DNA of 55,498 nt from Bacteroidales bacterium (GTDB taxonomy: Bacteria > Bacteroidota > Bacteroidia > Bacteroidales > UBA932). Position 1 is the stretch's first letter; every line of letters begins with the position of its first letter. The notes beneath the pieces are model-generated. The model was not told the DNA's origin. It was given only the letters and a program-made list of their open reading frames with translations, and did not search any database. The position numbers were made by a program, and so were the translations under genes. The stretch lies in the NCBI GenBank assembly GCA_017620335.1, contig JAFZQO010000043.1:77653-133150 (forward strand). The letters run 5' to 3'. Below, in pieces: positions 1 through 55,498 of the stretch.

Positions 1-1
1 G

Positions 2-265
2 ATTCCGGCGGGGGAGACGGGCTGCTATTTCGGAGAGGTCTATTACATGGGCTCCTGTATACTTGGACGATATGGGAATGCGTCCATCGAGTTCTCGGAC
101 GGCTCAAGTATCGAGTATACAAAAAGTGGCGGGGGCGTCACCTTTGACGGGCAAGTAGGAAACCTGCTGTTTGAAAGTAACTATACGGCGAGGGAGGTGG
201 ATGGGAAGTACCACCTTTTGACAAAAATCACTGAACAGATGCATGAGGCAGCCATGAAGCCGTAA
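2..265 (+). CDS. C-terminal part of a small secreted/lipoprotein (5' end outside window)
   Basis: An open frame runs in from the left edge without a start and ends at TAA 263-265, leaving about 87 residues. I do not recognise a named family. The tail resembles the product of 3593-4036: both have a 'F-x-DG-(x)2-(I/L)EY' strand (here EFSDGSSIEY), a short linker, a Tyr-containing strand and a closing 'ITxxxH' stretch. This suggests two paralogous lipoproteins flanking the TonB receptor/DUF4249 pair. An internal ATG at 47 is probably not the start, because the same frame is open and protein-like before it. Function is unknown. Confidence 0.55.
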   Translation: MPAGETGCYFGEVYYMGSCILGRYGNASIEFSDGSSIEYTKSGGGVTFDGQVGNLLFESNYTAREVDGKYHLLTKITEQMHEAAMKP

Positions 266-292
266 TGCTTAGTGAATGAATAATTTGTGGGA

Positions 293-2521
293 ATGAAACT
301 GTATTGTGTCGCAATCGCGGCGATGATGGTGGCGGGGATGGCTGCGACGCCGTGGGCCGCGGGGCAGGAGCCCCGCAGGCAGGGCGTCGCGGCGGCGCAG
401 ACGCCGGAACTGCTGGATACGTTGGCGGCGGCGCGCGTGTCGGCGGACCGGCTGCGTACCGCGATGCGGACGCAGACGGGCCTGACACGCCTGGACGCCG
501 CCGACCTGAAGGGCGGCTTTGCAGCTTTCAGCACCCCCGACCTCATCAAGACGCTCCAGTTGCTGCCCGGTGTAGCCTCGGGCACGGAACTGATGTCCGG
601 TCTCTTCGTCCACGGAGGCACAGGCGGCGACAATCTTTTCCTGCTGGATGGTTGCTCCATTTACAATACCAGTCACCTGATCGGGCTGTTCTCTGCGTTC
701 AACGTTGACGTCGTGGACGGGGTGGATTTCTACAAGAGCGGCTTCCCGGCCAGGTACGGAGGCCGCCTGTCGTCGGTGGTGGACATCACCACCCGCGACG
801 GCGACCTGTACGACTGGCACGGGGCCTTCTCGCTCGGCCTCATCGACGGCCGCCTGCAGTTCGAGGGCCCGCTGGTGCGGGGCCGCACCTCGCTGCAGTT
901 CGGCCTGCGCAGGACCTGGAATGAGACCGTCACTGTCCCGGCGCTGGCTTATTACAACCACATGAACGGACAACAGGGGGAAAAGCTCCGTGGGGGCTAC
1001 TCTTTCTGGGACCTCAATTTGGGCTTGACCCACCATGTCTCGAACCGGGACGTATTGCGTCTGAGATTCTTCAACGGCATGGACCGCTTGCATATCGGAT
1101 TTGACGAACTCAGCGCCGACAGGGACCGTGAGACGCATGAGATCCTCCATTCCGGTTACGATGTCCTCGACGGGGTCATGGCCTGGGGCTCCACCACCGC
1201 CGGCCTGATGTGGAACCATACCTTTTCCGACAAGCTTGCTTCCCGCGCGGGACTTTATTATTCGTATAATATCTCGAAGGTGAAGTTCGGCACACGCTTC
1301 TGGTCCTGGGAAGACAATATGGACAACTATATGTGCGCGGAGGAGTCCGACCTTTCGGGCATCCACGGGCTGCGCGCCGCGGCCGATTTCGACTGGGAAC
1401 CGTCTCCGAAGCATCACATCCGCTTCGGGGCGTCGTGGGAGCACCACGTCTATCTCCCCGACCGCTCGCTGCGCCAGTGGGCGGAGATGGGGAAGAAGAC
1501 CGAGGAGTACTCAAACTGGGCCGTCGGCAACCGCTACAGCGGCGAGGAGCCGGCGCTCTACATCGAGGATGAGATGGAGCTTCTGCCGGCGCTGAGCATC
1601 AACGTGGGGGTGCGCGCGGCGCTTTTCCTCGTGGGAGGAAAAGCCTACGCGCTGCCCGAGCCGCGTTTCTCCGTCCGCTACGATCTTTCCGACGCCGTGG
1701 CACTGAAGGCTTCGTACGTGTGGATGGACCAGTTCGAGCACCGGCTGCAGACCACGTACGTGGACCTGCCGACCTACCTGTGGCTGCCCACGACGGCCAG
1801 CATCCGCCCGATGCATTCGCAACAGGCGGCCGCCGGCGTCTATTCGCGTCTGCCGCACGGAATGCACCTCGACGTCGAGGGCTTCTGGAAGACCCTTGAC
1901 TATATCTATGAGTATGCGGGCCCTTCGGCCGTCTATCCGCCGATTGACCGCTGGGAGTCTTCGTTCACCGAAGGGCAGGGGCGTGCCTACGGGGCCGAGT
2001 TGTCGTTCGGATGGGAAGGGGAGAAGACCGATGTCGACGTGGCGTACACGCTGTCCTGGTCCGAACGCTACTTCGCGGAGTTCAGCGACAGGTGGTTCCG
2101 CGACCGCAACGACAACCGCCACAAGTTCAACGTCACCGCCACCCACAGGTTCAGCAAGCGTTTCGAGCTGTACGGCGGGTGGGTCTACCATTCCGGAAGC
2201 CACATGACAGTAGAGACCCAGGGAAGGTACCAGGGATCGTATGAGTCGTTTGACGGGCGTATCCTACACCAATACGAGCGGGTATCCACCGGTCCTAACA
2301 ATATCACGCTTCCGGACTACCACCGCCTCGACCTTGGCATGAACTTCATCAAGCAGCGTCGCGACGGAAAGATAAGGACCTGGAACTTCAGCGTTTACAA
2401 TGCTTATTGCAGGATCAACGCCATCTATGCCGATATAGAGGTCGAGGACGGGAAATACGTGGGCAAGTACTACGGCCTCATCCCCATCATCCCGACATTC
2501 AGTTACACATTGAAATTCTGA
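293..2521 (+). CDS. TonB-dependent outer-membrane receptor
   Basis: The product is about 742 residues. A signal peptide (hydrophobic residues 4-22) is followed by a plug domain at roughly 85-190. The plug holds 'LLPGV', 'VHGGTGGDNLFLLDG' and 'SGFPARYGGRLSSVVDI', all typical of TonB receptor plugs. The rest is alternating aromatic beta-barrel strands ending in 'FSYTLKF', a C-terminal Phe as in outer-membrane barrels. The usual N-terminal carboxypeptidase-like domain of Bacteroidota receptors is absent or very short. I chose ATG 293 over GTG 287 because it gives a clean signal peptide. The stop is 3 nt before a DUF4249 lipoprotein gene, so the two are probably one operon and one uptake complex. 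The substrate is unknown. Confidence 0.9.
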   Translation: MKLYCVAIAAMMVAGMAATPWAAGQEPRRQGVAAAQTPELLDTLAAARVSADRLRTAMRTQTGLTRLDAADLKGGFAAFSTPDLIKTLQLLPGVASGTELMSGLFVHGGTGGDNLFLLDGCSIYNTSHLIGLFSAFNVDVVDGVDFYKSGFPARYGGRLSSVVDITTRDGDLYDWHGAFSLGLIDGRLQFEGPLVRGRTSLQFGLRRTWNETVTVPALAYYNHMNGQQGEKLRGGYSFWDLNLGLTHHVSNRDVLRLRFFNGMDRLHIGFDELSADRDRETHEILHSGYDVLDGVMAWGSTTAGLMWNHTFSDKLASRAGLYYSYNISKVKFGTRFWSWEDNMDNYMCAEESDLSGIHGLRAAADFDWEPSPKHHIRFGASWEHHVYLPDRSLRQWAEMGKKTEEYSNWAVGNRYSGEEPALYIEDEMELLPALSINVGVRAALFLVGGKAYALPEPRFSVRYDLSDAVALKASYVWMDQFEHRLQTTYVDLPTYLWLPTTASIRPMHSQQAAAGVYSRLPHGMHLDVEGFWKTLDYIYEYAGPSAVYPPIDRWESSFTEGQGRAYGAELSFGWEGEKTDVDVAYTLSWSERYFAEFSDRWFRDRNDNRHKFNVTATHRFSKRFELYGGWVYHSGSHMTVETQGRYQGSYESFDGRILHQYERVSTGPNNITLPDYHRLDLGMNFIKQRRDGKIRTWNFSVYNAYCRINAIYADIEVEDGKYVGKYYGLIPIIPTFSYTLKF

Positions 2522-2524
2522 GCC

Positions 2525-3574
2525 ATGAGAAGGGTATTCGCCATAATAGCATCGTGTATCGCGCTGGCAGCCTGCGAGCGCTCATTCGACATATCCAAAC
2601 AGGTGGGGGAGAGCACCTTATGGATGACTTTCATTCCTTCCAACGACTATGACACGACATATTTCATCCTTCAGGCTACAACTCCGCTGGTCGGGGCCAC
2701 GAATCCTGTCAGGACCTCCGGCGAATCCGTCGAAGTGAAGGTGAACGGGCAGACGCTGAGGATGGATAAGAGCGACCGCTCCGTGCCGGACCGGATGCAG
2801 TTCTATGCGACTGACCATGTGTTCGTGCCCGGGGACAGGGTGGAGGTGGCGGCGACCGTGCCGGGAACGGGCTCGGCCGACGCATCCTGCGTCGTCCCCG
2901 AGCCGTTCCCGGCCTTCAGCTGGACCGCCAGGCTGGTTAAGAGGTCCGAGGGTGGCCAGGCACTTTTCGTGGACATCGACTATTCCGACCCTGCTGACGG
3001 CGCCGGGTATTACGGGGCGGCGGTCTGCCAGTACACCGAGCAGGACAACCAGTGGCTGGAGACAGATCCCGAGACCGGCGAGAGCTACTTGGGCGAGATC
3101 ATCCATTCCTCCCATACGGGATTCCTTTCCCCGTGCCCAATGTCGGACGCGGAAGGCCTGTCGGCAGCCAGTGAGAATCCTGTAACCGTAATACCGAGTT
3201 ATTATAATACCTTGTCAAGCAACGGTTCCAGGCAGTCCGTCCAGATCTGGAGCGATGTGTCCACCCCCACCCTAGCGGACGGGCGGAGGCGTATGACCTT
3301 CGCCTCTGTCTGCTATGAACAGCCCTCCGGCCGCAGGGAGTACAGCAGGGGCTGGTCCGAGAGCCGCTACAAATACCGCCTCGTTCTCTACCGCTTCTCC
3401 GAGAGCTACTACAACTATCTGAAAGCCAGATACAATAACAACAGTGACGAATTCTCGTCCATGGGCCTGGCGCCCGCCTCGTTCGTGTACACGAACGTCC
3501 GCGGCGGCGCCGGCGTCTGCGGCGCCTACACCGTCATCTCCTCCGACTGGATAGAGCTGGACAGATCGAACTAA
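2525..3574 (+). CDS. DUF4249-type lipoprotein, partner of the TonB receptor
   Basis: This is a 349-residue protein with a lipoprotein signal: 'ALAAC' places the lipidated Cys at residue 17. Its first mature strands, the proline-rich 'VPEPFPAF' segment and the long Tyr/Ser-rich C-terminal half fit the Bacteroidota DUF4249 family. That family is normally encoded directly after a TonB-dependent receptor without its own SusD. It starts 3 nt after the receptor stop, which supports co-translation. By analogy it would be a surface-exposed accessory lipoprotein for substrate capture. The family call rests on context and general resemblance; no catalytic motif is visible. Confidence 0.75.
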   Translation: MRRVFAIIASCIALAACERSFDISKQVGESTLWMTFIPSNDYDTTYFILQATTPLVGATNPVRTSGESVEVKVNGQTLRMDKSDRSVPDRMQFYATDHVFVPGDRVEVAATVPGTGSADASCVVPEPFPAFSWTARLVKRSEGGQALFVDIDYSDPADGAGYYGAAVCQYTEQDNQWLETDPETGESYLGEIIHSSHTGFLSPCPMSDAEGLSAASENPVTVIPSYYNTLSSNGSRQSVQIWSDVSTPTLADGRRRMTFASVCYEQPSGRREYSRGWSESRYKYRLVLYRFSESYYNYLKARYNNNSDEFSSMGLAPASFVYTNVRGGAGVCGAYTVISSDWIELDRSN

Positions 3575-3592
3575 CTGTTTATTTTCTTGACT

Positions 3593-4036
3593 ATGAAAAA
3601 GATAAATATGCGTCGGGCAACCCTCTTGCTTTCGTTTCTGATGTCGCTATCCCTTTTCTGCGGATGCAAAAAGGATATCGATCCGGATTTCTTTTGCACG
3701 ATGGTTTTCGAGAACCGTACCGGTCGTTCCCTGAACGTCACGATGTCGCATTATCCCCACCTGAACTCGGATGAGGCTGTCCTGTTCTCTTTGGATATCG
3801 TCGCGGGGGCTTCTGCGTCCGGGAAGATTACGGAACACGCCTTGTATGAACTGTCCACATGCACGGTCAGGTTTGATGACGGGAAAAAGCTTGAGTATCA
3901 CCGTGAAAGGAATGGAGAGATCGCCGATCCTTCCAACCCGTTGAATCCCCTGGCATATGAATTCAAGAAGATAGACGACGTGGAAGGCTCCCTTACATTC
4001 TTCATCACCGACGCCCACTATCTGCAGGGCGAATGA
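3593..4036 (+). CDS. Small lipoprotein of unknown function
   Basis: The product has 147 residues from ATG 3593. A TTG at 3587 is a possible but less likely start. The N-terminus is a lipoprotein signal with 'LFCGC' as lipobox, then Lys-Lys-Asp, which suggests outer-membrane sorting. The mature part is short and beta-rich and includes 'FENRTGRSLNVTM', reminiscent of small immunoglobulin-like folds, and 'RFDDGKKLEYHRE'. Its C-terminal half parallels the truncated gene at the left edge. It lies 18 nt after the DUF4249 gene, so it is probably the last gene of that operon. I do not recognise a named family. Confidence 0.7.
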   Translation: MKKINMRRATLLLSFLMSLSLFCGCKKDIDPDFFCTMVFENRTGRSLNVTMSHYPHLNSDEAVLFSLDIVAGASASGKITEHALYELSTCTVRFDDGKKLEYHRERNGEIADPSNPLNPLAYEFKKIDDVEGSLTFFITDAHYLQGE

Positions 4037-4146
4037 CCTTGTTGTCCTTTCTCTTATCTCCTGTCTTTCAGCTCCATATGTCTCATTTCATTCCGGTTTG
4101 CCCCGGAATCTTTTCTCCCGGCATCATCGTTCTCTCCAGATTAGGT

Positions 4147-4309
4147 GCGGTAGGTGGAAGGCACAACTGTGGTAGGTGGAAATCACCATCCTGGACTTAC
4201 CGCGCAAAACGGCATTCTACCAGCAAAATCGCGGTAGGTGGGATCCCTTTTATTCCACCTACCGCATCTCGCATTTCCATCTACCGCGCTAGTGCTTTCC
4301 ACCTACCGC
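4147..4309. repeat. 22-bp-period array of the 13-mer GCGGTAGGTGGAA in both orientations
   Basis: Clear copies of GCGGTAGGTGGAA start at 4147, 4169 and 4231 on the + strand. Clear reverse-complement copies (TTCCACCTACCGC) start at 4253, 4275 and 4297. Weaker reverse copies sit near 4191 and 4212. Starts are close to 22 bp apart (exactly 22 in the last three), about two helical turns, so all units face the same side of the helix. The array lies between the 3' ends of two convergent genes. It overlaps no credible gene. Confidence 0.8.
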
Positions 4310-4366
4310 ACCCGTAACGCCACATATCGCTCCCACCCACAGGTTGAGACGGGAAATGCCCGCGCA

Positions 4367-4499
4367 AGGCCTGGGAAAAGCGATTCCGGGCCCGAATAGG
4401 GGGTTATGTGGGCGATTGGGCCTGGGAAAGAGGTTTTCGGGCCCGAATAGGGGGTAATGTGGGCGATTGGGCCTGGGAAAAGCGATTCCGGGCCCGAAC
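4367..4499. repeat. 51-bp tandem repeat, about 2.6 copies, GGGCC...GGGCCC core
   Basis: Units start at 4367, 4418 and 4469, an exact 51-bp period. Each unit opens with (G/A)GGCCTGGGAAA and has TTC(C)GGGCCCGAA about 18 nt later, so every unit contains an inverted GGGCC/GGCCC core. The rest of the unit, from GAATAGGGGGT to GGGCGATT, is nearly identical between copies. The array sits just downstream of the tsaB stop. A related array with the same 51-bp period lies downstream of pnp at 54312-54440. Confidence 0.85.
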
Positions 4500-4532
4500 A
4501 AGGAGGCCGGGGGCAAAGGAGAGAGGGGGATC

Positions 4533-5336
4533 TCAGAAGAGCTTCCTGCGGGGGACGGTGGCGATGAATTCCTTGAGGTAGAAGGGCTCGAAGTAGGCGG
4601 TGTCCTCGAAGCGGCGGGCGGCGAGGGCGGTGAAGGCGGGCCGGAGCATCGCGGAGGCCTTGGGGCAGCACTGGGCGAAGTGTGCATTGGGGTGGGCGAG
4701 GGGCTCGCGGCATTTGCCGGCGCCGTCGCCGATGAACAGCACCGGCCCTTCGGCCAGAAGGTCGGCGAAGGAGGCCCCGGCGGGGAGGCCGGCGGTGGAG
4801 TTGGCGGCAGGGGAGTCCGGAACGTCAACGAGGGGGGAAGGACCCTTGGCAAGGAAATCCGGGGAGCCTGCAAGGGGCTGGGAAAGGGATTCGACGACCT
4901 GGGGACGGGTCTCGGTGAGCTGGCGGCCGTCGGGGGTGAAGACGGCGGTGTACACCTCCATGCGGCGGGCGTCGACCATGGGGACGACGTAGCGGCAGCC
5001 GGAGGGCAGCAGACCCTCGTCGGCGGCCTGGTACACCAGGGTGTCCAGGGTGCCGACGGCGATCAGCGGGATGCCCGCGCCGAAGCACAGGCCCTTGGCC
5101 GTTGAAACGCCCACGCGAAGGCCCGTGTACGAGCCGGGGCCTTTGCTGACGCAGACGGCGTCGCAGTCGCGCACGGCCAGGCCGTTCTCGTCAAGCATCC
5201 GCTTGACGAACGGCGCCGTGAGCGACGCCTGCGCCCGCGGCGTTTCGCTCTCAACATACGAAACGATGCGTCCGTCTTCGGCGAGCGCCGTCGAGCAGAG
5301 TGCCGTGGAAGTCTCTATGAGAATGATGCGAGCCAT
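4533..5336 (-). CDS. tsaB: TsaB (YeaZ), tRNA t6A37 biosynthesis
   Basis: TsaB is the scaffold subunit that works with TsaD and TsaE to make threonylcarbamoyladenosine at A37 of ANN-decoding tRNAs in the cytoplasm. The 267-residue product has the ASKHA-fold start 'IILIETST' (residues 4-11), the family signature 'GPGSYTGLRVG' (66-76) and the C-terminal 'PFYLKEFIATVP' typical of Bacteroidota TsaB. It is longer than usual (about 230) because of a Pro/Ala/Gly-rich stretch around residues 145-180 before 'FIGDGAGK'. It lies 3 nt after cvpA in the same orientation, so it is probably in one operon. Confidence 0.93.
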   Translation of the reverse strand: MARIILIETSTALCSTALAEDGRIVSYVESETPRAQASLTAPFVKRMLDENGLAVRDCDAVCVSKGPGSYTGLRVGVSTAKGLCFGAGIPLIAVGTLDTLVYQAADEGLLPSGCRYVVPMVDARRMEVYTAVFTPDGRQLTETRPQVVESLSQPLAGSPDFLAKGPSPLVDVPDSPAANSTAGLPAGASFADLLAEGPVLFIGDGAGKCREPLAHPNAHFAQCCPKASAMLRPAFTALAARRFEDTAYFEPFYLKEFIATVPRRKLF

Positions 5337-5339
5337 GTC

Positions 5340-5834
5340 TTACTGTTTGAGCAACAATTCCTTGAGATAAGGGAATACCATGTATGCTATATCCCTGATC
5401 GGACCATACAATACCGCCTTGTCCAGGATGGCCTCATCCACGAATCCAAACTTGACATTAAGGGTGTCGAAGAGTATGATGCCTATCCCGATGAACAGTC
5501 CGGCTATGAGCAGGGCGAACACCAAACCGAGCAGGCGGTCCAGCCAGCCGAGCATGACCAGCTTTGTCAGGCCAGTCAGGATCTTGCCCAGCACGAACAG
5601 AACCAGCACGACCGCAATCATTATCACGGCGAAGCTGATGACGTGCAGGACGGTCTCGGACACTTCCATATAAGGCTTGAGCCACTCTCCCACGACGTTG
5701 GAAAACTTGAATGCCAGCCATGCGCCGAGTACAAGCGAAACCAGCGCCACGACCTGCTCTATGAAGCCGTTCTTGATCCCGCTGATAACGGCGGGAAGGA
5801 AGCATATCAGAATAATGATGTCGGGCGTGCTCAT
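5340..5834 (-). CDS. cvpA: CvpA family inner-membrane protein
   Basis: The 164-residue product has four hydrophobic helices: about 5-22, 28-45, 62-85 and 100-125. Typical CvpA features are the 'DIIILICFLPAVISGIKNGF' opening, the Gly-rich second helix, and 'GWLDRLLGLVFALLIAGL' (residues 94-111). CvpA proteins are membrane proteins linked to colicin V production and envelope stress; their biochemical role is unsettled. The gene is divergent from ileS, with only 93 bp between starts, and is followed 3 nt later by tsaB. Confidence 0.85.
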   Translation of the reverse strand: MSTPDIIILICFLPAVISGIKNGFIEQVVALVSLVLGAWLAFKFSNVVGEWLKPYMEVSETVLHVISFAVIMIAVVLVLFVLGKILTGLTKLVMLGWLDRLLGLVFALLIAGLFIGIGIILFDTLNVKFGFVDEAILDKAVLYGPIRDIAYMVFPYLKELLLKQ

Positions 5835-5837
5835 TGT

Positions 5838-5869
5838 TTTGTTAAAAACGCTTGAAATGTTTATCTTTG
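5838..5869 (+). promoter_or_regulatory. Promoter of ileS-dksA-lspA
   Basis: TTTG at 5838-5841 and TATCTTTG at 5862-5869 are separated by 20 nt, matching the Bacteroidota consensus TTTG-N19/20-TAnnTTTG. Transcription would begin near 5875, about 50 nt before the ileS ATG. Confidence 0.8.
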
Positions 5870-5927
5870 CAGACTATAAAACAGACAGTCGCCGGACGTA
5901 GTCCGGATGCAAAAATAGGCAAAAAAT

Positions 5928-8900
5928 ATGACATTCAAAGAGTATAAGGGCTTGGATCTGGTCTCGGTCGGGAACGGAACCCTGGAGAGATGGAAGAAGG
6001 ACCGCGCGTTCGAGCGTTCGCTCGAGCTCCGCGAAGGCGCTCCGGAGTTCATTTTCTTCGAGGGACCCCCGTCCGCGAACGGCATGCCGGGCATCCACCA
6101 CGTGATGGCCCGCTCCATCAAGGACGCGATCTGCCGCTATAAGACTCAGGCAGGCTTCAGGGTGGAGCGCCGCGCCGGCTGGGACACCCACGGACTCCCG
6201 GTGGAGCTCGGCGTCGAGAAGAAGCTCGGCATCACCAAGGAGGATATCGGCACGAAGATCAGCGTGGCCGATTACAACGACGCCTGCCGCAAGGAAGTCA
6301 TGAAATATACCGCCGAGTGGCGCAACCTCACCGAGCGTATCGGATACTGGGTCGACATGGACGACCCCTACATCACCTACGACAACCGCTACATCGAGAC
6401 CCTCTGGTACCTGCTCAAGGACATCTATCAGAAGGGATACCTCTATAAAGGCAAATCCATCCAGCCGTATTCGCCCGCGGCGGGCACCGGCCTCAGCTCG
6501 CACGAGCTGAACCAGCCGGGCTGCTACCGCGACGTCAAGGACACCACCGCCGCGGTGCAGTTCGAGGTCATCCGCGATGAACGCTCCGAGTCCCTCTTCG
6601 AGGGGGAGCTCCCGCTCTATATCCTCGCCTGGACCACGACTCCCTGGACCCTTCCTTCCAACACGGCCCTCTGCGTGGGTCCGAACATCGACTACGTCAG
6701 GGTACGTTCCTTCAACCCTTATTCCGGCAAGGAAGCCGTCTATATCCTGGCCAAGGCCCTTGTGAACGCCTGGTTCAACGCCAAGGCCGCCGGGCTCCCG
6801 CTGGACGCGTATAAGCCCGGCGACAAGCTCGTTCCTTACGAGGTCCTTCCCGGAGAGTATAAAGGTTCCGACCTGCTCGAGATCCGTTACAACCAGCTGA
6901 TTCCGTGGTTCATCCCGGATGAGGGAGCATTCCGCGTCATCCCCGGCGACTATGTCACCACCGAGGACGGTACGGGCATCGTCCATATCGCTCCGACCTT
7001 CGGTGCGGACGACATGAAGGTGGGCAAGGCTGCGGGCGTCCCCCCGCTGATGGTCATCGACCGCAACGGAGACCCCCAGGCCCAGGTGGACTACCAGGGC
7101 CGCTTCTACCGCATCGAGGACCTCGATCCGAAGTTCGTCGAGGAGCGAGTGAACCCTTCCTATTCGCCCTGGTCCGGCCGTTTCGTCAAGAACGCATATG
7201 ACCCGAACCTCGGTCCCGACGACCCCACCCTCGACATCGACCTCAGCGTTATGCTCAAGTCCGAGGGCAAGGCTTTCAAGATCGAGAAGCACGTCCATAC
7301 ATATCCCCACTGCTGGCGCACCGACAAGCCGGTCCTTTATTATCCGCTGAACTCCTGGTTCATCAAGGCCACGGCCGTGCGCGAGCAGATGATGGCCCTG
7401 AACGAGCAGATCATGTGGAAGCCCGAGGCCACCGGCACCGGCCGTTTCGGCAAATGGTTGGAGAACATCCAGGACTGGAACCTCTCCCGCAGCCGCTACT
7501 GGGGCACCCCGCTGCCCATCTGGCGCACCGAGGACGGGAAGGAAGAGAAATGCATCGGCTCCGTGAAGGAGCTCTATGCCGAGATAGAGAAGGCCGTCAA
7601 GGCCGGCATCATGGCCTCCAACCCTCTGGCCGACAAGGGCTTCGACCCTGAGGACATGAGCCTTGAGAACTACAATAAGATCGACCTGCACAGGCCTTAC
7701 GTGGACGAGATTTTCCTCGTCAGCGACAGCGGCCGGAAGATGGTCCGCGAGAGCGACCTCATAGACGTGTGGTTCGACTCCGGCTCGATGCCGTACGCGC
7801 AGGAGGGCCTGCGCGCCCTCGGCAGCGGGAAGTTCGGCCGTACGGCCGACTTCATCGCCGAGGGCGTCGACCAGACCCGCGGCTGGTTCTACACCCTGCA
7901 CGCCATCCACACGATGGTCAGCGGCACCCCCGCCTTCAAGCGCGTGATCTCCAACGGTCTGGTCCTCGACAAGAAGGGTGACAAGATGTCCAAGCGCCTT
8001 GGCAACGCCGTCGATCCCTTCAAGGCCCTCGACACCTACGGCCCCGACGCCCTGCGCTGGTACATGCTCACCAACGCCCAGCCCTGGGACAACCTCAAGT
8101 TTGACGAGGCCGGCGTGGTGGAGGTCAGCCGCAAGTTCTTCGGCACGCTTTACAACTGCTATTCGATGTTCGCGCTTTACGCCAACATCGACAGGTTCGA
8201 CATCGACGCTCCGCAGGTCCCTTATTCGGAGCGTCCGGAGTTCGACAAATGGATCATCAGCCGCCTGAACACCTTGGTCAAGGGCGTCATTTCGGCGTAT
8301 GAGGATTACGATATCACGCTTGCAGGCCGCCTGGTGCAGGATTTCGTCATCGACGACCTCTCCAATTGGTACATCCGCCTGAACAAGAAGCGCCTCTGGG
8401 GCTCCGGCCTTGCTTCGGACAAGCTCGCGGCCTACCAGACCCTTTACGAGGTGCTGAAGGACGTGGCCCTGCTCGCCGCCCCGATCGCGCCTTTCTATAT
8501 GGACAATCTCTGGGTTGACCTCGTTCCCGGCACTGACAGCGTACACTACCAGCCGATGCCGGTGAGCGACGCCTCGCTCATCGACACCGCCCTTGAGGAG
8601 AGGATGGCGCTCGCGCAGCAGGCTTCGTCCATGGTGCTCGCCCTTCGCAAGAAGGCCGGCATCAATGTCCGCAAGCCGCTCGCGCGCCTGCTCATCCCCG
8701 TCATCAGCGACTCCGTAAAGGAGAACCTCGAGCAGGTGAAGGGTATCCTCCTGACTGAGGTCAATGTCAAGGAGGTGCAGTTCATCCAGGATACCACCGG
8801 TATCATCACCAAGCGTATCAAGCCCAATTTCAAGACCTTGGGCAAGGTTTACGGCAAGCAGATGAAGGAGATCGCCGCAGCGTTCGGCGGGCTTTCCCAG

Positions 8901-9809
8901 CAGGCCATCACCGACATCCAGTCGGCCGAGACCGCAGGGCAGCCGTACACCCTGGCGCTGCCGGGCGGCGACGTCGTGCTCAACCCCGGCGACTATACCA
9001 TCACTTCCGAGGACATGCCGGGCTGGCTCGTGGCCTCCGAGGGCCCGCTGACCATCGCCCTCGACATTGAGATCACCCCCGCGCTGCGTGCCGAAGGCAC
9101 CGCGCGCGAGCTCGTGAACCGCATCCAGAACATCCGCAAGGACAGCGGTTTCGACGTGACCGACAAGGTCGCCGTCGTAATCTATGCCGACGGCGACGAC
9201 CTGGCCCAGATCCGCGAGTCTCTCGCCTCGTTTGGGCAGTACCTCGCCGCGCAGACCCTCGCTGTCTCCGTTGATTGCTCAACCCTGGCCGAGGCCCCCG
9301 CAGACGCGACAGAGGTCGAGTGGAACGACGGTTCCATCCGCATAAAAGTAACAAAGGAAACAAATAAAAATACTGATAAGACTATGGCAGAACAGAACAA
9401 GAAGGTCGAAGAGACCATCGAGAAAACCCGTTACAGTGACGAGGAGCTCGCTGAGTTCAAGGAGATCATCCTCGACATGCTCGCGAAGGCCAAGGCCGAG
9501 TACACGACCCTTCGCGGCACGGTCATGCGCACTTCCAGCAACGACATCGAGGACACGTCCCCGTCTTTCAAGACGGTTGAGGACGATGGCGCAAACCAGC
9601 TCTCCAAGGAGGAGGCCAGCCAGCTCGCCGCCCGCCAGTACAAATTCATCCAGAACCTCGAGGCCGCCCTTGCACGCATCGAGAACAAGACCTACGGCAT
9701 CTGCCGCGTGACCGGCAAGCTCATCCCCAAGGAGCGCCTGCGCCTCGTGCCGCACGCCACCCTTACCGTGGAGGCTAAGGAGATGCTGGCCAAGAACGGC
9801 AGAAGGTAG
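5928..9809 (+). CDS. ileS: Isoleucyl-tRNA synthetase fused in frame to a DksA/TraR-like domain
   Basis: The 1293-residue frame is open throughout. Residues 1 to about 1144 are a full class I isoleucyl-tRNA synthetase. It has the HIGH-type motif in 'NGMPGIHH' (51-58), CP1 editing-domain segments such as 'WTTTPWTLPSN', KMSKR at 686-690 and the C-terminal anticodon-binding region. It charges tRNA-Ile in the cytoplasm. Residues 1153-1293 (from ATG 9384) are a DksA/TraR-like protein with 'YGICRVTGKLIPKERL'. In other Bacteroidota these are adjacent separate genes. Here no stop separates them, and an AT-rich stretch at 9344-9383 forms the linker. Either they are made as one protein or ATG 9384 is used as an internal start. 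Confidence 0.95.
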   Translation: MTFKEYKGLDLVSVGNGTLERWKKDRAFERSLELREGAPEFIFFEGPPSANGMPGIHHVMARSIKDAICRYKTQAGFRVERRAGWDTHGLPVELGVEKKLGITKEDIGTKISVADYNDACRKEVMKYTAEWRNLTERIGYWVDMDDPYITYDNRYIETLWYLLKDIYQKGYLYKGKSIQPYSPAAGTGLSSHELNQPGCYRDVKDTTAAVQFEVIRDERSESLFEGELPLYILAWTTTPWTLPSNTALCVGPNIDYVRVRSFNPYSGKEAVYILAKALVNAWFNAKAAGLPLDAYKPGDKLVPYEVLPGEYKGSDLLEIRYNQLIPWFIPDEGAFRVIPGDYVTTEDGTGIVHIAPTFGADDMKVGKAAGVPPLMVIDRNGDPQAQVDYQGRFYRIEDLDPKFVEERVNPSYSPWSGRFVKNAYDPNLGPDDPTLDIDLSVMLKSEGKAFKIEKHVHTYPHCWRTDKPVLYYPLNSWFIKATAVREQMMALNEQIMWKPEATGTGRFGKWLENIQDWNLSRSRYWGTPLPIWRTEDGKEEKCIGSVKELYAEIEKAVKAGIMASNPLADKGFDPEDMSLENYNKIDLHRPYVDEIFLVSDSGRKMVRESDLIDVWFDSGSMPYAQEGLRALGSGKFGRTADFIAEGVDQTRGWFYTLHAIHTMVSGTPAFKRVISNGLVLDKKGDKMSKRLGNAVDPFKALDTYGPDALRWYMLTNAQPWDNLKFDEAGVVEVSRKFFGTLYNCYSMFALYANIDRFDIDAPQVPYSERPEFDKWIISRLNTLVKGVISAYEDYDITLAGRLVQDFVIDDLSNWYIRLNKKRLWGSGLASDKLAAYQTLYEVLKDVALLAAPIAPFYMDNLWVDLVPGTDSVHYQPMPVSDASLIDTALEERMALAQQASSMVLALRKKAGINVRKPLARLLIPVISDSVKENLEQVKGILLTEVNVKEVQFIQDTTGIITKRIKPNFKTLGKVYGKQMKEIAAAFGGLSQQAITDIQSAETAGQPYTLALPGGDVVLNPGDYTITSEDMPGWLVASEGPLTIALDIEITPALRAEGTARELVNRIQNIRKDSGFDVTDKVAVVIYADGDDLAQIRESLASFGQYLAAQTLAVSVDCSTLAEAPADATEVEWNDGSIRIKVTKETNKNTDKTMAEQNKKVEETIEKTRYSDEELAEFKEIILDMLAKAKAEYTTLRGTVMRTSSNDIEDTSPSFKTVEDDGANQLSKEEASQLAARQYKFIQNLEAALARIENKTYGICRVTGKLIPKERLRLVPHATLTVEAKEMLAKNGRR
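9384..9809 (+). CDS. DksA/TraR-like portion of the ileS frame, possibly separately initiated
   Basis: ATG 9384 is in frame with ileS and would give a 141-residue protein of the usual size for this family. It has a charged coiled-coil region (about residues 10-50 and 75-105) and a C-terminal 'YGICRVTGKLIPKERLRLV' segment. DksA binds RNA polymerase through the secondary channel. The four zinc-finger cysteines are reduced to one here, as I recall for Bacteroidota homologues. The 40 nt before this ATG are strikingly AT-rich compared with the GC-rich genes on both sides. That looks like a normal intergenic start region from which the ileS stop has been lost. Expression as a separate protein is inferred. 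Confidence 0.55.
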   Translation: MAEQNKKVEETIEKTRYSDEELAEFKEIILDMLAKAKAEYTTLRGTVMRTSSNDIEDTSPSFKTVEDDGANQLSKEEASQLAARQYKFIQNLEAALARIENKTYGICRVTGKLIPKERLRLVPHATLTVEAKEMLAKNGRR

Positions 9810-9815
9810 GCTCCC

Positions 9816-10409
9816 ATGAAGAAGTCCGCAGGCCGGAAACTCGTCATCCTTGGCGTCATCCTCGTGGTCGTCGACCAGGTCATCAAGGTCCTGGTCAAGA
9901 CCAACATGGGCCTGGGCGAGCATTTCGACGTGATAGGGAACTGGTTCAAGATCCTGTTCGTAGAGAACGAAGGCATGGCATTCGGCTGGGCCTTCGGCGG
10001 CAAGGTCGGAAAGTTCCTGCTGTCGCTTTTCCGCATTTGCCTTTGCGGTGCGCTGGTATGGTGGATCCGCAGCCTGTGCCGGAAGAACGAGGCCGCCCGT
10101 GCCGAAGGCAAGGCGGCGCCCATCCCCACCGGCGTGCTGGTCGGCCTGACGCTCATCACCGCCGGCGCATTCGGCAACATCATCGACAGCCTCTTCTACG
10201 GCGTCATCTGGGGTTACGCTCCGTTCCTGTTCGGCAAGGTGGTGGACATGTTCTACTTCCCGCTTTGGACTTGGCCCGACTGGCTGCCCTTGCTGGGAGG
10301 CCACCTCTTCTTCGAGCCTGTGTTCAACTTCGCGGACAGCTGCGTGACCGTCGGTGCGTTCTACCTGCTGATCTTCCAGTTCAAGTTCTTCACCAAGGGC
10401 GACGACTGA
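9816..10409 (+). CDS. lspA: Lipoprotein signal peptidase II
   Basis: This inner-membrane aspartyl protease removes signal peptides from diacylglyceryl-modified prolipoproteins. The 197-residue product has an N-terminal membrane helix (8-20), 'VENEGMAFG' (49-57), '[10 protein letters not shown]' (116-125), 'GKVVDMF' with the first catalytic Asp at 144, and 'FNFADS' with the second at 174. About 30 residues lie between the two Asp residues, against 18 in E. coli LspA; the extra residues form an aromatic loop (146-168). It starts 6 nt after the ileS-dksA stop, so it is co-transcribed. The many lipoproteins in this window would be its substrates. Confidence 0.95.
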
Positions 10410-10410
10410 T

Positions 10411-10441
10411 TTTGCACGGCGAAAGTTTTTGCCTATCTTTG
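10411..10441 (+). promoter_or_regulatory. Promoter of tRNA-Ser
   Basis: TTTG at 10411-10414, a 19-nt spacer and TATCTTTG at 10434-10441 match the Bacteroidota promoter consensus. The tRNA begins 28 nt after the -7 element. Confidence 0.8.
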
Positions 10442-10468
10442 CAGTCCCTCCGGGGACGATACATATCC

Positions 10469-10553
10469 GGTGAGTTGGCCGAGTGGTCGATGGCGTTGGT
10501 CTTGAAAACCAATGAACTGCAAGGTTCCGGGGGTTCGAATCCCTCACTCACCG
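10469..10553 (+). tRNA. tRNA-Ser(UGA)
   Basis: An 85-nt cloverleaf. The acceptor arms are GGTGAGT (10469-10475) and ACTCACC (10546-10552) with discriminator G10553. The anticodon stem TTGGT/ACCAA encloses loop CTTGAAA with anticodon TGA at 10503-10505. There is a long variable arm as expected for Ser, and a GGTTCGAAT T-loop. CCA is not encoded. UGA reads UCN serine codons, chiefly UCA. Confidence 0.95.
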
Positions 10554-10557
10554 CTGC

Positions 10558-10584
10558 AAAGCGTCTGCTCTGCAGGCGCTTTTT
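10558..10584 (+). terminator. Terminator after tRNA-Ser
   Basis: The arms AAGCGTCTGC (10559-10568) and GCAGGCGCTT (10572-10581) form a 10-bp stem with one G-T pair and a 3-nt loop, followed by a T run to 10584. Confidence 0.85.
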
Positions 10585-10663
10585 GCGGTTCGTGAGGGAT
10601 TGGCCCTGCGGGGTTTCCTCTCGCTTGTGGGCGTGGAACCAAGCTAATCTCCGGAAAAATGCA

Positions 10664-10671
10664 TACCTTTG
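10664..10671 (+). promoter_or_regulatory. Possible -7 element for the radical SAM operon
   Basis: TACCTTTG matches TAnnTTTG, but no good -33 TTTG is visible at the right distance. If it is used, transcription begins near 10678. The ATG at 10659 would then be upstream of the transcript, leaving ATG 10692 as the start of the radical SAM gene. Confidence 0.5.
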
Positions 10672-10691
10672 CTAAGAAGCCACTCAATCTG

Positions 10692-12038
10692 ATGAAACTG
10701 CTGCAAGAATACGCATCCATCCTGTCCGGGCTGCTGAAGGACCAGGGCCTCCTGGCAGGGGAGACTTATCGGCTGATGCGCTTTGTCGTGCAGCAACCGG
10801 TGGAGGAAGGGATGTTGCTGTATAACGTCTTGACCAAGGCCGTGGCTTTTCTTTCTCCGGAAGAGGCGGAAAAGATGGCGGAGAACCCAGCTTCCGTTCC
10901 GGAGTTGGTCGCGAAATGGTTCGCCGTCCCGATGGATCATGATGACCGGAAACTGGCTCAGGAGGTCCGTGCGGTGGGAAAGATGCTTGAAAAGCGCCCG
11001 AAGGGCATCACCGGCTACACCATCCTCACGACAACAGATTGCAATGCCCGCTGTTTCTACTGCTACGAGAAGGGACGCAGACGGATTCCGATGACGGAGG
11101 AGACGGCCGGGAAGGCGGCAGCGTTCATAATTCAGAATAGTCACGGAGAAAAGGTCAAACTCCGCTGGTTCGGCGGTGAGCCGCTCTACAACAAAGGAGT
11201 TATCTCCCTGATTTGCGGAAAGCTCCGTGACGCCGGCATAGAATACCGTTCATCGATGGTCAGCAATGGTTATCTCTTCGATGAAACAGTCATTGCTGAG
11301 GCCGTCGATCTCTGGAACCTCAAGAAGGTCCAAATCACCTTGGACGGTACGGAGGAGGTCTACAACCGGAGCAAGGCATTCATCTATCCGGAAGTAAGCG
11401 CCTATCTCCGTGTTCTCGGGAACATTCATCATCTGTTGGATGCCGGTGTCAGGGTGACTGTCCGGCTCAATATCGACCGGCACAACGCCGACAACCTCCT
11501 GGTCCTGGCCGAAAAACTGACCGCCGAGTTCTCCGGGCAGAAGCATTTTGACGTGTACAGTCACTCCCTGTTCGAAACCGGCTCGCAAGAAGCGGCCGTG
11601 TCACATACCGATACCCAGCGCAAGGAACTGTTTGATGCCAGGATGCGGTTGCAGGAGAAATTAAGGGAGGGGAGGATCACCCATGAGGGGGAACTGCCAT
11701 ACAAGTTGAAAATGAACCGCTGCATGGCTGACAATGACGCCAGCGTTCTCATCCTTCCGGATGGCCACTTGGGCAAGTGCGAGCACTTTACTGATGACCA
11801 CTGGTTCGGGCATCTGGATTCCCCGAATCGTGACGAAGCTGTCCTGGCGGATTTCAAGCAAATCCGGGAAGAGATCGACGCCTGCGCAGAATGTTTCTAT
11901 TATCCGGATTGCTACAGATTGGCAATGTGTGAGGAAACCGTCCATTGCTATCCCGAGGAGCGGGAGGAAAAGCTGCTGGAAACCCGCCGGATTCTGTTGA
12001 ATTACTATCAGAAAAAGCGTAATGAAGTATCGGATTGA
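10692..12038 (+). CDS. Radical SAM/SPASM peptide maturase
   Basis: The 448-residue product (459 if ATG 10659 is used) has a radical SAM core with CxxxCxxC at C117, C121 and C124 ('DCNARCFYC'). The downstream glycine-rich strand 'RWFGGEPLY' is typical of SPASM enzymes. The C-terminal third has many Cys, from 'KMNRCMAD' and 'GKCEHF' through 'CAECFYYPDCYRLAMC' to 'HCYPEE', fitting a SPASM domain with auxiliary 4Fe-4S clusters. Such enzymes install thioether, C-C or related crosslinks in ribosomal peptides. A PqqD-like gene overlaps its end by 17 bp, and a short Cys-containing peptide gene follows. I therefore infer a RiPP-type maturase; the modification itself cannot be told from sequence. Confidence 0.9.
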   Translation: MKLLQEYASILSGLLKDQGLLAGETYRLMRFVVQQPVEEGMLLYNVLTKAVAFLSPEEAEKMAENPASVPELVAKWFAVPMDHDDRKLAQEVRAVGKMLEKRPKGITGYTILTTTDCNARCFYCYEKGRRRIPMTEETAGKAAAFIIQNSHGEKVKLRWFGGEPLYNKGVISLICGKLRDAGIEYRSSMVSNGYLFDETVIAEAVDLWNLKKVQITLDGTEEVYNRSKAFIYPEVSAYLRVLGNIHHLLDAGVRVTVRLNIDRHNADNLLVLAEKLTAEFSGQKHFDVYSHSLFETGSQEAAVSHTDTQRKELFDARMRLQEKLREGRITHEGELPYKLKMNRCMADNDASVLILPDGHLGKCEHFTDDHWFGHLDSPNRDEAVLADFKQIREEIDACAECFYYPDCYRLAMCEETVHCYPEEREEKLLETRRILLNYYQKKRNEVSD

Positions 12039-12261
12039 AATGCAGCCTCTCGCCGGCCGGTTTGTCGTGGCATTGAAGGATCCCGAGACGGGAGACCTCG
12101 TGAAAGCGCTGTCCGTCAATGCGACGGCTGCGGAGATGTTACAACTGTACGTGGACGGTCAGGACATTCCGGCCATCGCCCGCACCCTGTCAGACAAGTA
12201 CGGCGTTCCCGCTGAACGTATCAGGCGCGATGCCGAAGCTTTGTTGTGCGGATTGGAATAA
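12022..12261 (+). CDS. PqqD-like peptide-binding protein (RRE)
   Basis: The 79-residue product begins with short beta strands ('YRIEMQPLAGRFVVAL'). It continues with 'LSVNATAAEMLQLY' and a helical C-terminus ('IARTLSDKYGVPAERIRRDAEALL'), the layout of PqqD-type RiPP recognition elements. These small winged-helix proteins bind the leader of a precursor peptide and present it to the radical SAM enzyme. The start codon lies inside the upstream gene (17-bp overlap), so the two are translationally coupled. Short size and context make the call likely but not certain. Confidence 0.8.
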   Translation: MKYRIEMQPLAGRFVVALKDPETGDLVKALSVNATAAEMLQLYVDGQDIPAIARTLSDKYGVPAERIRRDAEALLCGLE

Positions 12262-12264
12262 TCC

Positions 12265-12295
12265 TTTGATATCTAGCATATTTTGTTTATTTTTG
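12265..12295 (+). promoter_or_regulatory. Promoter of the precursor peptide/lipoprotein unit
   Basis: TTTG (12265-12268), a 19-nt spacer and TATTTTTG (12288-12295) make a strong consensus match, 3 nt after the pqqD-like stop. The short peptide gene and the large lipoprotein thus have their own promoter, with a leader of about 200 nt. Confidence 0.75.
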
Positions 12296-12365
12296 AAAAC
12301 GAATGTGCCGTTTCTTATGCCCACCCGTCCTTCATATTCCTTGAACATTCCCGTAAATATCTCAC

Positions 12366-12375
12366 GGGGGGGGGG
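12366..12375 (+). repeat. Homopolymeric G10 tract in the leader of the peptide gene
   Basis: Ten consecutive G residues lie about 65 nt after the predicted transcription start and 130 nt before the peptide ATG. The tract is inside a 24-codon open frame (12317-12391) that I do not consider a firm gene. Runs of this length are prone to slipped-strand change and also to sequencing error. Confidence 0.8.
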
Positions 12376-12504
12376 TATTAAGCAGTTATAAATCAATAGA
12401 TTATAAAAGAATCGTCTCGGAGCCGCCTTGCGGTCCCGGGCTTTGTCGTGCTTGGTCGATATCGGTCTGAACAAAATATGTTTAACGAATAAATGATTTG
12501 CGTT

Positions 12505-12645
12505 ATGAAAACAAATGAAAAGTACATCGCTCCTGAGAGTGAGGAGATTGCAATCAAGTTCGAAGGAAGTATTGCAGCCAGCTGTGAGGGCCATACTCAG
12601 GGGAATGAGGGGTGCAGTGATGATACCGGTTGCGATTTTGAATAG
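12505..12645 (+). CDS. 46-residue Cys-containing peptide, candidate RiPP precursor
   Basis: ATG 12505 opens a 46-codon frame ending at TAG 12643-12645. The first 26 residues form a leader-like part containing 'KYIAPESEEIAIKFEGSIAAS' split by charged residues, with a small-residue stretch ending at Ser26. The remaining 20 are Gly/Asp/Glu-rich with Cys at 27, 37 and 43. The 'Y-I-x-P-E-x-E-x-I' opening resembles short peptides common in Bacteroidota genomes, usually called hypothetical. It follows the radical SAM and PqqD-like genes and precedes the large lipoprotein by 15 nt. The precursor role is inferred from position and composition. An in-frame ATG at 12493 is not possible, because TGA follows it in its own frame. 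Confidence 0.6.
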   Translation: MKTNEKYIAPESEEIAIKFEGSIAASCEGHTQGNEGCSDDTGCDFE

Positions 12646-12660
12646 CCAACCGATGCGGTT

Positions 12661-15600
12661 ATGTCCATATCAAGAACCAATTCCGCATTCTTTGCGGTTC
12701 TTTCCCTGCTGATTATAGGATCCTGCTCCCGCATTGAGGGCCCTATGCTTCAGGGTGATTCTATGCAGGGGGAGCTTGTGACCGTCGAGGCTACATGGGG
12801 GGATCTCGTGGAGACCAAGACGGAGATGCAGCCCGCTGATGCGAGCGGCAAAAGTGCTATCTGGTGGAGTCCTGGTGATGCCATCAACCTGTTTTACGGC
12901 AGTTCGACAAAAGCCAAATTCACCACAATCGAGTCCATGACCGAGCCGTCACCCACGGCATCTTTCGAAGGGTATCTGGGCGCGGCAACCGGCTCGTCTG
13001 ATCAGGGTATCGCCACCCAGACTTTCTGGGGTGTGTATCCTTACGATGCAAACAATACATGTGACGGTACTGGTGTCACCATGACGATTCCGAGTGCCCA
13101 GAAGGGTGTTCCGGGGACATTCGCCAATAATCTGAATCCGAGTGTGGCCAACAGCCCCGGTCTGAGCCTGTCGTTCTACAATGTCGGCAGTTGGTTTATG
13201 TTCTCAGTCGTGACAGAAGGCATTACCTCCGTCACGTTCAAGGGCAACAATAACGAGGATCTTGTCGGCAAAATCCATGTGACGATGGGTACGGACACAA
13301 ACGGTAAACCTCGTCCGACTGCGGAGGTTTTGGATGGAGGCAAGGTTATCACGATGTCCCCTGAGGACGGAGGAGCCTTTGAGGTCGGCAAGATGTATTA
13401 CATGGTCCTTCTCCCTCAAACCCTATCAAACGGCTACACGTTCACGATGTACAAGGGCGATACGTTCGCTTATAGAAAGATTACCGCGAGTAAAACGTTC
13501 GGGATCTCCAGCTATGTGCCCGGAAGGCAGATTGACAACGGTCTTACCTGGGAGCAACTTTACGTCGACATGGGCGACGGTATCATGTGGGCCAAGATGA
13601 ACGTCGGAGCAAACTCGCCTGAGAACTACGGAGACTATTTCTCCTGGGCAGAGACCGTTACCAAGGACCGTTATGCGTGGGATACCTACAAGTACGGCAC
13701 TGCGAGTAACCTTACCAAGTACAATTCAACGGACGGCAAGATCGTCCTTGAGGCGGTAGATGACGCTGCTACGGCGAACTGGGGAGGCGACTGGAGGACT
13801 CCTTCGGCGGAAGAATGGCAGTGGCTGAGAGATCACTGCACCTGGACCAGCACGGCTGTGAATGGGGTCAATGGCTTTGAAGTGAAGAGCACAACTACCA
13901 ACAACACCATTTTCCTCCCATTTGCCGGATCGTTTGAAAATGATGGAATCGTGGAGTCAGGAAGTATCGCACATTACTGGTCATCGTCCCGTAATGATGG
14001 AGCACTGGGAATATCATATGCCATAGCTCCCTATGACGGTTCCATAGAAGATAATGCCAAACGTTGCTTCGGTCTTCCCGTCCGTGCGATACGTGGCGTA
14101 AGCGCCCCTGACCAAGCGTTTGTGGAACTTGGTCCCGGCATCAAGTGGGCGACGATGAATCTCGGCGCGACCTGCGAGACGGATCATGGCGACTATTTCG
14201 CCTGGGGCGAAACGGAGCCGTATTACAGCAGCTTGGATCCAAGGACCTGGAAGGCCGGTAAGGAATCCGGTTACGACTGGGCTTCCTATACGAAATACAC
14301 GACTGACGGCGGGAATACCTTATCGAAGTATGTCTTGAACGATAGTTACGGAACTGTGGACGGCAGGACTGTCCTGGAGGCGGTTGATGATGCCGCTACT
14401 GCAATTTTGGGAGAAGACTGGCGCACCCCGACCCGAGCCGAATGGGGTTGGCTCTATTCAAATTGCACCTGGGACTATGGGGAGAAGAACGGTGTTTATG
14501 GTTTCACGGTAACGAGCAATGTCAGTGGGTATGAAAGCAATAGCATATTCATTCCAATGGCTGGATCAGGGGATGGCACTAATATCTATGGGGGTGGTGA
14601 AAGTATGATCATCTACTGGACATCCTCATTAGAATGGGATCCATGGTATCCTTCAACTAATACAGCCTCACTTTTTTGGAAGTCAAAGCCTCTTTCCGGT
14701 GGCGTAGCTATTATCGGGTCTGATTCTTATTTCCGTTGTAAAGGTTACCCTATCCGCCCCGTTTGCATGCCGAAGACATCCGTGTCCGGTATCAGCCTGA
14801 ATACGACAAGTGCCAATTTGACCGTCGGAGAAACCTCGCAACTTAGCGCGACAGTTACTCCGAGCGAGGCGACGGAAAAGGGTTATGTGTGGTCCTCATC
14901 CGACGAATCAGTTGCGACGGTAAACAGCTCGGGGACAGTAACCGCCGTCGGTGGCGGTACCGCCACAATCACCGCGACGACGGTGGACGGCGGCTTTACC
15001 GCATCTTGCGAAGTGACCGTATTGGGGTATGTAGAGATGGATGAAGGGTTCAAGTGGGCGACGATGAATATCGGTGCGACCAGCGAAACGGACTTCGGCG
15101 ACTACTTCGCCTGGGGCGCCCCGGTGCCTAAGGTCGGTACTCCGGCCGGCTATACCTGGGGGACCTACAAGCACATGTATCCCAACATGTCTGACCCCTA
15201 TGGCATCAATAAGTATCAGGTGGAAGATAATCAGACAATGTCGATGTGGTATAACGGAAGTACCTTTACCGGCGATAACAAACTGACGCTTGATGCGGAG
15301 GATGATCCTGCCACGGTGATCTGGGGTAGCAAGTGGCGTTCTCCGACAAAAGAGGAGTGGGTGAGATTGGCAGATATGGATAAGTTCAGGTGGCTGTGGC
15401 AAGATGATTATAACAACACAGGTGTCGCAGGTATGCTTGTTACCAGCAAGGTCCCCGGTTATCAGGGTCATTCGATCTTCCTTCCCCTTACGGGCACTAT
15501 GAATGGATCTGTGCCCGACTTTACCTATGGTGTTTATTGGACATCAACACTTTATGAGAGCTATACGACCCAAGCATACGGCTTGAGTTTCGCTTCGGGT

Positions 15601-15672
15601 CAGAGTTATCCCGATTCATCTTCGATTCCAGAGCGTTACCTCGGTATACCCGTCCGTGCCGTTTTGAAATAG
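12661..15672 (+). CDS. Large surface lipoprotein: fimbrillin-like N-terminus, three FISUMP-type modules, one BIG2-type domain
   Basis: The 1003-residue product has a lipoprotein signal ('LIIGSC', Cys at residue 22). Residues about 35-295 resemble fimbrillin-type domains ('ETKTEMQPADASGKSAIWWSPGD' region, then 'FWGVYPYDA'). Three related modules follow, starting near 300 ('YVDMGDGIMWAKMNVGA'), 490 ('GPGIKWATMNLGA') and 792 ('DEGFKWATMNIGA'). Each has a 'GDYF(S/A)W(A/G)' motif, a 'W.TP(S/T)..EW' or 'WRSPTKEEW' motif and a closing 'G.PVRA' type strand, as in the Fibrobacter major paralogous domain. A BIG2-like domain with 'SGTVTAVGGGTATITA' lies at about 710-785. It is likely surface exposed, for binding or assembly. 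It shares a transcript with the 46-residue peptide. Confidence 0.8.
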   Translation: MSISRTNSAFFAVLSLLIIGSCSRIEGPMLQGDSMQGELVTVEATWGDLVETKTEMQPADASGKSAIWWSPGDAINLFYGSSTKAKFTTIESMTEPSPTASFEGYLGAATGSSDQGIATQTFWGVYPYDANNTCDGTGVTMTIPSAQKGVPGTFANNLNPSVANSPGLSLSFYNVGSWFMFSVVTEGITSVTFKGNNNEDLVGKIHVTMGTDTNGKPRPTAEVLDGGKVITMSPEDGGAFEVGKMYYMVLLPQTLSNGYTFTMYKGDTFAYRKITASKTFGISSYVPGRQIDNGLTWEQLYVDMGDGIMWAKMNVGANSPENYGDYFSWAETVTKDRYAWDTYKYGTASNLTKYNSTDGKIVLEAVDDAATANWGGDWRTPSAEEWQWLRDHCTWTSTAVNGVNGFEVKSTTTNNTIFLPFAGSFENDGIVESGSIAHYWSSSRNDGALGISYAIAPYDGSIEDNAKRCFGLPVRAIRGVSAPDQAFVELGPGIKWATMNLGATCETDHGDYFAWGETEPYYSSLDPRTWKAGKESGYDWASYTKYTTDGGNTLSKYVLNDSYGTVDGRTVLEAVDDAATAILGEDWRTPTRAEWGWLYSNCTWDYGEKNGVYGFTVTSNVSGYESNSIFIPMAGSGDGTNIYGGGESMIIYWTSSLEWDPWYPSTNTASLFWKSKPLSGGVAIIGSDSYFRCKGYPIRPVCMPKTSVSGISLNTTSANLTVGETSQLSATVTPSEATEKGYVWSSSDESVATVNSSGTVTAVGGGTATITATTVDGGFTASCEVTVLGYVEMDEGFKWATMNIGATSETDFGDYFAWGAPVPKVGTPAGYTWGTYKHMYPNMSDPYGINKYQVEDNQTMSMWYNGSTFTGDNKLTLDAEDDPATVIWGSKWRSPTKEEWVRLADMDKFRWLWQDDYNNTGVAGMLVTSKVPGYQGHSIFLPLTGTMNGSVPDFTYGVYWTSTLYESYTTQAYGLSFASGQSYPDSSSIPERYLGIPVRAVLK

Positions 15673-15690
15673 GCCAAACCTTCTTTTTGC

Positions 15691-15723
15691 ACTTCCGCCA
15701 TCTCAAATCGAGGTGGCGGAAGT
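15691..15723 (+). terminator. Terminator after the lipoprotein gene
   Basis: The arms ACTTCCGCCA and TGGCGGAAGT pair perfectly and extend inward by TCTC/GAGG, giving a 14-bp stem with a 5-nt loop. The T-rich tail is weak on the + strand. Confidence 0.6.
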
Positions 15724-15751
15724 TGCTTTAACCCCAATGGAGGGGGCGTTG

Positions 15752-15782
15752 TTGGGAAATAGCGGGCAAATGTTTATTTTTG
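15752..15782 (+). promoter_or_regulatory. Promoter of the TlpA-like gene
   Basis: TTG at 15752-15754, a 20-nt spacer and TATTTTTG at 15775-15782. The -7 element is a full match; the -33 is partial. The ATG follows 16 nt later. Confidence 0.65.
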
Positions 15783-15798
15783 GGAAAAATCAACGGGT

Positions 15799-16347
15799 AT
15801 GAAGAAGATATTGATGCTTTTGGCGGCGTTTGCCGTGGCGGGGACGCTCACATGTCCCGGTGCCGATGGGGATTACAAGGTGACGGGCAAGGATGCGCCG
15901 GAAGACGGCGAGGCCGTCCCCGAGCTCGTCGGACAGAAGTTCCTGGACCTCGAAATGGCCGATACCCAAGGCGAGTCCCACAAGCTCAGCGAGTACGTGG
16001 GGCAGGGCAAGTGGGTGCTGGTCGATTTCTGGGCGTCGTGGTGCGGCCCCTGCAGGGCGGAGATGCCCAACGTCGTGGCCGCATACAAGAAGTACCGCGA
16101 CAAGGGCTTTGAGATCGTGGGCCTGTCCTTCGACCGCGAGAAGGAGTCTTGGGTGAGGGCAATCAGGGAATGGGACATGCCCTGGATCCATCTTTCGGAC
16201 CTGAAGTACTGGCAGTCGGTCGCGGTCGGCCTTTATTCCGTCACGGGCATTCCCGACAATCTCCTGATCGATCCGGAGGGCACCATTGTCGCCCGCGGTC
16301 TCAGGGGCAGGGCACTGGAGGCCGCGCTCGCCGAGATTTTTAAGTAG
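15799..16347 (+). CDS. TlpA-like periplasmic thiol:disulfide oxidoreductase
   Basis: The 182-residue product has a signal peptide (residues 1-18), so it is periplasmic or membrane-tethered. The thioredoxin fold carries 'FWASWCGPCRAEMP' with the redox pair C82/C85 and the cis-proline strand 'TGIPDNLLID'. The N-terminal 'GQKFLDLEMADTQG' is the usual AhpC/TlpA-type opening. Such proteins reduce disulfides in exported proteins or serve cytochrome c maturation. It appears to be a single-gene unit with its own promoter. Confidence 0.92.
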   Translation: MKKILMLLAAFAVAGTLTCPGADGDYKVTGKDAPEDGEAVPELVGQKFLDLEMADTQGESHKLSEYVGQGKWVLVDFWASWCGPCRAEMPNVVAAYKKYRDKGFEIVGLSFDREKESWVRAIREWDMPWIHLSDLKYWQSVAVGLYSVTGIPDNLLIDPEGTIVARGLRGRALEAALAEIFK

Positions 16348-16350
16348 TTT

Positions 16351-16381
16351 TTTGCGGAGTTGCGGAGAATGGTTATATTTG
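16351..16381 (+). promoter_or_regulatory. Promoter of the AbrB-family gene
   Basis: TTTG (16351-16354), a 19-nt spacer and TATATTTG (16374-16381) form a consensus promoter. The -7 element overlaps the left arm of the inverted repeat 16376-16410. Confidence 0.8.
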
Positions 16382-16410
16382 TGGGAAATTTCTAACTTTT
16401 CCCACAAATA
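16376..16410. promoter_or_regulatory. 13-bp perfect inverted repeat, candidate operator
   Basis: TATTTGTGGGAAA (16376-16388) and TTTCCCACAAATA (16398-16410) are exact reverse complements with 9 nt between. The repeat runs from inside the -7 element to the A of the ATG start codon. Binding there would block both transcription and, as RNA structure, translation. Autoregulation by the AbrB-type product is inferred. Confidence 0.7.
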
Positions 16411-16619
16411 TGCATGAGAAAGACGGTAAATACATCTTCGGAGTCGTGAAGGTAGGGGACAAGGGACAGATCGTGATCCCCAAGGATGCCCGCAAGCTTT
16501 ACGATGTCAAACCCGGCGACGCCCTCATTGTGCTGGGTGACCAGCGGGGCATGGCTCTCCTCAAGACGGATATCTTCCAGTCGGTTATCGACCAGGCGAT
16601 GGAGGGCCTTCCCAGATGA
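16410..16619 (+). CDS. AbrB/SpoVT-type DNA-binding regulator
   Basis: The 69-residue product carries one swapped-hairpin AbrB-like domain: 'GVVKVGDKGQIVIPKDARKLYDVKPGDALIVL' region, residues about 11-42, with the signature 'GQIVIPKDAR'. Such dimers bind short AT-rich inverted repeats. Its start codon is part of a 13-bp inverted repeat, and its last 4 bp overlap the next gene (ATGA), so it is translationally coupled to the acyltransferase. The partner suggests it regulates its own two-gene operon. It could also be a MazE-like antitoxin, but no toxin gene is adjacent. Confidence 0.85.
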   Translation: MHEKDGKYIFGVVKVGDKGQIVIPKDARKLYDVKPGDALIVLGDQRGMALLKTDIFQSVIDQAMEGLPR

Positions 16620-17740
16620 GAAAGCATTGGATCGACAACCTGCGCTGGGTGACCGTGCTCCTGGTGCTGTTCTATCACGTAATCTATTTCTACAACAACA
16701 AGGGAGTATTCGGCGGGATCGGCGGATTCGGCGAATGGCCGGACTGCAAGCAGTACCAGGATGTGGTGATGTATATCCTGTACCCCTGGTTCATGCCCAT
16801 GCTCTTTCTCCTGGCCGGCATCAGTGCGCGCTATGCTTTGCAGAAGTATTCCGGAAAGGAATGGTTCAAGGCCCGTACGCGCAAGCTGCTGGTTCCTGCG
16901 ACGATCGGCCTGTTCGTCTTCCACTGGATGGTGGGTTACTTTAACACCGCCGTGGCTGCCAGTGCGGGGGAATTTGACGGTTTGCCTGGTGTCGCCAAAT
17001 ATGTCTTGTGGGCAATCAGCGGCATCGGCCCCCTGTGGTTCATCCAGGACCTGTGGCTGTTTTCGCTGCTTCTCCTGCTCATCCGCAAACTGGATGCAAA
17101 GGACCGCTTCCACGCCTGGTGCGGGAAGGTCTTCGGAGGCAAGGCGGGTATCGTATGGACCATCCTGCTGGGCATCTTGTTCTGGCTTGGCGAGCAGTTC
17201 CTTATCCGCAATCCCAGGCCGGATAGTGCGGATGGGCTTTACAATCTCTACAAGCCGCTGTTCTACTTCATTCCTTTCCTGATGGGGTACTTCATCTTCG
17301 CTCACGATGAAGTGCATGAGACGCTTGGGAAGAATTGGATTGCGCTGCTGGCCTGCGCCGTCGTGGCGGGCGGCGTGCTTGTCGTCACGACCTTCGGCCA
17401 GGACAACACCTCGCCGCAATACCTCGGTTCGCCCCTGAACTGCCTCTACGGCTGGCTGGCCTGTCTGGCGATGATGGCGTGGTTCAAGGCTCGTTTCGAC
17501 CGCACGGGAGCCTTCGCGGGCTATATGGGCCGCTCGAGCTTCGGCCTTTACATCGTCCACTACCTCGTGGTCGCGAGCCTCGGATACATGATGAAGATGT
17601 ATACCCAGCTGCCTCCCGTGGCCATGTATATCATCCTCTTCGTGGCGGTGTTCACGCTTTCACCCCTGCTTTACGAGTTGCTTTGCAGGATACCGTTTGT
17701 CCGTTGGGCCGTGCTGGGAGAGAAAAAGGCCAGGAAGTAG
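16616..17740 (+). CDS. Acyltransferase 3 family membrane protein
   Basis: The 374-residue integral membrane protein has about ten hydrophobic helices. The opening 'RKHWIDNLRWVTVLLVLFYH' holds the conserved R-x-x-H pattern of acyltransferase 3/OpgC-type proteins. 'PWFMPMLFLLAGISARYAL' and 'RKLLVPATIGLFV' are also typical. Members transfer acyl groups (often acetyl or succinyl) to exported glycans or lipids at the inner membrane. The acceptor cannot be predicted. Coupling to a small AbrB-type regulator by a 4-bp overlap is unusual for the family. Confidence 0.85.
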   Translation: MRKHWIDNLRWVTVLLVLFYHVIYFYNNKGVFGGIGGFGEWPDCKQYQDVVMYILYPWFMPMLFLLAGISARYALQKYSGKEWFKARTRKLLVPATIGLFVFHWMVGYFNTAVAASAGEFDGLPGVAKYVLWAISGIGPLWFIQDLWLFSLLLLLIRKLDAKDRFHAWCGKVFGGKAGIVWTILLGILFWLGEQFLIRNPRPDSADGLYNLYKPLFYFIPFLMGYFIFAHDEVHETLGKNWIALLACAVVAGGVLVVTTFGQDNTSPQYLGSPLNCLYGWLACLAMMAWFKARFDRTGAFAGYMGRSSFGLYIVHYLVVASLGYMMKMYTQLPPVAMYIILFVAVFTLSPLLYELLCRIPFVRWAVLGEKKARK

Positions 17741-17758
17741 CTTTTTTTAGGCTTTGAG

Positions 17759-17789
17759 TTTGCAAAGTCCCGAAAACTCCTTATATTTG
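17759..17789 (+). promoter_or_regulatory. Promoter of tRNA-Pro
   Basis: TTTG (17759-17762), a 19-nt spacer and TATATTTG (17782-17789). The mature tRNA starts 35 nt downstream. Confidence 0.75.
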
Positions 17790-17824
17790 CAGTCCCGAAA
17801 AGGCCGGAAGGCTTTTGACGACCT

Positions 17825-17897
17825 CTGGATGTGGCGCAGTTGGTAGCGCACCTGGTTAGGGACCAGGAGGTCGCTGGTTCAAGTCCAGTCATCCAGA
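17825..17897 (+). tRNA. tRNA-Pro(AGG)
   Basis: The acceptor arms are CTGGATG (17825-17831) and CATCCAG (17890-17896) with discriminator A17897. C1-G72 and A73 are proline identity features. The anticodon stem CCTGG/CCAGG encloses loop TTAGGGA with anticodon AGG at 17858-17860 and G37. The T-loop is GGTTCAAGT. CCA is not encoded. A34 is uncommon in bacterial tRNAs. Confidence 0.9.
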
Positions 17898-17906
17898 CAT
17901 GTTAAT

Positions 17907-17945
17907 AATCAGGCACTTGCATTTCACGCAGGTGCCTGATTCCTT
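17907..17945 (+). terminator. Terminator between tRNA-Pro and the convergent hybrid regulator gene
   Basis: The arms AATCAGGCACTTGC (17907-17920) and GCAGGTGCCTGATT (17928-17941) form a 14-bp stem with one G-T pair. T-rich sequence follows on the + strand. It may serve both directions. Confidence 0.75.
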
Positions 17946-20900
17946 TATTCTTTCAAATGCCTGAGATATTCCGATGGCAGGCAGCCGTATTCTGCCTTGA
18001 AATTGCGTGAGAACTGCTTGGGAGTGTATCCCACGCTCCAGGCGATCTGGGAGACGGAAGTCTCGCCGTTCTCGATCATTTCCTTGCCTTTGCCGAGCCT
18101 TATCGACCGTATGAACTCTATGGGGGACTCTCCCGTGAGAGTAATGAGCCTCTTGTACAGCACGCTGCGTGAGATATTAAGGGTGGAGCTCAACTCCTCG
18201 ACGTTGTAGTCGTTCTCCTGCATGTGCTCCTCAACCTCCTTCCTGATACGTTCGAGCAGTTCGCGGTCTTCTTTGCTGCCCCTCCATGCGGTTCCGTGCC
18301 GGTCAGCGGCCTTGGAACCGTTGCGCTTGAGGATGTTGCCTATCCTCAGCCGCAGCGTCTCGATGTCGAAAGGCTTCTCCAGGGTGTCGTCCGCGCCGGC
18401 CTTGAGGTTCTCCAGTTCGGCTTCCTTGCCATGGACGGCTGTCATAAGGATGACGGGCGTACCGGCGATACGTATGTCGGCGCGGATGGAGCGGCACAGC
18501 TCGCGTCCGTCCATCTCCGGCATGACAACATCGCTGAGTATAAGGTTGAAGTCCCCGTTCCGGACCAGTTCAAGCGCCTCCTGCCCGTTTGTCGCTTCCG
18601 TGATGTCGTACGATGAGGAAAGGCTGTCGGTGACGAAGGCCCTGAAGTCCGGGTTGTCTTCGACGACGAGGATATGTTCCCTGCCGCTTGAAGGTATTCC
18701 CGCAAATGCCTGGACCTCAGCCGTCTGTTCCAATCCTTCGTTCCGTATGGGGAGACTGACGGTGAAGATGCAGCCGCTCGGCCGGTTGTCGGAGATGGAT
18801 ACGGTGCCGCCATGGAGGCGGACGTATTCCTGGACGATGTTCAATCCGATGCCGCTTCCGGGGACGTCCTTCCCGCCCTCCCGGTAGAAGCGTTCGAAGA
18901 TGCGGGACTTGCTTTTCTCGCTGATCCCGGGGCCGTTGTCGGCTACACGGATGACGGCCTGCCCGTCCTCCTCGCGGACAGTGACCGATACGACGGTCTT
19001 GCTGCCGTCCTTCCGTCCGTACTTGAAGGCATTGCTGAGCAGATTGTGCAGGATACGGCGATATTTGTCGCGGTCGAAACAGGTCATTACGGGCGCGGTG
19101 CCGGTGTCAGTCTTCAGCTCAGCATCATCCATCCGTACTATCCCGGGATAGGTCCTGCAAGTCTCTTCGGTGAATCTGGCGATGTCTCCGAATGCAGGCT
19201 TGAAGGATGGAGTGCCGCCGCTGACCTGTTTGAAGTCGAGGATCAGGTCTATCTCGTCCAGCAGGGCTTTGGCATTGCGGTCTATCTGCTCCATCTCTTT
19301 CTCGAAGGCTTGTCCGTCACCGCTGTGCATCATATGCTCGAGCGGCGTAATGATCATGGACAGCGGAGTGCGGAGGTCGTGGCTGATGTTGGTGAAGAAC
19401 TGCATCTTGGCTTCTTCCATGTGGCGCTGCTCCTTCTCGGTGCGCCGGAGTTTCCTTTCACGCAGTTTCTTGACGAGAAGCAGTATGGCGGCGGCGAGCA
19501 GGAGAGAGTAAAAGCAGTATGCGGGTAAAGACCTGTAGAAAGGCGGGCTGACGTGTATGCGGATCCGGGCGGCCGATCCGTTATTTCCGGCATTGACCGG
19601 CCGGATCTCGATCACATGCTGTCCGGGGTTTATCGATCTCAAGAATAATACGTTGGAAGCCAAGGTGTTCCACTCCTCCTCCCCTTCAAACCTATACTCG
19701 AACACAGCCCTTCTGTTATGGAAATCCAGCGTGGAAACCTCGATGGACAGATTGTCGTGATGCTTCATCCGGATGATTTCGGCGTCTCTGTATCCTGAAG
19801 GGAGAAGGGGCTCCGACGAGATGCTGACGCCGGTGACGGTGATGCCCGCATCATAGTGTTTGGGGGCATACGGTTTCGGCCTTGCGACGACGATGTCGCC
19901 GTCGTTGCCCATCAGGATATCTCCCGAAGAGGAGCAGAAAATGGCGTTCCTGGAGAAGTGCCCCTTGCCCGTACCGTCCTCCTCGAAATAGGGGTAGCAG
20001 TGTACCAATATGCTTCCCGAAGAGGGGTCTTCCGTGATGAATACGCAGGAAAAGCCCTCGTCGGCGGTAACCCAGAGATTGCCGTAATGGTCTTCGCAGA
20101 TGCCTTGTATGTGGTTGTCGGTCAGTCCGTCTTCGATGGAAATGAGGACCGGCGTCCCTTGCCTGTCCAGATAATACAAGCCATCCGTAGTCCCTACCCA
20201 CAGGATATCGCGGCCGTCGATGAAAAGGTGCGTGATCTGACGTAGTCCGGACTCGATGGCAGTCAGTTCCAGCGTGGCGGGGGAGATGGAATACAGCCTG
20301 TGCCTGTTGCTGATATATATGGTGCCGTCACCGGCCGGACCGGCCATGGAAGAGATGCTCGACGACTCCAGTTCGGAATTGTCCGTCGTATAATTCCTCA
20401 TGCTTCCGTCCCTGTCCAGGCGGACGAGGCCCCGGTTGTATGTGGCGATCCAGAGTCGTCCCGCAGCGTCCTTGGTGAAGTAACGGCTGTATTGCGTCGC
20501 CCTTCTGATCTCAGGAGTGGAGCCGACAGGCTCTGCTTTCCTGCCGTCCCAGATGAACGCGCCGTCACCGAATGTTCCGAAGTACAGGGTCCCGTTGTCG
20601 TCGAGATAGGAGCTCATGACGCTTCCGTAACCTTCGAGAGGTACGGGCCTGAACCCTCCTTCGTCAAGGTACATCAACCCTTTTCCGTCATAACCTATGT
20701 AGAGCTTGCCGGAGGCATCCTCGGCGATTGTACCTATGTCTTCCGAGACTGTAGACCGGATGCGCCTTATATCCAGGTCGTTGACTATAGTGTAGGCTGC
20801 TCCTTTCTGTCCTGTGCCGATCCAGATTATCCCGTTTTTCTGGTAGATGCAGTTGATATGGTTGCTGGGCAGGGTGAACTCCTTAGTCTTGTCCGATTCA

Positions 20901-21733
20901 ATCGTCCGGACCCTTTCCATCCGGTCGTTCAAGACGACTATACCGTTCCTGTCCGTCCCTATCCAGATACCGTTGTCGCTCTCCGTCATGCATTTGACGA
21001 TGTCTCCGTCCGGGATGGTCCCGGGTTTCAGGAATGTCCAGGTATTTGTTCCGGTGTCAAGAAAACCGGCGGACTCTCCGAAGATCCACAGCCGGCCGCT
21101 CATGTCTCCCCGGATCCTGAAATGTCCGCCTTCAATATCGGGCTCTACGCGCCCGTATTCGGGAAACAGCGACCAGATCTCTCCATCGTCCAGGGTGGCG
21201 AAGGAAGTTCCGCAGGTTGTCGCAATGCTTTCAATCCGTCCGGGCAAATGGATGGCGGCCAGGACGTCCTTTGCGAAGTAACGTATGAAAAGGGTGTCGG
21301 GCGTCTCCACCCATAGATTGTCTTCTTCGTCGACTGAAATGGACAGGATCTCTCCAGTATGGATACCGGCATCCTCAAGGACGGGGAAGATGTCCTTTGA
21401 CAGACAGTCGGTGTCCGGGTCGTACAGGTAAGCATCTCCGCCCGATGCATTGGCCCAGATGTGGCCGCCTCCATCCACTGCGACGGAGATGAAGACGTCG
21501 GCGCTTTCTCCTAATCCGGAAAGGCTGTACCTCCTGAAATTGTACCCGTCGTACCGGTCCAGTCCGTTCTGGGTGGCGAACCACACATAGCCGTCCCTGT
21601 CGCATACTATGCCCCTCACGAATCCGTCGGAGATACCGTCCTGGACTCCTATGGGACAGAATCGTTGCGCACGGACGGGTGCGATCGAGCACAGAACGGC
21701 CAATAAGAGAAGCGTCAGTCTCTGTTTGTTCAT
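17945..21733 (-). CDS. Hybrid two-component system regulator (HTCS)
   Basis: The 1262-residue protein combines sensor and regulator in one chain. A signal peptide (1-22) leads into a periplasmic two-component-regulator propeller with many 'W.AT..GL.RYDG'-type blades (about 25-670). A Y_Y_Y-like domain and one membrane helix (about 748-770) follow. Next come a kinase with 'ISHDLRTPL' as His box, ATPase motifs 'DNGPGI' and 'GSGIGLNIV', a receiver with 'ILVVEDN' and 'LILSDVVMPEMDG', and an AraC-type helix-turn-helix ('VSQIAWSVGYTPKQFSRNFK'). Such proteins bind a periplasmic ligand and activate adjacent uptake genes. It is divergent from susC at 21942, its most likely target. Confidence 0.95.
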   Translation of the reverse strand: MNKQRLTLLLLAVLCSIAPVRAQRFCPIGVQDGISDGFVRGIVCDRDGYVWFATQNGLDRYDGYNFRRYSLSGLGESADVFISVAVDGGGHIWANASGGDAYLYDPDTDCLSKDIFPVLEDAGIHTGEILSISVDEEDNLWVETPDTLFIRYFAKDVLAAIHLPGRIESIATTCGTSFATLDDGEIWSLFPEYGRVEPDIEGGHFRIRGDMSGRLWIFGESAGFLDTGTNTWTFLKPGTIPDGDIVKCMTESDNGIWIGTDRNGIVVLNDRMERVRTIESDKTKEFTLPSNHINCIYQKNGIIWIGTGQKGAAYTIVNDLDIRRIRSTVSEDIGTIAEDASGKLYIGYDGKGLMYLDEGGFRPVPLEGYGSVMSSYLDDNGTLYFGTFGDGAFIWDGRKAEPVGSTPEIRRATQYSRYFTKDAAGRLWIATYNRGLVRLDRDGSMRNYTTDNSELESSSISSMAGPAGDGTIYISNRHRLYSISPATLELTAIESGLRQITHLFIDGRDILWVGTTDGLYYLDRQGTPVLISIEDGLTDNHIQGICEDHYGNLWVTADEGFSCVFITEDPSSGSILVHCYPYFEEDGTGKGHFSRNAIFCSSSGDILMGNDGDIVVARPKPYAPKHYDAGITVTGVSISSEPLLPSGYRDAEIIRMKHHDNLSIEVSTLDFHNRRAVFEYRFEGEEEWNTLASNVLFLRSINPGQHVIEIRPVNAGNNGSAARIRIHVSPPFYRSLPAYCFYSLLLAAAILLLVKKLRERKLRRTEKEQRHMEEAKMQFFTNISHDLRTPLSMIITPLEHMMHSGDGQAFEKEMEQIDRNAKALLDEIDLILDFKQVSGGTPSFKPAFGDIARFTEETCRTYPGIVRMDDAELKTDTGTAPVMTCFDRDKYRRILHNLLSNAFKYGRKDGSKTVVSVTVREEDGQAVIRVADNGPGISEKSKSRIFERFYREGGKDVPGSGIGLNIVQEYVRLHGGTVSISDNRPSGCIFTVSLPIRNEGLEQTAEVQAFAGIPSSGREHILVVEDNPDFRAFVTDSLSSSYDITEATNGQEALELVRNGDFNLILSDVVMPEMDGRELCRSIRADIRIAGTPVILMTAVHGKEAELENLKAGADDTLEKPFDIETLRLRIGNILKRNGSKAADRHGTAWRGSKEDRELLERIRKEVEEHMQENDYNVEELSSTLNISRSVLYKRLITLTGESPIEFIRSIRLGKGKEMIENGETSVSQIAWSVGYTPKQFSRNFKAEYGCLPSEYLRHLKE

Positions 21734-21755
21734 GTTAAATAGTTTTATATGGTTG

Positions 21756-21763
21756 CAAAGATA
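21756..21763 (-). promoter_or_regulatory. -7 element of the HTCS gene
   Basis: On the minus strand this reads TATCTTTG, 22 nt before the start codon. No clear -33 TTTG is visible. Confidence 0.6.
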
Positions 21764-21867
21764 CCTTTTTTATTCGATTATATCCTAATTTGTGCTAATG
21801 ATTACAAAAGTGGAATATACACATCGATAAGGTTCGGTGGTTCTCTGGAAAGATGACTATTTTTATG

Positions 21868-21882
21868 CAGTATTTAATACTG
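21868..21882. promoter_or_regulatory. 15-bp perfect palindrome upstream of susC
   Basis: CAGTATT-T-AATACTG lies just after a TATTTTTA -7-like element (21858-21865) and 60 nt before the susC ATG. It may be an operator or an early RNA hairpin. The second susC lacks it. Confidence 0.5.
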
Positions 21883-21941
21883 ACGACCACGAATAACTGT
21901 TCAACCTTTCTAATTACTAACCATAATTAATCCTTTTTTGT

Positions 21942-24900
21942 ATGAATAGTAAACTCTTATCTTTGATTTTACTCCTGTCCGTGAGCTTTCCGCTCATGGC
22001 TCAGGTGAGGATCAGCGGTACCGTGAGTGACAACGTCGGCCCCATGATCGGAGCCAGTGTCATCGAGAAGGGCGTCGCCTCCAACGGTACCGTCACCGGT
22101 ACCGACGGCTCTTTCTCGCTGACCGTCAAGCCCGGTGCCACAATCATCGTTTCTTCCATCGGCTACAAGGAACAGGAGATTGCCATCGGCAACCAGACCA
22201 GGTTCAACATCCTCATGGAAGAGGACACGGAGATGATTGAGGAAACCGTCGTCATCGGTTACGGCGTCCAGCGCAAGAGCGACGTCACCGGCGCCATCGC
22301 CTCGGTGAGCAGCGACGTCCTCCAGAACCGTTCCGTCGACAACGTCGCCGCGGCCTTCGCCGGCAAGACTTCCGGCGTGCAGGTCATCTCCTCGTCCGGC
22401 GACCCGAGTTCCATCGGTACGATCCGTATCCGCGGTATCTCATCCAACAACAGCGGCGCGAGCAACCCTCTGTACATCGTGGACGGACTTCAAGTGTCCA
22501 GCCTGAGTTCGGTCGACCCGCAGAATGTCAAGAGCATAGAGATTCTCAAGGATGCCGCTTCGGCCGCCATCTACGGCGCCCAGGCCGGTAACGGCGTGGT
22601 CGTGATCACGACCAAGACCGGCGAGAAGGGCAACGGAAAGGTCTTCTATAACGGCAGTTACACCATCGAGAAGCTCGGCTATCATCCCACCACGATGAAC
22701 GCCGCGCAGTACATCGACTTCATGAAGACGGCCGGCGCCCTCTCCCAGGGTACCCTCGACGATTACTGGGACGGCAAGACCGACACCGACTGGTTCAAGT
22801 TCATGTTCCCGGGCGGCGTGGCCCAGCGCCACACCCTCGGCGTCCAGGGCGCCAACGACAAGGGAAGTTACTATACGTCCATCTCCTATCTTACCAACAA
22901 TGGTATGGTATATGGCGACCGCGACGTGTTCAACCGCCTGAACTTCCAGCTCAATGCCGACTACAATGTCAAGAAGTGGCTCAAGATAGGTACCACCAAT
23001 ACCTTCCAGATCCGCAAGACCCCCAGGGGTTCCGGCCGCATGAGCGGAGCGATGACCGGCGTCTTCACCCTCGATCCTCTCACCCCTCCTCTCGCATATC
23101 CCGGCAATATGCCCAAGTATATGCAGGACATGCTCGACAACGGCTATGACATATTGACCGTCCCCACCGGAGAGTACATCACCACTTCGATGTTCAACGA
23201 GCGTACTTCGAACCCTCTGGCGAACATCTATACCTCTACCGACGGCGCTTCCGAGAACTACAACTTCAACGGTACGCTGTACGCCAACTTCACGCCATTC
23301 AAGGGCTTCACTTATACTTCCCGTCTGGGTTACGCCTTCTCCGTCGGTGAGAGCTGGAGTTACAACGAGCCTTATTACATCAACGGCGTGAACCAGCGTA
23401 CGACATACGGATTGTCGGACAGCATCGACTACACCCTGCGCTACCAGTGGGAGAACTTCATCAACTATACCTACACTTTCGCGAGGAAGCACAAGATCGA
23501 CGCGATGGCCGGTATGTCATACATCGAGAGCAACGGCAAGAGCATCAGCGCAGGTACTGACAAGCTCACCGAATATGCCCCGAACTTCAGGTACCTGGCC
23601 TATTCCCATTCCGATGCCGTGAAGGACATCGGCGGCACCCATTCCAAGTCCGCCTCCCTGTCCTACTTCGGCCGTCTCGGTTACAGCTACGACAACCGCT
23701 ACTTCATCCAGGCTTCCTTCCGTGCCGATGCCTTCGACACCTCGAAGCTCTCTTCCTCGAACCGCTGGGGCTATTTCCCGTCGGTCTCCGTCGGCTGGAC
23801 GGTAACCAACGAGCCCTGGATGAAGGGCGTGAGCAAGGAAGCCCTGTCCTTCCTGAAGTTCCGCGCCAGCTGGGGTATCAACGGCAACATCAACGCCCTG
23901 TCGGACTACCAGTGGGCCACCACGGTCAAGGTCGGTGCCAGCAACTATCAGCTCTGGGACAATCCCGAGATCATCAACGCGTCCTACCCGACCAAACTTG
24001 CCAACGCCGAGCTGAAGTGGGAGACCTCGAGGCAGTATGACGCAGGTATCGACGCCCGTTTCCTCAGGGACCGCCTTACCATGACCCTCGACGCCTACCT
24101 GAAGGACACTGACGACCTCATCGTCGCGGTCACCCCTTCTTTCATAACAGGTTACAACAGTACTTACGTAAATGCCGGTTCCGTTCGGAACAAGGGTATA
24201 GAGATCGAGCTCGGCTGGAAGGACCAGATCGGCGACTTCGGCTACAGCATCAGCGGCAACATTTCCAGGAACGTCAACAAGGTGACCTTCCTCGATCCCA
24301 CCCTCACCCACATCAACGGCGTGGAGATCGGCAACACCCATTACGCCACCCGTTTCCAGAAGGACTATCCCGTCTGGGCGTTCTTCGGAGTGGAGTACGA
24401 GGGTGTGAACCCGGAGAACGGCGATCCCATCTACAAGGACCAGAATGACGATGGAAAGATGAACGAGGACGACAACGTCTTCGTCGGATCCGCCCAGCCC
24501 GACTTCACTTACGGCATCACCCTGAGCGCCGACTGGAAGGGCTTCGACCTGACCGTATTCGGCAGCGGCTCGCAGGGCAACAAGATCTGGTTCGCCGGCA
24601 TCCGTCCCGACTACGTCGGCCGTAACTTCCCCGTCCAGTTCTATACCGACAGCTGGAAGCAGCCAGGCGACAACAGCCTGTTCCCGGCGCCCAAGCACAT
24701 CAACACCGCCTCTTTCCTGAAGTCCACCGCCACGATCTTCGACGGTTCGTACTTCCGCATCAACCAGATCCAGTTCGGATACACCATCCCCGGGAGGGTG
24801 CTCAGCAAGGTGGGTCTCAGCTCCTTACGCCTCTACACTTCGCTGGATGACTATTTCACCTTCAGCAAGTATCTCGGATTCGATCCTTCCGTCGCGGGCA

Positions 24901-24986
24901 GCGACGCCGGTTCCGGCCGCGGTCTGGACAGCGGTACCTATCCGACTGCCAAGAGGGTTATGTTCGGTATCAATGTTTCATTCTAA
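21942..24986 (+). CDS. SusC/RagA-family TonB-dependent transporter (copy 1)
   Basis: The 1014-residue outer-membrane protein has a signal peptide (1-20, ending 'PLMAQ') and a carboxypeptidase-like domain (about 22-100, 'RISGTVSDNVGPMIGASV'). The TonB-linked segment 'EETVVIGYGVQRKSDVTGAI' is the classic SusC signature. A plug with 'VIVDGL'-type 'LYIVDGLQVSSLSSVDPQNV' follows, then a long barrel ending 'MFGINVSF'. It forms a lidded transport complex with the SusD encoded 15 nt downstream. The upstream HTCS probably controls it. It is closely similar to the susC at 35933-38992. The phosphatase two genes on hints at a phosphorylated substrate. Confidence 0.95.
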   Translation: MNSKLLSLILLLSVSFPLMAQVRISGTVSDNVGPMIGASVIEKGVASNGTVTGTDGSFSLTVKPGATIIVSSIGYKEQEIAIGNQTRFNILMEEDTEMIEETVVIGYGVQRKSDVTGAIASVSSDVLQNRSVDNVAAAFAGKTSGVQVISSSGDPSSIGTIRIRGISSNNSGASNPLYIVDGLQVSSLSSVDPQNVKSIEILKDAASAAIYGAQAGNGVVVITTKTGEKGNGKVFYNGSYTIEKLGYHPTTMNAAQYIDFMKTAGALSQGTLDDYWDGKTDTDWFKFMFPGGVAQRHTLGVQGANDKGSYYTSISYLTNNGMVYGDRDVFNRLNFQLNADYNVKKWLKIGTTNTFQIRKTPRGSGRMSGAMTGVFTLDPLTPPLAYPGNMPKYMQDMLDNGYDILTVPTGEYITTSMFNERTSNPLANIYTSTDGASENYNFNGTLYANFTPFKGFTYTSRLGYAFSVGESWSYNEPYYINGVNQRTTYGLSDSIDYTLRYQWENFINYTYTFARKHKIDAMAGMSYIESNGKSISAGTDKLTEYAPNFRYLAYSHSDAVKDIGGTHSKSASLSYFGRLGYSYDNRYFIQASFRADAFDTSKLSSSNRWGYFPSVSVGWTVTNEPWMKGVSKEALSFLKFRASWGINGNINALSDYQWATTVKVGASNYQLWDNPEIINASYPTKLANAELKWETSRQYDAGIDARFLRDRLTMTLDAYLKDTDDLIVAVTPSFITGYNSTYVNAGSVRNKGIEIELGWKDQIGDFGYSISGNISRNVNKVTFLDPTLTHINGVEIGNTHYATRFQKDYPVWAFFGVEYEGVNPENGDPIYKDQNDDGKMNEDDNVFVGSAQPDFTYGITLSADWKGFDLTVFGSGSQGNKIWFAGIRPDYVGRNFPVQFYTDSWKQPGDNSLFPAPKHINTASFLKSTATIFDGSYFRINQIQFGYTIPGRVLSKVGLSSLRLYTSLDDYFTFSKYLGFDPSVAGSDAGSGRGLDSGTYPTAKRVMFGINVSF

Positions 24987-25001
24987 ATCGACTGGAGAGT
25001 T

Positions 25002-26753
25002 ATGAAAAAATATATTTTAGCCATAGTTGCTTCCCTGGTCGCCCTTATTGCAGTATCCTGCGACCAGTCCCGTCTGGACATCCCTCAGAAGGGTGTCACG
25101 AGCGAGGAGGACTTCTACACTACGGACGAAGCCTGCCTCGAGGCTCTGGCCGGCGTCTATGCCAGCATCTATCACTCCGTGGAAGACAAGTTCTACACGT
25201 ATTTCTTCGCCGTCCTCAGCCAGATCTCGGATGAGGTGTACAACTGTGACGACGGTTACAAGGTGAGCGACGCCAACTCGTTCCTGTTCTACACCTACGA
25301 CAACGCCAACAAGTACATCCGCACTCCTTACAACGCGCTGTTCTCCATGGTGAACCGCTGCAACCTGGTGATCGACCATTTCTCTGACGGCACTTCCCAG
25401 ACGATGAAGATGGCGGTCGCGGAGTCCAAGGTCATCCGTTCCTGGGCTTATATGTTCCTGGTGAACATGTTCGGCCGTCCGCCCATCGTGGACCACGTCC
25501 TCAAGAACAAGGAAGACTTCCTGATGCCCAACTCCGAAAGCCCGGCGGTGGTCTGGCAGTTCATCATAGAAACCCTCGACGAGGCCATCGCTTCGGGTGC
25601 CCTCGAGAGCAAGAGCAACGTGAACGACAAGTCCAAGGTTCGCGTCACCCAGGAGTTCGCCCTCGCCCTGAAGGGCAAGGCACAGGTGTACACCGGCGAC
25701 TATGCCGGCGCCAAGAGCACGCTCGAGCAGATCATCAACTCGGGCAAGTACGCCCTGATCCCCGGCGACCAGCTCGGCGACCTGTTCTTCACCTCGGTCG
25801 GCAACCACAACTGCGAGTCGATCTTCGAGACCAACGTCATCACGACCGACAGCAATTACAAGGATGTCCGTACCAAGGACCAGTGGGGCGCCTATACCAT
25901 CGTCCGCATCGACAAGTTCAGGACCCGTGAAGGATCCTACCTGAAGGGCTACGGCGCCGGCTGGAACCACTACACTCCCACCGATAAGTTCCTCCGTGCC
26001 ATCATCGCCAACGAAGGCATCCACTCCAACCGTTTCAAGGCCTGGATCTACGACTATGAGACGCTCCAGGACATGGGCCTGGTCGAGTTCAGCTCCCTCA
26101 GGAAGCCCGGCGACAGCCGCGAGGTATACCTGGCGAACAGTTCCATGGCCGTTCCGGACAGGGACTGCCCGAACCGCTATGACGCCGACTACTGTACTGC
26201 GACCCTCGGATTCTGGCAGCGCAAGTTCACGATGGTGCCCGAGGACATGTACAACAAGAGTTACAGTTACGACAAGGTCAACCGCCGCTATTTCCGCTAC
26301 GCCGAGGTTCTCCTGCTCTATGCCGAGGCCTGCGCGCAGCTGGGCGAGACGGGCGGCAAGGGTCTCGAGGCCCTCAACTCCATCGCCGAGCGTGCCGGCG
26401 CCCCGACCTACTCCACCCTCAACATGGCCAACGTGAAGAAGGAGAAGTGGTTCGAGATGTGGTGCGAGTGGACCCGATTCTTCGACCTCGTCCGCTGGGG
26501 CGACGCCGAGAAGGAACTCTCCGACCATTACAACACCCTCCCCGTGTTCTTCGGCTACAAGCCGGGCAAGACCGGTGCCGACCTCAATGAGGATGGCTCC
26601 AACTTCGACCAGGTGTACAATCTCCGCTACTTCGACGTGAAGGCTTTCACCGGAACGGACTATCATTTCACCAAGGGCAAGAACGAGCTCCTGCCTTATC
26701 CTGCCACCGAGATTGCCAACAACCCCAATCTCGAGCAGAATCCCGGCTGGTAG
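25002..26753 (+). CDS. SusD/RagB-family surface lipoprotein (copy 1)
   Basis: The 583-residue product has a lipoprotein signal ('LIAVSC', Cys20). Its SusD N-terminal region ('DIPQKGVTSEEDFYTTDEA'), TPR-like helices and C-terminal 'RYAEVLLLYAEACAQLGE' and 'LLPYPATEIANNPNLEQNPGW' are hallmarks of the family. It acts as the lid of the SusC transporter and captures substrate at the cell surface. It is 15 nt after susC and 15 nt before the phosphatase gene, so all three form one operon. Confidence 0.95.
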   Translation: MKKYILAIVASLVALIAVSCDQSRLDIPQKGVTSEEDFYTTDEACLEALAGVYASIYHSVEDKFYTYFFAVLSQISDEVYNCDDGYKVSDANSFLFYTYDNANKYIRTPYNALFSMVNRCNLVIDHFSDGTSQTMKMAVAESKVIRSWAYMFLVNMFGRPPIVDHVLKNKEDFLMPNSESPAVVWQFIIETLDEAIASGALESKSNVNDKSKVRVTQEFALALKGKAQVYTGDYAGAKSTLEQIINSGKYALIPGDQLGDLFFTSVGNHNCESIFETNVITTDSNYKDVRTKDQWGAYTIVRIDKFRTREGSYLKGYGAGWNHYTPTDKFLRAIIANEGIHSNRFKAWIYDYETLQDMGLVEFSSLRKPGDSREVYLANSSMAVPDRDCPNRYDADYCTATLGFWQRKFTMVPEDMYNKSYSYDKVNRRYFRYAEVLLLYAEACAQLGETGGKGLEALNSIAERAGAPTYSTLNMANVKKEKWFEMWCEWTRFFDLVRWGDAEKELSDHYNTLPVFFGYKPGKTGADLNEDGSNFDQVYNLRYFDVKAFTGTDYHFTKGKNELLPYPATEIANNPNLEQNPGW

Positions 26754-26768
26754 CCCTGCACTGTCGAT

Positions 26769-28037
26769 ATGAGCAAGAAAATACTTCTTTTCGCGGCCCT
26801 TCTCTCTGTCTCCATGCTTGCGTGGGGACAGAGGGCGGGCGTCCGCGAGGAGGTGATGGCCAATCCGTTGAAGGCCTATGGCACGGACTATCCGTATCCC
26901 ATGGAGACTCCGGCCCTGACGAAGGCTCCCAAGGGATATAAGCCCTTCTATATCAGCCATTACGGCCGACACGGCTCGCGCTACTACTGGAACGAGTCCC
27001 TTTACAAGGACATGGACAGCCTGCTGACGGAAGCCCATGCCAAGGGTGCGCTGAACGAGGCTGGGGAGGCTTTCTACGACAAGATATACAGCATTCTGCC
27101 GGAGCTTACGCACGGCGTGAGCGAGATGACGCCCCTGGGGTACCAGCAGCATGTGAGGATTGCGAAGACGATGTACAAGTCCTTCCCTGAGGTCTTCAAG
27201 GACGGAGGCCACGTCTATGCCATCTCATCGCTGTCTGACCGCTGCATCATCAGCATGGCGGCGTTCTGCCAGGCCCTCGCGGGCTGCAACGGCAAGCTGG
27301 ACATCTACCAGAGGGCTTCGCGCGAGACGCTGCCGGCCGTCGTCCCTGACGACAAGGAGAATCCTTACAAGAGGACTTTCCCGCGTCAGGAGTTCCCCGT
27401 GCAGGGCAGGCCTTCCAGCTCCGCCGCCCCTTCCGCGGGCAAGATGCCCTTCGTGGACATGTTCTTCAAGGACGTCAGCCTCATCAACTGGGAGCCCCGG
27501 CGGGTGCAGTCGACGCTGAACACCTTCTACACCTCCCTTCCGAACATCGGATACGAGGGCATCATGGGGCAGCCTTATTCCCTTGACGAATTATTCGCCC
27601 AGTGGGAGAGCTCCAATGCCAGCGCGTACCGCGGCTTCTGGTCCAGGCGCTACGACATGATCCCGATCCTGGAGGACATCCTGGACAAGGCCGAGGCCGT
27701 CGTGTCGGGCGCAAGCCACGACGTGGCGTCGCTGCGCTTCGGCCACGACTCGTACCTCGGCCCGCTGACGGTCCTTCTGGGCCTCGACGGCTCGAGCACG
27801 GTCCCTGCCAGTCCCGACGACTTCAAGTCGGTTTACCAGAACTACCGTACCGGCATGGCGGGGAATATCCAGCTGATATTCTACAAGAGCAAGAAGCCCG
27901 GAAAGGATATCCTGGTGAAAGCCCTGCTTTGCGGCGAGGAGGTCACGCTCCCTCTTCCCGAGGACATGTACCCGTACTACAAGTGGAGTGACTTCGACGC
28001 TTATTATCGCGGTCTCTGCAACCAGTTCAAAGATTGA
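26769..28037 (+). CDS. MINPP-like histidine phosphatase (branch 2)
   Basis: The 422-residue exported enzyme has a signal peptide (1-20). The branch 2 histidine phosphatase motif RHGSR is at 67-71 (nucleophile His68), and the proton-donor pair His-Asp is at 326-327 ('FGHDSYLGPL'). These residues and the length fit the multiple inositol polyphosphate phosphatase/phytase group known from gut Bacteroidota. It would release phosphate from phytate or another phosphomonoester in the periplasm or at the surface. Its place as third gene of the susC-susD operon links it to the imported substrate. The exact substrate is inferred, not shown. Confidence 0.85.
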   Translation: MSKKILLFAALLSVSMLAWGQRAGVREEVMANPLKAYGTDYPYPMETPALTKAPKGYKPFYISHYGRHGSRYYWNESLYKDMDSLLTEAHAKGALNEAGEAFYDKIYSILPELTHGVSEMTPLGYQQHVRIAKTMYKSFPEVFKDGGHVYAISSLSDRCIISMAAFCQALAGCNGKLDIYQRASRETLPAVVPDDKENPYKRTFPRQEFPVQGRPSSSAAPSAGKMPFVDMFFKDVSLINWEPRRVQSTLNTFYTSLPNIGYEGIMGQPYSLDELFAQWESSNASAYRGFWSRRYDMIPILEDILDKAEAVVSGASHDVASLRFGHDSYLGPLTVLLGLDGSSTVPASPDDFKSVYQNYRTGMAGNIQLIFYKSKKPGKDILVKALLCGEEVTLPLPEDMYPYYKWSDFDAYYRGLCNQFKD

Positions 28038-28084
28038 CTTGACCTGAACTTACCCTGATAACTATCTTTATCTTAATCAGCGTT

Positions 28085-28116
28085 GGGGAGAGGTCTTCGG
28101 AGGCTTCTCCCCTTTA
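28085..28116 (+). terminator. Terminator of the susC-susD-phosphatase operon
   Basis: GGGGAGAGG pairs with GCTTCTCCCC and extends inward through TCT/AGG with a TCGG loop, giving a stem of about 12 bp. TTTATTAT follows. Confidence 0.75.
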
Positions 28117-28152
28117 TTATCCGATTGTTGTTCATTATTCAGTTCTTTTTCG

Positions 28153-28160
28153 TATCTTTA
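28153..28160 (+). promoter_or_regulatory. -7-like element of purA
   Basis: TATCTTTA, one mismatch to TAnnTTTG, lies 22 nt before the purA ATG. TTG triplets near 28125-28130 could be the -33. Confidence 0.45.
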
Positions 28161-28181
28161 CTTGTTAAAAGTAGTGTATTT

Positions 28182-29453
28182 ATGAAATCCAACAAGGTCG
28201 ATGTGGTGCTCGGGCTCCAGTGGGGCGACGAGGGCAAAGGCAAGGTCGTAGACGTATTAACTCCTGATTACAAAGTTATTGCACGTTTCCAGGGAGGCCC
28301 TAACGCAGGGCATTCGCTGGTGTTTGACGGCGACGGATTCGTGCTGCACACGGTCCCTTCCGGCATTTTCCGGGACGGGACGGTCAACGTCATCGGCAAC
28401 GGCGTGGTCATAGATCCCGTCATCCTCATGGACGAGATACGCGCCATCGAGCAGAAGGCCGGCGACATCACCGGCAAGCTCGTCATCTCCAAGCGCGCCC
28501 ACCTCATCCTTCCCACGCACCGCATGCTCGACGCCGCCAGCGAGGCCGCCAAGGGCAAGTCCAAGATCGGCTCCACCCTCAAGGGCATCGGACCCACCTA
28601 TATGGACAAGACCGGACGCAACGGCCTCCGCATCGGAGACATCCTCTCCCCGGAGTTTCTCAACCGCTATAACGCCCTTAAGAAGAAGCATTTCGGCCTG
28701 TTGGCCCAGTATGACTTCCAGTACGACATCACCGAGTACGAGAAGCAGTGGATGCAGGCTGTCGAGGAGATGAAACGCTTTGACTTCATCGACAGCGAGG
28801 TGTACGTCAACAAAGCCCTCGACGAGGGCACGCCCATCCTCGCCGAAGGCGCGCAGGGCTCCCTTCTCGACATCGATTTCGGCACATATCCCTTCGTCAC
28901 TTCCTCCAACACGATGAGCGCCGGCGTCTGCACCGGTCTGGGAGTCGCCCCGACGCGCGTCGGAAAGGTGTACGGCATTTTTAAGGCCTACTGCACCCGC
29001 GTCGGCAGCGGTCCTTTCCCGACCGAGCTGTTCGACGCAGACGGCGAGCTGCTGAGGCAGATCGGGCACGAGTACGGCGCCACGACGGGCCGTCCGCGCC
29101 GCTGCGGCTGGCTCGACCTCGTCGCGCTGAAGTTCGCCGTGATGATGAGCGGAGTCTCCGACCTGATAATGATGAAGTCCGACGTGCTCGACGGCTTCGA
29201 TACCATCAAGGTCGCCGTCGCCTACAAGGACGGGGACAAGATCCTCGACAACTTCCCTTACGACGGCGGCATCAACATCGAGCCCGTCTACAAGGAGTTC
29301 CCCGGCTGGAAAACCCCTCTGAACGGCCTGCGCCGCTTCGAGGACTTCCCTCAGGCCTTCAAGGACTACATCGCGTTCATCGAGGCCGAGACCGGATGCC
29401 GCATCAGCATTGTCTCCGTCGGTCCCGACCGCAACGCCACCGTCGTCCGCTAG
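28182..29453 (+). CDS. purA: Adenylosuccinate synthetase
   Basis: The 423-residue enzyme makes adenylosuccinate from IMP, aspartate and GTP, the first step to AMP. It has the P-loop 'GLQWGDEGKGK', 'RFQGGPNAGHS', 'GNGVVIDP', 'STLKGIGPTYMDK' and 'TTGRPRRCGWLD', all PurA signatures. I chose ATG 28182 because the frame open upstream to 28083 encodes a non-homologous hydrophobic stretch and overlaps the terminator. purC and purB lie 3.6 kb away on the opposite strand, so purine genes cluster here without being one operon. Confidence 0.96.
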   Translation: MKSNKVDVVLGLQWGDEGKGKVVDVLTPDYKVIARFQGGPNAGHSLVFDGDGFVLHTVPSGIFRDGTVNVIGNGVVIDPVILMDEIRAIEQKAGDITGKLVISKRAHLILPTHRMLDAASEAAKGKSKIGSTLKGIGPTYMDKTGRNGLRIGDILSPEFLNRYNALKKKHFGLLAQYDFQYDITEYEKQWMQAVEEMKRFDFIDSEVYVNKALDEGTPILAEGAQGSLLDIDFGTYPFVTSSNTMSAGVCTGLGVAPTRVGKVYGIFKAYCTRVGSGPFPTELFDADGELLRQIGHEYGATTGRPRRCGWLDLVALKFAVMMSGVSDLIMMKSDVLDGFDTIKVAVAYKDGDKILDNFPYDGGINIEPVYKEFPGWKTPLNGLRRFEDFPQAFKDYIAFIEAETGCRISIVSVGPDRNATVVR

Positions 29454-29483
29454 CCTTTCCTCCTTGACAGTCCGACTTATATG

Positions 29484-29518
29484 AAACGGGAATGAAATCG
29501 CCTTTTTCATTCCCGTTT
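29484..29518 (+). terminator. Terminator of purA
   Basis: The arms AAACGGGAATGAAA (29484-29497) and TTTCATTCCCGTTT (29505-29518) pair perfectly over 14 bp with a 7-nt loop. A T-rich tail (TGTGTTTTTT) follows. Confidence 0.9.
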
Positions 29519-29566
29519 TGTGTTTTTTCTGTCATTTGGGAATGAAATCGCGGTTTTTCTTCCCAT
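29488..29566. repeat. Two tandem 50-bp hairpin units after purA
   Basis: GGGAATGAAATCGC occurs at 29488 and again at 29538, a 50-bp period. In each unit it is followed by a T run and TTCCC, so each unit can fold into a hairpin. The first is the purA terminator; the second is an imperfect copy. Confidence 0.7.
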
Positions 29567-29609
29567 TTCTTATTACAGGATGGTAAAAAACAACGAAAAG
29601 GCATCATAA

Positions 29610-29634
29610 AATCTACGAAAAAGTTTCGTAGATT
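29610..29634. promoter_or_regulatory. Candidate BlaI operator (11-bp perfect inverted repeat)
   Basis: AATCTACGAAA (29610-29620) and TTTCGTAGATT (29624-29634) are separated by AAG. The repeat covers the -33 region of the blaI-like promoter, so the BlaI-type product would repress its own operon. Dyads with TAC/GTA halves are typical of BlaI/MecI operators. Confidence 0.75.
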
Positions 29635-29654
29635 AAAATTAATGACTATATTTG
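29624..29654 (+). promoter_or_regulatory. Promoter of the first blaI/M56 operon
   Basis: TATATTTG at 29647-29654 is a full -7 match. The -33 (TTTC, 29624-29627, 19-nt spacing) lies within the right arm of the operator. Confidence 0.7.
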
Positions 29655-29679
29655 TCGTGAGGACCAATCGAGAAAGGTT

Positions 29680-30045
29680 ATGAAACAGAAACTCACGGCA
29701 AAGGAAGAGGAGATAATGAACATCTTCTGGCGGAAGGGGGAGCTCTGCATCAGGGAATTGGTGGACTCGTTCCCGGAGCCGAAACCGGGCTACACCACCG
29801 TCTCCAAGCAGGTCGGATTCCTCGAAGAGAAGGGATTCCTGCGGCGCAGGCCCATAGCCAACACCTTCCTTTACAAGCCCGCCATCAGCGAGCGCGACTA
29901 TCACGGCATCACCATAGGCGACGTCGTGGACAAGTACTACGGCAAGTCCTACTCCAGCCTTGTCCTCCACTTCGTCGAGGACAACAAGATGGACCTGGAC
30001 GAGCTTAAGGAGATAATTGACCTCATAGAAAACAAAGGGAAATGA
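29680..30045 (+). CDS. BlaI/MecI-family repressor (copy 1)
   Basis: The 121-residue product is a winged-helix repressor. 'LTAKEEEIMNIFWRKGEL' opens the fold, 'YTTVSKQVGFLEEKGFLRRR' is the recognition helix and wing (about 47-66), and the helical C-terminus (85-121) would dimerise. BlaI-type proteins bind dyads until cleaved after signalling by their membrane protease partner. Its ATGA overlap with the M56 gene and the 25-bp dyad over its promoter fit that model. What it senses is unknown; no beta-lactamase is nearby. Confidence 0.9.
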   Translation: MKQKLTAKEEEIMNIFWRKGELCIRELVDSFPEPKPGYTTVSKQVGFLEEKGFLRRRPIANTFLYKPAISERDYHGITIGDVVDKYYGKSYSSLVLHFVEDNKMDLDELKEIIDLIENKGK

Positions 30046-31667
30046 TCAGTCTGGTCATATACGAAGCCAAGGTGGCGCTGCTGCTGGCGGTGTTCTACAT
30101 CTGCTACCGTGTCCTGCTGAGCCGTGAGACCCTTCACCGGCTCAACCGCATCATGCTGACCGGTAGCGTTTTAGTTTCCTTCCTCCTGCCTTTCTGTGTC
30201 CTCACGTTCCATCGTACCGTGGAGGTCGCCGCACCTGCGGCAGTGCCGGCTCTGCCGGTCATGCCGCTCGGCCCGGCGACCGCAGTGACCGAGACAGCGG
30301 CCCCACAAGGCAACTGGTGGCTGACGGCGCTTGTCATGCTTTATTGTCTCGGCGTACTTTTCTGCCTTGTCAGGATCGCCGTCGAGCTGTTCCAGGTCTC
30401 CCGCATCATCCGTTCCGGCGAGAAACGCCTCCAGGATGACGGTACTACTCTGGTCATCGTCGACCGCGACATCGCCCCCTTCAGCTGGATGAAATGGATA
30501 GTCCTCTCCCGCGAGGATTACGGCAACAAACACATTGTCAAGCACGAATGCGCGCACATCCGCCTCGGTCACGCGCGCGACCTCCTCGCCATCGACATCC
30601 TCTCCTCCATGCAGTGGTTCAACCCCGTCATGCGCATGCTCAAGGACGACCTGCGCGCGGTCTACGAATACGAGGCGGACGACGCGGTCCTGCGCGAAGG
30701 CGCAAACATCAAGGAATACCAATACTCATTAATAAGAAAAGCTGTCAGTGCGAGCGGCTACTCCATCACCAACAGCTTTAATCACAGTATCCTTAAAAAT
30801 CGTATTACTATGATGTCGAAAACAAAAAGCGTGACATTGCGGGGGCTCAGAGCCCTCTATGTCGTCCCGCTCGTCGCAGCGGGACTGGCCTGCAACTCGC
30901 AGACCGTCACTAACTACAAAGTTAGTGAAGATTCTTCAGAAACAAAAGCCTTAGAACAGAACAATGTCGTCCGCGTGGAATTGAAAAAGGATGAAGCCGG
31001 GGATATCCGCGTTTACGTCAATGGGGCCGAGACAGGGTTTGACGGTCTGGGAGAGGCCGTCGCAGCATCCTGGAAAGGGGATGGCTTCGATATGGTATCC
31101 ATTTATTCTGATCCGGACATAGACTTCGGTTTCATCGATGATATCCGAAATGTACTTCGCGGGATCCAGGCCCTGAAGATAATGTATACTAGCCCTAAGG
31201 GGACAGAAGTGGTGAGGAGGCTCCCTCCCTCCAAGGAAACCGCGGAAGCCGCAGGACTGCCCCTCATAGAAGACCCCCTGGCGACGGTTTCCAGGGACAA
31301 CATCTGTGTAGTGAGGATCAATTCAGAGGATAAGATCCTGTACAGTACTTCGGAAGGGAAACTTGTCGTCGCTAGGGACGGGAAACCCGGTCTGGACCAG
31401 TTTACGGCTGATGCAGCAGAATCCATCAGGCGGCTGACTCCGCATGGGATATTCTCTTTCCAGTGCGACAGAGGCACCAGTTTCGGCACATTCCTGGAGT
31501 ACCAGAACGCCTTGGTCTCCGCTTATGACCTTGTCCGTGGAGAATATGCCATGGATGTCTACTCCAAACCGCTCGACGCACTCTCCGAGCAGGAACTGAC
31601 CGCAGTTCTGAAAAAAGTCCCCTTGAATATCTACGAAGCCGAAACAAAGAACCGTACCGCCCGGTAG
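30042..31667 (+). CDS. M56-family (BlaR1-like) membrane protease with ExbD/TolR-like C-terminal repeats
   Basis: The 541-residue product has membrane helices near 5-22, 37-55, 95-115 and about 275-290. The M56 metalloprotease core shows H168-E-C-A-H172 and the downstream 'YEYEADDAVLR', in which E/D supply the third zinc ligand. After the last helix and 'LACNSQ', a periplasmic part follows instead of a penicillin-binding domain. Two stretches look like ExbD/TolR periplasmic domains: about 305-385 ('IRVYVNGAETG' ... 'IDDIRNVLRGIQALKIMY') and about 415-520. It overlaps the blaI-like gene by 4 bp. Signal and target genes are unknown. The ExbD call is by pattern only. Confidence 0.82.
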   Translation: MISLVIYEAKVALLLAVFYICYRVLLSRETLHRLNRIMLTGSVLVSFLLPFCVLTFHRTVEVAAPAAVPALPVMPLGPATAVTETAAPQGNWWLTALVMLYCLGVLFCLVRIAVELFQVSRIIRSGEKRLQDDGTTLVIVDRDIAPFSWMKWIVLSREDYGNKHIVKHECAHIRLGHARDLLAIDILSSMQWFNPVMRMLKDDLRAVYEYEADDAVLREGANIKEYQYSLIRKAVSASGYSITNSFNHSILKNRITMMSKTKSVTLRGLRALYVVPLVAAGLACNSQTVTNYKVSEDSSETKALEQNNVVRVELKKDEAGDIRVYVNGAETGFDGLGEAVAASWKGDGFDMVSIYSDPDIDFGFIDDIRNVLRGIQALKIMYTSPKGTEVVRRLPPSKETAEAAGLPLIEDPLATVSRDNICVVRINSEDKILYSTSEGKLVVARDGKPGLDQFTADAAESIRRLTPHGIFSFQCDRGTSFGTFLEYQNALVSAYDLVRGEYAMDVYSKPLDALSEQELTAVLKKVPLNIYEAETKNRTAR

Positions 31668-31732
31668 GTCGCTCCCTCCTATTGTGATGATAAAAAAGAG
31701 CAGGCGCACTTTCTGCGTTATATGATACTATT

Positions 31733-31775
31733 TGCGCTCAACCCCACATTATGATCCGGGGCTGAGCGCATTTTT
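31733..31775 (+). terminator. Terminator of the first blaI/M56 operon
   Basis: TGCGCTCA-x-CCCC (from 31733) pairs with GGGG-x-TGAGCGCA (to 31770) with one mismatch, followed by TTTTT. It sits between convergent genes. Confidence 0.85.
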
Positions 31776-31808
31776 GTATCTAAAAGGCCGTTTTTGCGCC
31801 TGGGATGG

Positions 31809-33101
31809 CTAAATCCCGACGCGGCCGAAGATGTAGTCGACATTCTTGAAGTAGTAGTCGAGGGTGAAACAGGACTCGAGTTCCTCGACTGTCAGCAGGC
31901 CCATCACATCGGCAGATTCCTTCAGCAGGGTCTGATAATCAAGACCTTCCGTCCAGGCTTTCATCGCGATGGGCTGGACGGTGTCGTAGGCTTGCTCGCG
32001 CGAGAGGCCCTTGCCGATCAGGGCGTTCATCACGCGCTGCGCGAAGATGACTCCCTTGGTGCGGTAGATGTTGGCCAGCATGGTATCGGGATAGACAACG
32101 AGGTTGTCGAGTATGCCCTTGAAACGGGTGAGCATGTAGTCGAGCAGCTCGGTGGCGTCCGGGAGGATGATGCGCTCCGTGGACGAGTGGGAGATGTCCC
32201 GCTCGTGCCAGAGCGCGACATTCTCGTACGACGCCGCCATGTAGCCGCGCATCACGCGGGCGCAGCCGCAGATGTTCTCGCTGCTGATGGGGTTGCGCTT
32301 GTGAGGCATGGCGCTGGAACCCTTCTGGCCCTTGCGGAACGCCTCCTCCACCTCGCGGACCTCGGTCCGCTGGAGGTTGCGCACCTCGAAAGCCATCTGC
32401 TCCAGGGTGGACGCGATCAAAGCTAGGGTGCCGATATAATATGCATGCCGGTCGCGTTGCAGCACCTGGGTGGAAATGTCGGCGGAATGGATGCCGAGCT
32501 TCTCGCAGACATAGTCCTGGATGAACGGGGGTATGTTGGCGAAGTTGCCGACGGCGCCGCTCATCTTGCCGGCCTCGACGCCCGCGGCCGCGGTCTTGAA
32601 GCGCTCGATGTTGCGCTTCATCTCCTCGAACCACAGGGCCCACTTGAGGCCGAAACTGGTGATGTCGGCGTGGATGCCGTGCGTGCGGCCGATGCAGGGG
32701 GTGGACTTGAACTCCTTCGCCCTGCGGCGCAGCACCTCCAGGAACTCCTCGAGATCTTTCAACAGTATAGCGTCCGCCTGCTTGATGAGATAGCCGTTGG
32801 CGGTGTCCACCACGTCGGTGGAGGTCAGGCCGTAATGGACCCACTTGCGCTCCTCGCCGAGGCTTTCGCTGACGGCGCGGGTGAAAGCCACGACGTCGTG
32901 GCGGGTCTGCTCCTCGATCTCCTTGATGCGGTCTACCTTGAAGGTGGCGTTGGCGCGGATCTTCTCGACGTCCTCCCAGGGGATGACTCCGAGCTTGCTC
33001 CAGGCCTCGCAGGAGAGGGTTTCGACTTCGAGATAGGCGCTGAACTTGTTCTCCTCGGTCCAGACGTCCCTCATTATCTTACGGGAATAACGCTCGATCA
33101 T
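31809..33101 (-). CDS. purB: Adenylosuccinate lyase
   Basis: The 430-residue enzyme cleaves SAICAR to AICAR and adenylosuccinate to AMP, releasing fumarate. The fumarase/aspartase-family signature '[16 protein letters not shown]' is near residue 265. '[10 protein letters not shown]' and '[14 protein letters not shown]' supply substrate-binding residues and the catalytic His. Length and start 'MIERYSR' fit the compact PurB type. It starts immediately after the purC stop, so purC-purB is an operon covering successive steps of purine synthesis. Confidence 0.96.
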
Positions 33102-33102
33102 A

Positions 33103-34056
33103 TTATCTCATCCTTTTAATGAATTCGTCGAGGTTGGCGTCGATGCGCGAGAGGACGTCTTCGCACTCGGTGCGCTCGAAGGGCTCGCCCGTAATGTGCT
33201 CGTACAGCTCGATGTAGCGGTCGGTGATGCCGGCGACGACCTCGGGGGTCATCTCGGGTACCTGCTGGCCCTCCTGGCCCTGGAAACCGTTGGCCATCAG
33301 CCATTCGCGGACAAACTCCTTGGAGAGCTGGCGCTGGCGCTCGCCCTTCTCCAGCCTCTCCTCGTAGCCGTCGGCGTAGAAGTAGCGCGACGAGTCGGGG
33401 GTGTGGATCTCGTCCATCAGCATGATGCGTCCGTCCCTGCGGCCAAACTCGTACTTGGTGTCCACGAGGATGAGGCCTCGCGACGCGGCGATCTCGGTGC
33501 CGCGCTTGAAGAGCTCGAGCGTGTAGCGCTCCAGCTCGGCGTACTCGTCGGCCGGGACGATGCCGCGGGCGATGATCTCCTCGCGGCTGATATCCTCGTC
33601 ATGCCCCTCGGCGGCCTTGGTCGTGGGGGTGATGATGGGCTCGGGAAGCCTGTCGTTCTCGCGGAGGCCCTCCGGGAGGGCCACTCCGCAGAGCGTCCGC
33701 TTCCCGGCCTTGTACTCGCGCCACGCGTGGCCGGCGAGATACCCGCGGACCACCATCTCGACCTTGTAAGGTTCGCAGAGCTGACCGATGGTCACCATCG
33801 GGTCCACCTCGGCTATCTTCCAGTTGGGGATGATGTCCTCGGTGAGGTCGAGGAACTTGGAGGCTATCTGGTTGAGTACCTGTCCCTTGTAAGGGATGCC
33901 CTCAGGCAGCACCACGTCGAAGGCGGAGATGCGGTCGGTGGCGACCATCACGATGTAGGAATTGTCGATGGTGTAGACATCGCGGACCTTGCCGGTGTAC
34001 TTGGAGGTCTGGCCCGGCAGGTGGAGATCGGTTTTGACGACGGCTTTCATTTTCAT
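33103..34056 (-). CDS. purC: SAICAR synthase
   Basis: The 317-residue enzyme joins aspartate to CAIR using ATP. '[10 protein letters not shown]', '[22 protein letters not shown]' (family signature, split at the Asp), '[14 protein letters not shown]' and '[26 protein letters not shown]' elements are all present. I chose ATG 34056 because a minus-strand TATCTTTG (34079-34072) lies just upstream; ATG 34050 is an alternative. Upstream in-frame codons to 34101 lie before the predicted transcript start. The leader is only about 10 nt. Confidence 0.95.
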
Positions 34057-34071
34057 AAAGGTTTTATCATA

Positions 34072-34079
34072 CAAAGATA
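34072..34079 (-). promoter_or_regulatory. -7 element of purC-purB
   Basis: The minus strand reads TATCTTTG, 15 nt before the chosen purC start. A -33 match is not obvious. Confidence 0.6.
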
Positions 34080-34115
34080 CTCCTTTTTGACGGAAAAGCA
34101 TGCGTTGGCGGCTAC

Positions 34116-34150
34116 AAAAAAGGGGGCGGTCCTTAAGGGGCCGCCCGCCT
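34116..34150 (-). terminator. Terminator of the second susC-susD operon
   Basis: On the minus strand, GGGCGGCCCC and GGACCGCCC form a stem (one bulge, one G-T pair) around TTAA, followed by six T residues. It separates the susCD transcript from purC. Confidence 0.8.
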
Positions 34151-34174
34151 TTTCAGGTATTGTCCTTTCGTGGA

Positions 34175-35917
34175 CTACCAGCCGGGGTTCTGCTGGAGCT
34201 CGGGATTGTTGGCTATCTCCGTCGAAGGGAACGGGAAATACTCGCTCTTGTTCGGCTGGAAGGAGTACTTCACGCCGGTATAGGCCTGGACGTCGAAATA
34301 GCGCAGGTTGTACACCTGGTCGAAGTTGGAGCCGGTGGCGTTGAGGTCGGCGCCGGTCTTGCCCTCCTTGTATCCGAAGAACACGGGCAGGGTCGTATAG
34401 TGGTCGCTCAACTCCGTCGCTGCGTCGCCCCAGCGGACGAGGTCGAAGAAACGCACCATCTCGCCCCACATCTCGAACCATTTCTCCTTCTTGAGGTTGG
34501 CCATGTTGAGGGTGGAGTAGGTCGGGGCGCCGGCGCGCTCGGCGATGGCGTTGAGCGCGTCAAGTCCCTTGCCGCTCGTCTCGCCCAGCTGGGCGCAGGC
34601 TTCGGCGTAGAGGAGAAGGACCTCCGCATAGCGGAAGTAACGGCGGTTGACCTTGGAATAGTTGTAGCCCTGATTGTACATGTCCTCAGGAAGCACGGTC
34701 AGCTTGCGCTGCCAGAAGCCGGCGGTCTCCGCGCAATAGTCGACGTTGTAGCCGAAGGGACAGTTCTTGTCGGGCTTGTCCATGCTCGTCGAGGCGAGAT
34801 AGGCCTGGCGGCTGGGATCCAGCAGCGAACTGAACTCGACCAGGCCCATGTCCAGGAGGTCCTCATACGAGTAGATCCAGGCCTTGAAGCGGTTGGAATA
34901 CATGCCTTCGTTGGCGATGATGGCGCGCAGGAACTTGTCCGTAGGGGTGTAGTGGTTCCATCCGGTCTTGTACTGCTTGAGATAGGACCCGTCGGCGATC
35001 CTGAACTTGTCCACGCGCACAGGCGTGTACGCAGCCCAGTTGTCAGACGTGCTGACGGTCTTGTAATTGTCGTCGGTCATGACGGAATTGGTCTCGAAGA
35101 TGGACTCGCAGTTGTGGTTGCCCTTGGAGGTGAAGAACAGGTCTGCAAGCTGGTCTCCGGGGATGAGCGCGTATTTCCCGGAGTTAATCACCTGTTCGAG
35201 GCTGGTCTTGGCACCGGAATAGTCGCCGGAATAGACCTGGGCCTTGCCCTTGAGGGAGAGGGCGAACTCCTTGGTGGCGCGGACGGTGTCCTTGTCGTTC
35301 ACGCTGGTCTTGGAGCTGAGGGCTCCGGAATTGATGGCTTCGTCCAGGGTCTCGATGATCCATTTCCAGACTTCCGCGTTCTCCGCGTTGGGCTGGCGGA
35401 ACTCGTCGTTCGTCTTGAGGACATGGTCCACGATGGGCGGACGGCCGAACAGGTTCACGATGTATATGTAAGCCCAGGAGCGGATCACCTTGGCTTCGGC
35501 CACTGCATTCTTCATTATGGTGGAAGTACCGTCAGAGAAATGGTCGATGACGAGATTGCAGCGATAGACGATCGCAAACAGGTCATTATAGACTCGGCTG
35601 AGGTAGCTCACCGTCGGGTCGAATGTATAGAACATGTAGGAGTGCAGCTGGTCGACAGCGTATCCGGCATCGCAGACATAGACTTCATCGGCCATCTCCG
35701 ACAGGAAGGAGTACATGTAAGTGTACATTCTCCTTTCGGGCGAATGGAGAATGCCTGAATAGACGCCTGCAAGCGCTTCGAGGCAGTCGTCGTCCGTCTG
35801 ATAGAAATCCTCCTCGCTCAGGACGCCCTGCTGCGGGATGTCCAGGCGTGACTGGTCGCAGGAAGTGAATGCCAGGGCGACCAAAACGGCAATGATGGGT
35901 ATGATATACTTTTTCAT
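34175..35917 (-). CDS. SusD/RagB-family surface lipoprotein (copy 2)
   Basis: The 580-residue product has a lipoprotein signal ('ALAFTSC', Cys20). It is strongly similar along its whole length to the SusD at 25002: shared 'DQSRLDIPQ', 'HYTPTDKFLRAIIANEG', 'RYAEVLLLYAEACAQLGE' and 'EIANNPELQQNPGW'. It pairs with the SusC encoded 15 nt upstream. Differences are concentrated in the middle third, where substrate contact would be expected, so the two pairs may take different but related ligands. No regulator or enzyme gene is attached to this copy. Confidence 0.95.
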   Translation of the reverse strand: MKKYIIPIIAVLVALAFTSCDQSRLDIPQQGVLSEEDFYQTDDDCLEALAGVYSGILHSPERRMYTYMYSFLSEMADEVYVCDAGYAVDQLHSYMFYTFDPTVSYLSRVYNDLFAIVYRCNLVIDHFSDGTSTIMKNAVAEAKVIRSWAYIYIVNLFGRPPIVDHVLKTNDEFRQPNAENAEVWKWIIETLDEAINSGALSSKTSVNDKDTVRATKEFALSLKGKAQVYSGDYSGAKTSLEQVINSGKYALIPGDQLADLFFTSKGNHNCESIFETNSVMTDDNYKTVSTSDNWAAYTPVRVDKFRIADGSYLKQYKTGWNHYTPTDKFLRAIIANEGMYSNRFKAWIYSYEDLLDMGLVEFSSLLDPSRQAYLASTSMDKPDKNCPFGYNVDYCAETAGFWQRKLTVLPEDMYNQGYNYSKVNRRYFRYAEVLLLYAEACAQLGETSGKGLDALNAIAERAGAPTYSTLNMANLKKEKWFEMWGEMVRFFDLVRWGDAATELSDHYTTLPVFFGYKEGKTGADLNATGSNFDQVYNLRYFDVQAYTGVKYSFQPNKSEYFPFPSTEIANNPELQQNPGW

Positions 35918-35932
35918 AATCTCGGGTCAGTT

Positions 35933-38900
35933 TTAGAATGAAACGTTGAGACCGAACATGATCCTCTTGGAGGTCGGGTAGGTACCGCGGTCGATACCGC
36001 GGCCCTTGCCGGCATCGTCTCCGGCTACGACCGGGTCGAATCCGATATACTTCGTGAAGGTGAAATAATCGTCAAGGGAAGTATAGATGCGGACTTCATC
36101 AAGCTTGACGTGCTTGAGCAGGCTCTTCGGGAGCGTATATCCCAGCTGGATCTGGTTGATACGGAAATATGAGCCGTCGAACAGGACCGCATCCGACTGC
36201 AGCAACGCGGTCGTGTTGATATACTTGTAGGCAGGGTAGAGGGACTTGTCGCCGGGATTCTTCCATGCATTGTCGTAGAAGTACACGGGGAAGTTACGGC
36301 CGACGAAGTCCTGGCGCATGCCTGCGAACCAGATCTTGTTGCCCTGGGAGCCGCTGCCGAACACGGTAAGGTCGAAGCCCTTCCACTCGGCGTTGAGCGT
36401 GATGCCGTAGGTGAAGTCGGGCTGCGCGGAACCGAGATACATCATGTCGTCGTTGTTCAGCTTGCCGTCATTGTTCACGTCGGTGTAGTTCGGCTCTCCA
36501 GTCTGCTCGTTGACGCCTTCATAATCGAGTCCGAAGAAGCCCCAGATAGGGTAGCCCTCCATGAACCTGGTGGCGAAGTGGATGTTGCTGACCTTGGTGC
36601 CTTCGATGAAGGTGAGAGTGGGATCGAGGAAGGTGACCAGGTTGGTGTTGTGCGAGATGTTCCCGCTGATGCCGTAGCTGAAGTCACCGATGGTATCCTT
36701 CCAGCTGAGTTCGAACTCGAAACCCTTGTTGCGGACGGATCCGGAATTCATGTAGACCTCTTTCTGGCCCGTGATGAACGAGGGCGTCACTGGAACGATC
36801 AGGCCGTCAGTATCCTTGAGATACCAGTCCAGGGTCGTGGAGAGGCGGTCCCTGAGGAAGCGCGCCTCGACACCGGCGTCGAACTGCTTGGACTTCTCCC
36901 ACGAGAGGCCTTCGTTCGCGAGCTTGCCGGGATAGGAAGCGTTCGTGATCGCCGTGCCGCTGGTCAGCTGGTAGTTGCTGGCACCCTTGGTGATGGTGGT
37001 GGCATACTGATAGTCGGAAAGGACGCTGATGTTTCCGTTGATACCCCAGCTTGCGCGGAATTTCAGGAACGAGAGGGTGCTCTTGTCGACGCTCTTCATC
37101 CAGGGTTCATTGGTGACCGTCCATCCGGCGGAAACCGACGGGAAGTAGCCCCAGCGGTTGGTCTTGGAGAGCTTCGAGGTGTCGAAAGCGTCGGCGCGGA
37201 AGGAAGCCTGCAGGAAGTAGCGGTTGTCGTAGCTGTATCCCAGGCGGCCGAAGTATGAGAGGGAGGCCGACTTTGTGCGGGTGCCGCTTATGGTGTCAAT
37301 GGCATCGTCTGAGGAGAAATCAAGGTACCAGAAGTTCGGGGCGTATCCCTTCAGGGTGTCGGTAGTACCGTAGACATAGACGTTGTTGTTCTCGAGGTAG
37401 GACATACCGGCCATCACATCGAACTTATGCTTCTGGGCCAGGGTGACAGTATAGTTGATGTAGTTGTCCCACTGGTAGCCCAGGCCGTAACTGACCCTGT
37501 CGCTAAGGTCATACGTGGTGCTTTGCATGAGGGCGTTGAGGAAGTAAGGGGCGACGTAGCGGCTGGTTTCCGCCGCACTAAGCGTATAGCCGAAACGTGA
37601 AGTGTAGGTGAATCCCTTGAACGGCGTCATGTTCGCGTAGAGGGTGCCGTTGAAGTTGATGTTTTCCTTCCTGCCGTCGCGGTACATGTAGATGCTGGCA
37701 AGCGGGTTGGCCGTACGCTCATTGAACATGGAGGTCGTGATGTACTGGCCGTTGGGGGCGGTAAGGACCTCGAAGCCGTTGTCGAGCATAACCTGCATGT
37801 ATTTCGGTACGGTACCCCCTTCGCCGCCGCAGAGCGGGGGAGTGAGCGGGTCCAGGGTAAGGACGGCGGACATGATCGAAAGGTCGCTGCCGCCCATGGA
37901 ACCGAGGTTGTAGGAGGACCTCCTTATCTGGAACGTGTTGGTCGTTCCGACTTTGAGCCAGTCGTTGATCTTGTAGTCGGCATTCAGCTGGAAGTTAGTG
38001 CGCTTGAAGGTGTCACGGTCTCCGTAGACCATGCCGTCGTTGTCGAGGAACGAGATGGAGCTGTAGTAGGAAGCGCGGTCGTTGGCCCCCTGCACACCCA
38101 CGGTGTGACGCTGGGCGACGCCGCCCGGGAACATGAAGTCGAACCAGTCGGTGTCGACCTTGCCGTCCCAGTACTCGTCGACGGTGGACTGGGCGAGGGA
38201 TCCGGCGCCTTCCATGAATTCAATGTACTCCCTGGCATTCAGCGTCTGGGGATGGATGCCGAGCTTCTCGATCGTATAGCTGCCGTTGTAGAACGTCTTT
38301 CCCTTTCCCTTCTCACCCGTCTTGGTGGTGATGACTATGACTCCGTTACCGGCCTGGGCGCCGTAGATGGCGGCCGAGGCGGCGTCCTTGAGTATTTCGA
38401 TGCTCTTGACGTTCTGAGGGTCGACCGAGCTCAGGCTGGAGACCTGAAGGCCGTCGACGATGTAGAGCGGATCGCTGGCGTCGTTGGAATTGGAAGAGAT
38501 ACCGCGGATGCGGATGGAGCCGATGGCGCCGGGGTCTCCGGATGAGGAGATGACCTGGACGCCGGAGGTCTTGCCGGAGAATGCGGCGGCGACGTTGTCG
38601 ACCGAACGGTTCTTGAGGACGTCCGCGCCTACGGAAGCGATGGCGCCGGTCACGTCGCTTTTGCGCTGCACGCCGTAACCGATGACGACGGTCTCCTCAA
38701 TCATCTCCGTGTCTTCCTCCATGAGGATGCTGAACCTTGTCTGATTGCCGATGGCAATCTCCTGTTCCTTGTAGCCGATGGAGGACACCACGATGGTGGC
38801 TCCCGGCTTGACGGTGAGAGAGAACGAACCGTCGGTTCCGGTCACGGTTCCGTTGGTGGTCCCCTTTTCAAGTACGCTGGCTCCGATCATAGGGCCGACG

Positions 38901-38992
38901 TTGTCGCTTACAGTACCACTGATCCTGACCTGTGCCATGAGCGGGAAACCCACTGACAGGAGCAGGAGCAAAGCAAATAGTTTACTTTTCAT
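35933..38992 (-). CDS. SusC/RagA-family TonB-dependent transporter (copy 2)
   Basis: The 1019-residue product has a signal peptide (1-20), a carboxypeptidase-like domain, the signature 'EETVVIGYGVQRKSDVTGAI', a plug and a barrel ending 'MFGLNVSF'. The first 225 residues are almost identical to the SusC at 21942. The barrel diverges more, with a longer loop around 'PPLCGGEGGTVPKYMQ'. It is read away from the DUF2130 gene and followed by its susD. The pair is most simply a duplication of the first pair or the reverse. Confidence 0.95.
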   Translation of the reverse strand: MKSKLFALLLLLSVGFPLMAQVRISGTVSDNVGPMIGASVLEKGTTNGTVTGTDGSFSLTVKPGATIVVSSIGYKEQEIAIGNQTRFSILMEEDTEMIEETVVIGYGVQRKSDVTGAIASVGADVLKNRSVDNVAAAFSGKTSGVQVISSSGDPGAIGSIRIRGISSNSNDASDPLYIVDGLQVSSLSSVDPQNVKSIEILKDAASAAIYGAQAGNGVIVITTKTGEKGKGKTFYNGSYTIEKLGIHPQTLNAREYIEFMEGAGSLAQSTVDEYWDGKVDTDWFDFMFPGGVAQRHTVGVQGANDRASYYSSISFLDNDGMVYGDRDTFKRTNFQLNADYKINDWLKVGTTNTFQIRRSSYNLGSMGGSDLSIMSAVLTLDPLTPPLCGGEGGTVPKYMQVMLDNGFEVLTAPNGQYITTSMFNERTANPLASIYMYRDGRKENINFNGTLYANMTPFKGFTYTSRFGYTLSAAETSRYVAPYFLNALMQSTTYDLSDRVSYGLGYQWDNYINYTVTLAQKHKFDVMAGMSYLENNNVYVYGTTDTLKGYAPNFWYLDFSSDDAIDTISGTRTKSASLSYFGRLGYSYDNRYFLQASFRADAFDTSKLSKTNRWGYFPSVSAGWTVTNEPWMKSVDKSTLSFLKFRASWGINGNISVLSDYQYATTITKGASNYQLTSGTAITNASYPGKLANEGLSWEKSKQFDAGVEARFLRDRLSTTLDWYLKDTDGLIVPVTPSFITGQKEVYMNSGSVRNKGFEFELSWKDTIGDFSYGISGNISHNTNLVTFLDPTLTFIEGTKVSNIHFATRFMEGYPIWGFFGLDYEGVNEQTGEPNYTDVNNDGKLNNDDMMYLGSAQPDFTYGITLNAEWKGFDLTVFGSGSQGNKIWFAGMRQDFVGRNFPVYFYDNAWKNPGDKSLYPAYKYINTTALLQSDAVLFDGSYFRINQIQLGYTLPKSLLKHVKLDEVRIYTSLDDYFTFTKYIGFDPVVAGDDAGKGRGIDRGTYPTSKRIMFGLNVSF

Positions 38993-39185
38993 ACTGTTGG
39001 ATTTTGATTAATAGATTTAGTTGATATGGTAGGAAAATGGTGTCAAAGAACGGGTTCGGCATTTCTGCCATAAGCGGTTATTCCTCATAAAGTTAAGATT
39101 CTTTCAAGAAAAAAACAAATTTTTGTCAGTTTTGTAACATTTATAGCCATATACTTATGATGGGAGGGGGAAAGAAAAAAACTGT

Positions 39186-39193
39186 TAACTTTG
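39186..39193 (+). promoter_or_regulatory. -7 element of the DUF2130 gene
   Basis: TAACTTTG, 25 nt before the ATG, in an AT-rich gap between divergent genes. No -33 TTTG is seen. Confidence 0.5.
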
Positions 39194-39218
39194 CAGTAAG
39201 AGGAAACAGATCATCGTT

Positions 39219-40403
39219 ATGAGAGAGTTGAGATGTCCGAAGTGCGGAAGCGTGTTTTCCGTGGACGAGGCCGATTACGCCTCGATATTGAGCCAGGTCA
39301 AGGGCGCCGAGTTCGACGCCGAGGTTGCGCGGCGGCTCGAAGAGCTGAAGCGCCAGCATCAGGACGCCGTACGCATAGCCGTGCTGCAGGAGCAGCAGAA
39401 GCTGGGGGAGGCCATCCGTGAAAGGGAGACCGAGATCGCCCGGCTGAAAGCTGACGCGCAGCTGGTCAAGTCGGCGGCGGAGCTGCGCGAACGCGGTCTG
39501 AAGACCGAGTTCGCCGCGCAGCTGCAGGTCGCGAAGTCCGAGGCAGCCGTCCGCGAGAACAGTATCAAGGAGTCTTACGAGGGCAAGTTACGGGCGGCCG
39601 AGGAACAGGTCGCCTATTACAAGGACCTTAAGACTCGCCTGTCCACCAAGATGGTCGGCGAGACCCTTGAGGTGCATTGCAGCACCATTTTCAACGGCGA
39701 GATGCGCCCGATGTTCCCGAACGCCTATTTCGAGAAGGACAACGACGCCTCGGGCGGCTCCAAGGGCGATTTCATCTTCAGGGACTTCGTGGACGGATTC
39801 GAGTACATATCCATCATGTTCGAGATGAAGAACGAGATGGACGAGACCGCGACGAAGCACAAGAACGAGGATTTCTTCAGGAAGCTCGACGCTGACCGCA
39901 ACGCCAAGGGCTGCGAGTACGCCGTGCTGGTGTCGCTGCTGGAGCCTGACAGTGAACTGTACAACGGAGGCATCGTGGACGTTTCGTACAGGTATCCGAA
40001 GATGTACGTGATAAGGCCGCAGTTCTTCAAGTCCATGATAACCCTGCTGGTGGGGGCTGCGCGCAAGACCGTAGACTACCAGCGGCAGCTGGCCGAGGCG
40101 CGCAGCCAGTCGGTGGACGTGACCAACTTCGAAAGCCAGCTCATGGCGTTCAAGGAGGCTTTCGGGCGCAATTACCGCCTGGCCAGCGACAGGTTCCGGA
40201 CTGCCATAGACGAGATAGACAAGTCCATTGCGCACCTGCAGAAGATCAAGGACGCGCTGATCGGTTCCGAGAACAATCTCAGGCTGGCCAATGACAAGGC
40301 CGATTCCCTGTCCATCAAGAGGCTGACCCGTGGCAATCCCACGATGAAGGCCAAGTTCGACGAGGCCCGGAGCAAGGCCGGGGACACCATTTCGGAAGGA
40401 TAG
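39219..40403 (+). CDS. DUF2130 domain protein
   Basis: The 394-residue product opens with a zinc-ribbon-like '[11 protein letters not shown]' (residues 4-14, one CxxC). A long coiled coil (about 30-140) and a C-terminal DUF2130 domain follow: '[16 protein letters not shown]', '[11 protein letters not shown]' and '[11 protein letters not shown]'. The Asp/Glu-x-Lys pattern in 'FEMKNE' agrees with the proposed nuclease-like fold of the family. The cellular role is not established. It is 3 nt before the M15 peptidase gene. Confidence 0.85.
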
Positions 40404-40406
40404 CAG

Positions 40407-41162
40407 ATGAAGGGCGGGTTACTGTTGCTGTCATTGCTGGCGCTGGCCGCCTGCCGCGGCCCGCGTCAGGCCTCTATGGGGAGTGATTCCGGTGCGGGAA
40501 CGGATTCCTTCGATATACCCGGAATGACAGAGGCTTCGCCCGGCGACTCTGTTTCAGAAGCGTTGCTGTCCGTCTGCGATACCGCCGCATTCTTCACCGC
40601 CGTCCCCGTCGACAGCGCGATATTCGCCCGGATGTCCGGCCGCTCCTACAAGGAGGGCTGTCCCGTCGCGGTTGAGGACCTCCGCTATCTCCGCGTGCTG
40701 CACAAGGATATCGGCGGCCGGACGCTCGTCGGCGAAATGGTCTGTAACAAATCCATCGCGGACGACCTCCTCGAGATATTCCGCGCCCTGTACGACGCCG
40801 GCTATCCCATCGAGCGCATGCGGCTTATCGACGACTACGACGCCGACGACCAGGCCTCCATGGAGGCCAACAACAGTTCCTGCTTCAATTTCCGTAGGAA
40901 GTCCGGCATGAGCGCAGTCTCAAAGCACGCTTACGGCGAGGCCGTCGACATCAACCCACTGTATAATCCTTACTACCGCGTCACGGCTGCGGGCGCGCAC
41001 ATCGTCGAGCCCGCAGCCGCCGCGCCCTACATCGACCGCTCAGCCGATTTCCCTTACAAGATCGAGCGTGGAGACCTCTGCCACCGCCTCTTCCTCGAGC
41101 ACGGATTCCACTGGGGCGGCTCCTGGACCCGCTCCAAAGACTACCAGCACTTCGAGCGATAG
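40407..41162 (+). CDS. M15-family D-Ala-D-Ala carboxypeptidase-like lipoprotein
   Basis: The 251-residue product has a lipoprotein signal ('LALAAC', Cys16). The C-terminal half has the M15 zinc-site layout 'SKHAYGEAVDIN' (His174, Asp181) and a distal 'DYQHFE' (His248), together with 'FRRKSGMSAVSKHA'. Such enzymes trim peptidoglycan peptides or fold as VanY-like peptidases. The gene follows DUF2130 after 3 nt; a functional link is not evident. It is likely periplasmic and membrane anchored. Confidence 0.85.
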   Translation: MKGGLLLLSLLALAACRGPRQASMGSDSGAGTDSFDIPGMTEASPGDSVSEALLSVCDTAAFFTAVPVDSAIFARMSGRSYKEGCPVAVEDLRYLRVLHKDIGGRTLVGEMVCNKSIADDLLEIFRALYDAGYPIERMRLIDDYDADDQASMEANNSSCFNFRRKSGMSAVSKHAYGEAVDINPLYNPYYRVTAAGAHIVEPAAAAPYIDRSADFPYKIERGDLCHRLFLEHGFHWGGSWTRSKDYQHFER

Positions 41163-41271
41163 AACAGGTCCAAGGCAGTCAGTTTCCGCACCCTTCCCGA
41201 TATCCGGCAAGCGCGTTTTCGGCTACAGGCGGCCCTTGTTGCGCCTGTCGGCACATTGCAATCTCGCGTCG

Positions 41272-41327
41272 GGCGCACCTACCGCCCTCAGAGCCCTATT
41301 TCGTTCCCGTCGCCACATAGCCAAGTC
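41272..41327 (-). repeat. REP-like element, left copy (inverted)
   Basis: The reverse complement of this 56-bp segment matches 42514-42569 at about 47 of 56 positions by hand alignment, including GTGGCGACGGG and TGAGGGC..GTAGGTGCGCC. It flanks the Y1 transposase gene on the left. Confidence 0.75.
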
Positions 41328-41503
41328 CCCCAGACGCACTGACCACCTCCAGGGCCTCTCAGGGCATATCGCTGCACATAACGACAGGGGATTCATTACG
41401 GGAAGGCCTCGAGAAAAGAGCCCTTTTGATGAATACGAAAAAACCTTCTGCATAAGCCTGGACCTGCTGCAATAAGCATCTATTTTGTTTTTTCGGATTT
41501 AGG

Positions 41504-41535
41504 AATCGCCTCTGCATGGCCCTGCAGTGGCGATT
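41504..41535. other. 12-bp hairpin upstream of the Y1 transposase gene
   Basis: AATCGCC-T-CTGCA and TGCAG-T-GGCGATT form an inverted repeat with one T-T mismatch and a 6-nt loop, 67 nt before the ATG. The remainder of 41163-41601 holds no credible gene besides the left REP-like copy. Confidence 0.65.
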
Positions 41536-41601
41536 GTGGCCGTTATCCGTTTCCATTTTGCTTACACGGAAACAGTCCCGTACCTTGCATGAAAAAAAGA
41601 G

Positions 41602-42447
41602 ATGGACGAAGAGGTAAAAGGCATTTGGCACATCTATTCCGACGGGACAAGAGCGGATATCCCGTTCGATACTGTCGAGGACAAAGTTTACGTCTGGAAC
41701 AGCATAGCCATCAGCGCAGAGAGTGCGGGAGTGAGGGTGCTGGTGGCTACCGTGAACGACACTCATCTTCACGTACTGGTCCGAGGTGATAAAGATCGTG
41801 CACTTCGGTTCAAGGCCGCCCTGACCAGACGGCTTACAAAACGCTTCGACAGGATATACCTTGACCGGCAGCCGGTCAAATCCGACAGGGATGCCATGTC
41901 CAGATTCATGTATGTCTACCGGAACTGCCTCGATTTCTACAGGAAGATGCCGGGAGAATACCCATGGGGGTCGGGGTATATCTATTTTTCTGAGTTGAGG
42001 TCCCGTCCGGCGTGTACTCCTTTGAGGAACATATCCCTCAGAGAACAATACCGGTTATTCAAGACGAAGAAGAGGCTGCCGGAAGAATGGCTGGTGGATA
42101 AAGACGGACGCATCCTGCCGGAGAGTTTCATAGATTACGGGTTCGTCGAGCAAATGTTCAAAACCGTCCGGGCTTTCATCGCTTTCATGTATGTCCGGCG
42201 GGAAGACGAGACTGCATTGAAACAGGAAATACATCGCAACTATCTGGAATCCAGGAGCATCCAGGATTTGCGCAGGATTGGGAACGAGTACTGCGTCGAA
42301 GCCTGCGGCCGGACTCTCGTCAAAGTCAGTTTCAAGATACGCTTGGCGATCGCTTCAAAGATGATACGTAACGGCATCGCCGGCCGTACGCCAAGCCTGG
42401 CCAAGGCCCTTCTCCTCCGCCCCGACGATCTCAAACTGCTTGTCTGA
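41602..42447 (+). CDS. REP-associated-type Y1 (HUH) transposase
   Basis: The 281-residue product has the HUH motif H55-L-H57 in 'NDTHLHVLVRG'. A candidate catalytic tyrosine is Tyr104 or Tyr106 in 'RFMYVYRNCLDFYRK', in the spacing seen for Y1/RAYT proteins, followed by 'YPWGSGYIYFS'. The C-terminal part is basic and may bind DNA. Such enzymes nick single-stranded DNA at hairpins and are usually domesticated with REP elements. Here related 56-bp elements flank the gene: one inverted on the left, two on the right. It appears intact. Family assignment is by motif. Confidence 0.8.
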   Translation: MDEEVKGIWHIYSDGTRADIPFDTVEDKVYVWNSIAISAESAGVRVLVATVNDTHLHVLVRGDKDRALRFKAALTRRLTKRFDRIYLDRQPVKSDRDAMSRFMYVYRNCLDFYRKMPGEYPWGSGYIYFSELRSRPACTPLRNISLREQYRLFKTKKRLPEEWLVDKDGRILPESFIDYGFVEQMFKTVRAFIAFMYVRREDETALKQEIHRNYLESRSIQDLRRIGNEYCVEACGRTLVKVSFKIRLAIASKMIRNGIAGRTPSLAKALLLRPDDLKLLV

Positions 42448-42460
42448 TGCTGCTATTTCG

Positions 42461-42509
42461 GTGTAGCGACGGGCACGATATCGGCCTTTGGAGGCGGTCG
42501 GTGCTCTTG
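42461..42509 (+). repeat. REP-like element, right copy A (diverged)
   Basis: GTGTAGCGACGGGCACGAT, then a GGCC...GGC dyad and GGTGC, parallels copy B in the same orientation, with several mismatches and small gaps. Confidence 0.6.
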
Positions 42510-42513
42510 TGGG

Positions 42514-42569
42514 GACTTTGCAATGTGGCGACGGGCACGATTTCAGGCCCTGAGGGCTGTAGGTGCGCC
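42514..42569 (+). repeat. REP-like element, right copy B
   Basis: This carries GTGGCGACGGGCACGATTTC, then GGCCCTGAGGGCTGTAGGTGCGCC split around a GCCCT/AGGGC dyad. It is the inverted partner of 41272-41327 and the direct partner of copy A. Confidence 0.75.
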
Positions 42570-42606
42570 TGAGGGATACGGGAAAAATCCGAAAAAAGAT
42601 AATATT

Positions 42607-42627
42607 TCTACTAATAAAATTAGGAGA
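42607..42627. promoter_or_regulatory. Candidate operator of the second blaI/M56 operon
   Basis: TCTACTAAT and ATTAGGAGA form 9-bp arms with one mismatch and a 3-nt spacer, 15 nt before the -7 element. The placement is like that of the perfect dyad at 29610-29634. Confidence 0.6.
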
Positions 42628-42642
42628 TATGAAAATAATGCT

Positions 42643-42650
42643 TATATTTG
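42643..42650 (+). promoter_or_regulatory. -7 element of the second blaI/M56 operon
   Basis: TATATTTG, followed by a leader of about 130 nt. The leader (42660-42765) is almost all purine (GA-rich) and holds a 22-codon open frame (42703-42771) that I do not call a gene. Confidence 0.65.
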
Positions 42651-42786
42651 CAGTGAGACTATTGGGTGAGGCAGAGGAAGGGGGATGAAAGTACTAGGGA
42701 AGATGGGTGAGGAAGAAGGGGAAAAGAAAAGGAGATGGAGAGGGGGAAGGGGAGGTTCAGGTGAGAGCTAACACAAATATATATAT

Positions 42787-43164
42787 ATGAAATCGAGACT
42801 GACAGCGAAAGAGGAGGCCATCATGCAGATTATCTGGGATGGCGGAGATATGTTCATCAGGGACATAGTGGCGCGGATGCCGGAGCCGAGACCGAACTAC
42901 AATACAGTGGCGACGCAGGTCAAGTTCCTGGAGGAGAAGGGTTTCCTCGGGAGGAGGCCTATGGCAAACAGCTTCCAGTACACTCCGCTGGTCTCCGAGA
43001 AGGAGTACCGCGGGTCGACCATCGGCGAGGTGGTGGCCAGGTATTATGGCAATTCTTATAGCCAACTGGTGTCGCAGTTCGTCGAGGACGACAAGATGGC
43101 CCTCGATGAGCTCAAGGAACTGATCGCAGAGATCGAACGGAACAGTAACAAGAACGGAAAGTAA
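42787..43164 (+). CDS. BlaI/MecI-family repressor (copy 2)
   Basis: The 125-residue winged-helix repressor is close to copy 1: 'LTAKEEAIMQIIWDGGDM', 'MPEPRPNYNTVATQVKFLEEKGFLGRR' split by the turn, and 'VEDDKMALDELKELI' at the dimer end. It would repress its own operon through the dyad at 42607-42627. It is followed after 41 nt by the M56-TonB gene, with no overlap, unlike copy 1. Confidence 0.9.
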   Translation: MKSRLTAKEEAIMQIIWDGGDMFIRDIVARMPEPRPNYNTVATQVKFLEEKGFLGRRPMANSFQYTPLVSEKEYRGSTIGEVVARYYGNSYSQLVSQFVEDDKMALDELKELIAEIERNSNKNGK

Positions 43165-43205
43165 CGGGGTCGGATGAGGATGTTGGATAATCAAGTGATT
43201 GGGCA

Positions 43206-44459
43206 ATGACAACCTTTCTATTATATATTCTCAGGAGCAGCCTTTACCTGGCTGTCTTCTATGCGTTCTTCCTGCTGGTGATGAGGCGGACGTCGCTGTT
43301 CCGCTTCAACAGGATTATGTTGCTGGCGGGAAGCGCGGCGTGCTTCGTGCTGCCGCTTATCAGGCTGAGGCCGGCGGCGGCCGCGGCGACTGACGCAGTC
43401 GCGGCAGGGCCGCTGACGGCCGTCGCCGCCGCGGCGGAGCCGCTCGCGGCCGCCTCCGCCCGCGCCCCCTGGCTCCTGCTCCTCTACGTCGCCGGAGCCC
43501 TGGCGGTGCTCGCCCTCACGGGCCTCTCGGCCCTGCGGCTCGCCCGCCTCATCCGCTCCGGCCGCACCACTCGGGAGGACGGCTACCGCCTGACCCTCGT
43601 GGACGGTGACGTTTCCTCCTTCAGCTGGGGCCGCCACATCGTGATGAGCCGCAGCGACCTGGAGGCCAATCCCGCCATCCTCACCCACGAGCGCATGCAC
43701 GTCCAAAAGAAGCATTCGCTTGACATCGCCTTCTTTTCGGTGATTACTATCCTGCACTGGTTCAACCCGCTGGTCTGGATTACTTACTCCGAGCTCAAGC
43801 TCCTGCACGAGTACGAGGCCGACGAAGGCGTCATAGACAACGGCATTGATGCTACTCAATATCAACTTCTCCTGGTGAAGAAAGCCGTCGGAGAGCACCG
43901 TTTCTCCCTGGCCAACGGCTTCCGTCACTCCAAACTTAAAAACAGAATCGCCATGATGATCAAACCCCATTCCTCTGCTTGGATGCGTCTCGCATACGGC
44001 GCACTGCTTCCTGTAATGGCCGTCCTCATGTTTGCCTGCAACCCCGCCCGCGAACAGCAGAAAGAGGAACAGCTTACCCCTGCCGACATCAAAGTTGAAA
44101 CAAAGGTCATGGACCAGGCAGACGCTGCAAACGAAGAGTCCGTCCCGTACCAGGAAATCGAAGTCAAGCCCACCTTCAACGGCAGCGACGCCGGCGCATT
44201 CTCGGAGTGGGTCAACTCCCATCTGACGTATCCTGAAGCATCCAAGGCCGCAGGCGAGCAGGGTCGCGTGACCCTGCAGTTCACGGTCGGATCCGACGGC
44301 GTGGTCCGTGACGTCAAGGTCCTGCGCGGTGCAAGCGAAGCACTTGATGCAGAGGCTGTCCGCGTCATCAGCTCCTCTCCTAACTGGGAGCCGGGCATGC
44401 AGGACGGTAAGGCCGTGGCCGTCACCTACACCTTCCCGGTCGTATTCAAGCTGAAGTAA
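43206..44459 (+). CDS. M56-family (BlaR1-like) membrane protease with TonB C-terminal domain
   Basis: The 417-residue product has membrane helices near 5-22, 35-55, 90-112 and about 255-275. The M56 active site is H161-E-R-M-H165 with 'HEYEADEGVID' downstream. After the last helix and 'LMFACNPA', a linker leads to a TonB C-terminal domain (about 325-417). That domain shows 'YPEASKAAGEQGRVTLQFTV', 'GVVRDVKVLRGASEALDAEAVRVI' and 'VTYTFPVVFKL' as separate strands. M56-TonB proteins are frequent in Bacteroidota. They may couple proteolytic signalling to envelope sensing; the stimulus is unknown. Confidence 0.9.
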   Translation: MTTFLLYILRSSLYLAVFYAFFLLVMRRTSLFRFNRIMLLAGSAACFVLPLIRLRPAAAAATDAVAAGPLTAVAAAAEPLAAASARAPWLLLLYVAGALAVLALTGLSALRLARLIRSGRTTREDGYRLTLVDGDVSSFSWGRHIVMSRSDLEANPAILTHERMHVQKKHSLDIAFFSVITILHWFNPLVWITYSELKLLHEYEADEGVIDNGIDATQYQLLLVKKAVGEHRFSLANGFRHSKLKNRIAMMIKPHSSAWMRLAYGALLPVMAVLMFACNPAREQQKEEQLTPADIKVETKVMDQADAANEESVPYQEIEVKPTFNGSDAGAFSEWVNSHLTYPEASKAAGEQGRVTLQFTVGSDGVVRDVKVLRGASEALDAEAVRVISSSPNWEPGMQDGKAVAVTYTFPVVFKLK

Positions 44460-44486
44460 AAAATTATTAAAAATTTTACAAAACCC

Positions 44487-44517
44487 TTGCTTTTTAGGAT
44501 TCCATTCCCTACCTTTG
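44487..44517 (+). promoter_or_regulatory. Promoter of the trp leader-trpB transcript
   Basis: TTG (44487-44489), a 20-nt spacer and TACCTTTG (44510-44517). Transcription would start about 44522, only a few nt before the leader-peptide ATG. Confidence 0.7.
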
Positions 44518-44524
44518 ACACGGA

Positions 44525-44581
44525 ATGAGACTTGAAAGCAACATATCGAACCTGTTTTTCTGGTGGCGTCTGAGCGAATAG
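44525..44581 (+). CDS. trpL: Tryptophan leader peptide (MRLESNISNLFFWWRLSE)
   Basis: This is an 18-codon frame ending at TAG 44579-44581, with tandem Trp codons TGG-TGG at 44561-44566. It is near-leaderless: the ATG lies about 8 nt after the -7 element. Stalling at the Trp codons when Trp-tRNA is scarce would change folding of the downstream RNA and prevent the terminator at 44644-44673, allowing trpB expression. The arrangement matches what I recall of the Bacteroidota trp leader motif. Confidence 0.8.
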   Translation: MRLESNISNLFFWWRLSE

Positions 44582-44673
44582 ATCGGTCAGACTCTTAAGA
44601 TGTTGCATAAGGCTCACCGGGGTGTCCCGGGCTGAAATATCGAGGGCTGTCCGATCGCAGGACAGCCCTTTTT
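44582..44673 (+). promoter_or_regulatory. Trp attenuator with terminator
   Basis: The terminator stem GGGCTGTCC (44644-44652)/GGACAGCCC (44660-44668) is followed by five T. Its loop-side CCGATC (44651-44656) can pair instead with GATCGG (44581-44586) right after the leader stop. GCAACAT inside the leader ORF (44538-44544) pairs with ATGTTGC (44600-44606), and GTCTGA (44568-44573) with TCAGAC (44587-44592). These are mutually exclusive structures as in attenuation. Confidence 0.75.
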
Positions 44674-44726
44674 GCGTGAAATCAAACAAGTAACAAGTAA
44701 TATTAACCTTAACAAAAAGACACGTT

Positions 44727-46091
44727 ATGAAACAGAAAAAGTTCATGCTTCCGGAGTCAGAGATTCCGACCCATTACTTCAACATCCAGGCCGTCATGCC
44801 GAACAAGCCGATGCCTTTCCTGCATCCCGCCACCAAGGAGCCCCTGAAGCCCGAGGACCTTTACCCCATCTTTTGCAAGGCCTGCGCCGACCAGGAGCTC
44901 AACCAGACTGACGAATGGATTCCGATCCCGGAGGCTGTGCGCGAGCAGTACGCGGCCTACCGCTGTACCCCTCTTGTCCGCGCCTATGAACTTGAGAAGG
45001 CCCTCGGCACCCCCGCACACATCTATTTCAAGAACGAGAGTGTCTCTCCCGCCGGAAGCCACAAGCTCAACTCCGCCATCGCCCAGGCATATTACGCCAA
45101 GGAGCAGGGCATCACGAACCTCACCACCGAGACCGGCGCCGGCCAGTGGGGCGGTGCGCTCAGCTACGCCACCAAGAAGTTCGGCATCGACTGTGCCGTC
45201 TACATGGTCAAGGTCAGCTATGAGCAGAAGCCCTACCGCCGCAGCATCATGCAGACCTTCGGCGCGGCGATCACTCCTTCCCCGTCCATGTCCACCCGTG
45301 CCGGAAAGGACATCCTGACGAAGAATCCCAACGACCGCGGTTCGCTCGGATGCGCCATTTCGGAGGCAATCGAGCTTGCGGTGACTACCCCTAACTGCAA
45401 GTATGCGCTGGGTTCCGTGCTGAACCACGTCTGTCTGCATCAGACCGTCATCGGCCTCGAAGCCGAGAAGCAGATGGCGCTTACGGGCGAATATCCCGAC
45501 ATCGTCATCGCCTGCTTCGGCGGCGGCTCCAACTTCTGCGGCATCGCCCTCCCGTTCATGCGCCACAACATCCTGGAAGGCAAGAAGACCCGCTTCATCG
45601 CGGCCGAGCCTTTCTCCTGCCCGAAGCTCACCCGCGGCAAATTCGAGTATGACTTCGGCGACGAGGCTGGAATGACCCCGCTCCTTCCGATGTACACCCT
45701 CGGCCACACCTTCAAGCCCGCGTCCATCCACGCCGGCGGCCTGCGCTACCACGGCGCCGGCGTCATCCTCAGCCAGCTGATGAAGGACGGTTACATGGAA
45801 GCAGTCGATATCGAGCAGAAAGACTCCTTCGCCGCCGGCGTGCTCTTCGCACAGACCGAAGGCATCATCCCCGCCCCGGAGTCCTGCCACGCCATCGCCG
45901 CCACCATCACCGAGGCCCTGAAGTGCAAGGAGACAGGCGAGGCCAAGACCATACTCTTCAACCTCTCCGGCCACGGATTCGTGGACATGGCCGCCTACGA
46001 CAGCTATTTCTCAGGTGAGATGCAGAACTACCACGTCTCGGAAGAGGAACTGTCCAACTTCATCAAGAGCGCCGACGCACTGAACCAGTAG
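44727..46091 (+). CDS. trpB: Tryptophan synthase beta chain, TrpB2 type
   Basis: The 454-residue PLP enzyme condenses indole with serine to give tryptophan. It has the PLP lysine K113 in 'GSHKLNSA', the catalytic Glu135 in 'TETGAGQWGG', and the phosphate-binding 'CFGGGSNF'. Its length and N-terminal extension ('PTHYFNIQAVMPNKPMPFLHP' region) mark the TrpB2 group rather than the short TrpB1 that pairs with TrpA. No trpA is adjacent. The Trp-Trp leader and attenuator upstream show tryptophan control, which supports a real role in tryptophan synthesis or indole salvage. Its 3' end overlaps the convergent symporter gene by 29 bp. Confidence 0.94.
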   Translation: MKQKKFMLPESEIPTHYFNIQAVMPNKPMPFLHPATKEPLKPEDLYPIFCKACADQELNQTDEWIPIPEAVREQYAAYRCTPLVRAYELEKALGTPAHIYFKNESVSPAGSHKLNSAIAQAYYAKEQGITNLTTETGAGQWGGALSYATKKFGIDCAVYMVKVSYEQKPYRRSIMQTFGAAITPSPSMSTRAGKDILTKNPNDRGSLGCAISEAIELAVTTPNCKYALGSVLNHVCLHQTVIGLEAEKQMALTGEYPDIVIACFGGGSNFCGIALPFMRHNILEGKKTRFIAAEPFSCPKLTRGKFEYDFGDEAGMTPLLPMYTLGHTFKPASIHAGGLRYHGAGVILSQLMKDGYMEAVDIEQKDSFAAGVLFAQTEGIIPAPESCHAIAATITEALKCKETGEAKTILFNLSGHGFVDMAAYDSYFSGEMQNYHVSEEELSNFIKSADALNQ

Positions 46092-47532
46092 GGGAGGTCG
46101 CGAGCAGCAGCAGGATGGTTATGGCGGCATTGACCAGAAGGTTCTCGAAGCCCATCTGGTAGCCGCCGAACCAGCGCTCGCTGTTGGCTGCAAGCACATA
46201 AGTCAGAAGCGGCGAAACGCCGCAGATGAACGGAACAATCGTGTCGCGGACCTTTTTCCGCGACACGATTCCGTATAAGAACAGGCCCAGGAGCGGGCCG
46301 TAAGTGTATCCGGCGATGGTATAGACCGCATTGATGACGCTCTGGCTGCCGACGGCGCGGAAGGCGCAGATGATCAGGCCCATCACCACGGCGTTGAGGA
46401 TGTGCAGGCGGAAGCGGACCCTGTCCAGCTTCCGCCCCCCGTCGCGGCGGTCGGCCCTGAGGATGTCAAGGGTCATCGAGGAGGTGAGGGCCGTGAGGGC
46501 CGATCCGCTGGAGCTGAAGCCCGCCGCGACGAGTCCCAGCACGAACAGCACCCCCACCACCGGCGGCATGTACTGCGTCGCGATGGTCGGGAAGAGGTTG
46601 TCTGCCACGGGGACATCCAGCTGCAGCGAAGCCTTCATCATGTACAGCAGCACTCCGAGAGCGAGGAAGAGCAGGTTCACCGGCAGGAACGCCACCCCGT
46701 ATGAAAGGACGTTCTTGCGCGCTTCGCGCAGGTTCCTGCAGGAGAGGTTCTTCTGCATCATGTCCTGGTCGAGGCCGGTCATCGCCACCGTCGTGAAGAG
46801 ACCGGCGAGGAACTGCTTCCAGAAGAAGCGCTTGTCGTTGACGTCGTCGAAGAACCAGGTCCGGGACATCGGACTGTCCTTGATGGCGGCGCACATGCTC
46901 CCGAAACTGAAGCCCATCTGCTTGGCGATCAGCCAGATGCAGAGGATGACCGTCCCCACCATCGCGAGCGTCTGGAGCATGTCCGCCCAGACCAGCGTCT
47001 TCACGCCTCCGCGGAAGGTGTATCCCCAGACGATGAGCATCGTCACGGCCACGTTGGCCCAGAACGGCACTCCGAGGGAGTCGAAAAGGATCAGCTGGAG
47101 TATGGATGCGGTAAGGTACATCCTCACCCCGCAGCCCAGATATTTAGAGATTAGGAAGAGGACCGAGCCGGACAGTCGGCTGCGGCCGCCGAAACGCTCC
47201 CCGAGATAGCCGTAGATGCTCGTCATGTCCAGCCGGTAGTACAGCGGCAGCAGCACGTATGCGATTACCACATAGCCCGCTATGAAGCCCAGGACCATCT
47301 GGATGTACGAGAACAGCGAAGCCTCGACCATACCCGGCACCGACACGAAGGTCACGCCTGAGATAGACGTGCCTACCATGGAGATGGCAACGATCCACCA
47401 CGGCGACTTCCTGCCTCCGTCGAAGAACTCCTTTCCCCGCGCCTCCTTCCTGCGTCCTGCAGTGAGTGCGCTGACGATGAACAGGATGAGGAAATATCCC
47501 AGAATAACTGCCAGTACCGTTCCGGTCTTCAT
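46063..47532 (-). CDS. Sodium:solute symporter (SSS family)
   Basis: The 489-residue inner-membrane transporter has about 13 hydrophobic helices. SSS-type features include 'GGRKSPWWIVAISMVGTSISG' (helix 2, residues 38-58), 'FGGRSRLSGSVLFLIS' and 'SSSGSALTALTSSMTLDI', where Ser/Thr contribute to sodium binding. The solute is not predictable; Bacteroidota members often carry organic acids or sugars. The last 29 bp are antisense to the end of trpB, with no terminator between the two genes. Confidence 0.9.
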   Translation of the reverse strand: MKTGTVLAVILGYFLILFIVSALTAGRRKEARGKEFFDGGRKSPWWIVAISMVGTSISGVTFVSVPGMVEASLFSYIQMVLGFIAGYVVIAYVLLPLYYRLDMTSIYGYLGERFGGRSRLSGSVLFLISKYLGCGVRMYLTASILQLILFDSLGVPFWANVAVTMLIVWGYTFRGGVKTLVWADMLQTLAMVGTVILCIWLIAKQMGFSFGSMCAAIKDSPMSRTWFFDDVNDKRFFWKQFLAGLFTTVAMTGLDQDMMQKNLSCRNLREARKNVLSYGVAFLPVNLLFLALGVLLYMMKASLQLDVPVADNLFPTIATQYMPPVVGVLFVLGLVAAGFSSSGSALTALTSSMTLDILRADRRDGGRKLDRVRFRLHILNAVVMGLIICAFRAVGSQSVINAVYTIAGYTYGPLLGLFLYGIVSRKKVRDTIVPFICGVSPLLTYVLAANSERWFGGYQMGFENLLVNAAITILLLLATSPTGSVRRRS

Positions 47533-47618
47533 AACTCAAAATAGTGAGCGAAGATACTCAATTTTCCCCTGATAGTCAATCGCGGAACGGTTTTCGCGGA
47601 ATAATCCTCCGGAATTGT

Positions 47619-47626
47619 TATATTTG
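47619..47626 (+). promoter_or_regulatory. -7 element upstream of the coiled-coil membrane protein gene
   Basis: TATATTTG, 20 nt before the ATG. The -33 is poor. Confidence 0.55.
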
Positions 47627-47646
47627 TGTGACGTGATCCATTTGCC

Positions 47647-48516
47647 ATGAAAAAATCCAAACTCAAGAAATATCTCATCATAGCCGCGGCTGTCGTGGTC
47701 CTGCTCATCGCCCTGAGACTGGTCTTCTACCGCGAGACGCTGTGGATAGGGCTTATCCTGTTCTTCGTACTCCTCCTGGCATTCCTCGTGTGGAAGGCGT
47801 TCATCAAGAACGGCCGGGAGGACCTCAGGCGTTCCGAGCGCAAGGGAGAGGAACTGGAAGAAGAGGTCGCGAGCCTGAAGAAACAGATCGCGGGCCTGTA
47901 CCGCGAGCTCGAGGAGAAGGGGCGCTCCCCGCTCAACGTCGTCGAACTATCTCCCATCCTGCATCTTGCGGTGATGAACATCGACTCCTCCTTCGTCAGG
48001 ACGTTCATCCGTGAGGACGAAGAGGCGGGGCTGACCTTCAACGGGGCCCTCAGGGCGGACATTTGCGCCGAGTACGGCATCAAGCTGGAGGAGGTCGGAT
48101 TCCGCTACGACCAGGAGACCAACACGCTGTTCCTGGCGAACTTCCACCCCGGCCTCATCTCGTTCTCCAAGAAGCAGCTGAACTGGGAGATAGCCAACAG
48201 CTACGCTTCCAGGAACATCCTGGGAAGGCATTTCTCTTCTGCCAGCAACCCGGCTGCGAAGGCGTACACCGCCAGGATGTGCAAGGAACTGCGCGACGGT
48301 CTGGAGAAGGAAATAGACGACCGCAAGATAGCGGAGTTCGAATGGTTGTCGCCCATGATCTCGCAGCAGGTGACAGACATGCTGAAGATGATAGTGGGCC
48401 GTCCCGGCCTGGGCATCGTCACCATGGAGGGCCGCCCGGAAGGGGATTACCTCTCCTTCCCCGAGTTCCGCAAGCAGATGGCGGCGCAGGCCGTCCCCCA
48501 GATAGAAGATAACTGA
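47647..48516 (+). CDS. Membrane protein with coiled coil, unknown function
   Basis: The 289-residue product has two hydrophobic helices at residues 9-26 and 34-54. A charged heptad-rich coiled coil (about 58-95, 'RRSERKGEELEEEVASLKKQ') and a soluble domain of about 190 residues follow. 'LHLAVMNIDSSFVRTFI' and 'FLANFHPGLISFSKKQ' are the most distinctive parts. The fold vaguely recalls DUF4230 proteins, but I cannot support that. It is 8 nt before the double hydrolase gene and probably co-transcribed with it. Confidence 0.75.
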   Translation: MKKSKLKKYLIIAAAVVVLLIALRLVFYRETLWIGLILFFVLLLAFLVWKAFIKNGREDLRRSERKGEELEEEVASLKKQIAGLYRELEEKGRSPLNVVELSPILHLAVMNIDSSFVRTFIREDEEAGLTFNGALRADICAEYGIKLEEVGFRYDQETNTLFLANFHPGLISFSKKQLNWEIANSYASRNILGRHFSSASNPAAKAYTARMCKELRDGLEKEIDDRKIAEFEWLSPMISQQVTDMLKMIVGRPGLGIVTMEGRPEGDYLSFPEFRKQMAAQAVPQIEDN

Positions 48517-48524
48517 CTTTCGAT

Positions 48525-50282
48525 ATGAAAAGGATCCTGTCCAATGTGATCATGCCGCTGGCCCTTGTCGTCGCGGCTTTGCCCGTCCATGCCCGTACCG
48601 CCAAGTCCGTCCAGGTCGAGAACGGCGGCGGGGGCCCATACAAGGCCGTCATCGTCGAGGACGACCAGCTTCCCGGTTATTCCATCTTCAGGCCGGAGAA
48701 CCTTGCCGCGGCCGCAGCGGTCGAAGGCCCGCTGCCGGTCATCCTATTCGGCAACGGAGGCTGCTCCCACAACTCCGTCGGCTTCTACAACTTCCTGACG
48801 GAGATAGCCTCCCACGGCTATGTAATAGTTTCCATTGATACTGAAGAACAAGTACGGATTCAGGATTCTCAGAAGTCTGTTGACGCTATGGACCTTCTGG
48901 GCAAGCTGGACTGGTTCACCTCTGCCGGCGGTGATTACGCCGGGACGGTCAATACCGACTGCGCCATCGCCATGGGGCAGTCCTGCGGCGGCCTTCAGGC
49001 GCTTGTGATGAGCACCGCCGGAGACGAGCGCGTCCGTACCACGGTGGCACTCAACACCGGCATATTCCCGGATCCGTATGTGCTGGACAAGTCTTTCCTT
49101 GAGAGACTCAAGGTTCCCGTCGTCTATATCATAGGTGGTGAGTCCGACATAGCGTATCCCAATGCTATCGATGATTTCAAGACCATCGAGCACGTCCCTG
49201 TGGCAATCGCCAACCTTCCAGTCGGACATGGCGGCACCTATGCGGAGCCCCACGGCGGATCTTTCGCAGACATGGCCCTGCTGTGGATAGAATGGCAGAT
49301 CCGCGGACGCGGTGAGGGCGAGAAGGTTTTCCGTTACTGCCAGGTCCCCGAGGAACTGGACGGCTGGAAGGTCCACGCGAAGAACTTCACCAAGGACATA
49401 GTCTTGTCCCTGCCCGGAGGCAACGGAGGCGAGGAAAGGGAGAACGTCAATCCTTTCGGGGAAGTGAACACCTATTCCGCTGTGAAGAATCCTTCCATTT
49501 CAGTCAGGCTTCCCGATCCGGACAAGGCCAACGGTGCAGCAGTGCTGCTTTTCCCCGGCGGCGGACTGATGTCCCTGTCCTGGGAGAGCGATTATATCGA
49601 GATGGCCAACTGGCTGAATGAGAGAGGTATAGCCGCCATTGGCGTCAAGTACCGCCTGCGCGACATGTCGCAGATGCGGAGGCCGGTGGCGCTGGCGGCT
49701 CCGGCAGCGAATGCTGCCCCAGCCGCCCAGCAGCGCGACTTCGCCAAGATCACCGGTTTCGGCGTACTGGAGCACGCCAATGCCAATCCTTCGCCGCCCC
49801 AGCCTGGAGTCGAGGACCCCAGCATCGTGGCTTCGGCCGAGGACTGCCTCAACGCCATGCGGGTGGTGCGTGAGCATGCCGCTGAGTGGGGCATCGACCC
49901 GGCCCGCATCGGTGTGATGGGATTCTCCGCCGGCGGCGGAGTGGAGCTCTCCGGGCTCATCCGCGCCAAGGCGGAGGAACGCCCGGCCTTCGTCTGCTCA
50001 ATCTTCGGTCCCGCCCTCGAGGACATCATCCCCGAGGCTGACTATCCTCCTCTTTTCATCGCCGTGCACGCCGACCACTTCAATGTCGCGGCGGGCTGCC
50101 TGGCCCTTTTCATGGAATGGAAGAAGGCCGGGGTGGACGCCGAACTGCATGTCTATGGCGAGGGCACGGGCGGATTGTTCGGGGGCGGCGGCAGCACGGC
50201 TGACCGCAATACGAAGAACGGCAGCTGGCTGGAGACTTGTTACAGTTGGTTGCATGCCAAACATTTTCTTGATAAACAATGA
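48525..50282 (+). CDS. Secreted double alpha/beta hydrolase
   Basis: The 585-residue exported protein (signal peptide 1-23) carries two hydrolase domains. Domain 1 (about 35-275) resembles cutinase/PET-hydrolase or dienelactone-hydrolase-like enzymes. It has 'PVILFGNGGCSHN' as oxyanion strand and the nucleophile elbow 'GQSCGG', with His in 'VGHGGTY'. Domain 2 (about 315-585) resembles acetylxylan-esterase-like/BD-FAE hydrolases, with 'LLFPGGGLMSLSWES', the elbow 'GFSAGG' and 'AVHADHFN' near the Asp/His sites. A Gly-rich loop follows near the end. The product may deacylate plant polysaccharides. Its ATGA overlap with the next gene couples it to the aldo/keto reductase. Confidence 0.88.
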   Translation: MKRILSNVIMPLALVVAALPVHARTAKSVQVENGGGGPYKAVIVEDDQLPGYSIFRPENLAAAAAVEGPLPVILFGNGGCSHNSVGFYNFLTEIASHGYVIVSIDTEEQVRIQDSQKSVDAMDLLGKLDWFTSAGGDYAGTVNTDCAIAMGQSCGGLQALVMSTAGDERVRTTVALNTGIFPDPYVLDKSFLERLKVPVVYIIGGESDIAYPNAIDDFKTIEHVPVAIANLPVGHGGTYAEPHGGSFADMALLWIEWQIRGRGEGEKVFRYCQVPEELDGWKVHAKNFTKDIVLSLPGGNGGEERENVNPFGEVNTYSAVKNPSISVRLPDPDKANGAAVLLFPGGGLMSLSWESDYIEMANWLNERGIAAIGVKYRLRDMSQMRRPVALAAPAANAAPAAQQRDFAKITGFGVLEHANANPSPPQPGVEDPSIVASAEDCLNAMRVVREHAAEWGIDPARIGVMGFSAGGGVELSGLIRAKAEERPAFVCSIFGPALEDIIPEADYPPLFIAVHADHFNVAAGCLALFMEWKKAGVDAELHVYGEGTGGLFGGGGSTADRNTKNGSWLETCYSWLHAKHFLDKQ

Positions 50283-51469
50283 TTTACTCCTCTTTCAAAG
50301 ACCTCAGGCTCTCCAAGCTCGGCTTTGGGGCCATGCGCCTTCCCCTTCAGGAGGACGGCAAGACCATCGACGCCGCTGCGGTTAAGGAGATGGTCGCCTA
50401 CGCCATGGAGCATGGCGTCAACTATTTCGATACGGCTTTCCCTTACCATGCCGGATTCTCCGAGATAGTCCTCGGGGAGGCGCTGAAAGCGTATCCCAGG
50501 GACTCGTGGTACCTTGCGGACAAGTTCCCGGGACACCAGCACCACCTGGGGATGACTCCGGCGGAGGTCTTTGAACAGCAGTTGGAGAAGTGCGGGGTGG
50601 AATACTTCGACTTCTACCTCCTGCACAATGTCTGCGAGAACAGCCTGGACAATTATCTGGACCCGTCCAAGGGCTTCGTCGATTATTTCGTGGAACAGAG
50701 ACGTCTCGGGCGCATCAAGCATCTGGGCTTTTCGTCCCACGCCGACCTGGATGCGTTGACGACCTTCCTGGATTCGCCCTATGGGGCGGAAATGGAGTTC
50801 TGCCAGATACAGCTCAACTATCTGGACTGGACTCTCCAGAAAGCCGAAAAGAAGTGCAGGCTCCTGAATGACAGGGGGCTGCCCATCTGGGTGATGGAGC
50901 CGGTGCGCGGCGGGCGCCTCGCCGCCCTCGGCGACGCAGCCGACGCCGCGCTCAAAGCCCTGCGGCCGGACGAGTCCGTGGCCGCCTGGGCCTTCCGCTG
51001 GCTCCAGTCCGTCCCCGGAGTCGCGGTCATCCTCAGCGGCATGTCCAGCCCGGAGCAGATGGTGGACAACGTCCGTACCTTCGAGACGGAGAAGCCGCTT
51101 TCGGAGGCCGAGGAGGCCGTGCTGATGGACGCCGTGGCGCCTTTGCGCTCACGCGTCCCCTGCACGGCCTGCCGCTACTGCTGCGACGGCTGCCCGATGG
51201 AACTCGATATCCCCATGCTCATTGCCGCGTACAACGACCTCTCGCTGGGCTTCAACTTCACGCCGATGATGCGGCTTGAGGCCCTTCCGGAGGAGAAGCG
51301 GCCTTCGGCCTGCCTCTCCTGCGGGGCCTGCGCCGAGATCTGCCCGCAGGGCATCCCCATTCCGGATATCCTTGCAGAGCTTTGCGAGCGCTATGACTCC
51401 ATGCCCAAATGGTCGGAGATTTGCCGTCAGCGCGCAGAGGAGGCAGCCAAACTGAATAATAACAAGTAG
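50279..51469 (+). CDS. Aldo/keto reductase with C-terminal ferredoxin domain
   Basis: In the 396-residue product, residues 1-285 are an aldo/keto reductase barrel. It opens with 'SKLGFGAMRLP', and has 'NYFDTAFPYH' (catalytic Asp and Tyr), 'LADKFPG' (Lys) and 'DFYLLHNV' (His). Residues about 295-350 add two Cys groups, 'CTACRYCCDGCP' and 'CLSCGACAEICP', which fit two 4Fe-4S clusters, so electrons may come from or go to an iron-sulfur partner. The type is frequent in anaerobes. It overlaps the double hydrolase gene by 4 bp and is 4 nt before the YwqG-like gene. Confidence 0.93.
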   Translation: MIYSSFKDLRLSKLGFGAMRLPLQEDGKTIDAAAVKEMVAYAMEHGVNYFDTAFPYHAGFSEIVLGEALKAYPRDSWYLADKFPGHQHHLGMTPAEVFEQQLEKCGVEYFDFYLLHNVCENSLDNYLDPSKGFVDYFVEQRRLGRIKHLGFSSHADLDALTTFLDSPYGAEMEFCQIQLNYLDWTLQKAEKKCRLLNDRGLPIWVMEPVRGGRLAALGDAADAALKALRPDESVAAWAFRWLQSVPGVAVILSGMSSPEQMVDNVRTFETEKPLSEAEEAVLMDAVAPLRSRVPCTACRYCCDGCPMELDIPMLIAAYNDLSLGFNFTPMMRLEALPEEKRPSACLSCGACAEICPQGIPIPDILAELCERYDSMPKWSEICRQRAEEAAKLNNNK

Positions 51470-51473
51470 CACT

Positions 51474-52037
51474 ATGGCAATACGTCTGGATTTAGTTGAG
51501 AAGAAACGCAACCTCTTCTGCGATAGCAAGTTCTGGGGAGACCCAGACATGCCAGAGGATATGCAGTACCCCATGCTGGACGGCCGTCCGCTGACCTTCC
51601 TGTGCCAGGTGGACTGCTATGACATCGCCCCCTTCGATCCCGAAGGCGCCCTTCCCCACGACGGGATGCTCTATTTCTTCGCCGATATCGACGACCTGTT
51701 GGGTTACGACACGGGAATCCGTCACGAGGCGGGAGAGTGGCCCAAGGGACATGCCCTGGTCAAGTACACCAAAGCCGTCAACATGGAGACCTTCAAGAGC
51801 CAGATACAGCTGGATGAGGACGACGAACCGATCGCGCAGAAGGCCGTCGCCCTGGCCTTCTCGGCCTGCGACGGTTCCTTCGGGGGCCTGCGCATCTTAG
51901 GCGACGCTCCCGAGGGCTATGTCACCCTTCTCCAGATACCCCTCGACCCGCAGCGCACGCTGCGCTTCGAGATCAAGGCCTCCGACCTTGGTTTCGGCAA
52001 CTGGAAGAAAGCCAGATTCTTGCTTGTAGAGAACTGA
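51474..52037 (+). CDS. DUF1963/YwqG-like protein
   Basis: The 187-residue product resembles the DUF1963 family: 'GDPDMPEDMQYPMLDGRPLTFLCQVD', here split around the Pro pair, then 'GMLYFFADIDD' and 'LLQIPLD'. The last of these is the typical quality-control-like strand pair of YwqG proteins. Function is unknown. It is 4 nt after the reductase gene. Its stop lies one base from the stop of the convergent epimerase gene, so there is no room for a terminator. Confidence 0.8.
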   Translation: MAIRLDLVEKKRNLFCDSKFWGDPDMPEDMQYPMLDGRPLTFLCQVDCYDIAPFDPEGALPHDGMLYFFADIDDLLGYDTGIRHEAGEWPKGHALVKYTKAVNMETFKSQIQLDEDDEPIAQKAVALAFSACDGSFGGLRILGDAPEGYVTLLQIPLDPQRTLRFEIKASDLGFGNWKKARFLLVEN

Positions 52038-52038
52038 T

Positions 52039-53214
52039 TTACAGTTTGATAAGTCCCAGTCCGGGACGGTCGGGAAGTATCATCCGGCCGTCCCGGACTA
52101 TCATTCCATCGAAGCGGTCGTTGGAAATGAGGAGGTTGCCGTCAAGGTCGGCGAAATCCACGGCGGGGGAGAGCTGCGCTGCTGCGGTGCAGGCGCAGGA
52201 CGTTTCCGTCATGCAGCCTATCATCACGCGCATTCCTTCGGCCCGGCCGTAGTTGAGCATCTTCCAGGCTTCGCGCATGCCGGTGCATTTCATCAGCTTG
52301 ATGTTGATGCCGGTGAAGGCGCCCTTGATGGCGGGGATGTCGCGCAAGCGCTGTATGCTCTCGTCCGCGAAGATGGGCAGCGGGCTGCGTTCGGTGATCC
52401 AGGCGATGTCGTCGAGCTTGTCGACGGACATCGGCTGTTCCACCATCACCACGCCCTGCTCCTTGAGCCAGAATATCTCGTCCAGGGCCTTCTGGCGGTC
52501 CTGCCAACCTTGGTTGGCGTCGACCGCCAGCGGCAGGTCCGTAACAGAACGGATGGTACGTATCATCTCTTCGTCGGAGTCCAGGCCCACCTTGACTTTC
52601 AGGATGTTGAAGCGGTCCGCGCACTCGAGCGTCTTCTCGCGGACCACCTCTGGCGTGTCGATGCCGATGGTGAAGGTCGTGCTCGGCGCCTTGGCTGCGT
52701 CGAGGCCCCAGAGGCGCCACCACGGCTGGCCTATCAGCTTGCCCACGAGGTCGTGCAGGGCGATGTCCACGGCCGCCTTGGCGGGAGCGTCTCCCTCAGA
52801 CAGCCCGTCCACGTAAGCGAGAATGTCCTCCATCTGGAAAGGGTCGCTGAACTGCTCCAGGTTCACCTTCTGCAGGAATGCGCACACGCTCTCGACCGTA
52901 TGCCCCAGATACGGCGGCATCGAGGCTTCGCCGTAGCCGACGTACCCGTCGTATTCTATCTCGACCTGCACGTCCGGCGTCGTCGTCCTCGAATATGACG
53001 CCACGGTGAACGTATGCTGGAGCTGCAGCTCGTACGGAAAAAAACTGAGATGCATCCTTGCGTTTCCTCCTATCCTTCCCATGTCGTACGGCCCTTTCCT
53101 CTTTCCTTCTCCTGCATCCTTCGCTGTTCTGAGTGCATCCCCAGGCCTGCATCCTACCAGGCCGGCTCCCAGTCCGGCCAGAGCCGTCGTCCTTATGAAA
53201 TCCCTGCGTTTCAT
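52039..53214 (-). CDS. Exported enolase-superfamily dipeptide epimerase-like protein
   Basis: The 391-residue enzyme of the muconate-lactonising subgroup has catalytic-type motifs 'KVKVG', 'VDANQGW', 'VEQPM', 'FADES' and 'IKLMKC'. These give the two Lys and three acidic metal ligands of L-Ala-D/L-Glu epimerases. It starts with a Tat-like 'MKRRDFIRTTALAG' followed by 'LVGC' (Cys22), so it appears to be an exported lipoprotein, whereas the epimerases I know are cytoplasmic. It may act on muropeptide-derived dipeptides. Substrate specificity is inferred. Confidence 0.85.
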   Translation of the reverse strand: MKRRDFIRTTALAGLGAGLVGCRPGDALRTAKDAGEGKRKGPYDMGRIGGNARMHLSFFPYELQLQHTFTVASYSRTTTPDVQVEIEYDGYVGYGEASMPPYLGHTVESVCAFLQKVNLEQFSDPFQMEDILAYVDGLSEGDAPAKAAVDIALHDLVGKLIGQPWWRLWGLDAAKAPSTTFTIGIDTPEVVREKTLECADRFNILKVKVGLDSDEEMIRTIRSVTDLPLAVDANQGWQDRQKALDEIFWLKEQGVVMVEQPMSVDKLDDIAWITERSPLPIFADESIQRLRDIPAIKGAFTGINIKLMKCTGMREAWKMLNYGRAEGMRVMIGCMTETSCACTAAAQLSPAVDFADLDGNLLISNDRFDGMIVRDGRMILPDRPGLGLIKL

Positions 53215-53257
53215 CCTGTCCTAGATTAGTTCCTACGAATATACGCGAAAATTCCCT

Positions 53258-53265
53258 TATATTTG
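53258..53265 (+). promoter_or_regulatory. -7 element of the CYTH gene
   Basis: TATATTTG, 23 nt before the ATG. The -33 is not evident. Confidence 0.55.
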
Positions 53266-53288
53266 TGTGTCTGTAAAACATTCTTTCC

Positions 53289-53771
53289 ATGGCGCAGGAG
53301 ATTGAAAGGAAATTTCTCGTAGTCGGGGACTTCATGCCGGAGGTCTTCCGTTCCTACCGCATAACCCAGGGCTACATCAGCAGGTCGCCGGGCCGCACCG
53401 TCCGCGTGCGCATCCGGGACGACCGGGGCTTCCTTACCATCAAGGGCCCCTCCTTCGACGGAGGCCTGTCCCGCTTCGAATGGGAGAAAGAGATACCGGC
53501 CGGCGAGGCGGAGGAACTCCTCGCGCTCGCCGAGCCGGTCGTCATCGACAAGACCCGTCATCTGGTCAGGAACACCGACGGGGTGCATACATGGGAGGTG
53601 GACGTCTTCCGCGGGGCCAACGAAGGCCTCGTGCTCGCCGAGCTCGAGCTCGGCGAGCCGGACGAGCCCTTCGAACGCCCCGCCTGGCTCGGCCCCGAGG
53701 TAACCGGAGACCGACGCTACTACAACTCCTTCCTTTCCCACACCCCCTTTAATGCCTGGCCCGCAGGATAG
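53289..53771 (+). CDS. CYTH-domain protein (triphosphatase-like)
   Basis: The 160-residue product has the diagnostic N-terminal 'EIERKFLV' (residues 4-11) and the alternating charged strands of the triphosphate tunnel fold: 'TVRVRIRDD', 'FLTIKGPS', 'RFEWEKEIP', 'WEVDVFRG' and 'LVLAELEL'. Family members hydrolyse inorganic triphosphate or similar substrates with a divalent metal. It is a single-gene unit. Its last codons form one arm of an inverted repeat with the sequence after the stop. Confidence 0.92.
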   Translation: MAQEIERKFLVVGDFMPEVFRSYRITQGYISRSPGRTVRVRIRDDRGFLTIKGPSFDGGLSRFEWEKEIPAGEAEELLALAEPVVIDKTRHLVRNTDGVHTWEVDVFRGANEGLVLAELELGEPDEPFERPAWLGPEVTGDRRYYNSFLSHTPFNAWPAG

Positions 53772-53797
53772 GGCCTTTTCTGGGGTACCCTGCGGGC
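53759..53797. terminator. Inverted repeat between the CYTH gene and the DUF975 remnant
   Basis: GCCCGCAGG (53759-53767) and CCTGCGGGC (53789-53797) pair perfectly over 9 bp. The CYTH stop is in the loop and there is no T run, so it may stop transcription only weakly, possibly in both directions. Confidence 0.45.
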
Positions 53798-53798
53798 A

Positions 53799-54159
53799 TC
53801 AGCCCTTCAGGTCCTCGTAGAAGGACGATACTGTCGTGCGGACGTAGGGGGTCAGGAAGAAGAATCCTATACCGAGCGTCAGGATGCTGAGGAACCACCA
53901 GCCAATGAAGCTCAGGTAGAGCACGAAGAGATCCCATTTGTGGCCCGCCATCATCGTGGACGAACGGCGGAGCGTTTCCTCGGCGGAAAGCGTGGGCTCG
54001 TCCTCGAGGATGAACGGTACCATGGCGTAAGCGAGGGCCTTGATGATGCCGGGGACAATCAGCAGCAGCGACCAGAGGAAGATGTAAATCCAGCAGAGCG
54101 CCCCGGTTCCCGCGCAGAGCCTCGCGGGCTTCATTCTTGAGGGTGGAAATAGTTTTCAT
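53799..54159 (-). pseudogene. Decayed DUF975 family membrane protein gene
   Basis: From ATG 54159 the first frame encodes a DUF975-type start, 'MKTISTLKNEAREALRGN', and then becomes nonsense. A second frame, ending at TGA 53799, encodes the family's C-terminal half: 'WSLLLIVPGIIKALAYAM', 'GHKWDLFVLYLSFIGWWFL' and 'TLGIGFFFLTPYV', then 'FYEDLKG'. Intact homologues (about 200-250 residues) have roughly 80-100 residues between these parts. An out-of-frame internal deletion around 54105 explains both features. The promoter upstream is intact. Confidence 0.8.
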
Positions 54160-54191
54160 GGCTTCTGGAATTAACTGTTAAACCTTTTTAC

Positions 54192-54211
54192 TGTATTAGT
54201 ATATTAATACA
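54192..54211. promoter_or_regulatory. Palindrome TGTATTA-N6-TAATACA, candidate operator
   Basis: Perfect 7-bp arms with a 6-nt spacer lie just after the minus-strand -7 element, at the predicted transcription start. The form resembles operators of YtrA-type GntR regulators, known to me as TGTAxTA-N6-TAxTACA. No such regulator is encoded in the window. Confidence 0.6.
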
Positions 54212-54214
54212 CTG

Positions 54215-54244
54215 CAAAGATACGGCATTTTTCCAAACCTGCAA
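54215..54244 (-). promoter_or_regulatory. Promoter of the DUF975 remnant
   Basis: On the minus strand, TTG (54244-54242), a 19-nt spacer and TATCTTTG (54222-54215) fit the consensus. Confidence 0.65.
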
Positions 54245-54311
54245 CACTTTTTTCTAAAAATCACACTTTTTTTAGCCTCTCTTTCTCTTTGCCTACTTAT
54301 CCCTCCTTTCC

Positions 54312-54440
54312 GGGCCTGGTAAAGTTGATTTCGGGCCCATTCTGGAGAGAAAGTGGTTTTTTGGGCCTGGGAGAGGCAGTTTCGGGCCCGTTTGGCAGAG
54401 AAAGAGGTGTTTTGGGCCTGAGAGAGTCGGTTTCGGGCCC
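54312..54440. repeat. 51-bp tandem repeat, second array
   Basis: GGGCCTG(G/A) starts at 54312, 54363 and 54414, exactly 51 bp apart. TTTCGGGCCC follows in each unit about 18 nt later. Core and period match the array at 4367-4499, while the rest of the unit differs (GAGAGAAAG-type spacers). It lies downstream of pnp on the minus strand. Confidence 0.85.
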
Positions 54441-54492
54441 GGAAGGCAACTGATGACGTTTTCGGGAATGTGGGATAGGGGAGGATGAAATG

Positions 54493-54523
54493 AAAAAGTC
54501 CCGCCCTAGGGGAAGGGCGGGAC
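54493..54523 (-). terminator. Terminator of pnp
   Basis: GTCCCGCCCT and AGGGCGGGAC form a perfect 10-bp stem with a 6-nt loop. On the minus strand five T follow. Confidence 0.9.
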
Positions 54524-54551
54524 ATTAAGGAATTTTGCTTGTTGTCGGAGA

Positions 54552-55498
54552 CTAGAAGATCTCCTCGGTAGGCTCGCGGTAGTCGTCGATGGTCGGGGCC
54601 GGGGCCTCGCGCTTGGGACCGAAGGTCCTGCGGGGACCACGGTCGTTACGGTCGTTACGGTCGTTACGTTCGGGACGGTCGGAACGCTCGGGACGGTCGC
54701 TGCGGCGGTCATTTCCGCCCCTGCGCTCGCCACCGTTGTGGCTTCCGCGGTCGCTTCCGCGACCTCCGCGGTCACCGCCGCGCTCGTTGCGCTCGCCGCC
54801 ACGGCCGTTGCCGTTGCCGCCGCGCGGACCGCGGTCGCCGCGGCCCTTGGGCTCGACATAGCCCTCCGGCTTCTCGGTGAGAGCCCTCATGGAGAGCCTC
54901 ATCTTGCCGGTCTTGGGATCGATCTCGAGAAGCTTGACGTCGATCTCGTCACCGACCTTGAGGACGTCTTCGACGTTCTCGGTCTTGTTCCAGGCGATTT
55001 CGGACACGTGCAGGAGGCCTTCCTTTCCGGGGAGGATCTCGACGAAGGCGCCGAACTCGAGGATGCTGACCACGCGGCCGTGATAGGTCTGGCCGGCCTC
55101 GGGAACCGCGCAGATGCCCTTGATCCACTCGAGGGCGGCGTCCATGGCCTGCTTGTCGGTGCCGAAGATGTCGACGATACCCTCGGTCTCGCCCTGTGCT
55201 CCGCCTTCCTTCGGCTGCTCGTCGATGGTGATGGTGGTGCCGGTCTCCTTCTGGATCTTCTGGATGGTCTCGCCGCCCTTTCCGATGACGGCGCCGATGA
55301 ACTCGCTGGCGATGCGGATCTGGACGATGCGCGGCACGAAGGGCTTGTAGTCCTCGCGGGGCTCGCTGATGGTCTTCAGCATCTCGCCCATGATGTGCAT
55401 ACGTCCCTGGCGGGCCTGCTCAAGGGCCCTCTCGAGCACGTCGTAGGACAGACCGTCCACCTTGATGTCCATCTGGGTGGCGGTGATGCCGTCGGCGG
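54552..55498 (-). CDS. pnp: Polynucleotide phosphorylase, C-terminal part (5' end outside window)
   Basis: About 315 residues are present; the frame runs off the right edge. It opens with the end of the second RNase PH domain ('ITATQMDIKVDGLSYDVLE' region). A KH domain ('ASEFIGAVIGKGGETIQKI') and an S1 domain ('GRVVSILEFGAFVEILPGKE' and 'LLHVSEIAW') follow. PNPase degrades RNA 3' to 5' using phosphate. The last 100 or so residues are an Arg/Gly/Asp/Asn-rich low-complexity tail with RGG and 'RNDRNDRND' runs. It ends at TAG-complement 54552 before a strong terminator. Confidence 0.95.
   Translation of the reverse strand, partial: ADGITATQMDIKVDGLSYDVLERALEQARQGRMHIMGEMLKTISEPREDYKPFVPRIVQIRIASEFIGAVIGKGGETIQKIQKETGTTITIDEQPKEGGAQGETEGIVDIFGTDKQAMDAALEWIKGICAVPEAGQTYHGRVVSILEFGAFVEILPGKEGLLHVSEIAWNKTENVEDVLKVGDEIDVKLLEIDPKTGKMRLSMRALTEKPEGYVEPKGRGDRGPRGGNGNGRGGERNERGGDRGGRGSDRGSHNGGERRGGNDRRSDRPERSDRPERNDRNDRNDRGPRRTFGPKREAPAPTIDDYREPTEEIF

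Follow-up and report, generated by a model that had tools for sequence, protein, structure and literature searches.

A rare clade of radical SAM/SPASM maturases, accompanied by its own PqqD-type RRE, is encoded beside short peptides in which a leader common to many peptides of the genus bears a Cys-rich tail; this combination is the novel element of the locus described here. The locus lies in the window, a 55,498-nucleotide stretch of DNA from a gut-type Bacteroidales bacterium, and comprises genes for the maturase, the discrete RRE, a 46-residue peptide and a large surface lipoprotein (Table 1). The four genes probably constitute a RiPP pathway in which the RRE and the maturase would modify the peptide, a core locus elsewhere in the genome would finish it, and the product would partner the lipoprotein. 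The system is best read as a radical-SAM variant of the YxxP-leader RiPPs.

Organization of the locus and the lipoprotein partner

Table 1 Features of the locus, in window coordinates.
Feature	Position	Strand	Remarks
Radical SAM/SPASM maturase	10692..12038	+	448 aa; alternative ATG at 10659 gives 459 aa
Discrete PqqD-type RRE (PqqD-like, P0002)	12022..12261	+	79 aa; N33, Y60, D70
Predicted promoter of the peptide/lipoprotein unit, TTTG-N19-TATTTTTG	12265..12295	+	exact match
Putative 46-aa precursor peptide (P0003)	12505..12645	+	leader YIAPESEEIAIKFEGSIAAS plus tail; Cys 27, 37, 43
YxxP motif of the leader (YIAP, residues 7-10)	12523..12534	+	predicted RRE contact
1003-aa surface lipoprotein (P0004)	12661..15672	+	Big_2 and Lcl_C/FISUMP repeats

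The four genes, positions, Cys residues, overlap and gaps given by the sequence-only reading are exact to the base: the radical SAM gene overlaps the PqqD-like gene by 17 bp, three bases separate the PqqD stop codon from the promoter match, and the peptide gene precedes the lipoprotein gene by 15 nt. The TTTG-N19-TATTTTTG pattern is what we take to be the Bacteroidota promoter consensus. The CxxxCxxC cysteines of the maturase are residues 117/121/124 when counted from 10692 and 128/132/135 when counted from 10659. The former start is favored because eight of nine relatives in alignment A1 begin at the column of residue 12 when each is started at the earliest ATG in its frame. A tRNA-Ser (10469-10554) lies just upstream of the radical SAM gene and was the only match in an Rfam scan of 10300-15900. 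A structured RNA in the long 5'UTR was considered and rejected, as folding was no better than that of shuffled sequences (z -0.05) and no Rfam match was obtained. No peptidase, kinase or exporter is encoded in cis in the window cluster.

In related genomes this gene order was recovered at locus L028 (MAG RUG12336), where the radical SAM protein is 61% identical; among the 15 loci of the maturase clade, only the window and L028 exhibit the order radical SAM-RRE-peptide-lipoprotein.

The lipoprotein matches PF02368 (2.3e-15) and PF07603 (4.2e-9) in Pfam. By eye it contains a lipobox-like IIGSC and three FISUMP/Lcl_C-type repeats, of which two stretches pass the profile cut-off. Its N-terminal domain shows homology to the L028 lipoprotein (3e-32) and also to the L118 lipoprotein (1e-29), which belongs to a cassette with a Cys-less peptide tail. 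The label "fimbrillin-like", given to P0004 on first inspection, was dropped: no such Pfam match was found in P0004 or in the 10 control lipoproteins scanned, out of 43 complete ones.

The pairing of a short peptide with a lipoprotein had been regarded as unusual. It is instead the usual arrangement of the leader family, with a lipoprotein gene next in 60 of 72 control copies as judged by a simple lipobox rule, and since the pair is common across the family it is not the novelty of the locus. Lipoprotein-like neighbors occur at six of the 15 clade loci (the window, L028, G296, G314, G540 and G504) versus three of 19 other radical SAM loci, too weak a difference to serve as a mark of the clade, and those beside clade loci differ in type and position. 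At G482 a lipoprotein neighbor appears likely by eye and is missed by the lipobox rule.

Maturase, discrete RRE and Cys-tailed peptides

The maturase matches PF04055 (2e-11). Cys128, 132 and 135 (numbered from 10659), together with C355, C374, C409, C412, C418, C424 and C430, are invariant in 16 sequences; the seven further cysteines presumably represent the SPASM motif. The AlphaFold2 model has a pLDDT of 85.3. Its top fold match, extending over nearly the full length, is 5why/5wgg, which is also the closest solved sequence and was solved as a thioether-forming maturase; we take it to be CteB. TigE (8vpo) and SkfB (6efn) are the next matches in fold and sequence, and SuiB and EpeE are also among the fold matches. 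The N-terminal strands and helices of the model seem, by eye, to form a built-in RRE-like domain, and the discrete RRE could therefore have a different role. Membership in the TIGR04463, Clo7bot, geopeptide or PapB families was rejected with scores far below the cut-offs; of the NCBIfam models listed, all of which it misses by a wide margin, the best was TIGR04463 with 122.9 bits versus an equivalog cut-off of 525.

The clade is rare and patchy. It was found in one of 295 genomes of the order, that one being the window's own, and in four of 200 congeneric genomes, own genome included. In the family to which the L032 genome belongs, three of 299 genomes gave matches at 1e-70, one being that of L032 itself and the others distant; no leader peptide was found at L176-L178, which are more distant relatives belonging to that family. 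At G296 the maturase has no adjacent PqqD.

The discrete RRE matches PF05402 (3.1e-9, 37.5 bits, cut-off 23.4). Compared with solved structures, the RRE family profile matches the lasso RREs TfuB1 (6jx3, 1e-11) and TbiB1 (6e-8) and, more weakly, LppB (9x8z, 0.005) and PbaB1; the P0002 sequence by itself is not significant against any solved RRE (TfuB1, 0.24), so that the match needs the family profile. Entries 6jx3, 5v1u/5v1v, 9x8z and 9x90 are RRE-leader complexes. The radical-SAM-linked RREs form a separate clade in the tree (support 0.98), and in all 11 of them N33 and Y60 are invariant, with position 70 being D in seven and E in four. P0002 keeps N33, Y60 and D70, the LppB residues that hold YxxP leaders. 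In the LppB study, N33A nearly abolished leader binding and D70A lowered it (PMC13381572). These residues suggest that the discrete RRE binds the peptide leader.

The N-terminal half of the peptide conforms to the pattern Y-x-[AS]-P-E-x-E...EG-[VI]-I-x-x-S. Members of the leader family with this pattern occur in 207 of the 300 congeneric genomes searched (E <= 0.05 per genome). Such peptides are easily missed because most are below 60 residues; neither Pfam nor NCBIfam gave a match for P0003, and NCBIfam gave none for nine other peptides beside clade maturases, so that all 10 peptides of set A4 are without a match there. The controls comprised 28 best-ranked loci, 40 hand-picked among the matches listed, and L039, L041, L042 and L103, which come from clade-bearing genomes, at sites away from the maturase; 75 copies were reduced to 72 by dropping one repeated place and two identical peptides. 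YxxP is present in all 72, although the search profile itself contains the motif, and E at +13, G at +14 and S at +19 occur in 65, 58 and 61 of them, respectively. This kind of radical SAM gene was found at none of the 72 control loci within the fetched stretches. A single control has a tail Cys, namely L103, in the clade-bearing genome G296; an apparent tail Cys in L049 was a start-codon artefact and was left out of the count. Profile A2 was seeded with the Cys-tailed window and L028 peptides, which favors finding Cys tails, and thus the bias runs against the result.

A leader model built from 71 control leaders, none adjoining a radical SAM gene, was applied to small ORFs on the same strand within 1.5 kb of each maturase. 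It scored above 10 bits at eight of the 15 clade loci (window, 36.5; G573, 35.9; G482, 27.5; L028, 25.5; G540, 23.4; G504, 21.6; L031, 18.2; G355, 13.1) versus none of the 19 radical SAM loci outside the clade, where the highest score was 1.3. L032 and G590 gave weak scores of 5.2 and 3.2 bits. All eight peptides above 10 bits have tail Cys, seven with one to six each as counted and G504 with at least one by eye. A separate set of 10 peptides, picked by eye for counting Cys, contains L030 and L032, neither of which has a strict YxxP, and omits G504; the fair count is eight. Cys number and spacing vary so widely among the clade peptides that no cross-link pattern can be read from them. Within 1.5 kb, no leader-family peptide was found at five clade loci (G296, G314, G203, L029 and L030). 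G203 runs into the end of its contig, and the Cys peptide at L030 carries a leader of another type. Absence claims throughout are weakened by the many incomplete drafts among the sampled genomes.

These counts support the sequence-only reading in treating enzyme, leader-binding protein and Cys peptide as a RiPP-type set, and they favor the precursor role that it had left unproven, in that the Cys tail tracks the clade; action of the enzyme on the peptide is then a likely next step. Taken literally, peptide homologues occur mostly without a SPASM/PqqD pair (the 207 of 300 genomes), which had been named as evidence against the proposal; the observation loses force because the leader alone is shared while the Cys tail follows the radical SAM gene. 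A different precursor beside the maturase, likewise named as contrary evidence if consistent, occurs at one of the 15 clade loci, L029, which by eye encodes GG-leader peptides and a PCAT-type exporter.

Proposed pathway and alternative explanations

In the proposed pathway, the cleft of the discrete RRE would hold the YxxP leader of the 46-residue peptide and offer the Cys-rich tail to the maturase. The maturase would modify residues 27-43, most likely by thioether cross-links from Cys sulfur to carbon of other residues. A core locus, G000:C9, would then phosphorylate, cut and export the peptide in trans, a service it would also provide to peptides of this leader family that stay unmodified. 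The product would act on the cell surface together with the downstream lipoprotein.

G000:C9 (L003), in the window's own genome, combines kinase-like, signal-peptidase-like (S-H-D motifs), RRE and MsbA-like ABC genes. The locus is widespread in the genus: among the 30 best congener PqqD loci, 22 have the kinase, peptidase and exporter genes together. Of the RREs, 36 of 37 core-locus RREs have N33 and 36 of 37 have D70. The core kinase scores only 16.2 bits against HprK_rel_A (cut-off 200). A signal-peptidase-like homologue is found in 14 of the 15 clade-bearing genomes. By eye, candidate NTP transferase ORFs lie beside PqqD in L149 and L150. A peptide partner adjoining the core PqqD loci was also sought and rejected, as no leader peptide scored above 5 bits in the fetched stretches at L003 or at the 30 best congener core loci. 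The core locus may nevertheless process the window product. This link rests on the co-occurrence of PqqD and leader peptides (129 genomes with both, nine with the peptide only, 42 with PqqD only and 20 with neither), the counts being uncorrected for phylogeny. Among good genomes, peptides occur in 55 of 71 with PqqD and in none of nine without it. The presence tables were compiled by hand; six of these nine genomes are named, and the remaining three fall within a group of seven unlisted genomes that are all peptide-free.

An account in which the peptide is not a substrate makes it a small partner of the lipoprotein (chaperone, regulator or translational leader), its Cys serving metal binding or disulfides, while the radical SAM/RRE pair acts on something else, perhaps the lipoprotein. 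That peptide-lipoprotein pairs without a neighboring radical SAM gene are the rule among controls speaks for it, as do the separate predicted promoter just past the RRE gene and the lipoprotein-like genes at clade loci, two of which (G296 and G314) have one without a leader peptide. However, nine of the 15 clade loci, including the peptide-bearing G573, G355 and L031, have no lipoprotein-like neighbor by rule, and the lipoproteins that are found vary in type and position. The near restriction of tail Cys to peptides beside the maturase, and a leader of the type bound by RREs, also point to a substrate, and we regard the non-substrate account as rather improbable. Simple chance neighborhood, with a mobile radical SAM/RRE pair inserted by the tRNA-Ser beside an unrelated peptide-lipoprotein cassette, would agree with the adjacent tRNA and with the patchy distribution of the clade. 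It is hard to reconcile with the identical order at L028 and with same-leader Cys peptides at eight of 15 clade loci versus none of 19 others, and we consider it very improbable.

If the peptide is the substrate, the maturase could still modify it otherwise, by C-C or C-O cross-links, epimerization or oxidation, with the Cys kept for another purpose. The unconserved Cys spacing and the fold matches to SuiB and EpeE, which are not known to form thioethers, are consistent with such chemistry. It is nonetheless unlikely, given that the best match in both sequence and fold is a thioether enzyme (5wgg/5why), followed by TigE and SkfB, and that tail Cys is the feature separating the putative substrates from the control peptides.

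Beyond the RiPP pathway proposed for the window, we tentatively suggest a wider scheme: a genus-wide YxxP leader code, with lipoprotein-paired peptides and one in-trans core locus, to which a rare side branch adds a second, dedicated RRE and radical SAM cross-linking of the Cys-tailed members ahead of common export. If this is true, a single cell would have two RREs recognizing one leader, and it would make surface peptides with lipoprotein partners rather than diffusible antibiotics. The findings also suggest a function class for the short-peptide family seen in most of the sampled genomes of the genus, namely RiPP-like peptides that are processed and exported, and they link these peptides both with large surface lipoproteins and with a compact radical SAM system.

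Comparison with known systems

No such system was found in print in the open-access literature. The sactipeptide and ranthipeptide maturases (CteB, SkfB, TIGR04463, PapB) resemble the window enzyme in combining a radical SAM domain with seven further Cys, and their systems share the Cys-containing target adjoining the maturase, an N-terminal RRE-like region and the 5wgg/5why fold. The window differs in its YxxP leader, its separate RRE gene and its lack of a peptidase or exporter in cis. The PCAT-exported GG-leader peptides of PMC10352776 are also products of radical SAM RiPP clusters in Bacteroidales, and by eye L029 is one such cluster. In contrast, the window shows neither a GG leader in its peptide nor a PCAT at the locus, and identity with that system was rejected; among the 15 clade loci, L029 alone has these features. 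The lasso peptides share a YxxP leader and a B1-type RRE, a match made through the family profile. However, no Transglut_core3 (B2, PF13471) match was found in the window's genome, on which ground a lasso identity was rejected; in the genus, PF13471 was matched in five of 101 genomes at 0.001, one passing the cut-off.

The closest parallels are with the linear polyphosphorylated peptides (LPP) of Popov et al. 2026 (PMC13381572). LPP are described from Bacillota, and the text of the paper contains none of the terms "radical SAM", "rSAM" and "bacteroid". Their leader box is YxxPxVLxHQxIxFETxxS, cut after T, with phospho-Ser at core +3. Like the window system, they have a YxxP leader, a Glu-containing box, a hypervariable tail preceded by a conserved Ser, and a discrete RRE with N33/Y60/D70; like the core locus of the genus, they bring together kinase-like, signal-peptidase-like, RRE and MsbA-like ABC genes. 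The differences are that the HprK-like kinase, SpI-like peptidase and MsbA-like exporter are not clustered with the window precursor but reside in trans at G000:C9, and that the leader box differs by eye in spacing and in G versus T (FEG-x4-S here, FET-xx-S in LPP). In addition, precursors here are paired with lipoproteins, and the radical SAM/RRE pair adjoins the Cys-tailed members. The LPP and paeninodin-like RREs are reported to have evolved so that similar [Y/W]xxP-leader pathways avoid interference (PMC13381572). The opposite case seems to apply here, judging from the sequences: two distinct RRE clades in one genome have retained identical YxxP-binding residues, and a single leader is common to the peptides of the genus. 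Leader sharing versus leader discrimination thereby becomes directly testable.

Leader peptides and the putative Cys-tailed precursor

The leader family of the 46-residue window peptide, searched with a profile built from five peptides, has relatives at E ≤ 0.05 in 207 of 300 congeneric genomes, with a maximum of 12 per genome. The 75 peptide copies read from 72 loci are short and share the consensus Y-x-[AS]-P-E-x-E...EG-[VI]-I-[CA]-x-S, after which comes a variable, acidic tail; a lipoprotein, recognised with a simple lipobox rule, follows the peptide in 60 of 72 non-redundant copies. It is very common for a short YxxP peptide and a large surface lipoprotein to be encoded as a pair (loci L049-L076 and L105-L144). 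The sequence-only reading had proposed a RiPP-type system of all four window genes, to be given up if homologues of the peptide occurred mostly without a SPASM/PqqD pair. Taken literally, this is the case: most of the family lacks such neighbours, and the fetched stretches of the control peptides (leader-family copies that are not beside a relative of the window maturase) show no radical SAM gene of the maturase clade.

The precursor role is rescued by a leader model derived from 71 control leaders only, with which all small same-strand ORFs lying up to 1.5 kb from a radical SAM gene were scored. Scores above 10 bits were obtained at 8 of the 15 clade loci versus 0 of 19 other radical SAM loci, where the maximum was 1.3 bits; two further clade loci scored 3-6 bits and five gave no match. 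Cys residues follow the leader box in all eight high-scoring peptides (1 to 6 each in the seven counted; by eye in G504) and in one of 72 controls, after removal of a start-codon artefact in L049. This lone Cys-tailed control, L103, is from G296, a genome with a clade maturase elsewhere. Three leader peptides located away from the maturase in clade-bearing genomes (L039, L041, L042) have no tail Cys, and thus the Cys-tailed peptide looks to be paired with the maturase in cis. The Cys spacing differs between clade peptides, so the cross-link pattern cannot be predicted.

The maturase clade and its surroundings

Re-reading of the window confirmed the positions originally assigned to all four genes. 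The maturase start is best set at 10692, the column where 8 of 9 aligned relatives begin. Pfam identifies Radical_SAM, PqqD (over the cut-off) and, in the lipoprotein, Big_2 and Lcl_C; the maturase has no NCBIfam membership, the top model, TIGR04463, scoring 122.9 bits versus a cut-off of 525. The promoter upstream of the peptide matches the consensus exactly. A ten-G run in the ~200-nt promoter-to-peptide stretch could be a slippage site (phase variation); such a run also occurs in 2 of 75 control upstreams. The tRNA-Ser region upstream of the maturase is a possible integration site or shared transcript.

Coordinates of features in the window and at related loci
Feature	Locus	Position	Strand	Remark
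TTTG-N19-TA..TTTG, second match	window	10411-10441		precedes tRNA-Ser(tga)
tRNA-Ser(tga)	window	10469-10554		ends 137 nt upstream of maturase start
Maturase	window	10692-12038	+	
PqqD-like RRE (P0002)	window	12022-12261	+	
Promoter, TTTG-N19-TATTTTTG	window	12265-12295		
Ten-G run	window	12366-12375		sole G/C run ≥8 in window
Peptide (P0003)	window	12505-12645	+	
Lipoprotein (P0004)	window	12661-15672	+	
Core locus: kinase-like, signal-peptidase-like, PqqD, ABC	L003 (G000:C9)	8567-11819		widespread in genus
Two clade maturases, four near-identical GG-leader peptides, RRE, then HlyD-like and PCAT-like genes (by eye)	L029	1523-7595		clade as in window, leader type different
Leader peptide ORF reading into radical SAM gene	L102 (G504)	223-1115		radical SAM gene lacks N-terminal part
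FimB/Mfa2-like lipoprotein gene (by eye)	L034 (G314)	3660-4487	-	upstream of maturase; no Pfam match
563-aa lipoprotein-like gene	L099 (G540)	9272-10963	-	
566-aa lipoprotein-like gene	L100 (G482)	5195-6895		

Close maturase relatives are rare. Matches at 1e-15 occur in 8 of 200 genomes of the genus sample, four of which hold clear clade members by score (G000 itself, G296, G314, G203). At 1e-40, the family sample yields matches in 20 of 398 genomes, with nine clade hits by score in eight genomes (G000, G203 twice, G590, G573, G540, G482, G355 and a fragment in G504). A named-genome scan contributes L028-L032, titled uncultured Bacteroidia, Prevotellaceae, Oscillospiraceae, Acetatifactor and Lachnoclostridium; the order-wide sample (n = 295) holds no clade member besides the window's own genome.

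L028 has the window's gene order, with maturase, RRE, a 60-aa peptide with four Cys and, 14 nt on, a lipoprotein that shares a homologous N-terminus with the window lipoprotein (3e-32). The arrangement peptide-maturase-RRE is found in G573, G540, G482, G355 and, with a peptide that fits the leader model only weakly, G590. The loci of G296 and G314 have a dehydrogenase neighbour in common and no peptide adjoining the maturase; G296 also has no RRE at this locus. The G504 arrangement has the look of a deletion or an error of assembly. A lipoprotein-like gene lies within 300 nt on the same strand at 6 of 15 clade loci (window, L028, G296, G314, G540, G504) and, by the same rule, at 3 of 19 non-clade radical SAM loci; G482 is a seventh clade locus by eye. 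These neighbours vary in type and position. The related-looking genes of G540 and G482 precede the leader peptide by ~100 nt and differ in type from the window lipoprotein, and another FimB/Mfa2-like gene (by eye) lies near the G573 maturase on the opposite strand (L098).

The AlphaFold2 maturase model (16 sequences; pLDDT 85.3, pTM 0.84) has 5why/5wgg (CteB) as its top Foldseek PDB matches, followed by TigE, SkfB and SuiB. The entry title concerns thioether bond formation, and sequence search concurs (5wgg, 2.5e-20). By eye, modelled residues 37-91, comprising N-terminal strands and helices, look like a built-in RRE, which may divide the work with the discrete RRE.

The discrete RRE and the core locus

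A profile built from 12 RREs hits two lasso RREs, TfuB1 (1e-11) and TbiB1 (6e-8); its matches to LppB, the RRE of linear polyphosphorylated peptides (LPP), and to PbaB1 are weak (about 0.005). As a single sequence, P0002 reaches TfuB1 at only 0.24. All four structures were solved with leader peptides. According to the LPP paper, N33 of LppB fixes the backbone at the leader Pro and D70 bonds the Tyr, leader binding being almost abolished by N33A and reduced by D70A (PMC13381572). N33, Y60 and D70 occur at the same numbers in P0002. Among 11 radical-SAM-linked RREs N33 and Y60 are invariant and position 70 is D (7) or E (4); in the 37 core-locus RREs Y is invariant, while N and D are each present in 36. 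A small, midpoint-rooted tree of 48 RREs places the radical-SAM-linked ones in a group of their own (support 0.98).

The second PqqD of the window genome belongs to the core locus. Of 200 genus genomes, 171 have a PqqD match, and all four core genes are present at 22 of the best 30 congener PqqD loci. A weak HprK_rel_A score (16.2 bits) and a Walker-type motif recognised by eye are the grounds for the kinase assignment. Of the 15 clade-bearing genomes, 14 have a core peptidase relative, six of these (own genome included) showing the full set in the fetched stretch; in the exception, the genome of L032, a kinase-like and a signal-peptidase-like gene adjoin the maturase. PqqD and leader peptides co-occur across 200 genomes (129/9/42/20, Fisher p 6e-6) and, in high-quality genomes, leader peptides are present in 55 of 71 with PqqD versus 0 of 9 without (p 9e-6), shared ancestry being ignored in both comparisons. 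Because of this, and because L003 and 30 core loci show no leader peptide, the link is suggestive only.

Proposed pathway and known systems

Most likely, YIAP would be captured by the discrete RRE, perhaps helped by the built-in one, and Cys 27, 37 and 43 would be coupled to nearby residues by the SPASM enzyme; a cut near the EG-x4-S box and export would most likely follow, via a shared route in trans. Partnership with a lipoprotein points to a role at the surface; this lipoprotein type also pairs with a peptide with a Cys-less tail (L118).

Every single part is of a known kind, and the combination is a variant not found in print in the open-access literature searched. In the four genes compared, the core set resembles the LPP machinery, which also includes an NTP transferase, and it is in Bacteroidota, a phylum that goes unmentioned in the LPP paper (PMC13381572). 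Among the tested defining features, the window system lacks the in-cis cluster of LPP, the B2 of lasso peptides and those of the named radical SAM families; it is therefore classed among the RRE-dependent RiPPs with YxxP leaders, as a new variant that uses a radical SAM enzyme.
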